Assembly: GCF_014650175.1 (NCBI RefSeq)
Contig: NZ_BMUL01000004.1
Coordinates: forward strand, 1 to 64,000
Direction: 5' to 3'
DNA: 64,000 nt
Source: Streptomyces termitum
Lineage (GTDB): Bacteria; Actinomycetota; Actinomycetes; Streptomycetales; Streptomycetaceae
Below the pieces are notes generated by a model that made no database searches, had not been told where the DNA came from, and saw nothing but the letters and a program-made list of their open reading frames with translations. Of the stretch, positions 1 to 64,000 are shown piece after piece. Within the stretch, counting starts at the first letter, position 1; each line of letters begins with the position of its first letter. A program made the position numbers and the translations under genes.

Positions 1-3000
1 ACCGAGGTGAGCCGCGGTTTCGACGCGTACGGGATGGTCTCCACGGAGTCCTCCACCGGCGACACCGCCAAGCCCGGCGACGAGAAGTGTGTCACCACCA
101 CCTATGCCCGCAACACCGGGGCGAACATCCTCGACAAGGTCAGCCGGGTCGAGACCGTCGCCGTGTCCTGCGGCGCGGCGGTCTCCCGTCCCGCCGACGT
201 CATCGACGACACCCGCACCTTCTACGACGGCGGCACCTTCGGCGCCGCGCCCACCCGGGCCATGGTCACCCGCACCGAGCGGATCAACGGCAAGGGCGAC
301 GGCTACGACCCGGTGGCCACCACCCCGTCCCTCTGCGGCACCGGCGGCACCCAGCTCTGCTACGACGCCTATGGACGCACCCTGGCCGGCGCGGACGCCT
401 ACGGGAACGTCACCAAGACCTCCTACGCCCCCGCCACGGGCGAGATCCCGACCACGATCACCGTCACCAACCCCAAGGGGCACGTGACGACCACCGTGGC
501 CGACCCGCTCCGCGCCCAGGCCACCCAGGTCACCGACGCCAACGGCAAGATCACCACCACCGCGTACGACCCGCTCGGCCGGGCCGTCAAGGTGTGGCAG
601 CCGACCCGCTCGGCCGCCACCTACCCCGACTCGCCCAGTTACGCCTTCGAGTACCTCGTCCGGCGCGACGGCCCGATCGTCGTCACCACCAGGGCGCTCA
701 CCCACGACAGCAAGTACGACGTCACCTACTCCTTCCAGGACGGCCTGCTGCGCGAGCGGCAGACCCAGATGGAATCGCCGGACCTCGCGGGACGCCTCGT
801 CACCGAGACCTTCTACGACACCCGCGGCCTGGTGTGGCGCAACTCCGGGTCCTTCTTCGCCACCGGAGCTCCCGAACCCGTCCTGGTCACCGGGCAGGAC
901 CTGAACTACCCGGCCTCCACGGACACCCTGTACGACGGCGCGGGCCGGGTCACGGCGGTGATCGCGCGGAAGTACGGCGACGAGACCAAGCGCACCACCA
1001 CCGCGTACACCGGCGACACCACCACCATCGTCCCGCCGAAGGGCGGCACCGCGACCACCACGGTCAAGGACGCCCTCGGCCGCACCACGGAGGTCAGGGA
1101 GTACACCGACGCCGCCCGCACCGCCTCCCAGTCGACGTCCTACCGCTTCGACAAGCGGGGCCGGGTCGACCGCATCACCGACCCGACGGGCGCCGTGTGG
1201 ACGTACGGCTATGACGTCCGCGGCCGGCGGACCGAGTCCGTCGACCCCGACAAGGGCACGACCCGCACCACCTACGACAAGGGCGACCGGGCCACGGACG
1301 TCACCGACGCCCGCCCGACCACCCTGCACACCTCCTACGACGAGCTCGGCCGCAAGGTCTCGCTCACCTCGGGCGCGGCGACCCTCGCCACCTGGGAGTA
1401 CGACACCGTCGCCAAGGGCCAGCTCTCCAAGGCCACCCGCTACGAGGGCTCCGCCGCCTACCAGACCTCGGTGACCTCGTACAACAGCCTCTACCAGCCG
1501 GTGGTCACCCAGCTGACCGTCCCGGCCTCCGAGGGCGCCCTGGCCGGCACGTACAAGTGGACGACCTCCTACAACCCCAACACCGGCCAGGTGATGTGGA
1601 CCCAGCACCCCGCCATCGGCGGACTGCCGGCGGAGAAGGTCGCCAACACGTACACCCCGGTGCACGGCCTGCTCAACACCGTCGGCGCGGGCTCCGACGC
1701 GCTCGTGTCGGCGAACACCTACGACCACTACGGCCGCAACACCCGGCAGGAGCTCGGCGCCTTCGCCCAGCACGTGTGGGTCAGCAACGAGTACGACGAG
1801 CACACCGGCGCCCCGCTGCGGCGCTACGTCGACCGCGAGGTCGCCCCGCAGCGCGTCGAGGACACCGCCTTCGGCTACGACGCCGCGGGCAACATGACCT
1901 CGCTCGCCACCGGCTACGGCCAGGGCACGGGCCGCACCACCGACACCCAGTGCTTCGCGCTCGACGCCCTGCGCCGGATCACCGAGGCGTGGACCAACAC
2001 CGGCACGGCCTGCGCCGCCGCCCCGTCGGGCACGGCCGTCGGCGGCGAGAACCCCTACTGGACGACGTACACCTACGACGCCGTCGGCAACCGGAAGACC
2101 GAGACCAGGCACAAGACGCCCTCCGGTCCCACCGCCGACACCGTCCGCACCTACGCCGCCCCGACCGCAGGCACGCACGACCTGCCCAAGGTCACCCAGA
2201 CCGGCACCGACCCGCGCGAGGAGACCTACACCTACGACGCGGCCGGCAACACCCGGACCCGCACCATCGGGTCCGCCGCCCAGCAGACGCTCGCCTGGAA
2301 CGACGAGGGACGGCTCGCTTCCGTCACCCAGGGCGCGAACGTCAGCTCGTACATCTACACCACCGAGGGGCAGCGCCTGGTCAAGAAGGACTCCACCGGC
2401 ACCACGATCACCCTGCCCGCGGGCAACGAGGTGCGGCTCGACAAGGCCGGGAAGGTCACCGGCACCCGCTACTACACGGCCGACGCGAAGATCGTCGCCC
2501 TGCGCACCGGCGGCAAGCTGCTCTTCACCCTGTCCGACCACCACGGCACCGGCACGGTCCAGATCACGGCCGACGCCGCCCAGACCGTCACGCGCCGCAA
2601 GACCTCCCTCTTCGGCGAGGCCCGCGGCCCCCAGCCCACCGGCTGGACCGGCGACAAGGGCTTCATCGGCGGCACCCGGGACGCCGACTCCGGGCTCACC
2701 CACATCGGTGCCCGCGAGTACGACCCCGCCATCGGCCGCTTCGTCTCGGTCGACCCGATCCTGGAGGCCGACAAGCCGCAGACCATGAACGGCTACGGCT
2801 ACGCGGGCAACAACCCCGTGACCTTCTCCGACCCGACCGGCGAGGCGTTCGAGGAGTGCGTCAACGGCATGTACCGCTGCAAGGGCGGTACGGAGATCAT
2901 CAGCAAGGGCAGCCGCTACGACGAGATCGTGGAGCAGAACAAGGCGTCGGAGCGCCAGCAGCACCAGGCCGTCGCCGACGAGCAGCGCCGGCAGGAACTC

Positions 3001-3636
3001 GGCCGACGGGTCAACGCCGCCTACCGCTCCGGCGGGAACTGGAAGGGCGAGACGATCCTGAACCCGGACGCCACGCAGATCGTCACCATGTGGTTCGTCG
3101 GGATCACCCCGAGCGCCTACCACTTCGACGAGCGCGACAAGTTCACCGCCGGGGTCCAGCAGCACATCTGGATGGACGTGGTCCGCAGGTACCTGCGGAT
3201 GCGACAGGGCACCAAGGTCGGCGACACGATCAAGGGCCTGGACTACAAGACCACGTACGGCGCCAAGATGAACGGCATCCCGCTGAAGCTGCTCATGGCC
3301 GGCGAACTCGCCGACTTCGCCGCCTACTACGGCGGTGACGAGGGGTCCATCGAGGGCGCCACCCGCGCCACCCTCGGCTCCTTCAACCTGAAGGCGACCG
3401 TGAGCGAGTACCAGAGCCTGAGCAAGACCGCGAAGGTCGACTTCGAGCTCACGCAGAAGATGACCGTCGAGTCGCTGACCCGGGGCGTCTCCGAGGAGGG
3501 ATACAAGGGCGGGGCCAAGGAGGGACCCGCGGTCGCGGTGTCCGACGGGGCGCGCGCGGTGTTCCCGGGCGGTCAGCGCGAGCTGAGGTTCACCGTCACC
3601 TGGAGCGAGTCGCTCCCGATGGCGATCACCCCGTAG
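1..3636 (+). CDS. RHS/YD-repeat protein, 5' end outside the window
   Basis: About 1,211 residues are visible; the frame is open through base 1, so the N-terminus lies upstream and the internal GTG at base 7 is probably not the true start. The sequence is a long run of YD repeats (YDxxGR, YDAAGN, YTYDAVGN types). It closes with the conserved RHS core end, a G(Y)AGNNPV..DPTG motif near base 2,830. The last 264 residues or so are unrelated to the repeats and form a variable C-terminal domain, as in polymorphic toxins and wall-associated RHS proteins. I recognise no nuclease or deaminase motif there. The next gene is an unrelated ABC permease, so no immunity gene is apparent. RHS assignment is firm; a toxin role is inference. 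Confidence 0.9.
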   Translation, partial: TEVSRGFDAYGMVSTESSTGDTAKPGDEKCVTTTYARNTGANILDKVSRVETVAVSCGAAVSRPADVIDDTRTFYDGGTFGAAPTRAMVTRTERINGKGDGYDPVATTPSLCGTGGTQLCYDAYGRTLAGADAYGNVTKTSYAPATGEIPTTITVTNPKGHVTTTVADPLRAQATQVTDANGKITTTAYDPLGRAVKVWQPTRSAATYPDSPSYAFEYLVRRDGPIVVTTRALTHDSKYDVTYSFQDGLLRERQTQMESPDLAGRLVTETFYDTRGLVWRNSGSFFATGAPEPVLVTGQDLNYPASTDTLYDGAGRVTAVIARKYGDETKRTTTAYTGDTTTIVPPKGGTATTTVKDALGRTTEVREYTDAARTASQSTSYRFDKRGRVDRITDPTGAVWTYGYDVRGRRTESVDPDKGTTRTTYDKGDRATDVTDARPTTLHTSYDELGRKVSLTSGAATLATWEYDTVAKGQLSKATRYEGSAAYQTSVTSYNSLYQPVVTQLTVPASEGALAGTYKWTTSYNPNTGQVMWTQHPAIGGLPAEKVANTYTPVHGLLNTVGAGSDALVSANTYDHYGRNTRQELGAFAQHVWVSNEYDEHTGAPLRRYVDREVAPQRVEDTAFGYDAAGNMTSLATGYGQGTGRTTDTQCFALDALRRITEAWTNTGTACAAAPSGTAVGGENPYWTTYTYDAVGNRKTETRHKTPSGPTADTVRTYAAPTAGTHDLPKVTQTGTDPREETYTYDAAGNTRTRTIGSAAQQTLAWNDEGRLASVTQGANVSSYIYTTEGQRLVKKDSTGTTITLPAGNEVRLDKAGKVTGTRYYTADAKIVALRTGGKLLFTLSDHHGTGTVQITADAAQTVTRRKTSLFGEARGPQPTGWTGDKGFIGGTRDADSGLTHIGAREYDPAIGRFVSVDPILEADKPQTMNGYGYAGNNPVTFSDPTGEAFEECVNGMYRCKGGTEIISKGSRYDEIVEQNKASERQQHQAVADEQRRQELGRRVNAAYRSGGNWKGETILNPDATQIVTMWFVGITPSAYHFDERDKFTAGVQQHIWMDVVRRYLRMRQGTKVGDTIKGLDYKTTYGAKMNGIPLKLLMAGELADFAAYYGGDEGSIEGATRATLGSFNLKATVSEYQSLSKTAKVDFELTQKMTVESLTRGVSEEGYKGGAKEGPAVAVSDGARAVFPGGQRELRFTVTWSESLPMAITP

Positions 3637-3692
3637 CGAACGGGGCGAACCGCCCCCGCGCCGACCGCCCCGGCGGCGCGCGGAGACACGGT

Positions 3693-3729
3693 CCCGGCGG
3701 GCCGGAGGGAACACCTCCGGCCCGCCGGG
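3693..3729 (+). terminator. Strong hairpin terminator after the RHS gene
   Basis: A perfect 16-bp inverted repeat (3693-3708 and 3714-3729) with a 5-base loop lies 57 bases after the RHS stop codon. There is no long T tract, as is usual for Streptomyces terminators. Confidence 0.75.
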
Positions 3730-3816
3730 TCGTTCCCGGACTCAACCGAAAGTTTGACCCGGGAGCCATCCGTGGCGCGATGCCCGCGGCGGGCCCGGCC
3801 CAGCAGGCTTGGCCTC

Positions 3817-4893
3817 ATGTTCGTGGCATGGAGAGACCTGAGATTCGCCAAGGGGCGGTTCGCCCTCATGGGCACGGTGATCGTGCTGATCACCCTGCTC
3901 GTGGGGCTCCTTTCCGGGCTGACGGCCGGACTCGCGCGGGAGAACGTCTCCGCGATCACCGGCCTGCCCGCCGATCGGATCGCCTTCGCCGCCCCGCCGG
4001 CCGGGCAGTCCGTCTCCTTCACCAACTCCACGGTGACGGAGAAGCAGTGGACCGGCTGGGCGGGCCGGGACGGGGTGACCGCCGCCGCGCCGCTCGGCAT
4101 CCGCACCCTCAACGCGACCGCGGGCGACCGCACCGCCGCCGTCTCCGCCTTCGGCACGGAGCCGGACGACGGGCTCGCCCCGGCCCCGGTCGCCCCCGGC
4201 CGGACCGTCCTCTCCGCGTCCGCGGCGAAGGAGCTCGACGCGGAGGTGGGGGAGACCGTCCGGCTCGGGCCGCTCGACGTCACCGTCTCCGCCGTCGCCG
4301 GGGACGCCTCGTACAGCCACACGCCGGTCGCCTGGACCTCCCTCGACGACTGGCAGCGGCTCGGCCACAGCGGCACCACCACCGAGGAGCAGGCGACGGT
4401 GATCGCGCTGCGCGGCGACGGCGCCGACTGGGCGGCCGGTGACGCGGCGGCCGGAACCGAGGCGCGGACCGTCGACGGCGCCCTCACCGCCATAGGGTCC
4501 TACCAGGCCGAGAACGGCTCCCTCCAGCTCATGCGCGGCTTCCTCTTCGTGATCTCCGCGCTGGTCATAGGGGCCTTCTTCACCGTCTGGACCATCCAGC
4601 GCAGCGGTGACGTCGCCGTCCTCAAGGCACTCGGCGCCTCCACCGGCTACCTGCTGCGCGACGCCCTCGGCCAGGCCGTGCTCATGCTGGTCGCCGGCAC
4701 CCTGCTGGGCACCGGCCTCGCCCTCGGCATCGGCCTCCTGGTCAGCGGCGGCGACGTGCCCTTCGTCCTCGCGCCGCTCACCGTCCTCGGCCCGGCCGCC
4801 GTGATCATCGTCCTCGGGGCCGTCGGCTCCGCCCTGTCCATCCGGCGGATCACCGCCGTCGACCCCCTCACCGCGCTCGGGAGCGCCCGATGA
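3817..4893 (+). CDS. ABC transporter permease, FtsX/MacB-like
   Basis: 358 residues. One N-terminal membrane segment (about residues 12-36) is followed by a roughly 200-residue extracytoplasmic domain and three C-terminal membrane segments, the typical FtsX/MacB (LolC/E-type) permease layout. Such permeases act as mechanotransmission exporters with a separate ATPase. The start at 3817 is preferred over an in-frame ATG at 3754 because the protein then begins directly with MFVAWRDLRFAKGR, usual for this family, and a CAGGCT hexamer sits 7 bases upstream, suggesting leaderless translation. The stop overlaps the next gene's ATG by 4 bases, so the pair is co-translated. Substrate unknown. Confidence 0.88.
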   Translation: MFVAWRDLRFAKGRFALMGTVIVLITLLVGLLSGLTAGLARENVSAITGLPADRIAFAAPPAGQSVSFTNSTVTEKQWTGWAGRDGVTAAAPLGIRTLNATAGDRTAAVSAFGTEPDDGLAPAPVAPGRTVLSASAAKELDAEVGETVRLGPLDVTVSAVAGDASYSHTPVAWTSLDDWQRLGHSGTTTEEQATVIALRGDGADWAAGDAAAGTEARTVDGALTAIGSYQAENGSLQLMRGFLFVISALVIGAFFTVWTIQRSGDVAVLKALGASTGYLLRDALGQAVLMLVAGTLLGTGLALGIGLLVSGGDVPFVLAPLTVLGPAAVIIVLGAVGSALSIRRITAVDPLTALGSAR

Positions 4894-5570
4894 GCCTCGC
4901 ACTCGAAGCCGTGACCCTCACCTACCCGGACGGCGACGGGCGGCTCACCGCCCTCGACGAGGTCTCCCTCACCGTCCCGGCCGGCCGCCTCACGGCCGTC
5001 GTCGGCCCCTCCGGCTCCGGCAAGTCCAGCCTCCTCGCGGTCGCCGCGACCCTCGTCACCCCCGACCGGGGCCGGGTCGTCGTGGCCGGGACCGACACCG
5101 CCGGGCTCGACCGGGCGGGCCGGGCGGCGCTGCGCCGGGACACGATCGGCATCGTCTTCCAGCAGCCCAACCTGCTGCCCTCGCTGACCGCCCTGGAACA
5201 GCTCCAGGTGATGGCCCACCTGGCGGGCCGCCCGCCCGCGTCGGTACGGGACCGGGCCATGGGCCTGCTCGACGCGGTCGGCCTCGCGGACCGGGCCGGC
5301 CGCCGCCCGCACCAGCTCTCCGGCGGCCAGCGCCAGCGCGTCAACATCGCGCGGGCGCTCATGAACGAGCCCGCCGTGCTCCTCGTCGACGAGCCGACCA
5401 GCGCCCTCGACCACGAGCGGGGGGCGGCGGTCGTCGCCCTCCTCACCGAGCTGACCCGGACCCGGGGCACGGCGACGGTCCTGGTCACCCACGACCACGC
5501 GCACCTGGCCGGGGCGGACGAGACGGTCACGGTCCACGACGGCCGGCTGACCCGCCCGGCGACGGTGTAG
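4890..5570 (+). CDS. ABC transporter ATP-binding protein, LolD/MacB-type
   Basis: 226 residues. Walker A is GPSGSGKSS, the Q-loop is VFQQPNLLPSLTA, the signature is LSGGQRQR, Walker B is VLLVDEPTSALD, and the switch histidine lies in VTHDHAHL. The PNLLPSLTALEQ segment is typical of the LolD/MacB/FtsE class. ATG overlaps the permease stop (ATGA), so the two genes form one operon and presumably one complex at the cytoplasmic membrane. Followed by a strong bidirectional terminator. Confidence 0.92.
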   Translation: MSLALEAVTLTYPDGDGRLTALDEVSLTVPAGRLTAVVGPSGSGKSSLLAVAATLVTPDRGRVVVAGTDTAGLDRAGRAALRRDTIGIVFQQPNLLPSLTALEQLQVMAHLAGRPPASVRDRAMGLLDAVGLADRAGRRPHQLSGGQRQRVNIARALMNEPAVLLVDEPTSALDHERGAAVVALLTELTRTRGTATVLVTHDHAHLAGADETVTVHDGRLTRPATV

Positions 5571-5581
5571 CACCCCCTCGT

Positions 5582-5631
5582 ACGCGGACGGGCCCGCACC
5601 CCTTCTCCAAGGGGTGCGGGCCCGTCCGCGT
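5582..5631. terminator. Bidirectional terminator, 23-bp perfect stem
   Basis: 5582-5604 and 5609-5631 are perfect inverted repeats around a 4-base loop (CTCC). It lies between the convergent ABC ATPase gene (+) and the IclR regulator (-) and can serve both. Confidence 0.88.
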
Positions 5632-5643
5632 GTGCCGGTGGGG

Positions 5644-6447
5644 TCAGTGCTGGCCGTTGGCGGTGTTGGCGAGGGCCGTGGAGAGCTCGCGGGCGACCTG
5701 CTGGAGGATCGGCACGATCTTCTCCGTCGCCGCCTCGGTGACCCGCCCGGCGGGCCCCGAGATGGAGATGGCCGCCGCGGTGGGGGAGTCGGGGACGGAG
5801 ACCGCGAGGCAGCGGACTCCTATCTCCTGCTCGTTGTCGTCGACGGCGTAGCCGGCGTCCCGGACCGCCGCGAGCGCCGCGAGGAAGCCGTCGGCCGTGG
5901 TGATGGTCTTCTCGGTCGCGGCCGGCATGCCGGTGCGGGAGAGCAGGGCGCGCACCTCGTCGTCCGGGGTGTGCGCGAGGAGTGCCTTGCCGACGCCGGT
6001 GGAGTGCGGCAGCACCCGGCGGCCGACCTCGGTGAACATGCGCATGGAGTGCTTGGACGGCACCTGCGCGACGTACACGATCTCGTCGCCGTCGAGGAGC
6101 GCCATGTTCGCCGTCTCGCCGGTCTCCTCGACGAGCCGCGCCAGGTAGGGGCGGGCCCAGGTGCCGAGGAGGCGGGAGGCGGACTCGCCGAGGCGGATCA
6201 GCCGGGGGCCGAGCGCGTACCGCCGGTTGGGCTGCTGGCGGACGTAGCCGCAGGCGACGAGGGTGCGCATGAGGCGGTGGATGGTGGGCAGCGGCAGTCC
6301 GCTGCTGGCGGAGAGCTCGCTCAGCCCGACCTCGCCGCCGGCGTCGGCCATCCGTTCCAGGAGGTCGAAGGCGCGCTCGAGGGACTGGACGCCGCCGCTC
6401 GCGGCGGGCTTGGCGGCGTCGGTGGTGCTGGCGCTGGACGTCGGCAC
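5644..6447 (-). CDS. allR: IclR-family regulator of allantoin catabolism (AllR-like)
   Basis: 267 residues from the GTG at 6447, chosen because GAAAGGA precedes it by 8 bases; longer forms begin upstream of this ribosome binding site. An N-terminal winged helix (LSELSASSGLPLPTIHRLM, about residues 35-60) is followed by an IclR effector domain (STGVGKALLA, DNEQEIGVRCLAVSVP). IclR proteins usually repress catabolic genes and release DNA on binding a pathway intermediate; AllR-type proteins respond to glyoxylate or allantoin-related ligands. It diverges from allB-alc across a 326-base region with operator-like repeats, so repression of that operon is likely. Family assignment is firm; the ligand is inferred. 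Confidence 0.88.
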   Translation of the reverse strand: MPTSSASTTDAAKPAASGGVQSLERAFDLLERMADAGGEVGLSELSASSGLPLPTIHRLMRTLVACGYVRQQPNRRYALGPRLIRLGESASRLLGTWARPYLARLVEETGETANMALLDGDEIVYVAQVPSKHSMRMFTEVGRRVLPHSTGVGKALLAHTPDDEVRALLSRTGMPAATEKTITTADGFLAALAAVRDAGYAVDDNEQEIGVRCLAVSVPDSPTAAAISISGPAGRVTEAATEKIVPILQQVARELSTALANTANGQH

Positions 6448-6632
6448 GGCAACGGTCCTTTCGGGGCAGGCGGGCAAGGCAGCAGCCTACCGGTCCACGG
6501 CGCCGGACCCGGTGTGCGGGGCCCGGCGTACGGGCCGGTCAGCGGGGTGTTTGTCCGGTGTCGGCGGCTGGTCGGCGGGGGTCTGGGGCGCTCCGCCTGT
6601 GCGGAGCTACCTTCTACTGTACGAAATCAGGA

Positions 6633-6756
6633 TTCCACTTTGTGGAAACGTCCAAGTGGGGATGGTCGCACTCCGGCGGGCGGGGGCGCCCTTGACGGCT
6701 GTCTCTTCCCGGCCGCAGACTCCTTCAACAGTTCGTTGAAATTCTGCTTCGTGGAA
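6633..6756. promoter_or_regulatory. allR-allB intergenic operators
   Basis: Three operator-like sites lie in the gene-free stretch 6448-6773. A perfect inverted repeat TTCCACTTTGTGGAA is at 6633-6647. TTCAAC-N5-GTTGAA is at 6724-6740. TTCTGCTTCGTGGAA at 6742-6756 matches the first site at 12 of 15 positions. The last two are only 17 bases from the allB start and would block transcription if bound by the IclR protein. The rest of the stretch shows nothing further. Assignment to AllR is inferred from position and palindromic form. Confidence 0.65.
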
Positions 6757-6773
6757 GTGGAGCGGGAAGGGGC

Positions 6774-8111
6774 ATGGTGGACGTCAACCTGGTACTGCGC
6801 TCGACGCGTGTCGTCACCCCGGAGGGGACGCGGCCGGCGGCCGTGGCCGTGTCGGGCGGGACGATCGCCGGGGTGTGGCCCTACGAGGCCGGGGTTCCGG
6901 CGGGCGCGCGGCTGGAGGACGTCGGCGACGACGTCGTGCTGCCGGGTCTGGTCGATTCCCACGTGCACGTGAACGACCCCGGCCGCACCGAGTGGGAGGG
7001 GTTCTGGACCGCGACGCGCGCGGCGGCGGCGGGCGGCATCACGACCATCGTGGACATGCCGCTGAACTCGCTGCCGCCGACGACGACGGTGGAGAACCTG
7101 CGGGTGAAGCAGGACGTGGCCCGGTCGAAGGCGCACGTGGACGTGGGCTTCTGGGGCGGCGCGCTGCCCGACAACGTCAAGGACCTGCGGCCCCTGCACG
7201 ACGCGGGCGTCCACGGCTTCAAGTGCTTCCTGTCGCCGTCGGGCGTGGACGAGTTCCCGGAGCTGGACCAGGAGCAACTGGCGTCGTCGCTGGCGGAGAT
7301 CGCCGGGTTCGACGGGCTGATGATCGTCCACGCCGAGGACCCGCACCACCTGGCCGCCGCCCCGCAGAAGTCCTCGACCGCCTACGCGGACTTCCTGGCC
7401 TCGCGCCCCAGGGACGCGGAGAACACCGCGATCCAGAACCTGATCGACCAGGCCCGCCGCCTCGGCGCCCGGGTCCACGTCCTGCACCTGTCCTCCTCGG
7501 ACGCGCTGGAGCCGATCGCGGCGGCGAAGGCCGAGGGCGTGAAGATCACCGTCGAGTCCTGCCCGCACTTCCTCACGCTGACGGCGGAGGAGATCCCGGA
7601 CGGGGCGACGGAGTTCAAGTGCTGCCCGCCGATCCGCGAGGCCGCCAACCAGGACGCGCTGTGGCAGGGCCTGGCCGACGGGGTCATCGACTGCGTCGTG
7701 TCCGACCACTCCCCGTCCACGGCGGACCTGAAGACGCCGGACTTCTCCTCCGCGTGGGGCGGCATCTCCTCGCTCCAGCTGGGGCTGCCCGCGATCTGGA
7801 CCGAGGCCCGGCGCCGCGGCCACGGCCTGGAGGACGTGGCGCGCTGGATGTCCGCCGGCCCGGCCCGGCTCGCCGGACTGGACCGCAAGGGCGGCATCGA
7901 GGCGGGCAAGGACGCCGACTTCGCGGTCATCGACCCCGAGGCGACGTTCACCGTCGACCCGGCCGGGCTCCAGCACCGCAACCGGATCACCGCCTACGCG
8001 GGCAAGACCCTCCACGGCGTGGTCAAGGCGACCTGGCTGCGCGGCGAGAAGATCAACGACGGCGGCACCCTCACCGACCCCAGCGGCCTGCTCCTGGAAA
8101 GGAACAACTGA
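6774..8111 (+). CDS. allB: Allantoinase
   Basis: 445 residues. It hydrolyses allantoin to allantoate, the first committed step of ureide breakdown, in the cytoplasm. It is a cyclic amidohydrolase with metal ligands visible in order: HVHVND (residues 62-67), the carboxylated lysine in [10 protein letters not shown], histidines in VHAED and HLSSSD, and aspartate in SDHSPS. ATG follows a GGGAAGGGG ribosome binding site. alc begins 3 bases after its stop. The gene order regulator-allB-alc is the usual Streptomyces allantoin locus. Probably controlled by the IclR protein encoded divergently. Confidence 0.95.
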
Positions 8112-8114
8112 CCC

Positions 8115-9230
8115 GTGACCGGCATACCCTCCTTCACCGGCGACGCCAGCCCCTACGGCGGCGGCGACCCGTACGCCGACTACCGCACGGCCGAGTTTCC
8201 CTTCGCCCACTACGCGGACCTCGCCGACCGCCGCCTCGGCGCCGGTGTGATCGCCGCCAACGACGAGTTCTTCGCCGAGCGGGAGAACCTGCTCAAGCCC
8301 GGAGCCGCCGAGTTCGACCCCGAGCACTTCGGCCACAAGGGCAAGATCATGGACGGCTGGGAGACCCGCCGCCGCCGGGGCGCCTCCGCCGCCGAGCCGC
8401 ACCCCGCCGCCGAGGACCACGACTGGGCCCTCGTCCGGCTCGGCGCCCCCGGCGTGATCCGGGGCATCGTCGTCGACACCGCCCACTTCCGGGGCAACTA
8501 CCCGCAGGCCGTCTCCGTCGAGGCCGCCTCCGTGCCCGGCTCGCCCTCGCCCGAGGACCTCCTCGCCGACGACGTGAAGTGGACGGTGCTCGTCCCGCGC
8601 ACCGCCATCGGCGGCCACGCGGCCAACGGCTTCGCGGTCGACGCCGAGCAGCGCTTCACCCACCTCCGCGTCAACCAGCACCCGGACGGCGGCATCGCCC
8701 GCCTCCGCGTCCACGGCGAGGTCGCCCCCGACCCGGCGTGGCTGGGCGTGCTCGGCACCTTCGACCTCGCCGCGCTGGAGAACGGCGGCCGGGTCGAGGA
8801 CGCCTCCGACCGCTTCTACTCGCCCGCCACCCACACCATCCAGCCGGGCAGGTCCCGCAAGATGGACGACGGCTGGGAGACCCGCCGCCGCCGCGACAAG
8901 GGCAACGACTGGATCCGCTACGCGCTCGTCGCCGAGTCCGCGATCCGCGCCGTCGAGATCGACACCGCCTACCTCAAGGGCAACAGCGCGGGCTGGGCGG
9001 CCCTCTCCGTCGCCGCCGAGGGCTCGGACGACTGGACCGAGATCCTGCCCCGGACCCGCCTCCAGCCCGACACCGACCACCGCTTCGTGCTCGACGCGCC
9101 GGCGGTCGGCTCCCGGGTCCGGATCGACATCTACCCCGACGGCGGCATCTCCCGCCTCCGCCTCTTCGGCTCGCTGACGGAGACGGGCGCGGCCGCGCTC
9201 GCCGCCCGCCACCGGGAACTGGGCGGCTGA
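8115..9230 (+). CDS. alc: Allantoicase
   Basis: 371 residues from GTG at 8115. It converts allantoate to ureidoglycolate and urea, following allantoinase. The protein is a tandem repeat of two allantoicase domains: KIMDGWETRRRR in the first half (about residues 77-88) recurs as KMDDGWETRRRR in the second (about residues 250-261), and the I.VDTA.F.GNYP motif recurs as VEIDTAYLKGN. Only three bases separate it from allB, so the two are one operon. Enzymes for the next steps (ureidoglycolate lyase, malate synthase) are not in the window. Confidence 0.95.
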   Translation: MTGIPSFTGDASPYGGGDPYADYRTAEFPFAHYADLADRRLGAGVIAANDEFFAERENLLKPGAAEFDPEHFGHKGKIMDGWETRRRRGASAAEPHPAAEDHDWALVRLGAPGVIRGIVVDTAHFRGNYPQAVSVEAASVPGSPSPEDLLADDVKWTVLVPRTAIGGHAANGFAVDAEQRFTHLRVNQHPDGGIARLRVHGEVAPDPAWLGVLGTFDLAALENGGRVEDASDRFYSPATHTIQPGRSRKMDDGWETRRRRDKGNDWIRYALVAESAIRAVEIDTAYLKGNSAGWAALSVAAEGSDDWTEILPRTRLQPDTDHRFVLDAPAVGSRVRIDIYPDGGISRLRLFGSLTETGAAALAARHRELGG

Positions 9231-9250
9231 CCCGCCGCCGTACGAGGACC

Positions 9251-9288
9251 CCGGGGGACCGGACCGGCCGACACCGGCCGTCCCCCGG
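9251..9288 (+). terminator. Terminator after alc
   Basis: CCGGGGGAC (9251-9259) pairs with GTCCCCCGG (9280-9288), with further pairing possible inside the loop. It lies 21 bases after the alc stop. The remaining bases to 9483 are GC-rich with no gene I can support. Confidence 0.6.
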
Positions 9289-9483
9289 AACGACCCCGGG
9301 GGCCCCGGCCCGCCGGGGACGGGACCGGACGCGCTCCGGTCCCGCCGACCGGGCGGGCACGACACCCCGCCCGGCGCGCGGGGCGCACCGACCCGACAGC
9401 ACCGGTGCGCCCCCGCGCCCCCTTCTTTTGTACGGCTCCGAGCCCCCGGGCCCCCGTTCCCGTATGGTCCCGGTCCGCGGGGT

Positions 9484-10224
9484 TCAGGCCGCGTACCCGC
9501 CGTCCACCGACAGTTCGGCGCCCGTCACGTACCGGCCCTCCGGTCCCGCCAGGTAGGCGACCGCCGCCGCCACCTCGTCCGGGGTGCCGAAGCGGCCCAG
9601 CGCCGTCAGCGCCGCCTGGCCCGCCGCGTGCGGCCCGTCCGCCGGGTTGAGGTCGGTGTCGACCGGGCCCGGGTGGACGACGTTCGCCGTGATCCCGCGC
9701 CCGCCCAGCTCCCGGGCCAGCGCCCGGTTCAGCCCGGTCAGCGCCGACTTGCTCATCGCGTAGAGCGTGCCGCCGGGGCTCGCCGCCCGCAGCGTCACGC
9801 AGCTGCCGACGGTGATGATCCGGCCGCCGTCCGGGAGCCGCTCCGCCGCCGCCCGCGCGGCGAGGAAGACCCCCCGGACGTTGACCGCGAGGACCCGGTC
9901 CACGTCGGCGAGGGTGAGGGCGGCCAGCGGGCCGAGCACCCCGATCCCCGCGTTGTTGACGAGGACGTCGAGCCGCCCCAGGTCGTCGGCCGCGCGGTGC
10001 ACCGCGCCCGCCGCGTCCCCGGCGTCGGCCGCGTCGGCGCGCAGCGGCAGGGCCCGCCGGCCGAGCGCCTCCACCCGGGCCGTCACCTCCTTCGCCGCCG
10101 CCTCGTCCCGGACGTAGGTGAAGGCCACGTCCGCGCCCTCCGCCGCGAGCCGGACCGCCGTCGCCGCGCCGATGCCCCGGCTCCCGCCGGTGACCAGTGC
10201 CGTCTTCCCGTTCATCGTGGACAT
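9484..10224 (-). CDS. Short-chain dehydrogenase/reductase
   Basis: 246 residues. Classical SDR: cofactor loop TGGSRGIGA (residues 10-18), the NNAGIGVLG motif, and catalytic Tyr-Lys in LYAMSK preceded by a serine in VGSC. The C-terminus has the VTGAELSVDGGY signature common to 3-oxoacyl-ACP reductase-like SDRs. It is probably an NADP(H)-dependent oxidoreductase; substrate unknown. Start at 10224 is chosen because GGGAAGAGG precedes it at good spacing; in-frame codons upstream lack this. It is divergent from the DHFR-like gene with 180 bases between. Confidence 0.88.
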   Translation of the reverse strand: MSTMNGKTALVTGGSRGIGAATAVRLAAEGADVAFTYVRDEAAAKEVTARVEALGRRALPLRADAADAGDAAGAVHRAADDLGRLDVLVNNAGIGVLGPLAALTLADVDRVLAVNVRGVFLAARAAAERLPDGGRIITVGSCVTLRAASPGGTLYAMSKSALTGLNRALARELGGRGITANVVHPGPVDTDLNPADGPHAAGQAALTALGRFGTPDEVAAAVAYLAGPEGRYVTGAELSVDGGYAA

Positions 10225-10404
10225 CGCTGCCTCTTCCCTCGGTTCCGCTTCCCACAACTGGTTGCGAATTCAAGGAAATACGGCGGCGGGCGCCCCCGCT
10301 GGCGGCTATCGGACGGCGAGATCGCCGCCGCACCGATGAATTCCGCCGCCGGGCCCGGTCAGCACAGGTGAAGCACGACGGACCGGACCCCGAAAGGCAG
10401 CACC

Positions 10405-11016
10405 ATGGCCACCCTGAGCCTCACCCAGTTCCTCACCCTCGACGGCGTCCACCAGGCCCCCGGCGGCCCCGAGGAGGACGCCTCCGGGGGCTTCCCGCAC
10501 GGCGGCTGGTCGGTGCCGTACGGCGACGAGGACTTCGGCCGCTTCATGGACGGCGTCTTCACCCGCCCCACCGCCTTCCTCCTCGGCCGCCGCACCTACG
10601 AGATCTTCGCCTCCTACTGGCCGCTGCGGACCGACGCCGACGACCCCGTCGCGAGCAAGCTCAACGCCCTGCCCAAGTACGTCGCCACCACCACCCTCGA
10701 CTCCGCCGACTGGGCCGGCACCACCCTGCTGCGCGGCGACGTCCCCACCGAGGTCGCCGCGCTCAAGGAGCGGCTCGACGGCGAGATCCAGGTCCACGGC
10801 AGCGGCGGCCTCGCCCACACCCTCCTCGACCACGACCTCGTCGACACCCTCCACCTGCTGGTCTTCCCCGTCGTCCTCGGCACCGGCCGCCGCCTCTTCC
10901 CCGAGGGCTCCCGCCCGGCCGCCTTCCGGCTCGTGGAGGCGGGCACCACCGCCGCCGGAGTCGCCCTCCACACCTACGCGCGCGCGGGCCGCCCCACGTA
11001 CGGCAGTTACGCCTGA
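10405..11016 (+). CDS. Dihydrofolate reductase-like (RibD C-terminal domain) protein
   Basis: 203 residues. It opens with LSLTQFLTLDGVHQAPGGP and has FLLGRRTYEIF, VHGSGGLAHTLL and VDTLHLLVFPVVLGTGRRLF. These are hallmarks of the DHFR/RibD-C superfamily of small NADPH-dependent reductases that are common in Streptomyces and mostly uncharacterised. ATG is preceded by GAAAGGCAG. It is unlikely to be the main folate reductase. Substrate unknown. Confidence 0.85.
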   Translation: MATLSLTQFLTLDGVHQAPGGPEEDASGGFPHGGWSVPYGDEDFGRFMDGVFTRPTAFLLGRRTYEIFASYWPLRTDADDPVASKLNALPKYVATTTLDSADWAGTTLLRGDVPTEVAALKERLDGEIQVHGSGGLAHTLLDHDLVDTLHLLVFPVVLGTGRRLFPEGSRPAAFRLVEAGTTAAGVALHTYARAGRPTYGSYA

Positions 11017-11142
11017 ACCGGAGCGCCCGCCACCCCGTGAAACGGCCGTGACCCAAGGGGCGCCCGCCGGGTACCGTGAGCGCTCCCCGTGCGAGCCGCC
11101 GACGTCTCCACCCCGTCCGCAGAGCTGGAGACCCGGACCGAG

Positions 11143-12075
11143 ATGGCCGCTTCCCCGTCGTTCGCCGCACCCGTCCCCCTCGGCGCCCCGCGCCGCGCCT
11201 GGCTCACCGACCTGCCGCTGCTGCTGGTCGCCGTTTTCTGGGGCGGCAGCTACCTCGCCGCCAAGGGCATCACCACCGGCCACACCGTCGTCGCGGTCCT
11301 CGTGCTGCGCTTCGCGCTGGTGGTGCCCGTCCTGGTCGCCGCCGGGCTGCGCGGGCTGCGCGCGCTGACCGGCGCCCAGTGGCGCGGCGCCGCCGTCCTC
11401 GGCGCGATCCTCGCCGGGATCTTCCTCCTGGAGACGTACGGCGTCGTCCACACCTCCGCCACCAACGCGGGCCTGATCATCAGCCTCACCATGATCTTCA
11501 CCCCGCTCGCGGAGGCCGCCGTCACCCGCACGCGCCTCGCGCCCGGCTTCCTCGGCGCCGCCGGGCTCTCCGTCACCGGCGTCGTCCTGCTCACCCAGGG
11601 CGCGGGCTTCACCACCCCCTCCCTCGGCGACCTGCTGATCCTGCTCGCCGCCCTGGGCCGTACCGCCCACGTCCTGGCGATGGCCCGGATCAAGGCCGTC
11701 CGGTCGGCCGACTCGCTCTCCCTCACCACGGTCCAGCTCGGCACCGCCGTCCTCGTCTTCGCCGTCCTCGCCGCCACGGGCGACGGCGCGAGCCCCTGGT
11801 CGGCCGCGCTCGGCTTCGGCCCCCGGGAGTGGGCGGGCCTGGTCTTCCTCTCCGTCTTCTGCACGCTCTTCGCGTTCTTCGTGCAGATGTGGGCGGTACG
11901 CCGCACCTCCCCGTCCCGGGTCAGCCTGCTGCTCGGCACGGAACCGCTCTGGGCCGCCGTCGCGGGCATCGCCCTGGCCGGCGACCGCCCCGGTCCGCTC
12001 GGCCTCGCGGGCGCGCTCCTGGTCCTCGGCGGCACCGCCTGGGGCCGCCGCACCGCCGACACGGACGGCCGATAG
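11143..12075 (+). CDS. EamA/DMT-family exporter
   Basis: 310 residues with about ten hydrophobic segments in two EamA repeats. The first begins DLPLLLVAVFWGGSYLAAKG; the second ends RTSPSRVSLLLGTEPLWAA, the typical pattern for drug/metabolite transporters exporting amino acids or small metabolites. The ATG at 11143 is preferred to the GTG at 11089 because the N-terminus then fits the family and a GGAG lies upstream. A strong terminator follows immediately. Substrate unknown. Confidence 0.85.
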   Translation: MAASPSFAAPVPLGAPRRAWLTDLPLLLVAVFWGGSYLAAKGITTGHTVVAVLVLRFALVVPVLVAAGLRGLRALTGAQWRGAAVLGAILAGIFLLETYGVVHTSATNAGLIISLTMIFTPLAEAAVTRTRLAPGFLGAAGLSVTGVVLLTQGAGFTTPSLGDLLILLAALGRTAHVLAMARIKAVRSADSLSLTTVQLGTAVLVFAVLAATGDGASPWSAALGFGPREWAGLVFLSVFCTLFAFFVQMWAVRRTSPSRVSLLLGTEPLWAAVAGIALAGDRPGPLGLAGALLVLGGTAWGRRTADTDGR

Positions 12076-12076
12076 G

Positions 12077-12110
12077 CCCCCGCGCCCCCTACCAGGAGGG
12101 GGCGCGGGGG
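12077..12110. terminator. Bidirectional terminator
   Basis: A perfect 14-bp stem (12077-12090 with 12097-12110) around a 6-base loop starts one base after the DMT gene stop and lies 6 bases before the end of the converging 72-residue membrane protein gene. Confidence 0.85.
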
Positions 12111-12116
12111 CACGGG

Positions 12117-12335
12117 TCACTTCTCCACCCGGTCCGAGGCGATCATCACGGCCACGCCGAGGACGGCGATCACGATGTTCACGAAGACCTCCCGGCCCGC
12201 CATGAACCCCACGTTCTCGGTCAGGAACCGCGTCACCCCCATGAACGAGAACCAGCCGTCGGTCAGCTCGCGGATCACCCCGCACACCCCGAACACGGCG
12301 AGCAGGAAACCGGACACCTCAAGGAATTTCTTCAT
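12117..12335 (-). CDS. Small membrane protein, unknown function
   Basis: 72 residues with two predicted membrane helices, near residues 6-22 (VSGFLLAVFGVCGVIRE) and residues 50-66 (VFVNIVIAVLGVAVMIA), and charged ends. No family recognised. It reads away from the two-component system gene at 12480, and both diverge from a 144-base region containing a long inverted repeat, so co-regulation with that system is plausible. No clear ribosome binding site precedes ATG. Confidence 0.65.
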   Translation of the reverse strand: MKKFLEVSGFLLAVFGVCGVIRELTDGWFSFMGVTRFLTENVGFMAGREVFVNIVIAVLGVAVMIASDRVEK

Positions 12336-12385
12336 GGGACGATCTTGGACGCGACCTCCGGTCGGCCGCGTCCGCCTCCGGTCCA

Positions 12386-12434
12386 CCCGCCCGCTACCCA
12401 AGTAGCGATCTCCGCGACTTAAGTAGCGGGCGGG
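12386..12434. promoter_or_regulatory. Long inverted repeat upstream of the NarL-type two-component system
   Basis: CCCGCCCGCTAC (12386-12397) is a perfect inverted match of GTAGCGGGCGGG (12423-12434), 25 bases apart. Inside lies a second, overlapping pattern: CTACCCAAGTAG (12394-12405) and ACTTAAGT (12417-12424). It sits 34 bases before the TACATT -10 element of the kinase gene. It is a likely operator for the LuxR-type response regulator encoded downstream; that is inference from form and place. Confidence 0.6.
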
Positions 12435-12479
12435 CGCTCCGGGCCGGTGGGCAGGGGTCCGGCTGCGTACATTGCGACC

Positions 12480-13691
12480 ATGACGCGTACGGTCCGGCAC
12501 CGCTGGCTGCTCCCCTCCCACCTGGTCGAACCGGACGGTGCCGGGGCCGGCCGGCCGCGCCGCACCGTCCGCGACTGGACCGTCGACGTCCTGATCTTCC
12601 TGCTGGCCGCCGGCTTCGGACTCCTCGCCGTCGACGCCAGCGCCCGCTACGACGGCGAGGCCCTGGTCCTCACCGACCAGATCGTCGGCGCGCTCGCCTG
12701 CTGCGCGCTCTGGCTGCGCCGCCGCGCCCCCGTCGCCGTCGCCGCCGTCCTCGCGGTCACCGGCGCCCTCGTCCCGGCCGCCGCCGGAGCCATGCTCGCC
12801 GCCCTGTTCAGCGTCGCCGTCCGGCGGCCCTTCCGGGACATCGCCTGGATCCTCGCCCTCGCCCTCGCCGGGGCCGTCGGCACCGTCTTCGTCCGCCCCG
12901 ACCCCGAGACCGGCGCCGTCCTCGGCATCACCCTCGGCTGCGTCCTCACCCTCCTCGCCGCCGCCTGGGGCATGCTCGTACGGGCCCGCCGCCAGCTCGT
13001 CGAGGCGCTGCGCGAACGCGCCGAACGCGCCGAGGCCGAGGCCGAACTGCGCGCCGCCCAGGCCCAGCGGCTCGCCCGCGAGGCCATCGCCCGCGAGATG
13101 CACGACGTCCTCGCCCACCGGCTCACCCTGCTCAGCGTCCACGCCGGCGCCCTGGAGTTCCGCCCCGACGCCCCGCCCGCGCAGATCGCCCGCGCCGCCG
13201 GTGTCATCCGGGACAGCGCCCACGAGGCCCTCCAGGACCTCCGCGAGATCATCGGCGTCCTGCGCGCCCCCGGCGACGAGGGCGGCGGGGACCGGCCGCA
13301 GCCCACCCTCGCCACCCTCGGCGCCCTCGTCGACGAGTCCCGCGCGGCCGGCATGCGGGTCCGGCTCGACTCCACCCTCGACGACCCCGGCGCGGTTCCC
13401 GCCGCCACCGGCCGCACCGTCTACCGCATCGCCCAGGAAGCCCTGACCAACGCCCGCAAGCACGCCCCCGGCACCGAGGTGACCGTCCTCCTGCGCGGCC
13501 GGCCCGGCGACGGCCTCACCGTCGAGGTCCGCAACCCGGCCCCCGACGGGGAGGTGCCGCACGTCCCCGGCTCCGGCCAGGGCCTCATCGGCCTCTCCGA
13601 GCGCGCCGCCCTCGCCGGCGGCCGCCTCGACCACGGGACCGCCCCCGGTGGCGGGTTCGCCGTCACCGCCTGGCTACCGTGGCCCCCATGA
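12480..13691 (+). CDS. NarL-type sensor histidine kinase
   Basis: 403 residues. About four to five membrane helices occupy residues 35-165, then a coiled segment rich in Ala-Glu-Arg, the HisKA_3 phospho-acceptor box AREMHDVLAHRLTLL (histidine near residue 208), and a C-terminal HATPase with NARKHAPGTEV and GQGLIGLSERAAL. Its stop overlaps the regulator's ATG by four bases (ATGA). A TACATT hexamer lies 6 bases before the ATG, so the mRNA is probably leaderless. The sensed signal is unknown; there is no large extracellular domain, so membrane-borne stress is a possibility. Confidence 0.92.
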   Translation: MTRTVRHRWLLPSHLVEPDGAGAGRPRRTVRDWTVDVLIFLLAAGFGLLAVDASARYDGEALVLTDQIVGALACCALWLRRRAPVAVAAVLAVTGALVPAAAGAMLAALFSVAVRRPFRDIAWILALALAGAVGTVFVRPDPETGAVLGITLGCVLTLLAAAWGMLVRARRQLVEALRERAERAEAEAELRAAQAQRLAREAIAREMHDVLAHRLTLLSVHAGALEFRPDAPPAQIARAAGVIRDSAHEALQDLREIIGVLRAPGDEGGGDRPQPTLATLGALVDESRAAGMRVRLDSTLDDPGAVPAATGRTVYRIAQEALTNARKHAPGTEVTVLLRGRPGDGLTVEVRNPAPDGEVPHVPGSGQGLIGLSERAALAGGRLDHGTAPGGGFAVTAWLPWPP

Positions 13692-14374
13692 CGATCCGGC
13701 TGCTCGTCGTCGACGACGACCCCCTGGTCCGCGCGGGCCTCTCCCTGATGCTCGGCGGCTCCGACTCCCTGGAGATCGTCGGGGAGGGCACCGACGGCAG
13801 CGAGGTCCCCGGCCTCGTCGACCGGCTCGTCCCCGACGTCGTCCTCATGGACATCCGGATGCCGCGCGTCGACGGCCTCACCGCCACCGAGCGGCTGCGG
13901 GCCCGGCCCGGCGCCCCCGAGGTCATCGTCCTCACCACCTTCCACGCCGACGAGCAGGTGCTGCGCGCCCTGCGGGCCGGCGCCGCCGGCTTCGTCCTCA
14001 AGGACACCCCGCCCGCCGAGATCTTCGCCGCCGTCCACCGGGTCGCCGCCGGGGACCCGGTGCTCTCCCCGGCCGTCACCCGCCAGCTGATGCGCCACGT
14101 CACCGACCGGCCCGAGACCCCGCCCCGGCGGCCCGCCGCCGCCGAACGGCTCGCCGGACTCTCCGCGCGCGAACGGGAGATGGCGCTCGCCGTCGGCCAG
14201 GGCGCCTCCAACGCCGAGATCGCCACCCGGCTCTACATGAGCGTCCCCACCGTCAAGACCCACGTCTCCCGGCTGCTCGCCCGCCTCGGCCTCAACAACC
14301 GGGTCCAGATCGCCCTCCTCGTCCACGACGCCGGTCTCCTCGACGAGACCCCCGACGGCGCTACCGGCGAGTAG
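13688..14374 (+). CDS. LuxR/NarL-type response regulator
   Basis: 228 residues. The receiver domain has LLVVDDDPLVRAGL (acidic pair), phospho-acceptor aspartate in VVLMDIRMPRVDG and lysine in VLKDTPP. The C-terminal HTH is LSAREREMALAVGQGASNAE followed by VPTVKTHVSRLLARLGL. Translationally coupled to the kinase. Its TAG stop doubles as the start of the TAGGGT -10 element of the following thioesterase gene. Targets probably include its own promoter (inverted repeat at 12386-12434). Confidence 0.93.
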   Translation: MTIRLLVVDDDPLVRAGLSLMLGGSDSLEIVGEGTDGSEVPGLVDRLVPDVVLMDIRMPRVDGLTATERLRARPGAPEVIVLTTFHADEQVLRALRAGAAGFVLKDTPPAEIFAAVHRVAAGDPVLSPAVTRQLMRHVTDRPETPPRRPAAAERLAGLSAREREMALAVGQGASNAEIATRLYMSVPTVKTHVSRLLARLGLNNRVQIALLVHDAGLLDETPDGATGE

Positions 14375-14384
14375 GGTGACGCGG

Positions 14385-14819
14385 ATGACCGACACCGACG
14401 CAGCCCCCGCCGCCGACCCCCTCGCCCTCGCGCGCGGCATCCTGCGGGCCCAGCCCTTCAGCCGCCTCGTCGGCGCCGACGTCACCGCCTTCGGCGACGG
14501 CGGCGCCACCCTGGAACTCCCGATCCGCGAGGACCTGCGCCAGCAGAACGGCTTCGTGCACGGCGGAGTCCTCTCCTACGCCGCCGACAACGCCCTCACC
14601 TTCGCCGCCGGCACCGTCCTGGGCCCCTCGGTCCTCACCGCCGGCTACTCCATCGACTACGCCCGCCCCGCCACCGGCGTCCTCCTGCGCGCCCGCGCCG
14701 AGGTCCTGCACGCCGGCCGCCGCCAGGCCGTGGTCCACTGCCGGCTGCTCACCGTCGACGAGCACGGCACCGAGACCCTCTGCGCCCTCGCCCAGGGCAC
14801 CGTCCGCGCGGTCGGCTAG
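14385..14819 (+). CDS. PaaI-type hotdog thioesterase
   Basis: 144 residues. Hotdog fold with NGFVHGGVLSYAADNALTFAA (helix and catalytic region) and ARAEVLHAGRRQAVVHCRL. PaaI-like proteins hydrolyse acyl-CoA thioesters, often aromatic ones. ATG at 14385 is favoured over GTG at 14376: TAGGGT ends 7 bases before it, giving a leaderless start. Its 3' end overlaps the convergent dehydrogenase gene by 4 bases. Confidence 0.85.
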   Translation: MTDTDAAPAADPLALARGILRAQPFSRLVGADVTAFGDGGATLELPIREDLRQQNGFVHGGVLSYAADNALTFAAGTVLGPSVLTAGYSIDYARPATGVLLRARAEVLHAGRRQAVVHCRLLTVDEHGTETLCALAQGTVRAVG

Positions 14820-15847
14820 ACCTCGGGGGAAGGCCCTCCGCCAAGCCCCCGGGGCACGCCCTCCACCCGCACCGGCCGTCCCTCCCGCCGGGAGCGCTCG
14901 CACGCCTCCGCGATCCGCAGGGCCGCCAGCGCCTCCCGGCCGTCGCACGGATTGGGGCCCTCGCCCCGCGCCAGCCGTACGAAGGCGTCCAGCTCCGCCT
15001 CGTACGCGGGCGCGAACCGCTCCAGGAAACCCGGCCACGGCTTCACCGGAGCGCCCGGCCCGTGCGGCTCCACCGAGGTCAGCGGGGTCCGCTCGTCCAG
15101 GCCCACCGCGATCTGCGCCCGCTCGCCCGCCAGCTCCATCCGCACGTCGTACCCCGCGCCGTTGCACCGGGTCGCCGTCGCCGTCACCAGCGCCCCGTCG
15201 TCCAGGACCAGCAGCGCCGCCGCCGTGTCCACGTCCCCCGCCTCCCGGAACACCGCCGGGCCCGCGTCCGCGCCGCGCGCGTACACCTCCACCACCTCCC
15301 GGCCGGTCACCCAGCGCACCACGTCCGCGTCGTGCACCAGACAGTCCCGGAACAGCCCGCCGGACAGCGGCAGGTAGGCGGCGGGCGGCGGCTCCGGGTC
15401 CGAGGTCACCGTCCGCACCGTGTGCAGCCGCCCGAGCCGCCCCGACCGGACCGCCTCCCGCGCCGCCGCGTACCCCGCGTCGAACCGCCGCATGAAACCC
15501 AGCTGGAGCTCGGTGCCCGCCTCCTCGACCGCCGCCAGCGCCGCCAGCGTCCCCGGCACGTCCAGCGCGATCGGCTTCTCGCAGAAGGCCGGCAGCCCGG
15601 CCCGCGCCGCCCGCGCGATCAGCTCCGCGTGCGCCGCCGTCGCCGAGGCGATCACCACCGCGTCCGGACCGGCCGCCAGCACCGCCGCCGCGTCCGCCAC
15701 CGCCTCCGCGCCCACCGACCCCGCCACCGCGGCCGCCCGCGCCGGATCGGCGTCGGCCACCACCAGCGAGCCGACCCGCGGATGCCGGGCGAGGACGCCC
15801 GCGTGGAAACTCCCGATCCGGCCCGTACCGATGAGTCCGATGCGCAT
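14816..15847 (-). CDS. Gfo/Idh/MocA-family oxidoreductase (inositol dehydrogenase-like)
   Basis: 343 residues. N-terminal Rossmann motif GLIGTGRIGSFHA, the family's EKPIALD motif (about residues 94-100), and in the C-terminal domain GGLFRDCLVHDADVVRWV with a His-Asp pair in the expected catalytic area. These enzymes oxidise polyols or sugars with NAD(P); closest in style to myo-inositol 2-dehydrogenases. It diverges from the GntR regulator and sugar ABC importer, which suggests it starts breakdown of the imported sugar or polyol. Exact substrate not determinable here. Confidence 0.85.
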   Translation of the reverse strand: MRIGLIGTGRIGSFHAGVLARHPRVGSLVVADADPARAAAVAGSVGAEAVADAAAVLAAGPDAVVIASATAAHAELIARAARAGLPAFCEKPIALDVPGTLAALAAVEEAGTELQLGFMRRFDAGYAAAREAVRSGRLGRLHTVRTVTSDPEPPPAAYLPLSGGLFRDCLVHDADVVRWVTGREVVEVYARGADAGPAVFREAGDVDTAAALLVLDDGALVTATATRCNGAGYDVRMELAGERAQIAVGLDERTPLTSVEPHGPGAPVKPWPGFLERFAPAYEAELDAFVRLARGEGPNPCDGREALAALRIAEACERSRREGRPVRVEGVPRGLGGGPSPEV

Positions 15848-15876
15848 GGCCCCACCGTGGGCCGCCCGCCCAGCGG

Positions 15877-15896
15877 TGTCAAGGCATGTCAGGACA
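15877..15896. promoter_or_regulatory. Direct repeat, candidate GntR operator
   Basis: TGTCAAGGCA and TGTCAGGACA lie head to tail in the 101-base region between the dehydrogenase and the regulator. The second copy is also nearly palindromic (TGTC-AG-GACA). The position suits control of both divergent genes. Confidence 0.5.
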
Positions 15897-15948
15897 AGCG
15901 GACGCGACTCCTTCCCGGCGCCCCGGAGCGGGGCTACCCTGCCCTCTC

Positions 15949-16701
15949 GTGGCCCCGCCGTCCGGATCCCCCCTGCCGCCCCTCTCCGTGGACCGCGCCA
16001 GCCCGGTCCCGCTCCACTCCCAGCTGGCCCGGCAGCTGGAGCGGGCCGTCGCCGACGGGACGCTGCCGCCCGGCACCCTCCTCGGCAACGAGATCGACCT
16101 CGCCGGCCGCCTCGGCCTGTCCCGGCCCACCGTCCGCCAGGCCCTGCGGACCCTCGTCGACAAGGGGCTCCTCGTCCGCCGCCGGGGCGTCGGCACCCAG
16201 GTCGTGCACTCCCGGGTCCGCCGCCCGCTGGAGCTGAGCAGCCTCTACGACGACCTGGAGGCGGCCGGCCACCGCCCCGGCACCCGCCTCCTCGTCGACC
16301 GCCTCGAACCGGCCACCGGCCCGGTCGCCGCCGCCCTCGGCCTCCCCGAGGGCACCGAGGTCCACTACCTGGAACGGCTCCGCACCGCGCACGGCGCGCC
16401 CGTCGCCCGCCTCCGCAACCACCTGCCCGCCGGCCTCGTCGACACCGCCGGCCTGGAGTCCACCGGCCTCTACCGCCTGCTGCGCGCCGCCGGACCCGCC
16501 CTGCACACCGCCCGCCAGTCCATCGGCGCCCGCGCCGCCGCCCCCGAGGAGGCCGCGCTCCTGGACGAGGAGCCCGGCGCGCCGCTCCTCACCATGGAGC
16601 GCACCACCTTCGACACCACCGGCCGGGCCGTCGAGTTCGGCTCCCACCTCTACCGGGCCGGCCGCTACTCCTTCGAGTTCCAGTTGATGGTCCGTCCGTA
16701 G
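15949..16701 (+). CDS. GntR-family (HutC-type) regulator
   Basis: 250 residues from GTG 15949. Winged helix with LLGNEIDLAGRLGLSRPTVRQALRTL followed by a wing motif VRRRGVGTQV, then a UTRA ligand domain (LYDDLEAAGHRPGT..., RTTFDTTGRAVEFGSHLYRAGRYSF). HutC-type regulators sense sugars or amino-acid derivatives. The GTG is chosen because TACCCT ends 8 bases upstream (leaderless) and the alternative ATG at 15886 falls in the candidate operator. It is followed at 96 bases by the sugar importer operon, which it probably controls. Confidence 0.85.
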   Translation: MAPPSGSPLPPLSVDRASPVPLHSQLARQLERAVADGTLPPGTLLGNEIDLAGRLGLSRPTVRQALRTLVDKGLLVRRRGVGTQVVHSRVRRPLELSSLYDDLEAAGHRPGTRLLVDRLEPATGPVAAALGLPEGTEVHYLERLRTAHGAPVARLRNHLPAGLVDTAGLESTGLYRLLRAAGPALHTARQSIGARAAAPEEAALLDEEPGAPLLTMERTTFDTTGRAVEFGSHLYRAGRYSFEFQLMVRP

Positions 16702-16797
16702 GGCCGGAGCCCGGGGACGGGCCCCCGGGCGAGCGCCGCGACCCGCATGACCGATACTGCAATGCACGCAGAAGGACATAAAGGAGGGCACGACCTC

Positions 16798-17829
16798 GTG
16801 ACCAGGCTTCGGACAGGGCTTCGGACAGGAGGGGGACGCGCCGCCGTCGGCGCCGTGCTCGCGCTCGCGCTCACCGGCGCGCTCGCCGGGTGCAGCAGCA
16901 CGGGCGGCAAGCGCGCGGAGGACGCCCGCAAGGCGGCCGCCGCCCAGGGCCGGTCGGCCGTGGACACCCCCCGCTGGACCGTCGCGATGGTGACCCATTC
17001 GGGCGACGGCGACACCTTCTGGGACATCGTCCAGAACGGTGCCGAGCAGGCCGCCGCCAAGGACAACATCAACTTCCTCTACGCCCACAGCGACGAGGCC
17101 CAGCAGCAGGCGCAGCTGATCGACTCGTACGTCGCCAAGGGCGTCGACGGGCTGATCGTCACCCTCGCCAAGCCCGACGCCATGAAGGCGTCCGTGGCGA
17201 AGGCCGTCAAGGCCGGCATCCCGGTGATCACCGTGAACTCGGGCGCCGAGCAGTCCAAGGCGTTCGGCGCGCTCACCCACATCGGGCAGGACGAGACCGT
17301 CGCCGGCCAGGCCGTCGGCGAGGAGCTCGACAGGCGGGGCAGGAAGAAGGCCCTCTGCGTCCTGCACGAGCAGGGCAACGTCGGCCACGAGCAGCGCTGC
17401 GCCGGCACCGAGGAGACCTTCGGCGGCGAACTCGTCAACCTCTACGTCGACGGCACCAACATGCCCGACGTGAAGGCGTCCATCGAGGCCAAGCTCCAGG
17501 CCGACAAGGGCATCGACTCCGTCGTCACCCTCGGCGCCCCCTTCGCCGACGCCGCCGTCCAGGCCGCGAAGAGCGCCGGCAGCACGGCCGAGATCGACAC
17601 CTTCGACCTCAACGCCAAGGTCGCCGCCGCCCTGGAGGCCGGCACCCTCGGCTTCGCCGTCGACCAGCAGCCCTACCTCCAGGGCTACGAGGCCGTCGAC
17701 CTGCTCTGGCTCTACCGCTACAACGCCGACGTCCTCGGCGGCGGCAAGCCCGTCCTCACCGGCCCGCAGATCATCACCAAGGACCAGGCCGGCGCCCTGA
17801 AGCGGTACACGGAGCGGGGGACCCGATGA
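16798..17829 (+). CDS. Sugar ABC transporter substrate-binding lipoprotein
   Basis: 343 residues from GTG 16798, set by a strong AAGGAGGG 9 bases upstream; the ATG at 16747 lacks one. An N-terminal signal ends in a lipobox (LTGALAGC), so it is a membrane-anchored lipoprotein. The periplasmic-binding-protein-1 fold of the ribose/xylose type is seen in [34 protein letters not shown] and [10 protein letters not shown]. It binds a sugar or polyol and delivers it to the permease. First gene of a three-gene importer with 4-base overlaps. Confidence 0.9.
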
Positions 17830-18881
17830 GCACCACCGCCCCGCCACCGGACGGCCTCGACCACGTCGACGAACGGCTGCTGCGCACCAGCCCCCTGAAG
17901 AAGCTCCTCGCCCGCCCCGAGCTGGGCTCGGTCGTCGGCGCGATCGCCGTCTTCGTCTTCTTCTCGCTCGTCGCCGACAGCTTCCTGCGCCCCTCCAGCC
18001 TCGGCACCGTCCTGTACGCCGCCTCGGTCCTCGGCATCATGGCCGTCCCGGTGGCGCTGCTCATGATCGGCGGCGAGTTCGACCTCTCCGCCGGCGTCCT
18101 GGTGACCAGCTCCGCCCTGGTCTCCTCGATGTCCAGCTACCAGATGACCGCGAACGTGTGGGTCGGCGTCGGCGTCTCGCTCCTGGTCACCCTGGCCATC
18201 GGCGCCTTCAACGGCTTCATGCTCACCCGCACGAAGCTGCCCAGCTTCATCATCACGCTCGGCACCTTCCTCATGCTCACCGGCCTCAACCTGGGCCTCA
18301 CCAAACTCATCGCCGGCACCGTCTCCACCAAGTCGATCGCCGACATGGAGGGCTTCCCCTCCGCCCACGCCCTCTTCGCCTCCACCCTCACCGTCGGCGG
18401 CGTCGAGCTCAAGGTCACCATCCTGTGGTGGCTCGCCCTGGTCGCGGTCGCCACCTGGATCCTGCTCAGGACCCGCTTCGGCAACTGGATCTTCGCGGTC
18501 GGCGGCGGCGCCGACGCCGCCCGCGCGGTCGGCGTCCCCGTCCACCGCACCAAGATCGGCCTCTACATGGGCGTCGCGTTCTGCGCCTGGATCTCCGGCC
18601 AGCACCTGCTGCTCTCCTTCGACGTCGTCCAGTCCGGCGAAGGCGTCGGCAACGAGCTGATCTACATCATCGCGGCCGTCATCGGCGGCTGCCTGATCAC
18701 CGGCGGCTACGGCTCCGCCATCGGCTCCGCCGTCGGCGCCCTCATCTTCGGCATGACCAGCAAGGGCATCGTCTACGCCGAGTGGAACCCCGACTGGTTC
18801 AAGTTCTTCCTGGGCGCGATGCTGCTCCTCGCGACCCTCCTGAACGCCTGGATCCGCAAGCGCGTGGAGGCCACCAAGTGA
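17826..18881 (+). CDS. Sugar ABC transporter permease, RbsC-type
   Basis: 351 residues with about ten membrane helices. Typical BPD_transp_2 features: [10 protein letters not shown] in the first half and [22 protein letters not shown] near the C-terminus. It belongs to the CUT2 family of monosaccharide importers. ATG overlaps the upstream stop; the ATPase start overlaps its own stop. A homodimer usually forms the channel. Confidence 0.9.
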
Positions 18882-19672
18882 CGACCGACACCGCCCCCCT
18901 GGTGGAGCTGGACGACGTCTCCAAGTACTACGGCAACATCCGCGCCCTCGAAGGGGTCTCCCTGGAGGTCCGGGCCGGCGAGATCACCTGCGTCCTCGGC
19001 GACAACGGCGCCGGCAAGTCCACCCTCATCAAGATCGTCGCCGGGCTGCACCGGCACGACGCCGGCACCTTCCGCATCGAGGGCGAGGAGGTCGCCCTCG
19101 CCAACCCGCGCGACGCCCTCGACCGGGGCATCGCCACCGTCTACCAGGACCTCGCCGTCGTCCCCCTGATGCCGGTCTGGCGGAACTTCTTCCTCGGCTC
19201 CGAGCCCACGAAGGGCAAGGGCCCCCTCCGCCGCCTCGACGTCGACCTGATGCGCGCCACCACCCGCGAGGCGCTGCTGCGCATGGGCATCGACCTGCGC
19301 GACGTCGACCAGCCCATCGGCACCCTCTCCGGCGGCGAGCGGCAGTGCGTGGCCATCGCCCGCGCCGTCCACTTCGGCGCCAGGGTCCTCGTCCTCGACG
19401 AGCCGACCGCCGCCCTCGGCGTCAAACAGTCCGGGGTCGTCCTCAAATACGTGGCCGCCGCCCGCGACCAGGGCCTCGGCGTGGTCCTCATCACCCACAA
19501 CCCCCACCACGCCTACCTCGTCGGCGACCGCTTCGTGCTGCTCAAGCGCGGCACGATGGCCGCGAGCCACACCAAGGGCGAGGTCACCCTCGACGAGCTG
19601 ACCCGGCAGATGGCCGGCGGCAGCGAGCTCGACGACCTCCGCCACGAACTGGAGCGGCCCGCCGCTTCGTGA
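18878..19672 (+). CDS. Sugar ABC transporter ATP-binding protein (single NBD)
   Basis: 264 residues from GTG 18878, which overlaps the permease stop (GTGA). Walker [10 protein letters not shown], signature LSGGERQ, Walker [13 protein letters not shown], switch H in [12 protein letters not shown]2 importers often have a two-domain RbsA-type ATPase of about 500 residues. This one has a single domain, like FrcA-type fructose or inositol systems, so it presumably works as a homodimer. Confidence 0.9.
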
Positions 19673-19708
19673 CGCGGACCCGACGCCGCGCCTGGCAGAA
19701 TCGATCCG

Positions 19709-20872
19709 ATGAGTACCTACCGTGACCCCGCCGCCCGGGGAGGCGTCCTGCGGACCGTCGGGACCCGCGAGCGGCGCTCCCACCTGTCGGCGCCCCGGGT
19801 GCCGACGGTGGGCATCGACATCGGCGGCACCAAGGTGATGGCGGGCGTCGTCGACGCCGACGGCACCATCCTGGAGAAGATCCGCACCGAGACCCCCGAC
19901 AAGTCCAAGAGCCCCAAGGTCGTCGAGGACACCATCGCCGACCTGGTCCTCGACCTCTCCGACCGGCACGACGTGCACGCCGTCGGCATCGGCGCGGCCG
20001 GCTGGGTCGACGCCGACCGGGCCAGGGTCCTCTTCGCCCCCCACCTCGCCTGGCGCAACGAACCCCTCCGGGACGCCCTCCAGGACCGCCTCGCCGTCCC
20101 CGTCATGGTGGACAACGACGCCAACACCGCCGCCTGGGCCGAATGGCGCTTCGGCGCCGGCCGGGGCGAGGACCACCTCGTCATGATCACCCTCGGTACC
20201 GGGATCGGCGGCGCCATCCTGGAGGACGGCAAGGTCAAGCGGGGCAAGTACGGCGTCGCCGGAGAGTTCGGCCACATGCAGGTCGTGCCCGGCGGCCACC
20301 GCTGCCCCTGCGGCAACCGCGGCTGCTGGGAGCAGTACAGCTCCGGCAACGCCCTGGTCCGCGAGGCCCGCGAGCTGGCCGCCGCCGACTCCCCGGTCGC
20401 CCACGAGATCATCGAGCGGGTCAAGGGCCACGTCCCCGACATCACCGGCCCCCTCATCACCGAGCTGGCCCGCGAGGGCGACGCCATGTGCGTCGAACTG
20501 CTCCAGGACATCGGCCAGTGGCTCGGCGTCGGCATCGCCAACCTCGCCGCCGCCCTCGACCCCTCCTGCTTCGTCATCGGCGGCGGCGTCTCCGCCGCCG
20601 ACGACCTGCTCATCGGCCCCGCCCGGGACGCCTTCCGCCGCCACCTCACCGGCCGCGGCTACCGCCCGGAGGCCCGCATCACCCGCGCCCAGCTCGGACC
20701 CGAGGCCGGCATGGTCGGCGCCGCCGACCTCGCCCGCCTCGTCGCCCGCCGCTTCCGCCGCGCCAACCGGCGCCGGGTCGAGCGGTACGAGAAGTACGAG
20801 CGCTACGCGCAGGCGTTCCGAGCCGGCGCGCACGGACGCGCCTCCCGCACCCCCGAGGACCCCGCCACATGA
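19709..20872 (+). CDS. ROK-family sugar kinase (glucokinase-like)
   Basis: 387 residues. ATP-binding DIGGTKVMAG after a 35-residue N-terminal extension, catalytic aspartate in VDNDANTAAWAE, and the ROK zinc motif CPCGNRGCWEQY with an upstream histidine in GGHRC. There is no N-terminal helix-turn-helix, so it is a kinase rather than a ROK repressor. It probably phosphorylates glucose or the sugar brought in by the importer 36 bases upstream. CAGAAT lies 7 bases before the ATG, so a separate leaderless transcript is also possible. The C-terminal tail is Arg/Tyr-rich. Confidence 0.88.
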   Translation: MSTYRDPAARGGVLRTVGTRERRSHLSAPRVPTVGIDIGGTKVMAGVVDADGTILEKIRTETPDKSKSPKVVEDTIADLVLDLSDRHDVHAVGIGAAGWVDADRARVLFAPHLAWRNEPLRDALQDRLAVPVMVDNDANTAAWAEWRFGAGRGEDHLVMITLGTGIGGAILEDGKVKRGKYGVAGEFGHMQVVPGGHRCPCGNRGCWEQYSSGNALVREARELAAADSPVAHEIIERVKGHVPDITGPLITELAREGDAMCVELLQDIGQWLGVGIANLAAALDPSCFVIGGGVSAADDLLIGPARDAFRRHLTGRGYRPEARITRAQLGPEAGMVGAADLARLVARRFRRANRRRVERYEKYERYAQAFRAGAHGRASRTPEDPAT

Positions 20873-21471
20873 CCCCGCACCCCCCGCCCGCCGCTCCCCC
20901 CGAGGAGCGCCTCCCCGAGCAGCGGACCGCCGCCGGGCGGATGCCCGAGGACCGGGGCCACATGATCCGCCGCCGCTGGCTGACGGCGGTCATCATCGTC
21001 CTCCTCGTCGGCATCCCCGCCGGCTACCTGGTGATCTCCGCCGGGCAGAGCCGGGCCAGCGGCCTCGACAAGGAGCGCGAGTCCTCCGCCGTCGGCCTCC
21101 AGGACAACTGGCCCTCGCTGATGAAGCGCCGGGTCTTCGAGGTGCCCGTCCCCCCGGACGCCTTCGCCGTCGCCTACTACGAGACCAGCAACTGGAAGAC
21201 CAGCCGCCTGTACGTGCACTTCACCACCAGCGCCGGCGGCCTCGACACCTTCCTCGCCGAGTCGGGCACCAGCCGCTCCGCCCTCGCCCCCGGCCGGGTC
21301 ACCGTCTCCGCGCGCGACGCGGGCATCGCCGGCTGGACCTTCACCGACGGCACGGCCTGGTCCGGCGCCACCGTCACCCGCGAGGGACCCCGCCCGACCA
21401 CCGACATCACGGTCGACCTGACGGACCCGGCCTTCCCCCGCGTCTTCGTGGTCTCCACCACCAGCCCCTGA
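20869..21471 (+). CDS. Membrane-anchored protein, unknown function
   Basis: 200 residues; ATG overlaps the kinase stop. A Pro/Glu-rich cytoplasmic N-terminus of about 40 residues is followed by one membrane helix (WLTAVIIVLLVGIPAGYLVI, about residues 41-60) and an extracellular domain of about 135 residues with no cysteines. No family recognised. Translational coupling to the kinase suggests co-expression but does not give a function. Confidence 0.75.
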   Translation: MTPHPPPAAPPEERLPEQRTAAGRMPEDRGHMIRRRWLTAVIIVLLVGIPAGYLVISAGQSRASGLDKERESSAVGLQDNWPSLMKRRVFEVPVPPDAFAVAYYETSNWKTSRLYVHFTTSAGGLDTFLAESGTSRSALAPGRVTVSARDAGIAGWTFTDGTAWSGATVTREGPRPTTDITVDLTDPAFPRVFVVSTTSP

Positions 21472-21486
21472 CCCGCAAGGGACCCC

Positions 21487-22899
21487 ATGAACACCGCAGC
21501 GCCCCGCCCCGCCCCCGACGCCTCCGCCGCCTCGGCCACCCCCGACGCCTCCGCCGCGCCCGCCTCCTTCGACGCGTTCGACCTTCCCGCCGGGATACGG
21601 CGGCTGCTCACCGAGCGGGGCATCGAGACGCCCTTCCCGATCCAGGCCGCCACCCTCCCCGACGCGCTCGCCGGACGCGACGTCCTGGGCCGGGGCCGCA
21701 CCGGCTCCGGCAAGACCCTCGCCTTCGGCCTGCCGCTCCTGGTCCGCACCGCCGGCCGGCGCGCCGAGGCCCGCAAGCCCCGGGGCCTCGTCCTCGTCCC
21801 CACCCGCGAGCTGGCCCAGCAGGTCACCGACGACCTCGCCCCGTACGCCGCAGAGCTGGGCGTGCGGCTCGCCACCGTCGTCGGCGGCATGTCGATCGGC
21901 CGGCAGGCCACCGCGCTCCGGGAGGGCGCCGAGGTCGTCATCGCCACCCCCGGCCGCCTCATGGACCTCGTCGAGCGCAAGGACGTCCGCCTCGACCGGG
22001 TGACGGCCACCGTCCTCGACGAGGCCGACCAGATGGCCGACCTGGGCTTCACCGACCAGGTCACCGCCCTGCTCGACCTGGTGCCCGCCGACGGCCAGCG
22101 GCTGCTCTTCTCCGCCACCCTCGACCGGAACGTGGACCTCCTCGTCGAGCGCTACCTGCACGACCCGGTCTCCCACTCCGCCGACCCCGCGGCCGCCGCC
22201 GTCGCCACCATGGAGCACCTCGTCCTCCAGGTCCACGGCCCCGACCGGTTCGCCGTCGCCACCGAGATCGCCGCCCGCGACGGCCGCGTGATCATGTTCC
22301 TGGCCACCAAGGCCGCCGTGGACCGCTTCACCGCCCACCTCCTCGGCAGCGGTGTCCGCGCCGCCGCCCTGCACGGCGACAAGTCCCAGCCGCTGCGCAC
22401 CCGCACCCTGGAGCGCTTCCGCACCGGCGAGGTGACCGTCCTGGTCGCCACCAACGTCGCCGCGCGCGGCATCCACGTCGACGAGATCGACCTCGTCGTG
22501 AACGTCGACCCGCCCGCCGACCACAAGGACTACCTGCACCGGGGCGGCCGCACCGCCCGCGCCGGCGAGTCCGGCACCGTCGTCACCCTGGTCCTGCCCG
22601 ACCAGCGCCGCGACGTGCTGCGCCTGATGGCCGACGCGGGCCTGCGGCCCCAGGTCACCCGGGTCCGCTCCGGCGAGGCCGAGCTCAGCCGCCTCACCGG
22701 CGCCAAGGCCCCCTCCGGCGTCCCCGTCCCCGGCAGCGGCGCCAGTGCCGAGCGCCCCCGGCGCGGCGGCGCCGCCTTCCGGGGCATGGGCACCGTCCCC
22801 GGCAAGCCCGGCCGCGCCAAGAACGAGTCCCGCCGCTCCGCCGAGGACCGCAAACTCGCCGAGGCCCGCAAGGCCGCCCGCGTCCGCCGAGGCCACTGA
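21487..22899 (+). CDS. DEAD-box RNA helicase
   Basis: 470 residues. Motifs in order: Q-motif TPFPIQ; I, RTGSGKT; Ia, PTRELAQQ; Ib, TPGRL; II, DEAD in VLDEADQMADLGF; III, SAT; IV, IMFLATKA; V, TNVAARGIHV; VI, HRGGRTARAGESG. The C-terminus is basic (RRGGAAFRGMG and a Lys/Arg-rich tail) and could bind RNA. It probably unwinds RNA duplexes in ribosome assembly, mRNA decay or cold adaptation. AAGGGA precedes the ATG. Confidence 0.93.
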   Translation: MNTAAPRPAPDASAASATPDASAAPASFDAFDLPAGIRRLLTERGIETPFPIQAATLPDALAGRDVLGRGRTGSGKTLAFGLPLLVRTAGRRAEARKPRGLVLVPTRELAQQVTDDLAPYAAELGVRLATVVGGMSIGRQATALREGAEVVIATPGRLMDLVERKDVRLDRVTATVLDEADQMADLGFTDQVTALLDLVPADGQRLLFSATLDRNVDLLVERYLHDPVSHSADPAAAAVATMEHLVLQVHGPDRFAVATEIAARDGRVIMFLATKAAVDRFTAHLLGSGVRAAALHGDKSQPLRTRTLERFRTGEVTVLVATNVAARGIHVDEIDLVVNVDPPADHKDYLHRGGRTARAGESGTVVTLVLPDQRRDVLRLMADAGLRPQVTRVRSGEAELSRLTGAKAPSGVPVPGSGASAERPRRGGAAFRGMGTVPGKPGRAKNESRRSAEDRKLAEARKAARVRRGH

Positions 22900-22952
22900 C
22901 CCCCACCGGCCCCCCTCCCCGGCTCCCTTCCGGCCCCCGCCACGCGGCCCGC

Positions 22953-22984
22953 GCGGGGCGGCGAATCCCGCCCCGCCGCCCCGC
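22953..22984 (+). terminator. Hairpin after the helicase gene
   Basis: GCGGGGCGGC (22953-22962) pairs with GCCGCCCCGC (22975-22984). Alternative pairings exist in this very GC-rich stretch, so the exact structure is uncertain. Confidence 0.45.
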
Positions 22985-23014
22985 CGGGGCCGAAAGGATG
23001 AGAGGGTCTGGCGA

Positions 23015-24289
23015 GTGAGTGAGACACCGACGCACACCCTGCAATACCGAGTCGACGGGCCCGAGGACGCGCCCGTCCTGGTCCTGGGCCCCTCGCTGGG
23101 CACCACCTTCCACATGTGGGACCGGCAGATTCCCGACCTGATCCGGGAGCGGCGGGTCGTCCGCTTCGACCTGCCCGGCCACGGCGGCGCCCCGGCCCAG
23201 CCCTTCACCTCCGTCGCCGAACTCGGCGACCGGCTGCTCGCCGTCCTCGACGGCCTCGGCGTCCAGCGCTTCGGCTACGCCGGCTGCTCCCTCGGCGGGG
23301 CCGTCGGCCTCGACCTCGCGCTGCGCGCCCCGCACCGGGTCGCCTCCCTGGCGCTGGTCGCCACCGCGCCCCGCTTCGGCACCGCCGACGAGTTCCGCCA
23401 GCGCGGCGTCATGGTCCGCACCAACGGCCTGGAGCCGGTGGCCCGCACCGCGCCCGAGCAGTGGTTCACCCCGCACTTCGCCGCCAACCAGCCCGCCATC
23501 GTCGACTGGGCCGTCCAGATGGTGCGCACCACCGACGCCGGCTGCTACGTCGCCGCCTGCGAGGCCCTCGCCGTCTTCGACGTACGGGCCGCGCTCGGCA
23601 GCATCGGCGTGCCCGCGCTGGTCCTGGTCGGCTCCGAGGACCGGGTCACCGGCCCCGCCGAGGCCCGCACCCTGGTCGCCGGGATCGCCGACGCCAAGCT
23701 GGCCGTCGTCCCCGGCGCCTCCCACCTCGCCCCGGTCGAGCAGCCCGCCGCCGTCACCGACCTGCTCCTGGAGCACTTCTCGGCGACCGCCCACGAGACC
23801 AGCGGCACCCTCGCGGTCCCGCCGCCGCTCGCCCCGCCGCCGGCCGTCCCGGCCGAGCCCGCCTCGGCCGCCGTCCCCGCGCCCGGCGACGCCGAGGAGG
23901 CGCCGGCCGGCCGCCCCGACCCGTACGAGAAGGGGCTCGGGCTGCGCCGCGAGATCCTGGGCGACGCCCACGTCGACCGGGCCCTCGCCGACCCCGGCGC
24001 CGCCGACCTCCAGGAACTGCTCACCCGCTACGCCTGGGGCGAGGTGTGGGCCAGGGAGGGCCTCGACCGGCGCACCCGCAGCGTTGTCACCCTCACCGCC
24101 CTCGTCGCGGGCGGGCACCGGGAGGCGCTCGCCGACCACACCAGGGCCGCGCTGCGCAACGGCCTGTCGCCGGCCGAGATCCGCGAGATCGTGCTGCACA
24201 CCGCCGTCTACTGCGGCCTCCCGGCCGCCGAGACCGCGCTCGGCACCGTCGGCCGGGTGATCGACGAGGAGACCACCCCGCCGGCGTGA
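23015..24289 (+). CDS. pcaL: Fused 3-oxoadipate enol-lactonase / 4-carboxymuconolactone decarboxylase
   Basis: 424 residues from GTG 23015 (GAGAGGG 8 bases upstream). The N-terminal alpha/beta hydrolase (about 1-255) has the nucleophile elbow GCSLGG with Ser92, and acid/His in VGSEDRVTG and PGASHLAP. A Pro/Ala-rich linker (about 260-300) joins a C-terminal CMD domain (EVWAREGLDRRTRSVVTLTA, HTRAALRNGLSPAEIREIVLH). Together they convert 4-carboxymuconolactone through the enol-lactone to 3-oxoadipate in protocatechuate breakdown. Such fusions are known as PcaL in actinomycetes. Other pca genes are absent from this window, which is unusual because they normally cluster. Confidence 0.88.
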   Translation: MSETPTHTLQYRVDGPEDAPVLVLGPSLGTTFHMWDRQIPDLIRERRVVRFDLPGHGGAPAQPFTSVAELGDRLLAVLDGLGVQRFGYAGCSLGGAVGLDLALRAPHRVASLALVATAPRFGTADEFRQRGVMVRTNGLEPVARTAPEQWFTPHFAANQPAIVDWAVQMVRTTDAGCYVAACEALAVFDVRAALGSIGVPALVLVGSEDRVTGPAEARTLVAGIADAKLAVVPGASHLAPVEQPAAVTDLLLEHFSATAHETSGTLAVPPPLAPPPAVPAEPASAAVPAPGDAEEAPAGRPDPYEKGLGLRREILGDAHVDRALADPGAADLQELLTRYAWGEVWAREGLDRRTRSVVTLTALVAGGHREALADHTRAALRNGLSPAEIREIVLHTAVYCGLPAAETALGTVGRVIDEETTPPA

Positions 24290-24341
24290 GCCGACGGCCG
24301 TGTCCGCGCCGGGCCCGCACGCCCGGCGTAGGGTTGACCGC

Positions 24342-24974
24342 GTGAAGCTGACGAAGAAGTCCCACGCCTGCGTCCGGCTGGAGAAGGACGGGCGGACGCT
24401 CGTCCTCGACCCCGGGATGTTCACGGAGGAGGACGCGGTGCGCGGGGCCGACGCGCTCCTCGTGACCCACGAGCACCCGGACCACTTCGACGAGGGCCGG
24501 CTGCGCGCCGCCCTCGACGCCGATCCGGCCGTCGAGCTCTGGACCCTGCGCAGCGTGGCCGACCGGCTGTCCGCGGCCTATCCGGGCCGGGTGCGCACCG
24601 TCGGCCACGGCGACGCCTTCACCGCCGCCGGCTTCGACGTCGAGGTCCACGGCGAGCTGCACGCCGTCATCCACCCGGACCTCCCGCGCGTCACCAACGT
24701 CGGCTTCCTCGTCGACGGCGCGGTCTTCCACCCCGGCGACGCCCTCACCGTCCCGGACCGTCCGGTGGACACCCTGCTGCTGCCGGTCATGGCCCCGTGG
24801 AACAAGATCTCCGAGGTGATCGACTACGTCCGCGAGGTGCGGCCGCGGCGCGCGTACGACATCCACGACGCGCTCCTGACCGATCTGGCCCGGCCGATCT
24901 ACGACGGGCAGATCGGGGCCCTCGGCGGCACCGACCACCGCCGCCTCGCCCCCGGGACCTCCGCCGACGTCTGA
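24342..24974 (+). CDS. MBL-fold metal-dependent hydrolase
   Basis: 210 residues from GTG 24342. Metal-binding THEHPDHFDEG (about 43-53), later HPGDAL and IHDAL motifs; short UlaG/UPF0173-like form that lacks extra domains. Function of this subgroup is not established. TAGGGT ends 7 bases before the GTG, so the transcript is probably leaderless. Confidence 0.85.
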   Translation: MKLTKKSHACVRLEKDGRTLVLDPGMFTEEDAVRGADALLVTHEHPDHFDEGRLRAALDADPAVELWTLRSVADRLSAAYPGRVRTVGHGDAFTAAGFDVEVHGELHAVIHPDLPRVTNVGFLVDGAVFHPGDALTVPDRPVDTLLLPVMAPWNKISEVIDYVREVRPRRAYDIHDALLTDLARPIYDGQIGALGGTDHRRLAPGTSADV

Positions 24975-25057
24975 GCCACCGGCGTCCGGGCCGCCGTCGC
25001 CCGGGGCCGTCCCCGTCCGGGCCGCCGTTGTCGGTGGCCGCCAGTAGGGTGGGCACC

Positions 25058-25837
25058 ATGCGCATCGCCACCTGGAACGTCAACTCGATCACCGCCCGAC
25101 TGCCCCGGCTGCTGGCCTGGCTGGAGAGCAGCGGCACCGACGTGCTGTGCGTCCAGGAGACCAAGTGCGCCGCCGAGCAGTTCCCCGTGGAGGAACTGCG
25201 CGCGCTGGGCTACGAGTCGGCGGTCAACGCCACCGGCCGGTGGAACGGCGTGGCGCTGGTCTCCCGCGTCGGCTTCGAGGACGTCGTCACCGGCCTGCCC
25301 GGCGGACCCGAGTACGACGGCGCGCAGGAGCCCCGCGCGATCTCCGCCACCTGCGGCCCGCTCCGCCTCTGGTCGGTCTACGTGCCCAACGGCCGGGAGG
25401 TCGACCACCCGCACTACGCCTACAAGCTGCGCTGGCTGGAGGCGCTGAAGGAGGCCGTCGCCGGGGACGCGGCGGGCGAGCGCCCCTTCGCCGTGCTCGG
25501 CGACTACAACATCGCCCCGGCCGACGAGGACGTCTGGGACCGCTCGGTCTTCGAGGGCGGCACCCACGTCACCGAGCCCGAGCGGGCCGCCCTCGCCGCC
25601 CTGCGCGCCACCGGCCTCTCCGACGTCGTCCCGCGCCCCCTCAAGTACGACCACCCCTACACGTACTGGGACTACCGCCAGCTCGCCTTCCCCAAGAACA
25701 AGGGCATCCGCATCGACCTGGTCTACGGCAACGAGCCGTTCGCCGGTGCCGTGAAGGACAGTTACGTGGACCGCGAGGAGCGCAAGGGCAAGGGCGCCTC
25801 GGACCACGCCCCGGTCGTCGTCGACCTCGACCTCTGA
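25058..25837 (+). CDS. xthA: Exodeoxyribonuclease III
   Basis: 259 residues. AP endonuclease/3'-5' exonuclease for base-excision repair. Active-site signatures: NVNSI (7-11), VQETK with Glu34, GDYNIAP (Asp/Asn), and SDHAPV near the C-terminus. Full length for the XthA family. A TAGGGT element ends 7 bases before ATG (leaderless). Confidence 0.93.
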   Translation: MRIATWNVNSITARLPRLLAWLESSGTDVLCVQETKCAAEQFPVEELRALGYESAVNATGRWNGVALVSRVGFEDVVTGLPGGPEYDGAQEPRAISATCGPLRLWSVYVPNGREVDHPHYAYKLRWLEALKEAVAGDAAGERPFAVLGDYNIAPADEDVWDRSVFEGGTHVTEPERAALAALRATGLSDVVPRPLKYDHPYTYWDYRQLAFPKNKGIRIDLVYGNEPFAGAVKDSYVDREERKGKGASDHAPVVVDLDL

Positions 25838-25868
25838 CCGCCCCGGTCCGTCCCCCCGGCCCGTCCCT

Positions 25869-25925
25869 CGGCCACCCGGTCCGTCCCCGGCCCATCCCTC
25901 CGGCCACCCGGTCCGTCCCCGGCCC
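25869..25925. repeat. 25-bp direct repeat in a Pro-rich-looking spacer
   Basis: An identical 25-base unit beginning CGGCCACCCGGTCCGTCC occurs at 25869-25893 and 25901-25925, with weaker copies on both sides (CCCGTCCCTCGGCC types). No gene covers the stretch 25838-26042. Confidence 0.7.
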
Positions 25926-26042
25926 GGTCACTTGGTCAGGCCCGGCCACCCGGCCCGGCCCGGGGGACGGACCAGGGACGCACCGGGACGATCTCCGCGT
26001 GCCGGGTGGTGGACCGGCGGCCCGCGGTGCGACGCTGTTCCG

Positions 26043-26480
26043 ATGAACATCCCGTTTCTCGACCACTGGCGCAAGCGCCACGAGCCCGAACCGCCGCCCC
26101 TGGTCGAGGCCTTCGACCGCGACCCCGACGGGGTGGCGGAGCTGCTCGCCGAGTGCGCGCTGCTCCGCAGCCGGGTCGAGCGGGCGGGCGTCGCGCTCGA
26201 CGACACCCCGGGCTCCCTCCAGCGCCTCGACCAGCTCCCGCCGCGCTGGCGCGACGACCAGGAGGAACTGCCCTGGTTCGGGAACGACGCGGGCCTCTAC
26301 CTCGGCACCGTCATCGTGCGGAACGTCCCCGGCGCCCACTGGCGCGTCTGGCCGAACGGCGGTCCGGTCGTCGTCCTGGAGTCCGGCCGCGAGATCCCGG
26401 TCGTCGAGTACGGCCTCGACTGGGCGATGACCGGCGCCCCCGAACTCTCCCAGGCGTACGCGGAGGCCGCCGAGCAGTGA
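26043..26480 (+). CDS. DUF6278-like hypothetical protein
   Basis: 145 residues, soluble, acidic, no signal. Features: LLAECALLRSRVERAGVALDD, then a conserved-looking WFGNDAGLYLGTVIVR and WRVWPNGGPVV. It resembles a Streptomyces family of unknown function (DUF6278) found near amino-acid transport genes; assignment from memory of the motif. ATG follows a poor ribosome binding site. It precedes gluABCD in the same direction but 150 bases and an operator-like repeat separate them. Confidence 0.65.
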   Translation: MNIPFLDHWRKRHEPEPPPLVEAFDRDPDGVAELLAECALLRSRVERAGVALDDTPGSLQRLDQLPPRWRDDQEELPWFGNDAGLYLGTVIVRNVPGAHWRVWPNGGPVVVLESGREIPVVEYGLDWAMTGAPELSQAYAEAAEQ

Positions 26481-26553
26481 CCGCCCGGCGGGGCGGCGGC
26501 GGTTCACCCATCGGTCGTAAATACGGCTAATCCCGGCTCGTCCCGTCTTGCGC

Positions 26554-26605
26554 GTGTCGGGCGTGAAGCCCCTTTCCCGGCGGATAGTTTGCGCTGTCCC
26601 GACAC
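26554..26605. promoter_or_regulatory. Inverted repeat around the gluA promoter
   Basis: GTGTCGGG (26554-26561) and CCCGACAC (26598-26605) form a perfect 8-bp inverted repeat 36 bases apart, flanking a possible -10 (TAGTTT, 26585-26590). It lies just before the gluA ribosome binding site and is a candidate operator for glutamate-responsive control. Confidence 0.45.
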
Positions 26606-26633
26606 ACCGCCGAGGAAGAGGGGCAGACAGCGC

Positions 26634-27377
26634 ATGGCCGCCGACCCGCTGATCGAACTGCGTGGCGTGAACAAGCACTACGGCACGCTGCACGTGCTCC
26701 AGTCCATCGACCTGACGGTCGGCCGGGGCGAGGTCGTCGTCGTCATCGGCCCCTCGGGCTCCGGGAAGTCCACCCTCTGCCGGGCCATGAACCGCCTGGA
26801 GACCGTCGAGTCCGGCGAGATCCTCATCGACGGCCGCCCGCTGCCCGAGGAGGGCAAGGCGCTCGCCGGACTGCGCGCCGAGGTCGGCATGGTCTTCCAG
26901 TCCTTCAACCTCTTCGCCCACCGGACCGTCCTCGACAACGTCTCCCTGGCGCAGATCAAGGTCCGCCGGCGGAAGAAGGACGAGGCCGACCGGCGCTCCC
27001 GCGAACTCCTCGACCGGGTCGGCCTCGCCGCCCACGCCGACAAGTACCCGGCGCAGCTCTCCGGCGGCCAGCAGCAGCGCGTCGCCATCGCCCGCGCCCT
27101 CGCCATGGACCCCAAGGCGCTCCTCTTCGACGAACCCACCTCCGCCCTCGACCCCGAGATGATCAACGAGGTCCTGGAGGTCATGCAGCAGCTCGCCCGC
27201 GAGGGCATGACGATGGTCGTCGTCACCCACGAGATGGGCTTCGCCCGCTCCGCCGCCAACCGCGTCGTCTTCATGGCCGACGGCCGGATCCTGGAGGACC
27301 GCTCCCCGGAGGAGTTCTTCACCGCCCCGCGCACCGAGCGCGCCCGGGACTTCCTCTCCAAGATCCTCTCGCACTGA
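26634..27377 (+). CDS. gluA: Glutamate ABC transporter ATP-binding protein
   Basis: 247 residues. Walker A GPSGSGKST, Q-loop VFQSFNLFAH, signature LSGGQQQR, Walker B ALLFDEPTSALD, switch VTHEMGFA: the polar-amino-acid (PAAT) ATPase pattern. ATG 26634 is chosen for the GAAGAGGGG upstream; an in-frame ATG at 26589 lacks it. First gene of a four-gene importer (ATPase, binding protein, two permeases) matching the gluABCD order of Streptomyces and Corynebacterium. Confidence 0.93.
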   Translation: MAADPLIELRGVNKHYGTLHVLQSIDLTVGRGEVVVVIGPSGSGKSTLCRAMNRLETVESGEILIDGRPLPEEGKALAGLRAEVGMVFQSFNLFAHRTVLDNVSLAQIKVRRRKKDEADRRSRELLDRVGLAAHADKYPAQLSGGQQQRVAIARALAMDPKALLFDEPTSALDPEMINEVLEVMQQLAREGMTMVVVTHEMGFARSAANRVVFMADGRILEDRSPEEFFTAPRTERARDFLSKILSH

Positions 27378-27391
27378 CCGGGGTGGCCACC

Positions 27392-28315
27392 ATGCAGCGC
27401 ACACACCGCCGTCCGGGCCCGTTCGCCGTCCTGCCGCTCCTCCTCGCGAGCCTGCTGCTCGGCGCCTGCGGCCGGCCCGGCAGCCCGCCCGTCAAGGGCC
27501 CGCAGCCCGACCGGCTGCCCGCCTACCGGGTCGACGCGGGCTTCGCCCTGCCGTCCTCCGCCACCTGGGAGCGGGCCCGCAAGCGCGGCCGGCTGATCGT
27601 CGGCGCCAAGGAGGACCAGCCGTACCTGGGCGAGAAGGACCCGGCCACCGGCCGCTACTCCGGCTTCGACATCGAGATCGCCAAGATGATGGCCGCCTCG
27701 CTCGGCTTCCAGCCCTCCGGCATCGAGTTCCGCACCATCGCCTCCGCCAACCGCGAGACCGCCCTGCAGAACGGGCAGATCGACTACTACGTCGGCACCT
27801 ACACCATCAACGACAAGCGCAAGAAGCTCGTCGGCTTCGCCGGCCCCTACTACATGGCCGGCCAGTCCCTCCTGGTCCGCACCGACGAGAACGACATCGA
27901 CGGCCCCCAGGACCTCGACGGCAAGCGGGTCTGCTCGGCGGCGGGATCCACCCCCTACCAGCGCATCCAGCAGGACTATCCCCGGGCCGAACTCGTCGCC
28001 TACGACACGTACTCGATCTGCGTCGACAACCTCCTCACCTACCAGGTCGACGCGGTCACCACCGACGACACCATCCTCATGGGCTACGCCGCCAAGGTCC
28101 CCGACGAACTCAAGCTCGCCGGAGAGCCGTTCTCGAAGGAGCCGTACGGCATCGGCGTCCCGCGCGGCGACGACGCGCTCCGCTTCGCCCTCGACGACGC
28201 GATCGCCGCGCACGAGAAGAACGGCGACTGGAAGAAGGCGTACGACGCGACCCTCGGCCTCTCCGGGGTCCCCGCCCCGAAGCCGCCCGCCATCGACCGC
28301 TACCCGGCCAACTGA
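27392..28315 (+). CDS. gluB: Glutamate-binding lipoprotein
   Basis: 307 residues from ATG 27392, placed 6 bases after GGGGTGG; GTG 27383 is also possible. The signal ends in lipobox LLLGAC. The SBP_bac_3 domain has KRGRLIVGAKEDQPYLGEKD, YSGFDIEIAKMMA and YVGTYTINDKRKKLVGFAGP, closely like GluB. It captures glutamate outside the membrane and hands it to GluC/GluD. 14 bases separate it from gluA. Confidence 0.92.
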   Translation: MQRTHRRPGPFAVLPLLLASLLLGACGRPGSPPVKGPQPDRLPAYRVDAGFALPSSATWERARKRGRLIVGAKEDQPYLGEKDPATGRYSGFDIEIAKMMAASLGFQPSGIEFRTIASANRETALQNGQIDYYVGTYTINDKRKKLVGFAGPYYMAGQSLLVRTDENDIDGPQDLDGKRVCSAAGSTPYQRIQQDYPRAELVAYDTYSICVDNLLTYQVDAVTTDDTILMGYAAKVPDELKLAGEPFSKEPYGIGVPRGDDALRFALDDAIAAHEKNGDWKKAYDATLGLSGVPAPKPPAIDRYPAN

Positions 28316-28332
28316 GGACCCCCACCCCTGAC

Positions 28333-28977
28333 ATGGACGTACTGACAGAGAACTTCTCGCTCTACGGCGAGGGCTTCCTCGGAACCCTCGAACTCACCGT
28401 CTACGCCTCCGCGCTCGCCCTCGTCCTGGGCTTCGTCATGGCCGCCTTCCGGGTCGCCCCCGTCGGCTCCTTCCGGGTGTTCGGCACGGTCTGGGTCACC
28501 GTCCTGCGCAACACCCCGCTCACCCTCCTCTTCTTCGCGGTGATGCTGGGCCTGCCCCGCTTCGGACTGGTGCTGCCCTTCGAGGTCTTCGCGGTCCTCG
28601 CCCTCGGCTGCTACACCTCGGCCTTCATCTGTGAGGCGCTGCGCTCCGGCATCAACACCGTCCCCGTCGGCCAGGGCGAGGCCGCCCGCAGCCTCGGCAT
28701 GAACTTCACCCAGACCCTGGGCACGGTCGTCCTGCCGCAGGCGTTCCGCTCGGTGATCCCGCCGATCGGCTCCACCCTGATCGCGCTCGCCAAGAACTCC
28801 GCCATCGCCGGCGCCTTCAGCGTCACCGAACTCCTGGGCACCTACAAGACCTTGAGCGAACTCGGCTACAACATCATCTGGACCTTCGTCTGGATCGCCG
28901 TCGGCTACCTCATCATCACGCTCGCCATCAGCGCCGTCTTCAACCTGATGGAGAAGCGCTGGGGGGTGACCCGATGA
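28333..28977 (+). CDS. gluC: Glutamate ABC transporter permease
   Basis: 214 residues, about five membrane helices. The amino-acid permease signatures are TVLRNTPLTLLFF and the EAA loop EAARSLGMNFTQTLGTVVLPQA. It forms the channel with GluD. Its stop overlaps gluD by 4 bases. Confidence 0.92.
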   Translation: MDVLTENFSLYGEGFLGTLELTVYASALALVLGFVMAAFRVAPVGSFRVFGTVWVTVLRNTPLTLLFFAVMLGLPRFGLVLPFEVFAVLALGCYTSAFICEALRSGINTVPVGQGEAARSLGMNFTQTLGTVVLPQAFRSVIPPIGSTLIALAKNSAIAGAFSVTELLGTYKTLSELGYNIIWTFVWIAVGYLIITLAISAVFNLMEKRWGVTR

Positions 28978-29840
28978 GCCGCCCCCCGCAGGCCAGCGCC
29001 CTGTACGACGTCCCAGGACCGCACGCCCGCCGCCGCCACCTCCTCTACGGCCTGCTCTCCACCGCCGTCCTCCTCGGCCTGGCGGCCTGGATCCTCTACC
29101 TCCTCTTCGACACCGACCAGTTCACCGCCGTCAAGTGGCGGCCCTTCCTCTACGAGGGCATCCAGGAACTCCTGTGGAAGGGCCTGGTGAACACCCTCAA
29201 GGCGTTCGCGCTGGCGGCCGTCCTCTCGCTCGTGCTCGGCGCGGTCCTCGCCACCGGCCGGCTCTCCGACCACCGCCCGGTCCGCTGGATCGCCACCCTG
29301 CTCGTGGAGTTCTTCCGCGCGATGCCGGTACTGGTGATGATCTTCTTCATCTTCGTGGCGCTCAAGGTGCAGCCGCTGCCCGCCCTGGTCACCGGACTCG
29401 CCCTCTACAACGGCTCGGTGCTGGCCGAGGTCTTCCGCACCGGCGTGCACGCCGTGCCGCGCGGCCAGGGCGAGGCCGCGTACGCCCTCGGCATGCGCAA
29501 GACCCAGGTGATGACCTTCGTCCTGGTGCCGCAGGCGGTCCGGGCGATGCTGCCCGCCATCATCAGCCAGCTCGTCGTCGCCCTCAAGGACACCTCGCTC
29601 GGCTACCTCATCACCTACGAGGAGTTCCTGCACGCCGGGAAGCTCATCGCCTCCAACCTCGACTACGACCTGCCGTTCATCCCGGTGGTCCTGGTCATCT
29701 CGCCCCTCTACATCGGCCTGTGCATGCTGCTCTCGTGGAGCGCGACCTGGATCGCGCGGCGGGAGCGCCGCGACCCCCGGACGAAGGGGGTGGACGTCGC
29801 CCCCGCCGCCCCGGTGCCCACGCTGCCGGGCCGCGAATGA
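28974..29840 (+). CDS. gluD: Glutamate ABC transporter permease
   Basis: 288 residues. A cytoplasmic N-terminus of about 20 residues precedes the helices; EAA loop EAAYALGMRKTQVMTFVLVPQA; conserved VEFFRAMPVLVMI. Partner of GluC. Coupled by an ATGA overlap and followed by a terminator, ending the operon. Confidence 0.92.
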   Translation: MSRPPQASALYDVPGPHARRRHLLYGLLSTAVLLGLAAWILYLLFDTDQFTAVKWRPFLYEGIQELLWKGLVNTLKAFALAAVLSLVLGAVLATGRLSDHRPVRWIATLLVEFFRAMPVLVMIFFIFVALKVQPLPALVTGLALYNGSVLAEVFRTGVHAVPRGQGEAAYALGMRKTQVMTFVLVPQAVRAMLPAIISQLVVALKDTSLGYLITYEEFLHAGKLIASNLDYDLPFIPVVLVISPLYIGLCMLLSWSATWIARRERRDPRTKGVDVAPAAPVPTLPGRE

Positions 29841-29848
29841 TCCCGAGG

Positions 29849-29871
29849 GGGACCGGGCGCCACCCGGTCCC
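29849..29871 (+). terminator. Terminator of gluABCD
   Basis: GGGACCGGG (29849-29857) pairs with CCCGGTCCC (29863-29871) around a 5-base loop, nine bases after the gluD stop. Confidence 0.7.
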
Positions 29872-30160
29872 GGACCGGCCGGCGGCCGCGATCACTCCTC
29901 CCGCGACGGGCCGGAGAAGGTCAGCCGCCCACCCGGTCCCCTTCTCTCAGCCCTCGCCCCGCAGCACCGCGGCCACTCCGGGGCCGGCGCGCGCCTCCCC
30001 GACCCCGGCAGCGTCACCCGGGCCTGCGGCACCTCGTCGCCGTTCACGATCCCCGCTCCACCCCCAGGTGTCATGACGGCGATTCCGGGAGCTCGCGGCC
30101 GACCCGGACAAGGCGCCCGAACCGTGCTCTCCGTCCTGCGGAAAGCGGCTCCGGCCTGTC
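29872..30160. other. Gene-free stretch before the P450 gene
   Basis: I see no convincing coding frame, RNA gene or repeat here. Several short open frames lack ribosome binding sites. It probably contains the P450 promoter, but no consensus element stands out. Confidence 0.5.
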
Positions 30161-31438
30161 ATGATGGACATGTCGTCACCCCTGCTCCAGGCTTGGTCCG
30201 TGGAGCAGCCGAGCCTTCCCGACGTCTTCGACCCCCGGATCCACGCCGCCGGGCCGCCGCACGACGCCTTCCGCGCGCTGCGCGACCGGGCGCCCGTCGC
30301 GTGGCAGGAGGAGCCCGCGCTGCTCGGCTGGCCCGCCGGACCCGGCTTCTGGGCGGTCACCCGGCACGCCGACGTCGTCCGCGTCCTCAAGGACCCCGGT
30401 ACGTACTCCTCCTGGCTCGGCGCCACCCAGATCCGCGACCCCGACCCGGCCGACCTGCCGTTCATCCGCCGCATGATGCTCAACCAGGACCCGCCGGACC
30501 ACGGCCGGCTGCGGCGGACCGTCAGCCGCGCCCTCACCCCCGGACGGATCGGGCGCTTCGAGGCCACCGCCCGGGTCCGGGCCCGCCGGCTGCTCCTGGC
30601 GGCACGGGAGGCGGGCGGCACGACCGACCTCGTCGGGGCCGTCACCGACGAGTACGCGCTCCTCAACCTCACCGACCTGCTCGGCGTGCCCGCCGCCGAC
30701 CGGGACCTCCTGCACACCTGGACCGAGCGGGTCATCGCCTACCAGGACCCCGACGAACCGCCCGTCCTCGACGCCCGCGGAAACCCGGTCAACCCCCGCT
30801 CACCGGCCATGCTCGCCGAGATGTTCGCGTACGCGCGCGACCTGGCCGCGCACAAGCGGAAGCACCCGGCCGACGACCTCATGACCGCCCTCGCCACCGG
30901 CGGACTCGACGACCCCGAACGGGAGATGTTCTTCTTCCTGCTCACCGTCGCGGGCAACGACACCGTCCGGTCGGCCGCCCCCGGCGGCGTCCTCGCGCTC
31001 GCCGCCGACCCCGGCGAGCGGCGCAGGTTCTGGCGGGGCGAGGTGGACACCGCCACCGCCGTGGAAGAACTCCTGCGCGCGCACCCGCCGGTGCTCTCCT
31101 TCCGCCGCACCGCAGCCCGCGCCGCCGAGCTGGCCGGGACCCGGATCGCCGCCGGGGACAAGGTCGTCGTCTTCCACGGCTCCGCCAACCACGACGAGCG
31201 CGTCTTCGCCGACCCGCACCGGCTCGACCTCGGCCGCCGCCCCAACCCGCACGTCTCCTTCGGCGACGGCCCGCACGTCTGCCTCGGCGCCCACTTCGCC
31301 CGGCTCCAACTCAGGTTGTTCTACGAGGAGTTGCGCGCCGTCTGCGGGGAGGTCGAGCTCGCCGGGCCGCCCCGCAGGCTCGTCTCCAACTTCATCAACG
31401 GCCTCAAGACGCTGCCGGTGCGGCTGCCGGCGCCCTGA
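30161..31438 (+). CDS. Cytochrome P450
   Basis: 425 residues, full-length soluble bacterial P450. I-helix oxygen-binding motif AGNDTVRSA, ExxR in EELLRA, and the heme loop FGDGPHVCLG with Cys374. The AGNDT/AGNETxR form resembles the CYP124/125/142-like group that hydroxylates steroids and branched lipids, but the substrate cannot be assigned. Several ATGs open the frame (30161, 30164, 30170) without a clear ribosome binding site, so the start is uncertain. No ferredoxin or reductase gene is adjacent. Its last 35 bases overlap the convergent hypothetical gene. Confidence 0.92.
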   Translation: MMDMSSPLLQAWSVEQPSLPDVFDPRIHAAGPPHDAFRALRDRAPVAWQEEPALLGWPAGPGFWAVTRHADVVRVLKDPGTYSSWLGATQIRDPDPADLPFIRRMMLNQDPPDHGRLRRTVSRALTPGRIGRFEATARVRARRLLLAAREAGGTTDLVGAVTDEYALLNLTDLLGVPAADRDLLHTWTERVIAYQDPDEPPVLDARGNPVNPRSPAMLAEMFAYARDLAAHKRKHPADDLMTALATGGLDDPEREMFFFLLTVAGNDTVRSAAPGGVLALAADPGERRRFWRGEVDTATAVEELLRAHPPVLSFRRTAARAAELAGTRIAAGDKVVVFHGSANHDERVFADPHRLDLGRRPNPHVSFGDGPHVCLGAHFARLQLRLFYEELRAVCGEVELAGPPRRLVSNFINGLKTLPVRLPAP

Positions 31439-32135
31439 GCGCCGCCCGGGTCACGTCCGCCACCAGCTCGACCACGTCGGGGCCGTACGCCTGCGAGTTG
31501 ACCACCTTCAGGAGCAGGACGAACGAACCGCCCCGGTGGGTGCGGGCGAGCCGCTCGTGGTGGCGGGCCAGATAGCGGGTCGCCGCCTGGTTGGTGATCG
31601 CCCGCTGCCCGCAGAAGAGGAAGACCGGACGCCCGCCGTCGCCCGCCGTGATCCGGGCCAGCACCACGAACTCGACCGCCCCCGGATCCATCGGGTACCG
31701 CTCGCCCCCGACCTCGATCACGCCCCGCTCCGCCACCGGGTCCGGCTCGGTCCGCATGGTCAGCCCGGGGAGCAGGGAGGACAGGTGCGCCTGCGTCCTG
31801 CGGTTGGAGCCCGGCCCGCCGACGCAGAACTCGGTGCGGTCGCCGAAGCCCATGTGGGCCCGGTCGTGCTGCACGATCTGCGCGTGCGCCCCGCAGTCCT
31901 TGACCAGCGCGGCCAGTTCGAGCAGCGCGAACACGTCGAAGCGGTGCACGGCCCCGTCGCCGCCCGCCTCCCTGTTGACCACGAGCAGGCACTCCGAGTG
32001 GTCCGGCAGGCCGAAGAACGCCTGCCGGCGGCGGAGCTTCCGGCGCCACGCGTACGTCCGGGTGAACCAGCCCAGGAAGGCGCTGACACCGGTCGCCGCC
32101 ACCCCGAGCACGATGTTCCGCAGGTCCTCGTCCAT
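31404..32135 (-). CDS. Membrane-anchored hypothetical protein
   Basis: 243 residues. One N-terminal helix (NIVLGVAATGVSAFLGWF, residues 7-24) is followed by a basic stretch YAWRRKLRRR, implying the rest is cytoplasmic. The soluble part has VHRFDVFALLELAALVKDCG, then GFGDRTEFCVGGPGSNRRT and RPVFLFCGQRAITNQAATRYL, giving an alpha/beta-looking domain I cannot name. The clustered Gly-Ser-Asn-Arg-Arg segment might bind a nucleotide or phosphate; that is speculation. The 3' end runs 35 bases into the P450 gene from the opposite strand. Confidence 0.78.
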   Translation of the reverse strand: MDEDLRNIVLGVAATGVSAFLGWFTRTYAWRRKLRRRQAFFGLPDHSECLLVVNREAGGDGAVHRFDVFALLELAALVKDCGAHAQIVQHDRAHMGFGDRTEFCVGGPGSNRRTQAHLSSLLPGLTMRTEPDPVAERGVIEVGGERYPMDPGAVEFVVLARITAGDGGRPVFLFCGQRAITNQAATRYLARHHERLARTHRGGSFVLLLKVVNSQAYGPDVVELVADVTRAALRAPAAAPAAS

Positions 32136-32251
32136 AAGGGCGCATGGTAACGGCGTCCGGTCGTCCGTTCGAGGGTGGCCGGGAGGCGGTCCTGACGGAT
32201 CCGCCGCCCGGAAGTTACGCTGCGTCGAACCCTCTTGACGGGAGGTCAGGA

Positions 32252-34060
32252 ATGCGTCGCTCCGCCCTGCTGCGGTACGGATCGGTCGCGGCCGCCGCCG
32301 CGACGGTGCTCTCGGTGGGGGCCGCGGCCCCGCCGCACCCCGCCCCGCCGCCCCCGGCCCCGGTGAAGGTGCCGGTCGCCACCGGCCACGGCGGGGCCGT
32401 CGCCAGCGTCGACGCCGACGCCAGCGCCGCCGGCGTCGAGATCCTCCGCCGGGGCGGCAACGTGGTCGACGCGGCCGTCGCCGTCGCCGCCGCCCTCGGC
32501 GTCACCGAGCCCTACTCGGCCGGCATCGGCGGAGGCGGCTACCTCGTCTACTACGACGCCCGCAGCCGCACGGTCCACACCCTCGACGGCCGCGAGACCG
32601 CCCCCGCCTCCGCCGACGCCGGCCTCTTCCTGGAGGACGGCGCGCCGATCCCCTTCGAGGAGGGCATGACCAGCGGGCGGAGCGTCGGCACCCCCGGCAC
32701 CCCCGCGACCTGGGCGGCCGCCCTCGACGCCTGGGGCAGCAAGCCGCTGCGCACGCTCCTCGGGCCCGCCGAGCGCCTCGCCCGCGACGGCTTCACCGCG
32801 GACACCACCTACCGCGCCCAGACCGCCGCCAACGAGGCCCGTTTCCGCGACTTCCCGGCCTCCGCCGCGCTGTTCCTGCCCGGCGGCCGGCTCCCCGAGG
32901 TCGGCTCGACCGTCCGCAACCCCGACCTGGCCCGCACCTACGCGCTCCTCGGCGAGAAGGGCGTCGGCGCCCTCTACAAGGGTCCGCTCGCCCGCGACAT
33001 CGTGAACACCGTCCGCACGCCCCCGGTCCGCCCCGGCGCCACGCGCAACGTCCGCCCCGGCGACCTCACCGAACGGGACCTCGCCTCCTACCGGGCGATC
33101 CGCCGCGCCCCGACCAAGGTCTCCTACCGGGGACTCGACGTCTACGGCACGGCCCCCTCCTCCTCCGGCGGCACCGCCGTCGGCGAGGCGCTCAACATCC
33201 TGGGGACCACCGACCTGTCCGCCGCCTCCCCGGAGCGGTACCTGCACCGCTTCATCGAGGCGAGCCGGATCGCCTTCGCGGACCGGGGCCGCTGGGTCGG
33301 CGACCCCGCCTTCGAGGAGGTGCCCGTGCGGGGCCTGCTCTCCCGGCGGTTCGCCGCCTCCCGGGCCTGCCTGATCCGCGACGACGCGGCCCTGACCAGC
33401 CCGCTCGCCCCCGGCGACCCCCGCCGCCCGGTGCCGTGCGCGCCCGGCGGGACCGCCGCCCCCACCCCGTACGAGGGGGAGAACACCACCCATCTCACGG
33501 TCGCCGACAAGTGGGGCAACGTCGTCGCCTACACGCTCACCATCGAGTCCACCGGCGGCAGCGGCATCACCGTCCCCGGGCGCGGCTTCCTGCTCAACAA
33601 CGAGCTGACCGACTTCTCCTTCGCCCCGGCGAACCCGGCCGTCCACGACCCGAACCTGCCCGGACCCGGCAAGCGGCCCCGCTCCTCGATCTCCCCGACG
33701 ATCGTCCTCGACGGCCGGGACCGGCCGGTCCTCGCGGTCGGCTCGCCGGGCGGCGCCACCATCATCACCACCGTCCTCCAGACCCTCACCGGGGTCCTCG
33801 ACCGGGGCCTGCCGCTGGTCGACGCCATCGCCGCGCCCCGCGCCAGCCAGCGCAACCAGCCCACCACGGAACTCGAACCGGCGCTCTGGAACAGCCCGTT
33901 GCGGGCCGAACTCGAAGCGCTCGGCCACGGCTTCCGGCAGAACCCGGAGATCGGCGCGGCCACCGGGGTGCAGCGGCTGCCCGACGGGCGGTGGCTGGCC
34001 GCCGCCGAGACCGTCCGCCGGGGCGGCGGTTCGGCGATGGTGGTCCACCCCGACCGCTGA
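32252..34060 (+). CDS. ggt: Gamma-glutamyltransferase
   Basis: 602 residues from ATG 32252, set by GGGAGGTCAGGA. N-terminal signal-like segment (residues 8-28) then a Pro-rich stretch, so exported. It is a self-cleaving Ntn hydrolase; the processing threonine is the first Thr of NTTHLTV (about residue 412), producing large and small subunits. It also has the GGNVVDAAVAVA and GIGGGGYLVYYD start region and SSISPTIV, VGSPGGATI near the end. It cleaves or transfers gamma-glutamyl groups from glutathione-like compounds, or here perhaps other gamma-glutamyl metabolites. Confidence 0.94.
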   Translation: MRRSALLRYGSVAAAAATVLSVGAAAPPHPAPPPPAPVKVPVATGHGGAVASVDADASAAGVEILRRGGNVVDAAVAVAAALGVTEPYSAGIGGGGYLVYYDARSRTVHTLDGRETAPASADAGLFLEDGAPIPFEEGMTSGRSVGTPGTPATWAAALDAWGSKPLRTLLGPAERLARDGFTADTTYRAQTAANEARFRDFPASAALFLPGGRLPEVGSTVRNPDLARTYALLGEKGVGALYKGPLARDIVNTVRTPPVRPGATRNVRPGDLTERDLASYRAIRRAPTKVSYRGLDVYGTAPSSSGGTAVGEALNILGTTDLSAASPERYLHRFIEASRIAFADRGRWVGDPAFEEVPVRGLLSRRFAASRACLIRDDAALTSPLAPGDPRRPVPCAPGGTAAPTPYEGENTTHLTVADKWGNVVAYTLTIESTGGSGITVPGRGFLLNNELTDFSFAPANPAVHDPNLPGPGKRPRSSISPTIVLDGRDRPVLAVGSPGGATIITTVLQTLTGVLDRGLPLVDAIAAPRASQRNQPTTELEPALWNSPLRAELEALGHGFRQNPEIGAATGVQRLPDGRWLAAAETVRRGGGSAMVVHPDR

Positions 34061-34067
34061 CGGATCG

Positions 34068-34769
34068 TCAACCCTGGTCGCGGCCGGCCGACTCCAGGGC
34101 ACGGGCCGCGGCCAGGCACTCCGGCGGCGGACGCGGGTCGTCCCGTACGGCCCGCAGGAGCACCGGCACCGGCATCGTCCGCAGGGCGTGCCGCCAGGCG
34201 AGGTGTCCGTGCGCGGCGGCGTACCGGTCGGTGAGGACCTCGGCCGGGGTCGGCTCGGCCCCGGACCGCCGCAGCAGCGCCGCCGGGCCCCGCAGGCTCA
34301 GGCCCCGGCAGATCTGCTCGGCGGTGACGCGGTCGCTCCGGTGGTCGTCGTGGACCTCGTACAGCAGCGCGTACACGAGCCGTTCCTCGCGCGGGGTGAG
34401 GGGGACGGGCAGCGGGGTGTGCCACCACAGCGCCTCCACGCCGGACGGCGAGACCGGCACCGGCAGCCCGCAGGAGAGCGGGCTCGGGGCGCAGGCCAGC
34501 CGGATCGCGCCGAGGGCGGTCCACCGCTCCGACAGCTCGCGGCGCAGGGCGAGGCCGGGCGCGGTCTCCGGCGCGCGGGCCAGGGCCGCCGCCCCGACCT
34601 CCTCGACGGTGGGGCCGTCCGTCCACACCAGGGTCCAGGGCCCGGCGCCGTCGGGCGCCTCGGCGGCGACCGGCCCGAGCCGCCCGCTCAGCTCCGCCGC
34701 CAGGGCGACGGCCCCGGGCTCCCCGTCCCCGCCCGTCCCCGCGCCCGCGCCCGTGTCCTCGCTCGTCAT
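34068..34769 (-). CDS. Hypothetical protein
   Basis: 233 residues, soluble, Ala/Gly-rich acidic N-terminus of about 25 residues. The middle has WTLVWTDGPTVEEVG; the C-terminal half contains TPREERLVYALLYEVHDDHRSD and two short helix-rich stretches. No recognised domain. It converges on ggt with 7 bases between stops and lies downstream of map on the same strand (59-base gap), so it may be in the map transcript. Confidence 0.68.
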   Translation of the reverse strand: MTSEDTGAGAGTGGDGEPGAVALAAELSGRLGPVAAEAPDGAGPWTLVWTDGPTVEEVGAAALARAPETAPGLALRRELSERWTALGAIRLACAPSPLSCGLPVPVSPSGVEALWWHTPLPVPLTPREERLVYALLYEVHDDHRSDRVTAEQICRGLSLRGPAALLRRSGAEPTPAEVLTDRYAAAHGHLAWRHALRTMPVPVLLRAVRDDPRPPPECLAAARALESAGRDQG

Positions 34770-34828
34770 GCCGGGAGTCTAGGAGCGGACACCGACAGGG
34801 CGGCGGGCGGCGACGGGGCGGGTCCCGC

Positions 34829-35596
34829 TCACGGGGCGGTCAGGACGCGCGGGCCCGCGTCGGTGATCGCGACCGTGTGCTCGGCGTGCGCGGCGCGGGA
34901 GCCGTCGAGGGTCCGCATCGTCCAGCCGTCCCGCGCCGTGTAGTACCCGTCGTCGCCGCTCGCGAGGAGCATGGGCTCGATCGCCAGGACCATGCCGTGC
35001 CGCAGCCGCATGCCGCGCTCCGGCCGCCCCTCGTTGGGCACGCCCGGGTCCTCGTGCATGGCGCGGCCGATGCCGTGGCCGCCGAAGCCGTCCGGGATGC
35101 CGTACCCGGCCTTCCGGCAGACGGTGCCGATGGCGTGGGCGATGTCCCCGATCCGGTTGCCGACCCGGGCCGCCGCGATGCCGGCCGCCAGGGCCTCCTC
35201 GGCCGCGGCGATCAGCCGGGTGTCCTCCGGGCGGGCCCGGCCGACGGTGAAGCTCACCGCCGAGTCCCCGGCCCAGCCGCCGAGCAGCGCGCCGCAGTCC
35301 AGGGAGACGAGGTCGCCGTCGGCGAGCGGGGTGCCGTCCGGGACGCCGTGCACGATCGCGTCGTTGACGGAGACGCAGACGACGGCGGGGAAGGGGGTGG
35401 GGGCCCAGTCGGGGCGGTAGCCCAGGAAGGGGGAGTCCGCGCCGGCCTCCGCCAGCACCTCCCGGGCGGCCCGGTCCAGGGCGGTGGCGGGCACGCCGGG
35501 CGCGGCGGCCTTCCGTGCCGCCGCCAGGGCGCGGGCCACCACGCGGCCCGCCTCGCGCATCGCGGCGATGTTCTCGTCGGTCTTCAGCTTCACCAT
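34829..35596 (-). CDS. map: Methionine aminopeptidase, type I
   Basis: 255 residues. Removes the initiator methionine from nascent proteins. Metal ligands: Asp in SLDCGALL, Asp in GDSAVSF, His in GHGIGRAMHEDP, Glu in AIEPML, and Glu near the C-terminus (HAEHT region). Streptomyces commonly carries several map copies; this one is not in the secY-adk-map ribosomal locus. Start at 35596 (second in-frame ATG) is preferred because TATAGT lies exactly 7 bases upstream, indicating leaderless translation; the first ATG at 35602 would sit too close to the -10. Confidence 0.92.
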   Translation of the reverse strand: MVKLKTDENIAAMREAGRVVARALAAARKAAAPGVPATALDRAAREVLAEAGADSPFLGYRPDWAPTPFPAVVCVSVNDAIVHGVPDGTPLADGDLVSLDCGALLGGWAGDSAVSFTVGRARPEDTRLIAAAEEALAAGIAAARVGNRIGDIAHAIGTVCRKAGYGIPDGFGGHGIGRAMHEDPGVPNEGRPERGMRLRHGMVLAIEPMLLASGDDGYYTARDGWTMRTLDGSRAAHAEHTVAITDAGPRVLTAP

Positions 35597-35603
35597 TCCC
35601 ATT

Positions 35604-35638
35604 ACTATACCGGTATAAGAATGGGGTGGGGGTACAGT
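35604..35638. promoter_or_regulatory. Divergent map/XRE promoters with TATACCGGTATA palindrome
   Basis: A perfect 12-bp palindrome, TATACCGGTATA, spans 35606-35617. Its left arm forms part of the map -10 (TATAGT read on the minus strand, 35609-35604). The -10 of the XRE gene is TACAGT (35633-35638), 6 bases before its ATG. A protein bound at the palindrome would block map transcription; the small XRE protein encoded next door is the obvious candidate. Confidence 0.65.
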
Positions 35639-35644
35639 GGGGGC

Positions 35645-35896
35645 ATGGTGCGCACCCCCCTCACCCCCGAAGAGCGCGAACGCGGCGAGCGGCTCGGCCA
35701 GTTGCTCCGCGCGGCGCGCGGCGAGCGGTCGATGGTCGAGATCGCCGCCGCCGCGGGCCTGTCGGCGGAGACCCTCCGCAAGATCGAGACCGGCCGCGCC
35801 CCCACCCCGGCCTTCTTCACCGTCGCGGCCCTCGCCGGAGTCCTCGGCCTCTCGATGGACGAACTGCTGGTCCGCTGCGCGCTCGCGCCGGTCTGA
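35645..35896 (+). CDS. Small XRE-family DNA-binding protein
   Basis: 83 residues, nearly all one Cro/C1 helix-turn-helix: RLGQLLRAARGERSMVEIAA followed by LSAETLRKIETGRAPTPAFF and a helix ending LGLSMDELL. No ligand or dimerisation domain beyond this, so probably a small dimeric repressor. Divergent from map across a 48-base gap holding a palindrome. Probably leaderless, as TACAGT lies 6 bases before ATG. Confidence 0.88.
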   Translation: MVRTPLTPEERERGERLGQLLRAARGERSMVEIAAAAGLSAETLRKIETGRAPTPAFFTVAALAGVLGLSMDELLVRCALAPV

Positions 35897-36009
35897 GCCC
35901 GCCGGGTGGCCCCCGTGCCGGTGGGGGAGGAGGCTGGGAGGTGAGTACGTCCGGGTGGACCAGGGGCGTACCGAGCGAAGCCCCCGCCCGGCCGGGATGG
36001 GAGTCCGCC

Positions 36010-36309
36010 ATGCGCATGCTCATGAAGGTGCAGATGGACACCGAGGCGGCGAACGAGGCGATCCGGCGGGGCTCTCTCCCGAAGCTCATGCAGGGCGCGT
36101 TCGAGCGGATCGCCCCCGAGGCGGCGTACTTCACCGTCGAGAACGGCTGCCGCACCGGCTACCTCTTCTTCGACCTCGCCGACCCCTCCGACCTGCCGGT
36201 CATCGCCGAGCCCTTCTTCATGGAGCTCGGCGCGAAGATCCACTACTCGCCGGTGATGAACCGCGAGGACCTCGCGAAGGGACTCGCCGCCCTCGGCGCG
36301 GACGGCTGA
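36010..36309 (+). CDS. Small conserved protein (DUF3303-like)
   Basis: 99 residues. MLMKVQMDTEAANEAIRRG then FERIAPEAAYFTVENGCRTG and LFFDLADPSDLPVIAEPFF: a ferredoxin-like alpha-beta dimeric barrel pattern. It may bind a small ligand; function unknown. ATG 36010 has GGGAG 6 bases upstream. An in-frame GTG at 35941 with its own GGAGG could add 23 residues, but the family-like sequence starts at the ATG. Confidence 0.75.
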   Translation: MRMLMKVQMDTEAANEAIRRGSLPKLMQGAFERIAPEAAYFTVENGCRTGYLFFDLADPSDLPVIAEPFFMELGAKIHYSPVMNREDLAKGLAALGADG

Positions 36310-36444
36310 CCCCTCCCGCCGGGTACGGCCCCGGGGAGCCGCGCGACCGGGACACCCGGCCCCACCGGCCCCCCGGGCCCCGGCCGCTTCGACGGCACCG
36401 GCGCCCCATGGCCGAAGCCGCCGCTCCCGCGCCCGCCGGTCCCC

Positions 36445-36552
36445 GTCCGCTCGGACGCCCCTGTCCGCCCGGACGCCTTCGTCCGCTTGGGCGACCCCGG
36501 CCGCTTGGACGACCCCGGCCGCTCGGACAACCCCGGCCGCTTGGGCGGCCCC
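36445..36552. repeat. Six tandem 18-bp repeats
   Basis: Six consecutive 18-base units of the form GKCCGCTYGGRCGRCCCC occupy exactly 36445-36552. They lie in a 383-base region (36310-36692) without a supported gene. The unit length keeps one frame open across the array, giving hexapeptide repeats such as GRLDDP, but that frame has no start codon after the preceding stop. Confidence 0.85.
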
Positions 36553-36692
36553 GGCCGCGCCGCCGGCACCGCCCGCGTCCGGGCCCGCGCGCACGGCGCC
36601 GAGGTCGGGGCCGCCCGGTCCGCCCGCGACCGGGACGACCCGGTGGCGTAACAGCGGATGCGGCGGCGCGCCCGCGGGCCCACCGTGGTGGC

Positions 36693-37952
36693 GTGCACCG
36701 ACAGCCCCGCCCCCGCGTCCGCCCCCTCGCCCGCCGCCCCCGGCTCCGCCGCAGGGCCGCCGCCGTCCTCGCCCCGCTGCTGCTCCTCGGCGTGGCGGCC
36801 TGCGGCGGGCCGCCCGCGCCCGACCGGGGGCCCGTCCCGCCGTCCGGCGCCGCCCCGGCGCACTTCCGCCACCCCGGCGTGCTCGTCGGCGGCGCCCAGC
36901 TCAGCGCCGTACGGCGGCACGTGGCGGCCGGGGAGGAGCCGTGGGCCTCGGCCTACCGGGCGATGAGCACCAGCCCGTACGCCGACCCCGACTACGTGCC
37001 GCACCCGGCCGAGACCGTCGCCTGCGCCTCCAACGCCGGCACCGAGGCGTGCGTCGCCGAGCGGGAGGACGCCCTCGCCGCCTACACCCAGGCCCTCATG
37101 TGGTCGGTCACCGGCGAGCGGGCGTACGCCGCCAAGTCCGTGCAGATCATGGACGCCTGGGCGCGCGTCATCAAGGAGCACACCCGGGACGACGCCGACC
37201 TCCAGACGGCCTGGGCCGGCTCCTCCTGGGCCCGCGCCGCCGACATCGTGCACGCCGGCTACCCCGGCTGGGGCGCCCCGGCCGTGCAGCGCTTCAAGTG
37301 GATGCTCCGCAAGGCGTACCTGCCCGCCGTCACCGCCGCCGTCCCCGACTACAACGGGAACTGGGAGCTGGCGATGACCGACGCGGCCATCGGCATGGCC
37401 GTCTTCCTGGAGGACCGGGGCCTCTTCGAGCAGTCCGTGCGCCGCTACCGCGCCCGGGTCCCCGCCTACTTCTACCTGGCCTCCGACGGCGCCCTGCCCA
37501 AGCCGCCGCCCGGCGGCACCATCCGGACCGCCGACCAGCTCGCCACCTACTGGTTCGGCCAGCGCACCTACCGCGACGGCCTCGGCCAGGAGACCTGCCG
37601 CAACTTCATGCACATCGGCTACTCGCTCGCCGCCACCGCCCACATCGCCGAGACCGCCTGGCACCAGGGCGTCGACCTCTACCGCGAGGAGGCGCCGCGG
37701 ATCGCCGCCGCCCTGGAGTTCCACGCCCGCTACCAGCTCGGCGCGACCGCCCCGGGCTGGCTGTGCGGCGGCAAGGTGGAGCGGACCATGGGGCCGGACG
37801 TCGAGGTCGCCCTCAACCACCTGGAGGGCCGGATGGGGATGCGGCTGCCGCAGACCGAGCGGCTCGCCGCCAGCCAGCGGCCCGGCGGCACCGACAACCT
37901 CTTCGTCGCCTGGGAGACCCTGACCCACGCCCGCAACCCCACCCCGGCATAG
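36693..37952 (+). CDS. Alginate lyase-superfamily lipoprotein
   Basis: 419 residues from GTG 36693. Arg-rich start (n-region RPLARRPRLRRR), hydrophobic VLAPLLLLGV and lipobox VAAC make it an exported lipoprotein. The rest is an (alpha/alpha)-toroid-like domain with ALMWSVTGERAYAAKSVQIMDAW, NGNWELAMTDAAIGMAVFL and ETCRNFMHIGYSLAATAHIAE, as in PF05426 alginate lyases; the Asn, His and Tyr of the latter two motifs match the usual catalytic set. It likely cleaves an acidic polysaccharide; the substrate is not certain. The TAG stop overlaps the -10 of the next gene. Confidence 0.8.
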   Translation: MHRQPRPRVRPLARRPRLRRRAAAVLAPLLLLGVAACGGPPAPDRGPVPPSGAAPAHFRHPGVLVGGAQLSAVRRHVAAGEEPWASAYRAMSTSPYADPDYVPHPAETVACASNAGTEACVAEREDALAAYTQALMWSVTGERAYAAKSVQIMDAWARVIKEHTRDDADLQTAWAGSSWARAADIVHAGYPGWGAPAVQRFKWMLRKAYLPAVTAAVPDYNGNWELAMTDAAIGMAVFLEDRGLFEQSVRRYRARVPAYFYLASDGALPKPPPGGTIRTADQLATYWFGQRTYRDGLGQETCRNFMHIGYSLAATAHIAETAWHQGVDLYREEAPRIAAALEFHARYQLGATAPGWLCGGKVERTMGPDVEVALNHLEGRMGMRLPQTERLAASQRPGGTDNLFVAWETLTHARNPTPA

Positions 37953-37963
37953 GCTCGCCGTCC

Positions 37964-38356
37964 ATGACGACCGAAGAGACCATCGAAGCGCTGCGGCGCG
38001 GCCGCTACGTCAGCCTCACCACCTTCCGCCGGGACGGCACGGGGGTCGCCACCCCGGTCTGGTACGCGGTGGAGGACGGGAAGGCGTACGTGTGGACCCG
38101 CACCGACTCCTGGAAGGTCAAGCGGCTGCGCAACGACCCCCGGGTCGAGCTGGCCGTCTGCGACGTGCGCGGCAACGTCGCCGAGGGGGCCGCCCGGGTC
38201 CCCGGCACCGCCCGGCTGGTCACGGGGGAGGAGCTGCGCCGCGTCCGCGCGCTGCTCTCCCGCAAGTACACCTACCAGTTCTGGCTGGTCGACCGGCCGG
38301 CCGCGCTCTTCCGGCGCGGGAAGCGCCCGCACACCGGGATCGTCGTCACGTTCTGA
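37964..38356 (+). CDS. PPOX-class (F420/FMN-binding split-barrel) protein
   Basis: 130 residues. Split-barrel with YVSLTTFRRDGTGVATPVWYA at the N-terminus and WLVDRPAALF near the end. It is typical of the TIGR03666-type PPOX proteins that bind F420 or FMN in actinobacteria. Probably an oxidoreductase on small molecules. The -10 TAGGCT (37950-37955) ends 8 bases before ATG and includes the stop codon of the upstream gene. Confidence 0.85.
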   Translation: MTTEETIEALRRGRYVSLTTFRRDGTGVATPVWYAVEDGKAYVWTRTDSWKVKRLRNDPRVELAVCDVRGNVAEGAARVPGTARLVTGEELRRVRALLSRKYTYQFWLVDRPAALFRRGKRPHTGIVVTF

Positions 38357-38601
38357 GCCGCTCCCGGGACGGGAAACGCCGGAGACACGCCGGAGGAGCG
38401 CCGGGGAAGCGCCGGAGAAAGGGGCCAACGGGTACGTGTCGGTACGTGTCCGATGCGGACCACTCCGGTATGAAACATGATCGACTCCGCTTCGTCAGGG
38501 CGGCGGTCTTGCTCCGGGGTGTGACGGGGCTTACGTTCTCCTCCTACGCACCGTGTCTACGGGCGTAGAGGCTCTCTGACGCCGTGCCGAAGGAGCAGCT
38601 C

Positions 38602-39441
38602 ATGACCGTCGTACGCGCCGCACTCGTCCAGGCGACCTGGACCGGCGACACCGAATCCATGATCGCCAAGCACGAGGAGCACGCCCGCGAGGCCGCCCGG
38701 CGGGGCGCGAAGGTGATCGGCTTCCAGGAGGTGTTCAACGCCCCCTACTTCTGCCAGGTCCAGGAGCCCGAGCACTACCGCTGGGCCGAGCCCGTGCCCG
38801 ACGGCCCCACCGTGAACCGCATGCGGGAGCTGGCCCGCGAGACCGGCATGGTCATCGTCGTCCCCGTCTTCGAGATCGAGTCCGAGGGCTTCTACTACAA
38901 CACCGCCGCCGTCATCGACGCCGACGGCAGCTACCTCGGCAAGTACCGCAAGCACCACATCCCGCAGGTCAAGGGCTTCTGGGAGAAGTACTACTTCCGC
39001 CCGGGGAACGCCGGCTGGCCGGTCTTCGACACCGCCGTCGGCAAGGTCGGCGTCTACATCTGCTACGACCGCCACTTCCCCGAGGGCTGGCGCCAACTCG
39101 GCCTGGGCGGCGCCCAGCTGGTCTACAACCCGTCCGCCACCCACCGCGGCCTCTCCGCCCACCTGTGGCAGCTCGAACAGCCCGCCGCCGCCGTCGCCAA
39201 CGAGTACTTCGTCGCCGCCATCAACCGCGTCGGCGTCGAGGAGTACGGCGACAACGACTTCTACGGCACCAGCTACTTCGTCGACCCCCGCGGCCGCTTC
39301 GTCGGCGACGTCGCCTCCGACAAGGAGGAGGAACTCGTCGTCCGCGACCTCGACTTCGGCCTCATCGAGGAGGTCCGGCAGCAGTGGGCCTTCTACCGCG
39401 ACCGCCGCCCCGACGCGTACGACGGGCTGGTGAAGCCGTGA
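38602..39441 (+). CDS. Beta-ureidopropionase / N-carbamoyl amidohydrolase (nitrilase superfamily)
   Basis: 279 residues from ATG 38602 (AAGGAG 6-7 bases upstream; an earlier GTG at 38584 overlaps that site). Nitrilase catalytic triad: Glu in FQEVFNAPYF, Lys in GKYRKHHIP, Cys in VYICYDRHFPE. Hydrolyses N-carbamoyl-beta-alanine (or N-carbamoylputrescine) to the amine, CO2 and ammonia. The next three genes (aminotransferase, dihydropyrimidinase, LLM oxidoreductase) make the pyrimidine-breakdown role more likely. The 245 bases upstream hold the operon promoter; none is obvious. Confidence 0.88.
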   Translation: MTVVRAALVQATWTGDTESMIAKHEEHAREAARRGAKVIGFQEVFNAPYFCQVQEPEHYRWAEPVPDGPTVNRMRELARETGMVIVVPVFEIESEGFYYNTAAVIDADGSYLGKYRKHHIPQVKGFWEKYYFRPGNAGWPVFDTAVGKVGVYICYDRHFPEGWRQLGLGGAQLVYNPSATHRGLSAHLWQLEQPAAAVANEYFVAAINRVGVEEYGDNDFYGTSYFVDPRGRFVGDVASDKEEELVVRDLDFGLIEEVRQQWAFYRDRRPDAYDGLVKP

Positions 39442-40718
39442 GCGCCCTGCACGACCGGCACCGCGCCGTCCTCCCCGACTGGCTCGCCCTCTACTACGAG
39501 GACCCCATCGAGCTCACCCACGGCGAGGGCCGGCACGTCTGGGACGCCGACGGCCGCCGCTACCTCGACTTCTTCGGCGGCATCCTCACCACCATGACCG
39601 CCCACGCCCTCCCCGAGGTCACCAAGGCGATCGCCGAGCAGGCCGGCCGGATCGTCCACTCCTCCACCCTCTACCTCGACCGGCCCATGGTGGAACTGGC
39701 CGAGCGGATCGCCGCCCTCTCCGGCATCCCCGACGCCCGCGTCTTCTTCACCACCTCCGGCACCGAGGCCAACGACACGGCCCTCCTCCTCGCCACCGCG
39801 TACCGCCGCTCGAACCAGATCCTGGCGATGCGCAACAGCTACCACGGCCGCTCCTTCTCCACCGTCGGCGTCACCGGGAACCACGCCTGGTCGCCCACCG
39901 GCCTCTCCCCGCTCCAGACCCTGTACGTCCACGGCGCCGTCCGCACCCGGGGCCCCTTCGCCGGCCTCACCGACGAGGGCTTCACCGAGGCGTGCGTCGC
40001 CGACCTCGAAGACCTCCTCGGCCACACCCACCGGGTCGCCGCGCTCATCGCCGAACCCGTCCAGGGCGTCGGCGGCTTCACCGCCCCGCCCGACGGCCTG
40101 TACGCCGCCTTCCGCCGTGTCCTGGACCGGCACGGCGTCCTGTGGATCTCCGACGAGGTGCAGACCGGCTGGGGCCGCACCGGCGACCACTTCTGGGGCT
40201 GGCAGGCGCACGCCCAGGCCGGACCGCCCGACATCCTCACCTTCGCCAAGGGCATCGGTAACGGCATGTCCGTCGGCGGCGTCGTCGCCCGCGCCGAGGT
40301 CATGAACTGCCTCGACGCCCACTCCATCTCCACCTTCGGCGGCTCGCCCGTCACCATGGCCGCGGGACTCGCCAACCTGTCGTACCTCCTCGACCACGAC
40401 CTCCAGGGCAACGCCCGCCGCGTCGGCGGCCTCCTCATCGAGCGGATCAGGGCCGCGGCCGCCGGGGTGGACGCCGTCCGCGAGGTCCGCGGCCGGGGCC
40501 TCATGATCGGCGTCGAACTCGCCGACCCGGCCACCGGCGCCGCCGCCCCCGAGGCCGCCTCCGCCGTCCTGGAGGCCGCCCGCGCGGGAGGACTCCTCAT
40601 CGGCAAGGGCGGCGGCCACGACACCAGCGTCCTGCGCGTCGCACCGCCGCTCTCGCTCACCGTCGCCGAGGCCGAGGAGGGCGCGGCCCTCCTCGAGCAG
40701 GCCCTCCGCACGCTCTAG
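39438..40718 (+). CDS. Class III aminotransferase (beta-alanine/omega-amino acid type)
   Basis: 426 residues from GTG 39438, overlapping the upstream stop (GTGA). PLP-enzyme signatures: TSGTEANDTALLLA, SYHGRSFSTVG, ISDEVQTGWGRTG (cofactor Asp) and the Schiff-base Lys in LTFAKGIGNGMSVGG. Resembles AGXT2-like and 4-aminobutyrate enzymes. In this operon it would transaminate beta-alanine to malonate semialdehyde, the step after ureidopropionase. Translational coupling supports a joint pathway. Confidence 0.9.
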   Translation: MSALHDRHRAVLPDWLALYYEDPIELTHGEGRHVWDADGRRYLDFFGGILTTMTAHALPEVTKAIAEQAGRIVHSSTLYLDRPMVELAERIAALSGIPDARVFFTTSGTEANDTALLLATAYRRSNQILAMRNSYHGRSFSTVGVTGNHAWSPTGLSPLQTLYVHGAVRTRGPFAGLTDEGFTEACVADLEDLLGHTHRVAALIAEPVQGVGGFTAPPDGLYAAFRRVLDRHGVLWISDEVQTGWGRTGDHFWGWQAHAQAGPPDILTFAKGIGNGMSVGGVVARAEVMNCLDAHSISTFGGSPVTMAAGLANLSYLLDHDLQGNARRVGGLLIERIRAAAAGVDAVREVRGRGLMIGVELADPATGAAAPEAASAVLEAARAGGLLIGKGGGHDTSVLRVAPPLSLTVAEAEEGAALLEQALRTL

Positions 40719-40748
40719 CAGGCTTCTCACAGGCAGGGAGAAAGTCCC

Positions 40749-42149
40749 GTGACCCGAACCCTCATCCGGGGCGGCCTCGTCGTCACCGCCTCCGACGAAC
40801 TCCACGCCGACGTCCTCGTCGAGGACGGCCGGATCGCCGCGCTCGCCGCCCGCGGCTCCGACACGGCGGCGGGCTGGACCGCCGACCGCGTCCTCGACGC
40901 CACCGACCGGTACGTCCTCCCCGGCGGCGTCGACGCCCACACCCACATGGAGCTGCCCTTCGGCGGCACCTTCGCCTCCGACACCTTCGAGACCGGCACC
41001 CGCGCCGCCGCCTGGGGCGGCACCACCACCATCGTCGACTTCGCCGTCCAGTCCGTCGGCCGCTCCCTGCGCGAGGGGCTCGACACCTGGTACGCCAAGG
41101 CCGACGGCAACTGCGCGGTCGACTACGCCTTCCACATGATCATGTCGGACGTGAACGAGGCGACGCTCAGGGAGATGCCGAAGCTCGTCGAGGAGGGCAT
41201 CACCTCGTTCAAATTGTTCATGGCGTATCCGGGCGTCTTCTATTCGGACGACGGGCAGATCCTGCGGGCCATGCAGGTGGCCGGCGGGACCGGCGGGCTG
41301 ATCATGATGCACGCGGAGAACGGCATCGCGATCGACGTCCTCGTGGAACAGGCCCTGGCGCGGGGCGAGACCGATCCCCGCTTCCACGGGGAGGTCCGCA
41401 AGGCGCTGCTTGAGGCGGAGGCCACCCACCGGGCGATCCAGCTCTCCAGGGTCGCGGGCAGCCCCCTCTACGTCGTGCACGTGTCCGCCGAGGAGGCGCT
41501 GGCCGAACTGGCGGCCGCCCGGGACCTGGGCCTGCCGGTCTTCGGCGAGACCTGCCCGCAGTACCTCTTCCTGTCGACGGACAACCTGGCGGAGCCGGAC
41601 TTCGAGGGCTCCAAGTACGTGTGCTCGACGCCGTTGCGGCCGAAGGAGCACCAGGCGGCGCTGTGGCGGGGACTGCGGACCAACGACCTCCAGGTGGTGT
41701 CCACGGACCACTGCCCGTTCTGCTTCACGGGCCAGAAGGAGCTGGGCCGGGGCGACTTCTCGAAGATCCCCAACGGCCTGCCGGGGGTGGAGAACCGCAT
41801 GGACCTCCTCCACCAGGCCGTCGTCGACGGGCACATCTCGCGGCGCCGCTGGATCGAGATCGCCTGCGCCACCCCGGCCCGCATGTTCGGCCTCTACCCG
41901 CAGAAGGGCACGATCGCGCCCGGCGCGGACGCGGACGTCGTCATCTACGACCCGCACGCCACACAGGTGCTGTCGGCGGAGACCCACCACATGAACGTCG
42001 ACTACTCGGCGTACGAGGGGAAGACCGTCACCGGGCAGGTCGAGACCGTCCTCTCCCGGGGCGAGGTCGTGATCGACGGACGGAAGTACACCGGCCGCGC
42101 CGGCCACGGCACGTTCGTACCGCGCGCCACCTGCCAGTACCTGAGCTAG
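40749..42149 (+). CDS. hydA: Dihydropyrimidinase (D-hydantoinase)
   Basis: 466 residues from GTG 40749 (AGGGAG upstream). Opens dihydrouracil/dihydrothymine or hydantoin rings. Metal ligands: HTHME (residues 64-68), carboxylated Lys in TSFKLFMAYPG, His in MMHAENG and VHVSAEEAL, Asp in STDHCPF. Also the NGLPGVENRMDLL loop typical of this enzyme. Its product is the substrate of the ureidopropionase encoded upstream. Confidence 0.93.
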   Translation: MTRTLIRGGLVVTASDELHADVLVEDGRIAALAARGSDTAAGWTADRVLDATDRYVLPGGVDAHTHMELPFGGTFASDTFETGTRAAAWGGTTTIVDFAVQSVGRSLREGLDTWYAKADGNCAVDYAFHMIMSDVNEATLREMPKLVEEGITSFKLFMAYPGVFYSDDGQILRAMQVAGGTGGLIMMHAENGIAIDVLVEQALARGETDPRFHGEVRKALLEAEATHRAIQLSRVAGSPLYVVHVSAEEALAELAAARDLGLPVFGETCPQYLFLSTDNLAEPDFEGSKYVCSTPLRPKEHQAALWRGLRTNDLQVVSTDHCPFCFTGQKELGRGDFSKIPNGLPGVENRMDLLHQAVVDGHISRRRWIEIACATPARMFGLYPQKGTIAPGADADVVIYDPHATQVLSAETHHMNVDYSAYEGKTVTGQVETVLSRGEVVIDGRKYTGRAGHGTFVPRATCQYLS

Positions 42150-42159
42150 GAGAATGACC

Positions 42160-43158
42160 TTGGACTTCGGCATCGTGCTCCAGACCGACCCGCCCGCCTC
42201 GCAGGTCGTCGGCCTGATGCGACGGGCGGAGCGCAACGGCTTCCGCTACGGCTGGACCTTCGACTCCGCCGTGCTCTGGCAGGAACCCTTCGTCATCTAC
42301 AGCCAGATCCTCGAACACACCACCAAGCTCCACGTCGGCCCGATGGTCACGAATCCCGGGACGCGTACGTGGGAGGTGACGGCCTCCACCTTCGCCACCC
42401 TCAACGACATGTTCGGCAACCGCACGGTGTGCGGCATCGGCCGCGGCGACTCCGCCATGCGCGTCGCGGGCCGCAGGCCCAACACCCTGGCCCGGCTCGG
42501 CGAGGCCATCGACGCCATCCGCGACCTCGCCGAGGGCCGCGAGGCGACCGTGGACGGCAACCCGATCCGCATCCCGTGGGTGAGGAACGGCAAGCTGCCG
42601 GTGTGGATGGCGGCGTACGGGCCCAGGGCTCTCGCGCTCGCCGGGCGGAAGGCCGACGGCTTCATCCTCCAGCTCGCCGACCCGTTCCTCACCGAGTGGA
42701 TGGTCAAGGCCGTCCGGAAGGCCGCCCGGGACGCCGGCCGCGACCCCGACGCCCTCACCATCTGCGTCGCCGCCCCCGCCTACGTGGGGGACGACCCGGC
42801 GCACGCCCGGGACCAGTGCCGGTGGTTCGGCGGCATGGTCGGCAACCACGTCGCCGACCTGGTCGCCAGGTACGGCGAGCACTCGGACATGGTGCCGGAG
42901 GAGCTGACCGCGTACATCAAGGACCGGCACGGCTACGACTACTCCCACCACGGCCGCGCCGATAACCCCGACACCGCCTTCGTCCCCGACGAGATCGTCG
43001 ACCGCTTCTGCCTCCTCGGCCCCGCCGAGGCCCACATCGACAAGCTCCGCCACCTCAAGGACCTCGGCGTCGACCAGTTCGCCGTCTACGCCATGCACGA
43101 CGACCGCGAGGGCACCATCGACGCCTACGGCTCCGAGATCATTCCCGCTCTTCGCTGA
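42160..43158 (+). CDS. LLM-class (F420-dependent-type) oxidoreductase, TIGR03842-like
   Basis: 332 residues. I choose TTG 42160: AGGAG (42148-42152) lies 7 bases before it but only 1 base before the ATG at 42154, and the protein then begins MDFGIVLQTDPPA, as in relatives. Luciferase-like TIM barrel related to methylene-H4MPT reductase, with GPMVTNPGTRTWEVTAS, GIGRGDSAMR and MAAYGPRALALAG. Probably uses F420 or FMN. Last gene of the pyrimidine operon. The operon lacks a visible dihydropyrimidine dehydrogenase, so it could supply the missing reduction; that is only a hypothesis. Its 3' end overlaps the convergent monooxygenase gene by 20 bases. Confidence 0.87.
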   Translation: MDFGIVLQTDPPASQVVGLMRRAERNGFRYGWTFDSAVLWQEPFVIYSQILEHTTKLHVGPMVTNPGTRTWEVTASTFATLNDMFGNRTVCGIGRGDSAMRVAGRRPNTLARLGEAIDAIRDLAEGREATVDGNPIRIPWVRNGKLPVWMAAYGPRALALAGRKADGFILQLADPFLTEWMVKAVRKAARDAGRDPDALTICVAAPAYVGDDPAHARDQCRWFGGMVGNHVADLVARYGEHSDMVPEELTAYIKDRHGYDYSHHGRADNPDTAFVPDEIVDRFCLLGPAEAHIDKLRHLKDLGVDQFAVYAMHDDREGTIDAYGSEIIPALR

Positions 43159-44833
43159 GGGGGAACGCGCCGGGGGAAGAGAGGGTGAAGCCGGTGTAGC
43201 CGTCGCGGGCCGCGGTGTCGCACTCTTCCCGGTACCGGTCGAGCCCGCCCGCGTAGGCGAGGAACACGCGGGGTTTGCCCGGGACGTTCGCCCCGGTGTA
43301 CCAGGAGTCCACCGCCGGGTAGAGCGTACGGGCGGCGAGTTCCGCCACGTGCGTCCCCCAGTCGGCCTCGGCGGACGGGGTGGCGTCGATCTCGGTGAGG
43401 CCGTTCCTGAGCAGGTGGCCGATGCAGTCGGTGATCCACTCGACCTGCTGTTCGATGGAGACCGTGATGTTGGTGAGTACGGAGGGGCTGAGCGGTCCGA
43501 GGACGGTGAAGAGGTTGGGGAAGCCGGCCGAGACGAGCCCGAGGTGGTTCCGGGGGCCCTCGGCCCACCGCTCCCGGAGCGTCACGCCCCCCTTGCCGAC
43601 GATGTCGACGGCGAGCTGGGAGCCGGTGAGGGCGTCGAAGCCGGTGGCGAGGACGATCACGTCGAGGTCGTGCTCCCCGTCCGAGGTGCGGATGCCCCGG
43701 GGGGTGACGCGTTCGATCGGGGTCGCGCGCAGGTCCACGAGGGCCACGTGCGGCAGGTTGTACGTCTCGTAGTAGCCGGTCCCCAGGCAGGGGCGCTTGG
43801 TCGCGAACGGGAACGTGCGCGGGGAGAGCCGTTCCGCCGTCGCGGGGTCGGTCACGACCGACCGGATCCTGGACCGGACGAACTCCGCCACGGTCGCGTT
43901 GGCCTCCTCGTCGGTGAGGATGTCGGTGTAGGTGCGCACCAGTCCGTTGAGGAAGCCCTCCTCCCAGGCCGCCTCGTAGGCGGCGGTGCGCTCCGTCTCG
44001 TCCGCCTCCAGCGCCGAGCGGGTCGGGGGCGCGAAGACGGTCCCGCCCCGCGAGCGCCGCTGGGCCCGCCGGAACTCGGGGTACCCGGCTTTGAGCGCCG
44101 AGCGCTCCGCGGCCCGCAGTGGACGGTTGCGCGCGGGCAGGACGTAGGCCGGGGTGCGCTGGAAGACGGTGAGGGAGGCCGCCTCGCCGGCGATGACGGG
44201 AACGGCCTGCACGCCCGAGCATCCGGTGCCGATCACGGCGACCCGCTTCCCGGCGAAGGAGACGTCCTCGCGCGGCCACCGCGCGGTGTGGTGGACGGCG
44301 CCGGTGAAGCTGTCGACACCGGGTATCCCCGGGTCCTTGGGGACCGACATGCAGCCCGTCGCCATGATCACGAAGCGGGCGGTGACGGTCCGTCCGGTGT
44401 CCGTGGACAGCCGCCAGCGGTGGTCCGCCCCGTCGTACACGGCGCGGGTGACCCGGGTGCGCAGGGCGACGTCCTCGCGCAGGCCGAACCGGTCGGCGAC
44501 GTGGTGGATGTAGCGCAGGATCTCCGGCTGGGCGGCGTACCGCTCGCTCCACTCCCACTCCTGGTCGAGTTCCGGGGAGAAGGAGTAGGAGTACGACATG
44601 CTCTCGATGTCGCAGCGGGCCCCGGGGTACCGGTTCCAGTACCACGTTCCGCCGATGTCGTCGCCCGCCTCGAAGACCACCGTCGTCAGGCCGAGCTCCC
44701 GCAGCCGGTGGAGCTGGTAGAGACCGGAGAGCCCGGCCCCCACGACCACGGCGTCGACCCGGTCGTCGGCGGCGGGCGGCCGGGCGGCGGACACCGTCGG
44801 GTCGCTCGCCGGGGAAATCGTCGGACGGCTCAT
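43139..44833 (-). CDS. Baeyer-Villiger flavin monooxygenase
   Basis: 564 residues from ATG 44833, fixed by AGGAG 7 bases upstream. FAD-binding GAGLSG (residues 33-38), GTWYWNRYPGARCD, the Baeyer-Villiger fingerprint FTGAVHHTARWP (176-187, FxGxxxHxxxWP), NADPH-binding GTGCSG (202-207), and ATGFD near residue 375. It resembles cyclohexanone/phenylacetone/steroid-type type I enzymes that convert ketones to esters or lactones with NADPH and O2. It follows an MFS transporter gene on the same strand (114-base gap), suggesting uptake or export of the substrate or product. Confidence 0.92.
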   Translation of the reverse strand: MSRPTISPASDPTVSAARPPAADDRVDAVVVGAGLSGLYQLHRLRELGLTTVVFEAGDDIGGTWYWNRYPGARCDIESMSYSYSFSPELDQEWEWSERYAAQPEILRYIHHVADRFGLREDVALRTRVTRAVYDGADHRWRLSTDTGRTVTARFVIMATGCMSVPKDPGIPGVDSFTGAVHHTARWPREDVSFAGKRVAVIGTGCSGVQAVPVIAGEAASLTVFQRTPAYVLPARNRPLRAAERSALKAGYPEFRRAQRRSRGGTVFAPPTRSALEADETERTAAYEAAWEEGFLNGLVRTYTDILTDEEANATVAEFVRSRIRSVVTDPATAERLSPRTFPFATKRPCLGTGYYETYNLPHVALVDLRATPIERVTPRGIRTSDGEHDLDVIVLATGFDALTGSQLAVDIVGKGGVTLRERWAEGPRNHLGLVSAGFPNLFTVLGPLSPSVLTNITVSIEQQVEWITDCIGHLLRNGLTEIDATPSAEADWGTHVAELAARTLYPAVDSWYTGANVPGKPRVFLAYAGGLDRYREECDTAARDGYTGFTLSSPGAFPLSEERE

Positions 44834-44947
44834 CTGCCGGCTCCTGTTCTGTCGGATCACGGACGAGGGAGGAGGAGAAGGGAAGCGGAGAGTCCGCCGG
44901 GACGGGTTACGCGGCGTCCTCCCGCGCACGTACCGGCCGGCCGGTCG

Positions 44948-46168
44948 TCAGGCGGGGCGGCCGCGGTTCATCGCCACCGCCGGGATGACCGTGAGGGCGA
45001 GGGCCCCGGCGGCCATGGCCAGGACCGGGTATCCGACCCCGCCCATCACCAGCCCGGAGGCCATGCCGCCGGTCGCGCCCGCCACGGACATCCCCACGTC
45101 CGCGAGACCCTGCACCGAGGCCCGGTTCTCGGCGGGCGCGGCGTCCGTGAGCAGGGCGGTGCCACCGAGCAGGGCCAGGTTCCAGCCGACTCCGAGCAGG
45201 ACCAGTGCGCAGGCCAGCGAGGGGGCGGAGGCCGGCGGGGCGAGGCCCGCGAGCAGACTCGCGCCCAGCAGGACGGCTCCGGCCGCGGTGGCGACCCACT
45301 GCCCGCCGATCCGGTCCGCGAGCAGGCCGCTCAGCGGTGACGGCAGGAACATGGCGCCCACGTGCAGGGCGATGACCAGACCCACCGCCTGTGTCGTGTG
45401 GCCGTGGCCCGCCATGTGGACGGGAGTCATGGTCATCACGGCGATCATCACGAGCTGCGCGGTGATCATCACGGCGGCGCCGGTGACGACGCCGGGGGCG
45501 GCGTACCCGGTACGGGCGGCCCCGGGCTTCCGGGGCGGGGCCGGGGGCGGCGGATCCGGGCGCGACCACACCACCAGGGTGAGCGCCGCGGCCACGTACG
45601 CGACCGCCGCCAGCAGGAAGGGCCCCGTCAGCCGCGGCAGACCCCAGGCGGCGGCGAGGTCGCCGGTGGGTCCGGTCAGGTTCGGGCCCACGACCGCTCC
45701 GAGGGTCATGGCGAACAGGACGGTTCCGGCGGCCCGGCCACGTCGTCCGGGCGGCGCGAGACCGGCGCCCGCGTAGCGCGCCAGGAGCCCGGTGACCGTA
45801 CCCGCCCCGTACACGAAGAGGGCCGTCAGGAGCAGGACGGGCGAGCGGGCCGCGGCTCCCGCGACCACGCCCACGCTGCCCAGCGCGGCGATGCCGTGGC
45901 CGAGCGCCAGTCCCGGACGGTGCCCGAAACGCTGACCGACGCGCCCGAGCCCCGCCGCTCCGAAGGCCGCGCCGGCGGTGTACAGCGCGGCCGGGACCCC
46001 GGCCAGACCGGTCGAGCCGAGCAGGTCCTGGGCGAGCAGCGCGCCGACCGTGATGCCGGCCGCCATGCCCAGGCCGCCGAGCGCCTGTGAGATGCCGAGC
46101 ACCGTCAGGGCGCGGCGCTGTCCGGGGGAGAAACCCGCCGCCGTGGCCGGGGGGATCGTGCGGGTCAC
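44948..46168 (-). CDS. MFS transporter
   Basis: 406 residues from GTG 46168, about twelve membrane helices, with the MFS motif A-like loop RVGQRFGHRPG after helix 2, a Pro-rich central loop RPDPPPPAPPRKPG between the halves, and GLLADRIGGQW in the second half. Likely exporter or small-molecule transporter; substrate unknown. The GTG overlaps the stop of an 18-codon upstream ORF that has the better ribosome binding site, so its translation is probably coupled to that ORF. In operon with the Baeyer-Villiger gene. Confidence 0.85.
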   Translation of the reverse strand: MTRTIPPATAAGFSPGQRRALTVLGISQALGGLGMAAGITVGALLAQDLLGSTGLAGVPAALYTAGAAFGAAGLGRVGQRFGHRPGLALGHGIAALGSVGVVAGAAARSPVLLLTALFVYGAGTVTGLLARYAGAGLAPPGRRGRAAGTVLFAMTLGAVVGPNLTGPTGDLAAAWGLPRLTGPFLLAAVAYVAAALTLVVWSRPDPPPPAPPRKPGAARTGYAAPGVVTGAAVMITAQLVMIAVMTMTPVHMAGHGHTTQAVGLVIALHVGAMFLPSPLSGLLADRIGGQWVATAAGAVLLGASLLAGLAPPASAPSLACALVLLGVGWNLALLGGTALLTDAAPAENRASVQGLADVGMSVAGATGGMASGLVMGGVGYPVLAMAAGALALTVIPAVAMNRGRPA

Positions 46169-46221
46169 GCGTGCTCCCGGGCGGCATGGCCCGAGGGGGC
46201 GCGGGTGGCGGGGGTGGGCAT
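46165..46221 (-). CDS. 18-residue leader peptide ORF coupled to the MFS gene
   Basis: ATG at 46221 is preceded by GAAGGAGCCCC, the strongest ribosome binding site in the vicinity. The ORF encodes MPTPATRAPSGHAAREHA and stops with TGA that overlaps the GTG start of the MFS gene (GTGA). It has no similarity I know of. The arrangement looks like a translational coupler or regulatory upstream ORF. Short length makes coding status uncertain. Confidence 0.5.
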   Translation of the reverse strand: MPTPATRAPSGHAAREHA

Positions 46222-46253
46222 GGGGCTCCTTCGGGGGCGTCGGGCGCGCGGCG

Positions 46254-46325
46254 GCCCGCACCGGTGGGGCCGGTGCGGGCGGGGCGGGCGGGAGCCGTCG
46301 GCGCGGGGGCGGCCGCGCCGACGGC
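46254..46325 (-). terminator. Two tandem hairpins between SulP and the MFS leader
   Basis: On the minus strand transcription from SulP meets a 12-bp stem (46314-46325 with 46294-46305) and then an 11-bp stem (46270-46280 with 46254-46264, 5-base loop). The second ends only 33 bases before the leader ORF start, so besides ending the SulP transcript it could act as an attenuator for the MFS gene. Confidence 0.65.
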
Positions 46326-46419
46326 GTGGGGCATCAGCGGACCGGGAGGGGGAACCGCTCCCGGTGGTGCCGGTGCGGGGTGGAACCCGCTGAGGACGAG
46401 GGGGAGGGGCGCACGTCCG

Positions 46420-47970
46420 TCAGGAGGTGGTTCCGCGCCGGCCGTCCGCGGTGCCGCCGCCCCGTGCGGCGGCGACGAGGGCGGTCTCGCGCGGTTCCGG
46501 GTCGGGCATGCCTCCGGGGTCCCGGAGGCCGGCGTCGTTCTGGGCGGTCCACGCGTCCAGGGCGGTCCGGCAGGCATGGTCCAGGTGGCGCAGCCGCGAG
46601 AGGTCGACCTCCACCGGCCGGTCCTTCGGCAGCGCCTCCAGGGTGTCGAGGATCAGCGGAAGGCGCAGGAAGGTCGCGTTGCCGCTGAGGGCGACCGTGG
46701 TGCGCCCGTCCCGCTCGCCGACGTCGAGACGGACGGCGGAGGTCTCCCACGCCGTCTTGAGGACGGCGGCCCCGATGCCGACCAGGACACCCATGAACAT
46801 GTCCGTGGCGATGATCGCCAGCCCGGTCGTGGCCAGCACCACCGCCTCGCCGCGGTGTTCGCGCCAGAGCGTCCCGAACATTTTGACCGGGACGAGCTTC
46901 GCACCGGCGTGGACGAGCACCCCGGCGAGCGCGGCCACGGGTATCAGGCCGAGGACGGCGGGGAACAGGGCGGCGAACAGCAGCAGCCACACTCCGTGCA
47001 GGATCCTGGACATCTTGGTACGGGCACCGGCCTGGACGTTGGCGGCGCTGCGCACGATGACGGCGGTCATGGGCAGCGCGCCGACGAGGCCGCACAGCGC
47101 GTTCCCCGCTCCCTGGGCGACGAGTTCCTTGTTGTAGTGGGTGCGCGGGCCGTCGTGCATCCGGTCCACGGCGGCGGCGCTGAAGAGGGATTCGGCGGAC
47201 GCGATGAGCGTGAAGGCGAGCACGACGCCCAGCAGCGAGGGATCCGCCAGCAGCCCGATGTCGTCCGGGCCCGTCAGATCGAGGGAGTCGACCAGGCCGC
47301 GGACCTCGATGGTGGCGACGGGCAGGTCCAGCACCGCCACCGCGACGGTGGCCAGACCCACGGCCACCAGCGGTCCGGGAAGCAGCCGGGGCAGGCGTCC
47401 GGGAAGCCGCTTCCACAGGACGAGCACGGCGATGCTCCCGGCGCCGATCGCGCAGGAGGACAGCGCCGGGGCCCCGGACACGCTCCTCGTGAGCAGTTCC
47501 GGAAGGCCGGCCAGGTTGGCGAGACCGTTTCCGTGCGCCTCGGCTCCCGCCAGGGCGTAGAGCTGGCTGCCGATCAGGACGAGGCCGATGCCGGCGAGCA
47601 TGCCGTGGACGACCGCGGTGGAGATGGCGCGGAACCACCGTCCGAAGCCGACGACACCGAGCAGGATCTGGAGGAGCCCCGTGGTCAGGACGAGGATTCC
47701 GAGCACACCGGTCCCGTGGCTGGTCACGGCCTCGTACACGAGGACCGTGAGCCCCGCGGCCGGGCCGCTGACCTGGAACGCGCTGCCCGGCAGCGCGCCG
47801 ACCAGCAGCCCGCCGACGATGCCCGTGACCAGGCCCAGTTCGGCGGGGACACCGGAGGCCACGGCGATGCCGACGCACAGGGGGACGGCGACGAGGAACA
47901 CCACGACCGAGGCGAGCAGGTCGCGGGAGAGGACGTCCGGCCGTAACCGGAGACGGGGAGAGGTCTTCAT
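46420..47970 (-). CDS. SulP-family anion transporter with STAS domain
   Basis: 516 residues from ATG 47970 (AGGAG upstream). About eleven to twelve membrane helices, starting LLASVVVFLVAVPLCVGIAVA, with SGPAAGLTVLVYE and AESLFSAAAVDRM, then a C-terminal STAS domain (about 415-500: ALSGNATFLRLPLILDTLEAL, DHACRTALDAW). It lies 72 bases downstream of a beta-carbonic anhydrase gene on the same strand; that pairing is typical of bicarbonate (BicA-like) SulP proteins, so HCO3- uptake or exchange is the best guess over sulfate. Confidence 0.88.
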   Translation of the reverse strand: MKTSPRLRLRPDVLSRDLLASVVVFLVAVPLCVGIAVASGVPAELGLVTGIVGGLLVGALPGSAFQVSGPAAGLTVLVYEAVTSHGTGVLGILVLTTGLLQILLGVVGFGRWFRAISTAVVHGMLAGIGLVLIGSQLYALAGAEAHGNGLANLAGLPELLTRSVSGAPALSSCAIGAGSIAVLVLWKRLPGRLPRLLPGPLVAVGLATVAVAVLDLPVATIEVRGLVDSLDLTGPDDIGLLADPSLLGVVLAFTLIASAESLFSAAAVDRMHDGPRTHYNKELVAQGAGNALCGLVGALPMTAVIVRSAANVQAGARTKMSRILHGVWLLLFAALFPAVLGLIPVAALAGVLVHAGAKLVPVKMFGTLWREHRGEAVVLATTGLAIIATDMFMGVLVGIGAAVLKTAWETSAVRLDVGERDGRTTVALSGNATFLRLPLILDTLEALPKDRPVEVDLSRLRHLDHACRTALDAWTAQNDAGLRDPGGMPDPEPRETALVAAARGGGTADGRRGTTS

Positions 47971-48042
47971 TGACTTCGGCTCCTGGGGGTGGGGGAGTGG
48001 CGGCCGGGGCGGCGGCGGGACCGCGCGCGTCGGCATCGCCGT

Positions 48043-48645
48043 CTACAGGGAGGAGAAGGCGCCCGTGGCGATCTGGTGGGCCCGGACGACGCCGGTGTGG
48101 ACCTCGTAGTACCAGGCGTGCAGGCCGAGCCGGCCCTCGCGGACGGCCCGGCTCACGCAGGGGTAGTCGCGGAGCCTCCGCATCTGCGCGACGACGTTGT
48201 GCTGCACGGGCAGCGCGACATCGGGGCCGGGGTCTTCGAGGCCGGGCCCGCCGTCCTCCGCGGGGATGGACCGGCTGAGCCAGTCGCGCACCGCGGGCAG
48301 GGTCCGCAGGTCCTCCCCCCGCGCGAGGGCTCCCACGGCGCCGCAGTGGGAGTGCCCGCAGAGGATGATGTCGGACACCTCCAGCACGGAGACCGCGTAC
48401 TCGATCGTCGCCATCTCGCTGGTGGCGTTCTCCGGGTCGTACGGGGGGACGATGTTGCCCGCGGTGCGCAGCTCGAACAGTTCGCCCGGTCCGACGCCGG
48501 TCAGCAGCGTCGGGACCACGCGGGAGTCGGAGCAGGTGATGAACATGGCGGAGGGGCGCTGGCCGTCGGCGAAGCCGTGGAGACCGGGTCCCTCTTCGCC
48601 GTATCGGTGAGGGAAGTCCCGGGCCTGGTCGATGAGGTGCAACAC
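48043..48645 (-). CDS. Beta-class carbonic anhydrase
   Basis: 200 residues from GTG 48645, fixed by AAGGAGG 8 bases upstream; longer in-frame versions add only Pro/Arg-rich sequence. Zinc ligands Cys38 and Asp40 in ITCSDSR, His98 and Cys101 in CGHSHCGAVG. Interconverts CO2 and bicarbonate in the cytoplasm. First gene of an operon with the SulP transporter; together they would link bicarbonate transport to hydration. A candidate DasR site lies about 257 bases upstream. Confidence 0.93.
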   Translation of the reverse strand: MLHLIDQARDFPHRYGEEGPGLHGFADGQRPSAMFITCSDSRVVPTLLTGVGPGELFELRTAGNIVPPYDPENATSEMATIEYAVSVLEVSDIILCGHSHCGAVGALARGEDLRTLPAVRDWLSRSIPAEDGGPGLEDPGPDVALPVQHNVVAQMRRLRDYPCVSRAVREGRLGLHAWYYEVHTGVVRAHQIATGAFSSL

Positions 48646-48901
48646 GGGAGTGTCCTCCTTGGGGGGGAGTGGTGCGTGGCTCGTCGTACCGGTGGCGGCT
48701 TCGGCCGGTGCGACAGGGCTCTCGGGGGTACGAGGTGGCACGGGTGCCGTGGGGAACGGCTGCGAGTCGTCGCGCGGGGGTGTCGTCGAGGTCGCCCGTG
48801 CCGGCTGTCGGTGCGGTGGCGCCCGGGTCCCGGAACGCCGCCGCGGCGGCCGAACGCGTCGCCTCACGGGCATCGCGTCGTCGGCGACCCGCAGGAACAC
48901 T

Positions 48902-48917
48902 ATTGGTCCAGACCATG
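48902..48917. promoter_or_regulatory. Candidate DasR-responsive element upstream of carbonic anhydrase
   Basis: ATTGGTCCAGACCATG contains TGGTC-CA-GACCA, the core of the DasR (GntR/HutC) operator ACTGGTCTAGACCAGT, matching 12 of 16 positions. It stands in the 360-base gap 48646-49005 between the carbonic anhydrase gene and the end of the response regulator gene. On the minus strand a weak AATAGT element is next to it. The rest of the gap shows nothing else clear. Confidence 0.6.
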
Positions 48918-49005
48918 AGTTGAAAATGGGATGACGGTGAGACAGTTCTCATGAACCGGGGCCGGCGGGGACCCTCCGGCGGACTCGCGCGCGGGCGGCC
49001 GCGGG

Positions 49006-49665
49006 TCAGACCTTGAGCCGGTAGCCGACCCCGCGCACGGTCTGGACGCGTTCGGCCCCGATCTTGCGCCGCAGGTAGCGGACGTAGACGTCGACGACGT
49101 TAGAGCCGGGATCGTAGTCGAATCCCCATACGTGGCTGAGCAGTTGCTCCCGCGAGAGCACCCGGTCGGGATTGCGCAGGAGGATCTCCGCCAGGGCGAA
49201 CTCGCGGGCGGACAGGTCGGTGACCCGGTCCCCCGCCCGGATCCGGCGGGTGCGGAGATCGAGGACCAGGTCCCCGACCCGCAGCAGGAAGGCGTCCAGC
49301 GGCTCCTCGCGGCGCAGCCGCAGCCGTACCCGCGCCAGGAGTTCGTCGAAGGCGAAGGGCTTGGACATGTAGTCGTCGGCCCCGCTCTCCAGCCCGCCCA
49401 CGACGTCGCTCACCGCGTCACGGGCGGTGAGGATGACGACGGGCAGGGTGACGCGCGCGTTCCGCAGCTTGCGCAGGACCGTGAGTCCGTCGTGGCCGGG
49501 CAGGCCGAGATCGAGGATCAGGAGGTCGAAGTCCCGGCCGCGCGCGAGCTCGTAGGCGGAGACGCCGTCGGCGACGACGTGGGTGACGTAGCCGTTACGG
49601 CTCAACCCTCTTTCGACGAAGGCGGCGATTCCTGCATCGTCCTCCGCTATCAGGATCCGGCTCAC
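49006..49665 (-). CDS. OmpR-family response regulator
   Basis: 219 residues from GTG 49665. Receiver: IAEDDAGIAAF, phospho-Asp in LLILDLGLPGHDG, Thr in VILTARD, Lys in YMSKPFAFDELLARV. Winged-helix effector: LSAREFALAEILLRNPDRVL, NVVDVYVRYLRRKIG, TVRGVGYRL. The start lies inside the kinase gene, which it overlaps by 71 bases; the order kinase then regulator is the reverse of most OmpR pairs. Confidence 0.92.
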   Translation of the reverse strand: MSRILIAEDDAGIAAFVERGLSRNGYVTHVVADGVSAYELARGRDFDLLILDLGLPGHDGLTVLRKLRNARVTLPVVILTARDAVSDVVGGLESGADDYMSKPFAFDELLARVRLRLRREEPLDAFLLRVGDLVLDLRTRRIRAGDRVTDLSAREFALAEILLRNPDRVLSREQLLSHVWGFDYDPGSNVVDVYVRYLRRKIGAERVQTVRGVGYRLKV

Positions 49666-51085
49666 CGTGGGTGTCCTCCGTCGTGGGGTGCAGTGCGGGA
49701 ATGTCGATGACGAAGCGCGCGCCGCCGCCGGGGGCGTCCTCGACGTGGGCGCCGCCGCCGTGGGCCTGGGCGATCTCGCGGACGAGCGCGAGCCCGATGC
49801 CGATGCCGGTGTCGGAACTCGCCGCGTCGGCCTGGTAGAAGCGGTGGAAGATCCGCTCGCGGTCCTCCGGGGCCACGCCCGGCCCGGTGTCGGCGACCCA
49901 CAGCACCACCCGGCCCCGCCGCAGGCGCGAACCGATCTCGATGGTGCCCTTCTCGGCCGTGTGGGCGACCGCGTTGGCGGCGAGCTGCATCAGTGCCTGG
50001 GTCAGCCGCTGGCCGTCCGCCCGCACGGTGGCGTCGGCGACTTCGGCGACCTTCCAGCGCCGCCGCCCCAGCCCCTGCGCGTTGGCCGCCACGTCGACCG
50101 CCAGATCGGTCAGCGAGGTCGGGCCGAGGGTGAGGAAGTCCGGGCGCTCGGCCCGTGCCAGGAGGAGGAGGTCGTCCACGATCCGGCGCATCCGGTCCAG
50201 TTCGCCGAGGAGCAGGATACGGGTCTGGCGGGACTCGCCGTCCCCGGCGGCGTCCATCAGCTCCAGGTGTCCGCGCACGACGGTGAGGGGCGTCCGCAGT
50301 TCGTGCGCCACCTCGTCCAGGAAACGGCGCTGCGAGGTGAAGGCCTGCGACAGCCGTTCGAGCATGTGGTTGAACGTCTCGGCGAGTCGTGCCACGTCGT
50401 CGTTGCCCCGCACGGGCAGCCGCTGCGTCAGGTCGGTCTCGCTGATCCGTTCCGCCGTCTGCCGGACCAGCCGGATCGGAGCCAGTACGCGGCCCGCCAC
50501 CAGCCAGCTCGCCGCGCCGGCGGCCAGCAGGGCGACGCCCCCCGAGGCCAGCAGGGTGCGCGCCATCTGCGACTCCCGGCTCAACTGCCGGTCCCGGAAG
50601 GCCACCAGGACGAGCCGGGTGTCGGCGCGGTCGCCCTCCACGCGCACCGGGACGACGCCGTAGCGGACGCGTCCCGCCGGGGTGTCCAGCCACCGGATGC
50701 CCGGGTCGGTCGCTTCCCTCGCCATGGCCACGACCTCGGGATCCCGGTCCAGACGGACCGGCACCGGGCCGGGGCTACGCCGGTCGGCGCGCCCGTCGAC
50801 GACGCTGAAGAAGGCCGTGTCATGGGCCGGGTGATGAACCGTCATGAACGCCGTGAGCAGCGCGGCCCCCGTGGCGAAGGGCTTTCCGGAACGCGGGTCG
50901 CGCGAGGTCCGGGCGAAGGCCCGCAGTTTGTCCGCCTCGGCGCGGAGCTGTACGTCGACCCGGCGGTCCAGCTCGGCCCGCCAGAGGACCGTGATCCCGA
51001 AGGTGGGCACGGTCAGGGTCGCGCTCAGCAGCACCATCATCCAGCCCACGATCCGGGACCGGGCACTGATCGACAGATTCGGCAT
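49595..51085 (-). CDS. Sensor histidine kinase
   Basis: 496 residues. Helix at residues 14-34, extracellular sensor of about 140 residues, second helix at about 180-205 (TLLASGGVALLAAGAASWLVAG), HAMP, HisKA with DEVAHELRTPLTVVRGHLE, HATPase with NAVAHTAEKGTI, DTGPGVAPEDRERIFHRFY and GIGIGLALVREIAQAHGG. ATG shares one base with the stop of the upstream small membrane protein gene (TGATG). The C-terminal 24 residues or so lie in the region shared with the regulator gene. Signal unknown; it is the nearest regulatory system to the peptide locus at 51.8 kb. Confidence 0.92.
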   Translation of the reverse strand: MPNLSISARSRIVGWMMVLLSATLTVPTFGITVLWRAELDRRVDVQLRAEADKLRAFARTSRDPRSGKPFATGAALLTAFMTVHHPAHDTAFFSVVDGRADRRSPGPVPVRLDRDPEVVAMAREATDPGIRWLDTPAGRVRYGVVPVRVEGDRADTRLVLVAFRDRQLSRESQMARTLLASGGVALLAAGAASWLVAGRVLAPIRLVRQTAERISETDLTQRLPVRGNDDVARLAETFNHMLERLSQAFTSQRRFLDEVAHELRTPLTVVRGHLELMDAAGDGESRQTRILLLGELDRMRRIVDDLLLLARAERPDFLTLGPTSLTDLAVDVAANAQGLGRRRWKVAEVADATVRADGQRLTQALMQLAANAVAHTAEKGTIEIGSRLRRGRVVLWVADTGPGVAPEDRERIFHRFYQADAASSDTGIGIGLALVREIAQAHGGGAHVEDAPGGGARFVIDIPALHPTTEDTHGEPDPDSGGRCRNRRLRRKRVEP

Positions 51086-51486
51086 CAGTCGTCCCGCTCG
51101 TCATCGTCGTGGCCCCGGAGGCAGCCCGACTCGTCCCGTTCCTCCAAGTCTGTCAAGTCGTCCCAGAAGTCGTCGTCCTCGGTCTCCTGAGGAGGCAGGG
51201 CCGCGACCTCCCTGCCTTCGGGGCAGGGGGGTGCGGCGGAGGGCCGCGGGGCGGCCGGAAGAGGCCCGGCCGGTCGTCCCGGACGGGCCGCGGAAGTGGG
51301 CGGAGGTGCCTGCGGGAGCGGACGCTCCAGGACGACCGCGGGGCCCATCGAAGGTGGGGAGTGCTGGCCCGGCCAGTACCAGACGATCAGCAGCGCCGGC
51401 AGGGTCACTCCCGCTCCCAGTGCCAGCCCCAGCCTGTGCCACAGCATTCGGTCATTGTGCATGCCCGTGATCCGGGTGCCGCGCAT
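51085..51486 (-). CDS. Small membrane protein with acidic tail, coupled to the kinase
   Basis: 133 residues from ATG 51486 (a later ATG at 51462 is possible). One membrane helix (RLGLALGAGVTLPALLIVWYW), then a Pro-rich external stretch, and a very acidic end (ETEDDDFWDDLTDLEERDES ... DDDERDD). No known family. Its stop overlaps the kinase start, so it may be an accessory sensor or ligand-binding partner of the kinase; Asp/Glu clusters could bind metal. The divergent partner is the GCIS-repeat peptide gene. Confidence 0.65.
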   Translation of the reverse strand: MRGTRITGMHNDRMLWHRLGLALGAGVTLPALLIVWYWPGQHSPPSMGPAVVLERPLPQAPPPTSAARPGRPAGPLPAAPRPSAAPPCPEGREVAALPPQETEDDDFWDDLTDLEERDESGCLRGHDDDERDD

Positions 51487-51694
51487 GAGGAGAGAATCCT
51501 CATGTGCGGGGCCGCCGGAATCCGGCAGGTGTCCCGTCCTCTCCGCCGCCGCGACCGACGGCCCGCGTCGCCGCGCACGGGGGACGTGGCGCGATGCGCC
51601 GGACGAATCGGCACAGAACCAGCGCCGAGTAGTCGGAATCGCGCCAAAGAGCGCTGCGGCAAGACCACTTCTCATGATTCTTCTTTACCAATCG

Positions 51695-51724
51695 TTGACA
51701 GTCCATCGATCACGCTCCTAAATT
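51695..51724 (+). promoter_or_regulatory. Consensus-like promoter for the GCIS-repeat peptide
   Basis: TTGACA (51695-51700), an 18-base spacer and TAAATT (51719-51724). The surrounding bases are conspicuously AT-rich for this genome. It would start transcription about 85 bases before the peptide ATG, the strongest vegetative-type promoter I can see in the window. Confidence 0.7.
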
Positions 51725-51815
51725 CACCGAGCGGATCGCCGGGAGCGAATCGCCAGGAAGTTCCTCCATGAACGGTCCGCCCGAAGTAAACCTTCCACGA
51801 GTATCGGAGATCACC

Positions 51816-51971
51816 ATGGAACAGCTCATCCGGAGGATGGCAGAGGACGACGTCTGGAAGAACTGGATGTCCGTCAACTCCGCTCAGGCGCAGGCGAAGG
51901 ACGGCTGCATCAGCGCGACGACCAAGAGCGGCTGCATCAGCGCGTCCCCGAAGGCCGGCTGCATCTCCTGA
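51816..51971 (+). CDS. GCIS-repeat precursor peptide (candidate RiPP)
   Basis: 51 residues from ATG 51816, with GGAG 7 bases upstream; an in-frame ATG at 51768 would add 16 residues but lacks this. Residues 1-27 are leader-like: amphipathic MEQLIRRMAEDDVWKNWM then a Gln/Ala linker. Residues 28-51 are three tandem units K-x-G-C-I-S, nine residues apart (Cys31, Cys40, Cys49; Ser33, Ser42, Ser51), the last ending exactly at the stop. At DNA level the repeat is 27 bp (51897-51923, 51924-51950, 51951-51971). It precedes an adenylating enzyme and a WH..HH protein. A multi-core modified peptide is the likeliest reading; no known RiPP class fits. Confidence 0.75.
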   Translation: MEQLIRRMAEDDVWKNWMSVNSAQAQAKDGCISATTKSGCISASPKAGCIS

Positions 51972-52102
51972 CGCCTCGGCAAGGGTGCCCGGGGCAAATG
52001 CGCGGGAGGTTTCCCCTGCCTGCCCCGATATGCTCCGGGCGCCCGGTCGCCGACCCCTTTGCCCCGTTCCGATTCGACCATGCGCAACATGAGAAGGAAT
52101 TA

Positions 52103-53344
52103 ATGAAAGGCCAGCCGACCGACGCGGTGATCCAGCATGTCCGCGACATACCCCTCTACCAGAAGGCGTTGGCCGAGGGGTACTTCCCCCTCCTGGAGAA
52201 GCCGGAGATCGCGCGGGGATTCCCCGACAACTGGATGACGCCCCGGCTCGCGGCGGCACTGGCCTCGGGCGAGGCGGAGTTCGTCCTGTCCACCGGGACC
52301 AACCACGCGCGCATGCAGATCATCCGGCCCCCCTACTTCCTGCTGCGCTCCTACTACGAGCTGTGGAGCGACCACCCCGACATCGCCGGGACGTGGTGGT
52401 CGGGCTGCCGCCGCGTCTCCCTGACCACGGTGCTCGCGACGGAGCACGTGGCGAGGGTCAACGCCGCCCGGCGGGGCGTCGAGCCCGACCCCGTACCCAC
52501 CCTCGACGACCGCCGGCTGGACGAGCGCACCTGCTACCTCAACCTCCGGCTCGACCCCGCGACATGGGACCGCGACGAGGTGCTGCGCATGCTCGGCGAG
52601 ATCGAACAGGCCCGGAGGGAACACCCCCAGGGGCTCTACCACCTCGACTGCTCCGGCTACCACCTGGCGCATCTGGTGCGGAAGGCCCTGGCCTGGAACC
52701 TGCGGGACGCCTTCCCCCCGCCCGCCAGCATCATCCACGCCTACGAGTACACCCCGGTGAACGTACGGCGCTACCTGCGCCGGCACTTCGACTGTCCCGT
52801 CATCGACCTCTTCGGCAGTACGGAACTGGGCTACCTGTACTTCAGCGACCGCGAGGGCCGGTACCGGCCGCACCTCGACGGGATGAGCGTCGAACTCCTC
52901 CCGGTGGCCGACGGAAGCACGATCCACGAACTCGTCGTGACCAGCGTCCGCAACCCCTACATGCCGCTGGTCCGCTACCGGACGGGGGACTGCGTGCGCA
53001 CGTCGGACGGCGAGCCGGACCCGGAGGGCATCGTCCAGTTCTGCGGCCGGGTGAAGGAATTGCTGGGCACGCCGCGGGGACCGGTCGCCCAGGGCGATCT
53101 CGACCGCCTCGTGGGCGACGCGTCCGACGCGGTCTTCGTCCACCGGCTCGACGTCCACGGCGGCGAGGAGGCCACCCTCCTGTACACGACGTTCACCGGC
53201 GAGCCCGTCGGAACCGGGGAATCGGAGACGCTGCGGCGGGGGCTCGAAGAACTGACCGGCCGGCGCTGCCGAATCGAGCACCGGAGCCACCTTCCCATCG
53301 GGCGGTCCGGGAAGTACGCCTGGCTCACCGCCGACGGAGCCTGA
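52103..53344 (+). CDS. PaaK/LuxE-like adenylate-forming enzyme
   Basis: 413 residues from ATG 52103 (GAAGGAATTA upstream; an ATG at 51998 has none). AMP-binding features: Ser/Thr-Gly phosphate loop STGTNHAR (63-70), FGSTELGYLYF (about 237), YRTGD (about 292-296), and a terminal lysine in RSGKYAW (about 405). Closest in style to phenylacetate-CoA ligases and LuxE acyl-protein synthetases, which activate a carboxylate as acyl-AMP and pass it to CoA or a protein cysteine. Beside the Cys-repeat peptide, it may acylate the peptide or activate its carboxyl end. Substrate unproven; residual doubt remains on subfamily. Confidence 0.8.
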   Translation: MKGQPTDAVIQHVRDIPLYQKALAEGYFPLLEKPEIARGFPDNWMTPRLAAALASGEAEFVLSTGTNHARMQIIRPPYFLLRSYYELWSDHPDIAGTWWSGCRRVSLTTVLATEHVARVNAARRGVEPDPVPTLDDRRLDERTCYLNLRLDPATWDRDEVLRMLGEIEQARREHPQGLYHLDCSGYHLAHLVRKALAWNLRDAFPPPASIIHAYEYTPVNVRRYLRRHFDCPVIDLFGSTELGYLYFSDREGRYRPHLDGMSVELLPVADGSTIHELVVTSVRNPYMPLVRYRTGDCVRTSDGEPDPEGIVQFCGRVKELLGTPRGPVAQGDLDRLVGDASDAVFVHRLDVHGGEEATLLYTTFTGEPVGTGESETLRRGLEELTGRRCRIEHRSHLPIGRSGKYAWLTADGA

Positions 53345-53406
53345 ACCCCACCGAAAGGCCCCCTCTCTCTTTTTCCGTCTTCCTCCTCCTCAAGAACCGG
53401 AGCGCC

Positions 53407-53922
53407 ATGACCAGCGGTCGAACCCTCTCCCCCCGCGACATGACAAGCCTTCTCGGGGAGACGCTGCACGCGGAGGTCGTACGGCATTTCACGGACGGGA
53501 AACGGGACGCCCCCGTGGAGTTCGTGGAGCGCCAGATAACCGAGTGCCTGCGCTACCTCTACCTCGTCTCGCGCCACCGGGAACAGCTCAGCGGGCTCTT
53601 CCTCCCGGTCGAGCAGGACATCGACGAGATATGGCACTACCTCATTCTTCAGACGCGCGAGTACCGCGCATTGTGCGAGGAACGCCTCCCCGGGAAATTC
53701 TTCATCCACCACCGGAGCATCGCCTACGAGGACTACCAGGAAGAACCGGGACGGGAACGGGCGCTGGAAGAGGCGCTGCGCTGGATACCCCTGTACTGCC
53801 GTGAATTCGGCCCCTTCGACGAGGGCGCGCTGCCCCATTGGACCATCGTGCGATTCCTGCACGAGGAGATGGGTCTTTCCCTCGCGGCCATCGCCGACCT
53901 GAAGCAGGCGGCCGAGGCGTGA
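53407..53922 (+). CDS. WH...HH core protein (GRDP/DUF1399-like)
   Basis: 171 residues, soluble. Central block DIDEIWHYLILQTREYRALC (71-90) followed by GKFFIHH (96-102) resembles the conserved core of glycine-rich-domain (DUF1399) proteins: Trp-His, then Thr-x-x-Tyr, Cys and a His-His pair, possibly a metal site. Rest is helical. Same direction as the peptide and ligase genes, 62 bases after the ligase stop. A related core occurs in the protein at 62990-63487. Role unknown; it may be a modifying, binding or immunity component. Confidence 0.7.
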   Translation: MTSGRTLSPRDMTSLLGETLHAEVVRHFTDGKRDAPVEFVERQITECLRYLYLVSRHREQLSGLFLPVEQDIDEIWHYLILQTREYRALCEERLPGKFFIHHRSIAYEDYQEEPGRERALEEALRWIPLYCREFGPFDEGALPHWTIVRFLHEEMGLSLAAIADLKQAAEA

Positions 53923-54337
53923 ACGGTTCTCCCTCCCGGGGCGCCGCCGTTCCCGATCCGATCGGCCTGCCGGGCGGCCGCACCTCCCGGATCCGCGTGA
54001 CGTCCGCGCCCCGCGCGGCGTGACGCGGCGGGAACCCGGCCACGAGTGCGGCCTCCTGTGCGCGGGCCCCGGACTCGTGGCCGACCGGGACGCGGGCCGC
54101 GGGCGACGCCCCTCCCTGGCCGGCGCGCTGACACGTGCCCGCGCGATCGTCTCGGGCGCCCGGACCGCCGTCCAGGACACCGCCCGGAGGCAGCGGCCCG
54201 TCACACGGCTCCGAAGCGCCCCGACGCCCGGCGCCGCCTGCCCGAACGCCGGAACCCCGCGCCTCGCGCCGCACTGACCCGCTCCGCGGCGAGACCGGAC
54301 CCTCGCCGGTACGGGGGCGGGACTTTCCGGACAGGCC
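53923..54337. other. Gene-free stretch after the peptide locus
   Basis: 415 bases with no frame I can support by ribosome binding site, composition or similarity. The stretch ends at the converging reductase-like gene. No strong terminator stands out. Confidence 0.5.
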
Positions 54338-54814
54338 CTAGGGTGCGGCCCGGAGGATGACCGCCGAGGGGGCGAGGAGGGTGCGGTCCACCGGGGGTGC
54401 CGGGGTGGTCAGGACGACCAGGTCCGCGCCCAGGAGGGCCCGGTCGCGGGAGTCCGCCGTGGCCAGGACCGTGCCGTGGGCGGCGGCGAGGGCGGCGGTC
54501 TCCGGGTCGGGCCAGTGGGCCGGGCCCGGGTGGACCGTGACGTTGCCGAGGCCGGGCACCTCGCGCACCAGCGCCGCGAGGTGGGCGCCCACGGCCGGGC
54601 CCGTCCCCAGCACCGTCACCGAGCTGACGCGCGGTACGAGCAGGGCCCGTACGGCCCGCGCGGCGTCCGCCGCCTCGTACGGGGGGACCGGTGGGGCGGC
54701 GGTGGCCCGGACCGGGGGAGGCGGGGAGCCGGCGGGGTCGGCAGGAGCGGTCGGAGGCGCCGGAGCGGTTGGGGTGGTCCGGCTGGGAGGGGCGGTCCGG
54801 GTGGGGCGGGGCAT
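54338..54814 (-). CDS. Ornithine cyclodeaminase-like Rossmann fragment
   Basis: 158 residues. Pro/Ala/Thr-rich N-terminus (1-45), then a dinucleotide-binding core: VTVLGTGPAVGAHLAAL (63-80), ADLVVLTTPAPPVDRTLL. This is the NAD-binding part of the OCD/mu-crystallin family, which are normally about 320 residues; the substrate-binding half is missing, so it is a remnant or a stand-alone binding protein. Located downstream of the SARP gene on the same strand (117-base gap). Confidence 0.55.
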   Translation of the reverse strand: MPRPTRTAPPSRTTPTAPAPPTAPADPAGSPPPPVRATAAPPVPPYEAADAARAVRALLVPRVSSVTVLGTGPAVGAHLAALVREVPGLGNVTVHPGPAHWPDPETAALAAAHGTVLATADSRDRALLGADLVVLTTPAPPVDRTLLAPSAVILRAAP

Positions 54815-54931
54815 GGGCGGGCCTTTCTGCGGGTGGGCCTGCCGGCCCGGTTTCCGCAGGGTGCCGCCGTTCGCTACCCGCCCGCTATCGGGCGGCCGTC
54901 CGGACGCGGGCGCCGCCTCTCCGGTACCGGC

Positions 54932-57900
54932 TCAGCCCGTCGTGCCGCGCACCAGCAGCTGCTTGCCCGCGAGTTCCGAGCGCAGGCGGGCCGCGGCCGG
55001 GGCCGGATCGGCCGCCAGGAGGCGTTCGGCTCCGGCGGCCTCGGCCAGGGCCGCCGCCGGATCGCCGTCGGCGGCGTACGCGTCGAACAGCGCGCTGGCC
55101 GCCCGGCCCTGCCACACCCGGCCGCCCTCGATCCCGCCGAACACCTCCCGGGCCGACGTCAGATGGGCGACGGCCGCGCCGGGCGCGCCGCCCTCCAGGG
55201 CCGCCCGGCCCAGGGCGAGCGAGACCCGCCCCTCCGCCGCCCGGTCGCCGGTGCGGCGGGCCAGTGCCAGGGCCTGGAGCAGCGCCCCCTCGGCCGCCTC
55301 GGCACGGCCCGCGCGCAGGTGCGTCAGGCCCAGGCCCAGCAGCGCGTGCGCCTCGCCGGTGCGGTCGCGGGCCGCACGGTCCATCCGCAGCGCCCAGTTG
55401 AACGCCTGACCGGCGAGCTCGCCCTCCCCGGTGCGCAGGTACAGGGCGCCCAGACCGCGCACCGTGTGCGCCTCGGCGCGCAGCGAGCCCGTCTCCCGGC
55501 TCAGCCCCAGCGCCCGGGTCAGCAACTCCCGCGCCTCGCCCGGCCCGTCCTCCTCCAGCCGCGCGGCGGCCTCCCCGACCAGGGCGAGCGCCTCGCCCGC
55601 CCGGTCGCCGGCCTCCCGCAGCAGGGCCGCGGCCGCGGCGTGCGCCCCGGCCGCGGCGGCGTGCTCGCCGCGCACGGCGCGGACCCGCGCGGAGAGCCAC
55701 CGCACGAGGGCCGTCCCGTGCCGGTCCCCGCACGCCCGGAAGCCCTCCCCGGCCCCGGCCAGCAGCGCTTCCGCCTCGGTGGCCCGGTGCCGGAACAGGT
55801 GCAGGGCGGCCAGGCTCGCGCGCGCCGCGGCGGCGCCCCGTACGTTCCCCGCCTTCTCGCAGGCGGCCAGGGCGAGTTCGGCGCACTCGCGCCAGTCCTC
55901 GGTGTGCGCGCGGGTCTCGAAGTGCCCGGCGCACGTCACCGCGAGGTCCCAGGCCGTCTCGTGCAGACCGTGCGCCGCGGCGCGTCGTACCGCCGCCACC
56001 AGCGCGTCGTGCTCCCGCTCCCACCACGGGCCGGGCGAGGCCGGCACCTCGTCCACCGCGCCGGCGGGCAGGGCGCGGTGCCGGGCGGCGGGCCCGCGCG
56101 GGACGAGGAAGTCCCCGCCGTGCTCGCGCCGGTGGGCCCGTGCGGCCAGCGACAGCCAGGTCTCCAGGACGCGCCGCAGCGCCTCCTCGGCCTCCCGCGG
56201 GTCCTCCGTCGCCAGCAGCCGCTCCCGGGCGAAGACGCGGATCAGGCCGTGGAAGCGGTAGCGGGCGGTGGTGCAGGCGCCGGTGACCGGGCCGTCGCCG
56301 CCGCCGTCCGGCACCAGGTCCAGGAGCTGGGAGTGGACCAGTTCCTCCAGCGCGTCCTCGGCCCCCGCCGGATCGGTGCCGAGCAGCACGGCCGCCGTCC
56401 AGCCGGGGAAGTCCGCCGTGTCCAGCAGCGTCAGCAGGCGCAGCAGCCGGGCCGGCTCCGGGTCCAGCGCCCGGTAGGCCAGCGTGATGTGGGAGCGCAG
56501 CTCCATCCCGCAGTACGAGAACTCGTCGAGCCGGCCCGCCTCGTCGCGGAAGCGCCGTACCAGCCGGTCGAGCGTCCAGTGCGGGCGGCACGCCAGCCGG
56601 GCCCCCACCACGCGCAGGGCCAGCGGCAGGCCGCCGCAGAACTCGGCCAGTTCCAGGGCGGCCGGGAGCTGGCCCGCGATCCGCTCGGCGCCCGCGATCC
56701 GGGTGAGCAGCTCCACCGAGTGCGCCTCGTCGAGGACGTCGAGCCGGATCTGCCGGATGCCGGACAGACCGGTGAGCGGGGAGCGGCCCGTGACGAGGAC
56801 CGCCGAGCAGGCGTCGCCCGGCAGGAGTTCGCGGACCGCGCCCTCGTCGGCCGCGTCGTCCAGGACGATCAGCACCCGCCGCCCCGCCAGCAGGCTCCGG
56901 TACAGGGCGCGGCGTTCGCCGGGGCCCTCGGGCACCGCGTGCGCGGGCACGCCGAGGGCGCGCAGGAACCCGGCCAGCACCCCGGAGGGGCCGCCCGTGC
57001 CGTCGCCGTCGCCCAGCGAGGCGTACAGGCGGCCGTCGGGGAACCGCTCGCGCAGCCGGTGCGCCGCGTGCACGGCCAGGCTCGACTTGCCGATGCCGTC
57101 CTTCCCGCAGATCCCCGCGATCCGCACCGGCTCGCCGACGGCGCCCGGACTCCCGTCCGGGCCGCCGAGGAACTCCACGAGCTCGGTCAGGTACGCGCCA
57201 CGGCCCGTGAAGTCCGGGAGATCCGAAGGCAGTTGCTCGGGCCGTACCGGGCCCGTGGGCGCGGCGGGCGCCACGGCGGTCCCGTCGCCGGACCGGGCGG
57301 CGGCGGGGGCCGGGGCCGCGTCGAGGGAGGGGTCCCGGTTCAGGACGGCCGCCTCCAGCTCCTGGAGGGCGCGGCCCGGCTCGATGCCCAGCTCGGCGGC
57401 GAACACGGCCCGCAGCCCGCGGTACACCTCCAGCGCCTCCGCCTGGCGGCCCGACCGGTACAGCGCCAGCATCAGGCTCGCGTGCACCCCCTCGCGCAGC
57501 GGCTCGGCCGCCGCCAGCGCGAACAGCTCGCCCGTGATCTCGGCGTGCCGGCCCGACGCGAGGTCCAGCCGGGCCAGCTCCTCCAGGGCTGTCAGCCGCT
57601 GCTCGTCGAGCAGGGTCGCCCCGCGGCGGACCGGATCGCTGTCCAGGCCCAGCAGGGCCGGCCCCCGCCACAGGGCGAGCGCCTCGCGCAGGCACCGCGC
57701 GGCCTCGGCGGGCTCGCCCCCGGCGGCGTGCGCGCGGGCCCGCGCGAGGAGCCCGGCGAAGCGGTCGGCGTCCAGCTCCCCGTCCGCCGTCCGCAGCCGG
57801 TAGCCCGCCGGGGTCGTCTCGATCGCGTCGGGCCGTCCGGCGCGCGCGCAGATCTTGCGCAGCGCGGAGACCGCCGACTGGACCTGGGTGCGCGCCGTCC

Positions 57901-58066
57901 CGGGCGGCGCGTCCCCCCAGATGGCGTCGACGAGGAGTTCCCGCGGCGTGACCCGGTTCGCGTGCAGGGCGAGCACCGCGAGGACGATCTGCTGGCGGGG
58001 ACCGCCGAGGGGGCGCGGCGCGCCGTCCCGGGTGAGTTCCAGCGGTCCCAGAAGGCCGATGTTCAT
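54932..58066 (-). CDS. AfsR/SARP-family transcriptional activator
   Basis: 1,044 residues from ATG 58066, preferred because GGGGGA lies 8 bases upstream; ATG 58081 would add five residues. OmpR-like DNA-binding domain (1-90, LLGPLELTRDGAPRPLGGPR), BTAD (about 95-240, RLTALEELARLDLASGRHAE), NB-ARC ATPase with Walker A GKDGIGKSS (about 320) and LIVLDDAADEGAVRELLPG, then TPR repeats (about 680-1,040). Large SARPs of this type activate antibiotic clusters and are often phosphorylated or ligand-gated through the NTPase part. Divergent from mbtH and the LAL regulator. Confidence 0.93.
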   Translation of the reverse strand: MNIGLLGPLELTRDGAPRPLGGPRQQIVLAVLALHANRVTPRELLVDAIWGDAPPGTARTQVQSAVSALRKICARAGRPDAIETTPAGYRLRTADGELDADRFAGLLARARAHAAGGEPAEAARCLREALALWRGPALLGLDSDPVRRGATLLDEQRLTALEELARLDLASGRHAEITGELFALAAAEPLREGVHASLMLALYRSGRQAEALEVYRGLRAVFAAELGIEPGRALQELEAAVLNRDPSLDAAPAPAAARSGDGTAVAPAAPTGPVRPEQLPSDLPDFTGRGAYLTELVEFLGGPDGSPGAVGEPVRIAGICGKDGIGKSSLAVHAAHRLRERFPDGRLYASLGDGDGTGGPSGVLAGFLRALGVPAHAVPEGPGERRALYRSLLAGRRVLIVLDDAADEGAVRELLPGDACSAVLVTGRSPLTGLSGIRQIRLDVLDEAHSVELLTRIAGAERIAGQLPAALELAEFCGGLPLALRVVGARLACRPHWTLDRLVRRFRDEAGRLDEFSYCGMELRSHITLAYRALDPEPARLLRLLTLLDTADFPGWTAAVLLGTDPAGAEDALEELVHSQLLDLVPDGGGDGPVTGACTTARYRFHGLIRVFARERLLATEDPREAEEALRRVLETWLSLAARAHRREHGGDFLVPRGPAARHRALPAGAVDEVPASPGPWWEREHDALVAAVRRAAAHGLHETAWDLAVTCAGHFETRAHTEDWRECAELALAACEKAGNVRGAAAARASLAALHLFRHRATEAEALLAGAGEGFRACGDRHGTALVRWLSARVRAVRGEHAAAAGAHAAAAALLREAGDRAGEALALVGEAAARLEEDGPGEARELLTRALGLSRETGSLRAEAHTVRGLGALYLRTGEGELAGQAFNWALRMDRAARDRTGEAHALLGLGLTHLRAGRAEAAEGALLQALALARRTGDRAAEGRVSLALGRAALEGGAPGAAVAHLTSAREVFGGIEGGRVWQGRAASALFDAYAADGDPAAALAEAAGAERLLAADPAPAAARLRSELAGKQLLVRGTTG

Positions 58067-58259
58067 CTGCGAATCCCCCATTCCCGGCCGCCCGTTGGTC
58101 CGGGGGCGGCCGCGGGCAGGCTACGGGCCGCCGGACCGGGGCGGCCAGGGAGTGCGGTGCGGGGTTCGCGATGCGTGGGATCGGCCCCGGCGATGGGCCC
58201 GGAGCCGGCCGCCGGGCGCCGCCCCGCGCACCCTCTCCGACATGGCCCGATCGGCTTCT

Positions 58260-58289
58260 CCGATGGAGGGGTTCGGGACCCTCCATCGG
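58260..58289. promoter_or_regulatory. 11-bp inverted repeat between SARP and mbtH
   Basis: CCGATGGAGGG (58260-58270) and CCCTCCATCGG (58279-58289) around 8 bases, mid-way in the 309-base intergenic region 58067-58375. Also two AGCGATC copies 10 bases apart (58344-58350, 58354-58360) just before the mbtH ribosome binding site, loosely like SARP direct repeats. Either could be an operator. Confidence 0.5.
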
Positions 58290-58375
58290 CGCTCCGTTGC
58301 GGTGGCGCGGCCCGCCGCACGACGCTGACCGGGCATTTGTCGAAGCGATCACCAGCGATCCTTGGAGGTTGGACC

Positions 58376-58612
58376 GTGTTCCAGGACGACGACGAGGGCC
58401 TGTACGACGTCGTGATCAACGGCGAGGAGCAGTACTCGATCTGGCCCCGGCTCCGTGAGGTCCCGGCGGGCTGGACCGCCACCGGCTTCAGCGGCTCGAA
58501 GGAGGCGTGCGTCGCCCACGTGGACGAGGTCTGGACGGACATGCGGCCGCTGAGCCTGCGCCGGGCCATGGCGCAGGACGCCGAGGCCGCCACCGGAGCG
58601 GGGCCTCGGTGA
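58376..58612 (+). CDS. mbtH: MbtH-like protein
   Basis: 78 residues from GTG 58376 (GGAGG 7 bases upstream). Diagnostic MbtH sequence: NGEEQYSIWP, PAGWTATGFSGSKEAC, and WTDMRPLSLR with the invariant tryptophans. MbtH proteins bind NRPS adenylation domains and are needed for their folding or activity. No NRPS gene is in the window, so its partner lies elsewhere or beyond. The stop overlaps the LAL regulator start (GTGA). Confidence 0.93.
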   Translation: MFQDDDEGLYDVVINGEEQYSIWPRLREVPAGWTATGFSGSKEACVAHVDEVWTDMRPLSLRRAMAQDAEAATGAGPR

Positions 58613-61368
58613 CCACCGGCTCGACACGACCGCTGATCGGCCGCGAGCGGGAACTCGCGGCCGTCCGCGGGCGGTTCGCCGCCCTCGCGGACGGCCCGGC
58701 CCTCGTCGGCATCGCGGGGGAACCGGGCCTGGGCACCACGCGGCTGCTCGCCGAGATCGCCGCGTGGGCGGCCGGGGCGGGCGCCCGCGTCCACACCACG
58801 ACGCCCGAAGCCCTCCCCCGGACCCTCGCCGCCCTCCCGCCCGCCCGCGCCGCGTCCGCCGCGCCCGTCGTCGTGATCGTCGACGACGTGCACCGGTGCG
58901 ACGGGGCGGCGCGGCGGGCGCTGGCCGGGCTGCTTGAGGCGCCCGGGGACGGCACCCTGATCGTCCTCGGCTACCGGCCGCGCCAGTGCCCGCCCGGACT
59001 GCTCGCCGCGCTGACCGCGCCGCACCCGGGCCGTACCACCGAGCACCTCGACCTGGCCCCCCTGGACCGGGCCGGGGCCGAGGAGTTCGCCGGGGCCGGG
59101 CTGTGCGCCCGCCACCGGGCCGCCCTGCACCGGGACGGCGCCGGTGTCCCCCGGCTGCTCGCCCTGCTCGCCGCCGCCTGCGCGGGCCCCGGGACCTGCC
59201 CCGGCGACGCCCCCGGCAGCACCTCCTACCCGGCCCGCGCCGCCGCCCCCCTCCTCGCCGAGGTCGACGCCCTCGGCCCGCGGGCCCGTCTGGTCGCGCA
59301 CGCCGCCGCCGTCCTCGGCGAGCCCGCCGAGCCCGACGCGCTCGCCGCCGTCGCCGGACTCGACCGCGCCGCCGTCCTCGCCGCCGTCGACGAACTCCTC
59401 GCCGCGGACGTGCTGCGCGCCTGCGCGCTCCCCGGCCACGTCGAGTTCCGCCACCCCCTGCTGGGCCACCTCGTGCACAGCGCCGTCCCCGGCGGCTGGC
59501 GCCTCGCCGCCCACCGCCGCGCCCGTACGCACCACCGGGAGCTCGGCCGCCCCGCGCCGCGCGGCGCCCGCCACGCCGAGCAGTCCTGCCGGCCCGGGGA
59601 CGAGGACGGCGCGGCCGAACTCGCCGCCGCCGCCCGCCAGGCGCTCGCCTCCGACCCGGCCTCGGCGGCCGGCTGGTACACCGCCGCCGCCCGGCTGCTG
59701 CCCGCCGCCCCCGCCCACCGGGCCCGCCGCCGGGAGCTGCTCGCCTCGGCGGCCGACGCCGCCCTCCGCTGCGGCCGCGCCGACCTGGCGGGCACCGCCC
59801 TCGCCGCCCGCGAGCAGCTCCTCGACGCCGCCGAACGGGGCGCCGGAGCGGCGGACACCGCCGAACCGCGCGCCCGCCTCGCCGAACTCGCCGGGGACCT
59901 GCCGATGGCCCGAGAGATCCGCCGCGCGGCCCTCGACGAGCTCACCGCGCGCCCGGCCCCCGGCGGCCCCGACCCGCTGCGGACCGCCGCACTGCGGACC
60001 GCCCTCGCGGCCACGGCCGGCCCTGACCACGCGGAGCGGGCCGCCGCCTGGGCGGAGGAGGCCGTCCGCGCCGCCGCCGCGCACGGCGCCGGTGGAGCGC
60101 TCCACGCACACGCCCTCGCCGTCCGGGGCACCCTGCGGCTGGCCGCCGGAGAGGTCTCCGAAGCCCTGCGCGACGCCCGCGACGCGGCCGGGGCCGCCGA
60201 CGCCCTCCCCGACCACGCCGTCGCCCTGCGCCTCGACGCCCTCGACCACCTGGCCCGGCTGGAGACCGGACTGGAGCGGTACGGGCCCGCCGCCCGGCAC
60301 TTCACCCGGGGCCTCGACACCGCCCGCGCCACCGGCCAGTGGCCGGCCGCCACCGCGCTCGCCGCCGGACTGGCCGCCCTGCTGCTGCGCCAGGGCCGCT
60401 TCCCGCAGGCCGCCGCCCGCGCCGAAGAGGCCGTGCGCTGCTCCGAACTGGCGGGTGGTCAGGAGCCGCGCGCGCTGGCCCTGTGCGTGCGCGCCCGGGT
60501 CGCCCTGGAGGTCCACGCCCCGGAGACGGCCGTGGCGGTCGCCCGCGCCGCCTGCGCGCTGGCCGCCGCCGACGGCTTCTCCTGGTACCGCTCCCGGCTC
60601 GCGCTGGCCGCCGCCGAACTCGCCGCCGGGGACGCCCTCGGCAGCCTGGAGACCCTCGCCGGGGCGCCGCTGGCCGACCCGGCGACCGCGCCGCTGGACG
60701 CCGCCGGACGGCTCGCGCTCGCCGAGATCCTGTGCGGGGCCCGGCGCGCGGTGGGCCGTACCGACGCGGCCCGCGCCGCCGCAGGCCAGGCCCGCGCGCT
60801 CGCCGCGCGCACCGGGCTCGCCGGGCCGCGCGCCCGGGCGCTGCTGCTGGCCGCCACCGTCGCCGACGGGCCCGCCGAGGCGCTCGCCGCGGCCGAGGAG
60901 GCCCTGGTCTCCGCCGCCGCCCGCGGGCACGCCGCCGACGAGGGGCGGGCCCGGCTGGCGCTGGCCCGCGCCCGGCTGCGGCTCGGCGAGACCGAGCAGG
61001 CCGCCCGCCACCTGACGGCGGCCGGCCACGCGGCCGCCGCCTGCGGGGCGGCCCGGCTCGCCCGCGAGGTCGCCGCCGCCACCGAGGAGGCCGCCTCGGT
61101 GCGGGCCCCGGCCGAGGAGGCGCACATGCTCAGCCAGCGGGAGTACGAGATCTCCCAACTGGTCAGCCAGGGCTGCACGAACCGGCAGATCGCCCGCACC
61201 CTCGGGGTCAGCCACAAGACGGTGGAGACCCATCTCGGCCGCATCTTCGCCAAGCTGGAGATCTCGTCACGGGCGGAGATCGCCAACATGATCGGCCGCA
61301 ACACCCTGGTCGCCCGGCCCCGCACCCGCACCCGCCCCACCGAGCGGGCCCTCGTCGGGGCATCCTGA
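58609..61368 (+). CDS. Large LuxR-family (LAL) regulator with altered P-loop
   Basis: 919 residues from GTG 58609. N-terminal AAA-like ATPase, Ala-rich TPR-like middle, and C-terminal LuxR HTH (LSQREYEISQLVSQGCTNRQ, VSHKTVETHLGRIFAKL). Walker A reads GEPGLGTTR (residues 37-45): the invariant lysine is replaced by Thr43, whereas Walker B (VVVIVDDVH) is kept. ATP binding may therefore be lost or changed. LAL proteins are pathway-specific activators of antibiotic clusters. Coupled to mbtH. Confidence 0.9.
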   Translation: MTTGSTRPLIGRERELAAVRGRFAALADGPALVGIAGEPGLGTTRLLAEIAAWAAGAGARVHTTTPEALPRTLAALPPARAASAAPVVVIVDDVHRCDGAARRALAGLLEAPGDGTLIVLGYRPRQCPPGLLAALTAPHPGRTTEHLDLAPLDRAGAEEFAGAGLCARHRAALHRDGAGVPRLLALLAAACAGPGTCPGDAPGSTSYPARAAAPLLAEVDALGPRARLVAHAAAVLGEPAEPDALAAVAGLDRAAVLAAVDELLAADVLRACALPGHVEFRHPLLGHLVHSAVPGGWRLAAHRRARTHHRELGRPAPRGARHAEQSCRPGDEDGAAELAAAARQALASDPASAAGWYTAAARLLPAAPAHRARRRELLASAADAALRCGRADLAGTALAAREQLLDAAERGAGAADTAEPRARLAELAGDLPMAREIRRAALDELTARPAPGGPDPLRTAALRTALAATAGPDHAERAAAWAEEAVRAAAAHGAGGALHAHALAVRGTLRLAAGEVSEALRDARDAAGAADALPDHAVALRLDALDHLARLETGLERYGPAARHFTRGLDTARATGQWPAATALAAGLAALLLRQGRFPQAAARAEEAVRCSELAGGQEPRALALCVRARVALEVHAPETAVAVARAACALAAADGFSWYRSRLALAAAELAAGDALGSLETLAGAPLADPATAPLDAAGRLALAEILCGARRAVGRTDAARAAAGQARALAARTGLAGPRARALLLAATVADGPAEALAAAEEALVSAAARGHAADEGRARLALARARLRLGETEQAARHLTAAGHAAAACGAARLAREVAAATEEAASVRAPAEEAHMLSQREYEISQLVSQGCTNRQIARTLGVSHKTVETHLGRIFAKLEISSRAEIANMIGRNTLVARPRTRTRPTERALVGAS

Positions 61369-61432
61369 GTTCCGGCCGGGCGGCACCGCCGTCCGGCCGG
61401 TCACCGTCCCCAACCGCCCACGGAGAACCACG

Positions 61433-61789
61433 ATGTACCCGAGCATCCGCACCCTCACCTTCGACTGCACCGGCGATCCCTACGACCTGGGCCTGTTCTG
61501 GAGCGCCCTGCTGGGCCGCCCGCTGGCCGACGACGACAAGCCGGGCGACCCCGAGGCGGTGCTGGCGGACCCGGCGGGCGGCCCGACGCTGCTCTTCGTA
61601 CGGGTCCCCGAGGGCAAGAGCGCGAAGAACCGCGTCCACCTCGACCTCACCCCGCACGGCCGCACCCGCGACGAGGAGGTGGCCCGCGCGACGTCCCTCG
61701 GCGCCACCCTGGTCGCCGACCGCGTCCGCCCCGACGGCAGCGGCTGGACCGTCCTCGCGGACCCCAACACTTCTGACTACCAGTTCTAA
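61433..61789 (+). CDS. VOC-family protein with altered C-terminus
   Basis: 118 residues. Glyoxalase/bleomycin-resistance fold of the actinobacterial type: FDCTGDPYDLGLFWSALLGRP, KNRVHLDLTPHGRTRDEEV, GSGWTVLADP. Relatives continue DPEGNEFCV with a metal/His or Glu residue; here the frame turns into DPNTSDYQF and stops. The break is near base 61768, where base composition also drops. The 3' end has probably been replaced, perhaps by insertion of a mobile element. ATG follows CGGAGAA. Confidence 0.82.
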   Translation: MYPSIRTLTFDCTGDPYDLGLFWSALLGRPLADDDKPGDPEAVLADPAGGPTLLFVRVPEGKSAKNRVHLDLTPHGRTRDEEVARATSLGATLVADRVRPDGSGWTVLADPNTSDYQF

Positions 61790-61819
61790 GAGTACTCGCA
61801 GGTCAGCACCAACGACAGA

Positions 61820-61853
61820 GCCCCGCCCGGCACTTGGCCGAACGGGGCGTTTT
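61820..61853 (+). terminator. Rho-independent-type terminator
   Basis: GCCCCG (61820-61825) pairs with CGGGGC (61843-61848), with GGC/GCC inside, followed by GTTTT. One of few in the window with a T run, unlike the host-style hairpins. Confidence 0.6.
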
Positions 61854-61868
61854 GCTCGTCCTCAGGGG

Positions 61869-62246
61869 TCAGGGCACGTAGAGAGGACCCTCGTCGGGAC
61901 CGATGTCGTAGCCCTCGGCTTCCCAGGAGTGCCCGCCGTCGTGGTCTGCGGGAAGGGTGCATGCCCATCGGTGGATGGGGTCCGCGTGCGGGCTCGGCTC
62001 CACGCACGGAAGGTGGTGGACGAACCGGATCTCGTCGTCCTCGCCCTCCCACTGCGCCCACAGTTCCGGGTCTGTTCCCCGGGAGTACAGGTGTGCGATG
62101 TGCGGGCCGTCGTGCTCCCGGCTCAGTTCGCACCGGCTCGCGGCCTCGTGGCGCGGCGGGTACTCGTCCTCCGTCGCTCCGGCGGCGTGCAGGGTGCACA
62201 GCAGAGCCGCGTAGGGGAGTCGGCGCTCGACGCGGCATACCTTCAT
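61869..62246 (-). CDS. Hypothetical protein with Cys/His motifs
   Basis: 125 residues from ATG 62246 (GGAGAA upstream). Two C...HDGPH/HDGGH-like motifs: CELSREHDGPHIAH and CTLPADHDGGHSW, a pattern seen in many actinobacterial phage and integrated-element proteins of unknown function, probably zinc-binding. Acidic C-terminus. Next to the altered VOC gene end. Confidence 0.7.
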   Translation of the reverse strand: MKVCRVERRLPYAALLCTLHAAGATEDEYPPRHEAASRCELSREHDGPHIAHLYSRGTDPELWAQWEGEDDEIRFVHHLPCVEPSPHADPIHRWACTLPADHDGGHSWEAEGYDIGPDEGPLYVP

Positions 62247-62315
62247 GGGGTTCTCCGTAGGTGGTGAGGCGGACCCGGTACGTGTGGGCACGGGGCGCCT
62301 TTCGGGGAGGGAACA

Positions 62316-62354
62316 ACGGGGCCCGCCCGGTCCGGTCAGACAGGCGGGCCCCGT
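62316..62354. terminator. Hairpin
   Basis: A perfect 12-bp stem: ACGGGGCCCGCC (62316-62327) with GGCGGGCCCCGT (62343-62354). It belongs to a 313-base stretch (62247-62559) holding three hairpins and no supported gene. Confidence 0.65.
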
Positions 62355-62486
62355 GTGCGGTCCTCGCCGCCGGGCGTTGGGGGAGGCGCGGGCGGCGCTA
62401 CGCAGCGCCCGGTGTCAGGGCGGGGCCGCGCGGGGTGTCCACCGCCCGTGGTCGCTCGGGCGGCTCATCACTCGCAGGACTGCACG

Positions 62487-62506
62487 CCCCGCCCGTGAGG
62501 GCGGGG
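62487..62506. terminator. Hairpin
   Basis: CCCCGCCC-GTGA-GGGCGGGG, 8-bp stem with a GTGA tetraloop, in the same gene-free stretch. Confidence 0.55.
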
Positions 62507-62519
62507 AGCTGGGAAGTCC

Positions 62520-62553
62520 GGCACGGCGGAACGAACAGGTGTCCCGCCGTGCC
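62520..62553 (-). terminator. Hairpin after the 29-codon ORF
   Basis: GGCACGGCGG (62520-62529) pairs perfectly with CCGCCGTGCC (62544-62553), seven bases after the stop of the small minus-strand ORF. Confidence 0.65.
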
Positions 62554-62559
62554 GGGGTC

Positions 62560-62649
62560 CTACTTCGGAGCGGGGACCTTCGGCGGCCCCTGCGGCTCGG
62601 GCTGGTTGTTCCGCCTGTCGCCGCTGTCTTCATCGGGTCTGTGGTGCAC
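62560..62649 (-). CDS. 29-residue peptide ORF
   Basis: GTG start at 62649 with GAGAGGAGAGG 5-6 bases upstream, a near-ideal ribosome binding site. Hydrophilic peptide HHRPDEDSGDRRNNQPEPQG with a Pro-rich, Lys-ended tail, no Cys. Followed by its own hairpin terminator. Unknown function; the ribosome binding site and terminator are the reason to list it. Confidence 0.5.
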   Translation of the reverse strand: MHHRPDEDSGDRRNNQPEPQGPPKVPAPK

Positions 62650-62696
62650 GGTGTCCTCTCCTCTCGGGTGAGTGGGAGTTCGCCGGCCGAGCGGGG

Positions 62697-62960
62697 TCAG
62701 TCGTCGGTCGGGGGGACGATGAACCCCCTCGTCGGCCCCTGTCCCTTCCCCCGCTCGCCCGGGTGGATGCCGGAGGCGCGGACCGCTGCGGCGAGGGCTG
62801 CCAGTGCGTCAGCGGTGATGTCGGTACGCGTGGCCGGGTCGGCGGTGTCGTACACCTTCCACCGTCCCGCCGCGTTGTCCGGGTCGACAGGGGCGACGGT
62901 CCCGGGGATGCCGAACTCCCGCAGCACAGCGGCTACTTCTCGTGCCTGGTTCGCGTTCAC
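62697..62960 (-). CDS. Hypothetical protein
   Basis: 87 residues from GTG 62960 (AAAGGAAG 5 bases upstream). NANQAREVAAVLREFGIPGT then RWKVYDTADPATRTDITADA and a Gly/Pro-rich C-terminus. No known family; the style (short, alpha/beta, paired with other short genes) fits accessory-element genes. It follows the WH..HH protein gene with a 29-base gap, likely one transcript. Confidence 0.6.
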   Translation of the reverse strand: MNANQAREVAAVLREFGIPGTVAPVDPDNAAGRWKVYDTADPATRTDITADALAALAAAVRASGIHPGERGKGQGPTRGFIVPPTDD

Positions 62961-62989
62961 GCGCTTCCTTTCATCAGGGGGCGGACGGC

Positions 62990-63487
62990 CTATTCTTCGC
63001 CGCTGCCGGACCCGTTGTTGCAGTGCGACGCGCAGTTGCCGGGGTTGATCGGCCCGCAGCCGCCGGGGGGCGTGTGCTGGCAGGACGCCCCCACCGGGAC
63101 CAAGGACTGGGCGGGGCTGGTCCACAGCTCCTCGTCGGGCGTGTGGCCCGCCTGCTCGATGGTCGCCAGCGTGCGCGTGATGACGTGCGGGTCGTACCGC
63201 TCGGGGTCGGGGCGCTCCGGGTAGTGGTGCACGAACCGACCGAGCTTCTTGCACAGTTCGGCGTACAGGGCGGTGTGCAGGATGAGGGCGTGCCATCCCT
63301 CGTCCACCACCTTGGAGGGGACGATCCTGGCGGTGGGGAAGGCGACGGCGGCGGACACGAACTTGAGCGCTTCCACCACGATCCGCTCGGCCGTACCCTC
63401 GGCCATGCCGGGGTTGTTGTCGGTCACTGTGGCGACGACACCCCCGAACCCTGCCGGGGAGAGCAGTGCATGTACGTCTGTACTCAT
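62990..63487 (-). CDS. WH...HH core protein with Cys-rich tail (GRDP/DUF1399-like)
   Basis: 165 residues from ATG 63487 (GAAAGG 8 bases upstream). Core VVDEGWHALILHTALYAELC (60-79) and GRFVHHYPE (83-91) matches the block in the 53.4-kb protein. The N-terminal part has AERIVVEALKFVSAAVAFP. The tail carries Cys136, Cys144, Cys152, Cys156 in a Gly/Pro/Asn context (GGCGPINPGNCASHCNNGSG) that looks like a metal site or a peptide core rather than a globular domain. Function unknown. Confidence 0.7.
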   Translation of the reverse strand: MSTDVHALLSPAGFGGVVATVTDNNPGMAEGTAERIVVEALKFVSAAVAFPTARIVPSKVVDEGWHALILHTALYAELCKKLGRFVHHYPERPDPERYDPHVITRTLATIEQAGHTPDEELWTSPAQSLVPVGASCQHTPPGGCGPINPGNCASHCNNGSGSGEE

Positions 63488-63513
63488 GCGCGGTGCCTTT
63501 CTCGTCGGGGTGA

Positions 63514-63561
63514 CCCGTTCCGGCCGGGCAGCCTGGCAGGGATGAGACCGGCCGGAACGGG
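63514..63561 (-). terminator. 14-bp hairpin between two small minus-strand genes
   Basis: CCCGTTCCGGCCGG (63514-63527) with CCGGCCGGAACGGG (63548-63561), 20-base loop. It ends the transcript of the 42-residue ORF or attenuates the next gene. Confidence 0.65.
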
Positions 63562-63573
63562 GGCTTGGGAGCG

Positions 63574-63702
63574 CTACGCGGCCAGCAGCAGGCGCGCGGC
63601 CTGGTCGACGTCGGCCTGGCCGTCGTCGGTCGGCTCGGGCGCCGGCTCGGTGTCGCTGGTGCTGGTCGTCGGGTCCTCGGTCGGCTCGGTGAGTTCGGAC
63701 AC
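63574..63702 (-). CDS. 42-residue acidic peptide ORF
   Basis: GTG 63702 is preceded by GAAGGGAGGG; an in-frame ATG at 63774 is weaker. Thr/Pro/Asp/Glu-rich (SELTEPTEDPTTSTSDTEPA) and ends DVDQAARLLLAA. It could be a precursor or small acidic regulator; no Cys. Flanked by two perfect hairpins. Confidence 0.5.
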   Translation of the reverse strand: MSELTEPTEDPTTSTSDTEPAPEPTDDGQADVDQAARLLLAA

Positions 63703-63798
63703 GGGGTCCCTCCCTTCTTCTGTGTCGGTCCCGGCCCGGTCGGGCTCGGGGGTGGTGCACGGTTCCGCCGTCACACGGAACCGGAACCCGCATCCGTC

Positions 63799-63830
63799 GG
63801 GCTGCCGGCCGTGATGGGTACCGGCAGCCC
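63799..63830 (-). terminator. Hairpin
   Basis: GGGCTGCCGG (63799-63808) with CCGGCAGCCC (63821-63830), 12-base loop, between the small acidic ORF and the gene cut by the window end. Confidence 0.6.
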
Positions 63831-63932
63831 CGGGAAGTCCCCCGGATGCAGGAGCGGTGCCCCGCCCCTGCCACAGAGCGAATCGCGTGCCCCGTACGGT
63901 CCTGTCCGGGGCCCTTGCGGCGGGGGCGGGAG

Positions 63933-64000
63933 TCAGTGGTCGGCGAGGAACCGGCCCCGCAGCGAGATGTGGCGTGGCGGGGCCGGGGGCTCCAGTTCGG
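63933..64000 (-). CDS. Partial gene, C-terminal end only
   Basis: Last 22 codons of a minus-strand frame that enters from beyond the window and stops at 63935-63933: ELEPPAPPRHISLRGRFLAD then His. The hairpin at 63799-63830 downstream supports a real gene end. Too short to identify. Confidence 0.35.
   Translation of the reverse strand, partial: ELEPPAPPRHISLRGRFLADH

Follow-up and report, generated by a model that had tools for sequence, protein, structure and literature searches.

The stretch of Streptomyces termitum DNA analyzed here (64,000 nucleotides, referred to as "the window") contains a compact cassette made up of a small peptide, an acid-activating enzyme and a small partner protein, usually accompanied by an exporter, which looks like machinery for making a peptide-derived natural product of a kind not yet described. 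The cassette is co-inherited, occurs in 15% of the order's sampled genomes and recurs in another phylum, and none of its core proteins (the peptide, the enzyme and the partner, labelled "WH..HH") reaches a Pfam or NCBIfam cut-off. If the reading developed below is true, the cassette would embody new peptide chemistry, would provide a rule for genome mining (a small open reading frame with K-x-G-C-[IV]-[S/C] repeats), and would imply a group of exported products likely to escape current mining tools. The relevant features of the window are listed here; counts out of 80 refer to the named loci described below.

51695..51724, + strand: predicted promoter of the peptide gene, TTGACA-18-TAAATT, from a promoter scan
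51816..51971, + strand: repeat peptide gene, 51 aa, MEQLIRRMAEDDVWKNWMSVNSAQAQAKDGCISATTKSGCISASPKAGCIS, proposed precursor
Residues 1-27 of the peptide, + strand: proposed leader, followed by KxGCIS units at residues 28-33, 37-42 and 46-51
51897..51914, + strand: unit 1, KDGCIS, from the sequence
51924..51941, + strand: unit 2, KSGCIS, from the sequence
51951..51968, + strand: unit 3, KAGCIS, with the stop codon directly after it
51983..52044, + strand: strong RNA hairpin in the gap between the peptide and enzyme genes (centroid structure, z -1.98)
52103..53344, + strand: PaaK-like adenylate-forming enzyme, 413 aa counted from the ATG; the open frame begins further upstream
53407..53922, + strand: WH..HH partner protein, 171 aa from the ATG; all-helical model, no clear solved relative
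44948..46261, - strand: MFS transporter, probably an exporter; 59/80 loci have a homologue no more than 7 kb away
46420..48036, - strand: SulP-family anion transporter, probably auxiliary; 46/80 loci
48043..48900, - strand: beta-carbonic anhydrase (Pro_CA), probably auxiliary; 48/80 loci
49006..49665, - strand: response regulator, not core; paired with a histidine kinase near the cassette in only 12/80 loci
49595..51085, - strand: histidine kinase, not core; the other member of that pair

A close homologue of the enzyme occurs in 44 of 293 genomes of the order (15%, with the window genome counted among the 44). The WH..HH gene adjoins it in all 44, and the peptide lies directly upstream of it in 43. 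The remaining genome carries a decaying copy, in which the enzyme match stops at residue 195 with a stop codon, the WH..HH match begins at residue 67 and the peptide is reduced to MEQLIKAGCIS; all three components are degraded, and the parts therefore decay together. Among the named loci, which are the best 80 of 128 relatives (48 were left out), the peptide is directly upstream of the enzyme in all 80 and WH..HH is present in 79, the exception (L163) ending at a contig edge. The arrangement that serves as a criterion for RiPPs, a gene-encoded short precursor adjoining candidate modifying enzymes, is thus found in 80/80 named loci and 43/44 genomes. The carriers span two phyla: they comprise many Streptomyces, including S. 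griseus, S. globisporus, S. noursei and S. rimosus, and a few relatives of Burkholderia, with one of the named loci belonging to Paraburkholderia and two further genomes of the same family carrying the peptide. Weak relatives of the enzyme (about 26-31% identity, 4/293 genomes, L078-L081) lack an upstream peptide of this kind, and distant relatives of WH..HH (L093-L097) have no convincing one, the two matches obtained being at chance level (E 0.07 and 0.41). Carriage by viruses was rejected, as none of the six pattern stretches matched was a relative, and so was carriage by plasmids, for which only two distant matches were found (26% and 31% identity). A role in anti-phage defence was also set aside, with PADLOC giving no family at E<=0.01 for any of the three core proteins.

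An earlier, sequence-only reading of this DNA described the peptide as a 51-residue open reading frame with cysteines at positions 31, 40 and 49, each in a GCIS that follows a lysine, the last GCIS abutting the stop codon. The sequence agrees in every respect except the placing of the lysines, which do precede the cysteines but stand three residues before them (at 28, 37 and 46) rather than next to the motif. That reading also proposed to look next to the enzyme's homologues for GC[IV]S repeats whose copy number varies, and such repeats do recur. The 43 peptides from genomes of the order partly coincide with the 80 from the named loci, and the repeats were therefore counted on 95 distinct sequences, in which the motif K-x-G-C-[IV]-[S/C] is nearly invariant and is present in two to four copies. 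Lysine occupies position -3 relative to the cysteine in 282 of 284 units. Because the spacing between lysine and cysteine is constant while the linkers between units differ in length, the lysine looks like part of a recognised motif, but a few units are without it, among them unit 1 in L177 and in G900. No cysteine lies outside the units, the single extra one sitting in GCIC, and where the serine is replaced, in the GCIC and GCVC variants, it is replaced by cysteine, so that a nucleophile is kept. Six peptides have two units, and in two of these a broken third unit can be seen (GYIS in L126, a final GRAS in L127). Three distinct peptides end in GCISR instead of GCIS; these ends, and the equal sharing of the motif by internal units, make the earlier suggestion of ligation at the C-terminal carboxyl less likely.

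The constraint on the peptide was evaluated as pN/pS in 35 of 81 peptides, picked for a length of 51 and for cysteines at 31, 40 and 49, so that the constancy of the cysteines is built into the set by selection and that of the glycine, isoleucine and serine is not. The ratio is 0.010 for GCIS (at pS 0.407, 595 pairs), which indicates purifying selection, 0.28 for the linkers and 0.48 for the leader; leader and core regions thus differ in constraint in these selected peptides, as they do in RiPPs. Within the leader, L4, I5, W14, W17, N21 and S22 are invariant in 43 aligned peptides. Sub-threshold profile matches of the peptide to SicP (E 0.0021, 17.8 bits where 99 are required), TusD (E 0.087) and Pfam Ldi (E 0.07) were taken as chance.

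The enzyme (52103-53344) and the small conserved protein (53407-53922) follow on the + strand as first described, and the identification of the enzyme as a PaaK relative is upheld by its predicted structure (pLDDT 91.9), to which Foldseek assigns a PaaK fold (E 1.1e-17). The best structural match is PaaK1 (VIA Z 24.0 over 350 residues, 13% identity), and the stand-alone ligases NatL2, ClxA and AjiA1 span Z 19.9-22.1 (ClxA 22.1; NatL2, 6six, 20.9). The enzyme keeps the PaaK/ANL motifs (a P-loop-like STGT, GSTE, RYxxGD and a C-terminal GK). Expressed as regular expressions and applied to 123 overlapping sequences, they are found as LSTGT[NT]HARM in 106, GSTELGY in 122, RYR.GD in 118, GR.KE in 115 and GxSGK[YF]AW in 97; L108 misses every one of them, its frame probably not having been recovered. 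T240, D296 and K404 are invariant in an alignment of 55 enzymes chosen from 77, and T240 and D296 align with T222 and D281 of ClxA, which are given as phosphate and ribose contacts in the ClxA report (PMC12519233). Profile searches place the enzyme at a distance from curated families. No Pfam family is listed for it at E<=10, ANL profiles included, HMMER filters being such that weak matches are dropped, and the lack of a match to the LuxE profile is weak evidence, as no ANL profile matched either. The NCBIfam model for the DVU_1553 ligase gives a match with E 8.5e-11 that falls short of its cut-off, and the PaaK equivalog cut-off is missed (13.5 vs 646.3 bits).

The partner protein is invariant at D73, H77, C90 and H102 in an alignment of 54 sequences chosen from 78, and some of its relatives bear Cys-rich tails. 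Structure searches with its model gave a best Foldseek E of 1.4 and a best VIA Z of 3.2 among 140 chains, scores from which it follows neither that the fold is new nor that it differs from known ones. The sole match in a profile search of PDB sequences, Hax3 (E 0.00036), has no stretch that passes alone and was taken as chance. A possible likeness of the protein to GRDP/DUF1399 was considered; the Pfam profile gave no match for WH..HH, for three relatives from other loci or for the second copy of WH..HH which the window encodes.

Three aspects of the genomic setting go beyond the sequence-only reading, namely the link with MFS transporters, the pairing with SulP and carbonic anhydrase, and the spread to Burkholderiaceae. 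Neighbours were counted within 7 kb, or less near contig ends, and were mapped on a quick enzyme tree of 77 rows, which are the 76 of 80 named enzymes with lengths of 390-450 aa (L108, L157, L170 and L171 were dropped) plus the window, whose labels were assigned by hand from gene positions. A homologue of the window's MFS transporter adjoins the cassette in the 59/80 loci listed above, and in 55/77 tree rows it lies downstream on the cassette strand. Across 61 related genomes, an MFS homologue with at least 55% identity is present in 5 of 7 with the enzyme vs 4 of 54 without it, and in 4 of 30 enzyme-free genomes of the same genus. In 15/77 tree loci the covered flank holds no homologue of this MFS, and in two of the 15 (Kutzneria L166 and L136) no long multi-TM open reading frame was seen; the Burkholderiaceae loci L177 and L186 have a DHA2-type MFS at the cassette in its place. 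The histidine kinase and response regulator (12/80 loci) and a HypX-like neighbour (13/80, named by eye) were attributed to local synteny and discounted. Inspection of the conserved neighbours by eye turned up no acid-making gene.

The interpretation of these sequences that we favour, and which we regard as evenly poised between being right and being wrong, is that the cassette specifies a multicore RiPP-like pathway in which the PaaK-type ligase acylates the units of the peptide and a small product is exported. Residues 1-27 of the peptide would serve as the leader on which the enzymes dock. The PaaK-type enzyme would turn a carboxylic acid (aryl or acyl, to judge by the family) into an acyl-AMP, and, with the peptide as its substrate, would hand the acyl group on to one side chain in every K-x-G-C-[IV]-[S/C] unit, the Cys thiol first, from which the group might move to the Lys at -3 or to the Ser/Cys at +2. 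WH..HH would act as a constant partner, either a peptide-binding or a metal-binding accessory. A host protease would cut the short units free and the MFS transporter would ship the small product out, with SulP and carbonic anhydrase as probable auxiliaries in Streptomyces. Acylation of Cys or Ser, perhaps with release at the Lys, had already been suggested in the sequence-only reading. The sequences themselves show the co-conservation of the parts, the constraint on the motif, the fold of the enzyme with its conserved nucleotide-site residues, and the association with transporters. CoA is the usual acceptor of PaaK enzymes, and it could be the acceptor here rather than the peptide, which would count against this interpretation. 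Also telling against it are the broken units and those without Lys, the tree loci in which this MFS is missing from the covered flank, the lack of profile matches of the cassette proteins to a protease, RRE/PqqD or known RiPP enzyme, the enzyme's distance from Pfam and NCBIfam families, and the lack of an acid-making gene among the neighbours inspected by eye. A more specific proposal, which is offered tentatively and may well prove wrong, is that of a new RiPP class, in which the PaaK-type ligase and WH..HH would acylate every unit (for example by way of a Cys thioester to the Lys at -3) and the acylated oligopeptide would be exported by MFS pumps recruited independently in Actinobacteria and Burkholderiaceae.

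The same components can be read in other ways. The peptide could be a carrier, or scaffold, whose Cys thioesters hold acyl groups during the assembly of a small molecule; this molecule would be set free and exported, and the peptide would form no part of it. The placing of an acyl-AMP enzyme alongside conserved cysteines, the several equivalent sites per peptide, and the MFS exporters, whose usual cargo is small molecules, would all suit such a carrier, but neighbour clustering shows no additional ever-present enzyme to build on the thioester, and the conserved Lys and Ser/Cys are left unexplained, so that we consider it unlikely. It is also conceivable, though quite unlikely, that the C-x-[S/C] units bind a metal and that the enzyme and WH..HH mature or load the peptide, as the GCVC/GCIC variants, the four invariant residues of WH..HH and the Cys-rich tails of some of its relatives might suggest; a metal- or thiol-binding peptide would have no need of an adenylate-forming enzyme or an MFS exporter, however, it does not explain the Lys at -3, and no metal-dependent regulator was noticed by eye among the neighbours.

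It is very unlikely that the cassette makes no natural product and that its three proteins instead regulate or serve SulP and carbonic anhydrase in bicarbonate or anion physiology. SulP and carbonic anhydrase are frequent neighbours (46/80 and 48/80 loci), and SulP stands beside the cassette in four arrangements, its state changing at least 15 times on the quick enzyme tree, in which 23 of 74 inner branches are open. Against this, SulP is missing from the covered flank in 29/77 tree rows (5 more could not be judged), and the three Burkholderiaceae loci keep the peptide, the enzyme and WH..HH, although homologues of SulP and of carbonic anhydrase are both absent from the stretch read there; on these two observations SulP and carbonic anhydrase were rejected as core components. 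SulP homologues are moreover present in 36/37 genomes of the genus, cassette or not. That the peptide is a chance open reading frame beside an ordinary CoA ligase might be supposed from its shortness and from the abundance of open frames in high-G+C DNA, but its conservation in 80/80 named loci from two phyla in effect refutes this, and its presence in 43/44 order genomes, the constancy of K-x-G-C-[IV]-[S/C] and the GCIS pN/pS of 0.010 likewise leave the supposition with next to no credibility.

Comparison with known systems gives partial likenesses. AjiA1 acts on small aromatic acids in a benzoxazole pathway. The reports on NatL2 and ClxA describe the same kind of substrate and pathway, with the acyl-AMP joined straight to a hydroxyl or amine and no CoA involved (PMC7204872, PMC12519233). 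The cassette enzyme resembles these three ligases in fold and in length (401-437 residues), and ClxA in its nucleotide-site T and D, but it is only about 14-21% identical to them and is linked with a ribosomal peptide and WH..HH. It differs from PaaK1 not only in its low identity and in missing the curated PaaK cut-off but in its setting, no phenylacetate gene having been noticed by eye among the conserved neighbours. Multicore RiPP precursors are found in the cyanobactins, the plant burpitides and the multi-core graspetides, and the cassette shares with them a conserved leader, a short repeated motif in variable copies, and a precursor gene placed before an enzyme gene. Unlike theirs, the cassette proteins have no ATP-grasp, protease/macrocyclase, YcaO, lanthionine, radical SAM or ThiF-type match. 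In Pfam and NCBIfam they likewise match no protease, RRE/PqqD or known RiPP enzyme, although diverged RREs can escape such searches; the enzyme and WH..HH match no lanthipeptide, YcaO, radical SAM, ThiF, graspetide or lasso enzyme profile, and no class-defining RiPP enzyme was seen among the neighbour clusters within about 9 kb, judged by eye only. A ribosomal peptide that may support chemistry recalls the scaffold peptides of the PEARL type, but the cassette proteins have no LanB-like match, and the repeats are internal and motif-bound rather than a C-terminal extension. No RiPP class is known to have an acyl-adenylate ligase of the PaaK type as its core enzyme. A search of open-licence papers found none with the motif strings and none joining PaaK and RiPP precursors, and a search for a RiPP class built on an acyl-adenylate ligase found none by title among the matches listed.

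The signals around the peptide gene also recur. The TTGACA-18-TAAATT promoter already noted from the sequence is the sole promoter-like site in 51600-54300, where shuffled sequences are expected to contain 0.1. TTGAC is found no more than 180 bp upstream of the peptide gene in 76/81 loci, about 10 being expected from mononucleotide shuffling, and a TTTAC-type -10 region is seen by eye in the majority of loci. A GGAG resembling a ribosome-binding site ends 6 bases before the ATG of the peptide. The structure 3' of the precursor gene is named a hairpin, an intrinsic terminator having been rejected because only 11/78 have at least 4 T in the 12-base tail. At least 12 pairs form in 78/78 hairpins, a finding of little weight in DNA so rich in G+C, and z-scores serve as the control; for the 75 loci in which 50-200 bases separate the peptide and enzyme genes, the mean z is -2.74.

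The cassette joins a repeat-peptide gene to the genes for a PaaK-like enzyme and a small partner protein, termed WH..HH after its residue pattern, and usually includes an exporter. The features of the window that are referred to here are as follows.

44948-46261, MFS transporter, the reference for the MFS counts
51695-51724, promoter-like TTGACA-18-TAAATT, upstream of the peptide ORF
51816-51971, + strand, 51-codon peptide ORF with a GGAG ribosome-binding-like site
52103-53344, PaaK-like enzyme, 413 residues
53407-53922, WH..HH protein, 171 residues

The window peptide ends in three K-x-G-C-I-S units, with Cys at 31, 40 and 49, and the description of the sequence given by the sequence-only reading holds on re-reading; the Lys that it placed before each Cys is present, but three residues ahead rather than adjacent. 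Motif counts were made on 95 distinct peptides, before two further Burkholderiaceae peptides were obtained, and gave 284 GC[IVL][SC] units, with three units in 84 peptides, four in 5 and two in 6 (in two of which the third unit is broken). The units are mostly spaced by 9 (152) or 8 (28) residues within a range of 7 to 14, a single spacing of 17 spanning a broken unit, and Lys stands at -3 of Cys in 282 of the 284. Cys is confined to the units, the single extra one belonging to GCIC, and the peptides end in GCIS (89), GCISR (3), GCVS (2) or a degenerate form (1). One of the further Burkholderiaceae peptides has two units that read GCVC; in the other, as in the Paraburkholderia locus L177, unit 1 has no Lys. 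Since the Ser position can be occupied by Cys, a nucleophile is kept there.

In 35 peptides that share one layout, pN/pS comes to 0.010 for GCIS, 0.196 for KxGCIS, 0.28 for the linkers and 0.48 for the leader, where Cys is constant through the choice of rows and Gly, Ile and Ser are not so fixed. The leader residues L4, I5, W14, W17, N21 and S22 are kept in 43 peptides of the order. Translation of the peptide is therefore very probable, and selection acts above all on the motif. At G278:C12:94341-94517 (-), in another genome, a 183-aa open frame weakly matches the repeat region of the peptide profile at two adjacent sites (E 0.002-0.004).

The claim of the sequence-only reading that these genes form a RiPP-like locus is well supported. 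Among 293 genomes sampled from the order, including that of the window, 44 hold a close enzyme homologue, at E 8e-95 or below and always in the window's genus, and 4 others hold a weak one. The WH..HH profile matches strongly in these 44 genomes too, adjoining the enzyme, and the peptide profile does so in 43, directly upstream of it; the six other matches of the peptide profile in the 293 genomes score weakly (E 0.002-0.008). The remaining genome (G228, locus L077) has an enzyme that is matched only as far as residue 195 and contains a stop, a WH..HH protein that is matched only beyond its first 66 residues, and a peptide that has become MEQLIKAGCIS; since all three are reduced, the parts of the cassette decay together. 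In the best 80 of 128 relatives from a public genome collection (77 Streptomyces, the remainder Kitasatospora, Kutzneria and Paraburkholderia), the peptide is directly upstream of the enzyme in 80/80 loci and WH..HH is present in 79, the exception, L163, stopping at a contig edge. The enzyme occurs in 3/398 genomes of the Paraburkholderia genome's family, and all three of these Burkholderiaceae loci (L177, L185 and L186) have peptide and WH..HH among different neighbours. The L177 cassette has a G+C of 0.56 against 0.61-0.62 in its flanks, a contrast consistent with horizontal transfer.

The enzyme model (pLDDT 91.9) has a PaaK fold, with structural matches to PaaK1 (Z 24.0 over 350 residues, 3.6 A), ClxA (22.1) and NatL2 (6six; 20.9) and a Foldseek E of 1.1e-17; the enzyme passes no curated NCBIfam cut-off, and a Pfam search listed no family. 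All 55 enzyme sequences compared keep T240, D296 and K404, the first two aligning with ClxA T222 and D281, which contact phosphate and ribose (PMC12519233). NatL2 and ClxA are examples of PaaK-type enzymes that can hand acyl-AMP directly to a hydroxyl or amine, and peptide, CoA or another molecule are all candidate acceptors for the modelled enzyme. At L080 9004-11858 (+) a distant enzyme relative (29%) is directly followed by cysteine-desulfurase-like and thioesterase-like genes, named by eye; no convincing repeat-peptide match was found there.

The WH..HH model is all-helical (pLDDT 86), and D73, E74, W76, H77, C90 and H102, invariant in 54 sequences, would suit a metal site. No clear solved relative of this protein was found, and for neither it nor the peptide does any Pfam or NCBIfam 20.0 model reach cut-off; PADLOC likewise gave none. 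In open-licence full text no paper was found that has the motif strings, that joins PaaK to ribosomally synthesized precursor peptides, or that links RiPPs with an acyl-CoA ligase and with acylation and lysine, though an earlier description elsewhere is possible; the titles of the RiPP literature among the matches listed concern other systems.

In 76 of 81 loci TTGAC lies no more than 180 bp upstream, where shuffling would give about 10 such loci, and it is generally accompanied by a TTTAC-type -10 region and often by TTGG in the spacer (both by eye). Compared with shuffled sequence, the peptide-enzyme intergenic region has the stronger predicted fold (75 loci, mean z -2.74; below -1 in 64, below -2 in 50), and an intrinsic-terminator T tail is seldom seen (11/78 regions); such a hairpin would suit an output of precursor exceeding that of enzyme.

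A homologue of the window MFS lies within 7 kb of the cassette in 59/80 loci; among the 77 enzymes of the tree it follows the cassette, on the cassette's strand, in 55 and is missing from the examined flank in 15. Among 61 relatives, an MFS of at least 55% identity occurs in 5/7 genomes with the enzyme versus 4/54 without (4/30 for same-genus genomes without it). In L177 and L186 a DHA2/EmrB-type MFS, for which tblastn (E<=1e-5) found no match to the Streptomyces MFS, occupies the place after WH..HH, and L185 has there a shorter, possibly broken MFS-like ORF, named by eye. The MFS types thus look as if recruited independently in Streptomyces and Burkholderiaceae loci, which is the best hint of export. 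That the putative exporter is of MFS rather than ABC type suggests, on general grounds, a small product. In the window the cassette is flanked by two genes for large regulators, one of BTAD/NB-ARC (SARP-like) type at 54932-58081 (-) and one of the LuxR family (GerE), which has an AAA region, at 58507-61368 (+).

The architecture combines a short peptide, which has a leader and a conserved motif repeated in variable copies, with its own promoter and hairpin, an activating enzyme, a partner and often an exporter. It has the form of a multicore RiPP pathway, except that the core enzyme is a PaaK-type ligase; by eye, none of the conserved neighbours was recognised as an enzyme of a known RiPP class. 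The likeliest chemistry would acylate every unit at Cys, Lys or Ser/Cys. Given the constant spacing of Lys and Cys, an acyl transfer from Cys to Lys within the unit would be attractive, but a few units have no Lys. Ligation through the carboxyl end, a variant proposed earlier, is disfavoured.

Alternatively, the peptide could serve as a carrier or bind metal, or the cassette could have a role in bicarbonate physiology. SulP is found near the cassette in 46/80 loci and beta-carbonic anhydrase in 48/80, in several arrangements; SulP homologues occur in 36/37 genomes of the genus, but one within 7 kb by chance would be rare (each copy having some 14 kb out of 8 Mb in which to fall). SulP changes state at least 15 times on the enzyme tree, and both genes are taken as auxiliary because neither was matched in the three Burkholderiaceae loci. 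The bicarbonate reading leaves something unexplained, as do the carrier and metal-binding readings.

The WH..HH profile also has two intermediate and many weak matches, which delineate a broader family in 93/293 genomes at E<=0.001, weak relatives being present in many Streptomyces. Cys-containing tails occur in relatives from L084, L095, L096 and L097 and in the window's second copy, and the domain may be more widely associated with Cys-rich peptides. The second copy, at 62990-63484 (-), has the Cys-rich tail GGCGPINPGNCASHC and is followed by a small ORF at 62697-62966 (-); L095 has a like pair at 8319-8804 (-) and 8034-8282 (-). At L084 1501-1719 (+) and downstream, a WH..HH protein bears a long Gly/Cys-rich terminal tail, GSCGGGCGSGGGCGSSCGGGC. 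A homologue of 36% identity at L093 1557-2027 lies among ATP-grasp, aminotransferase, ABC transporter and dioxygenase-like genes, named by eye, in what seems to be a biosynthetic cluster.
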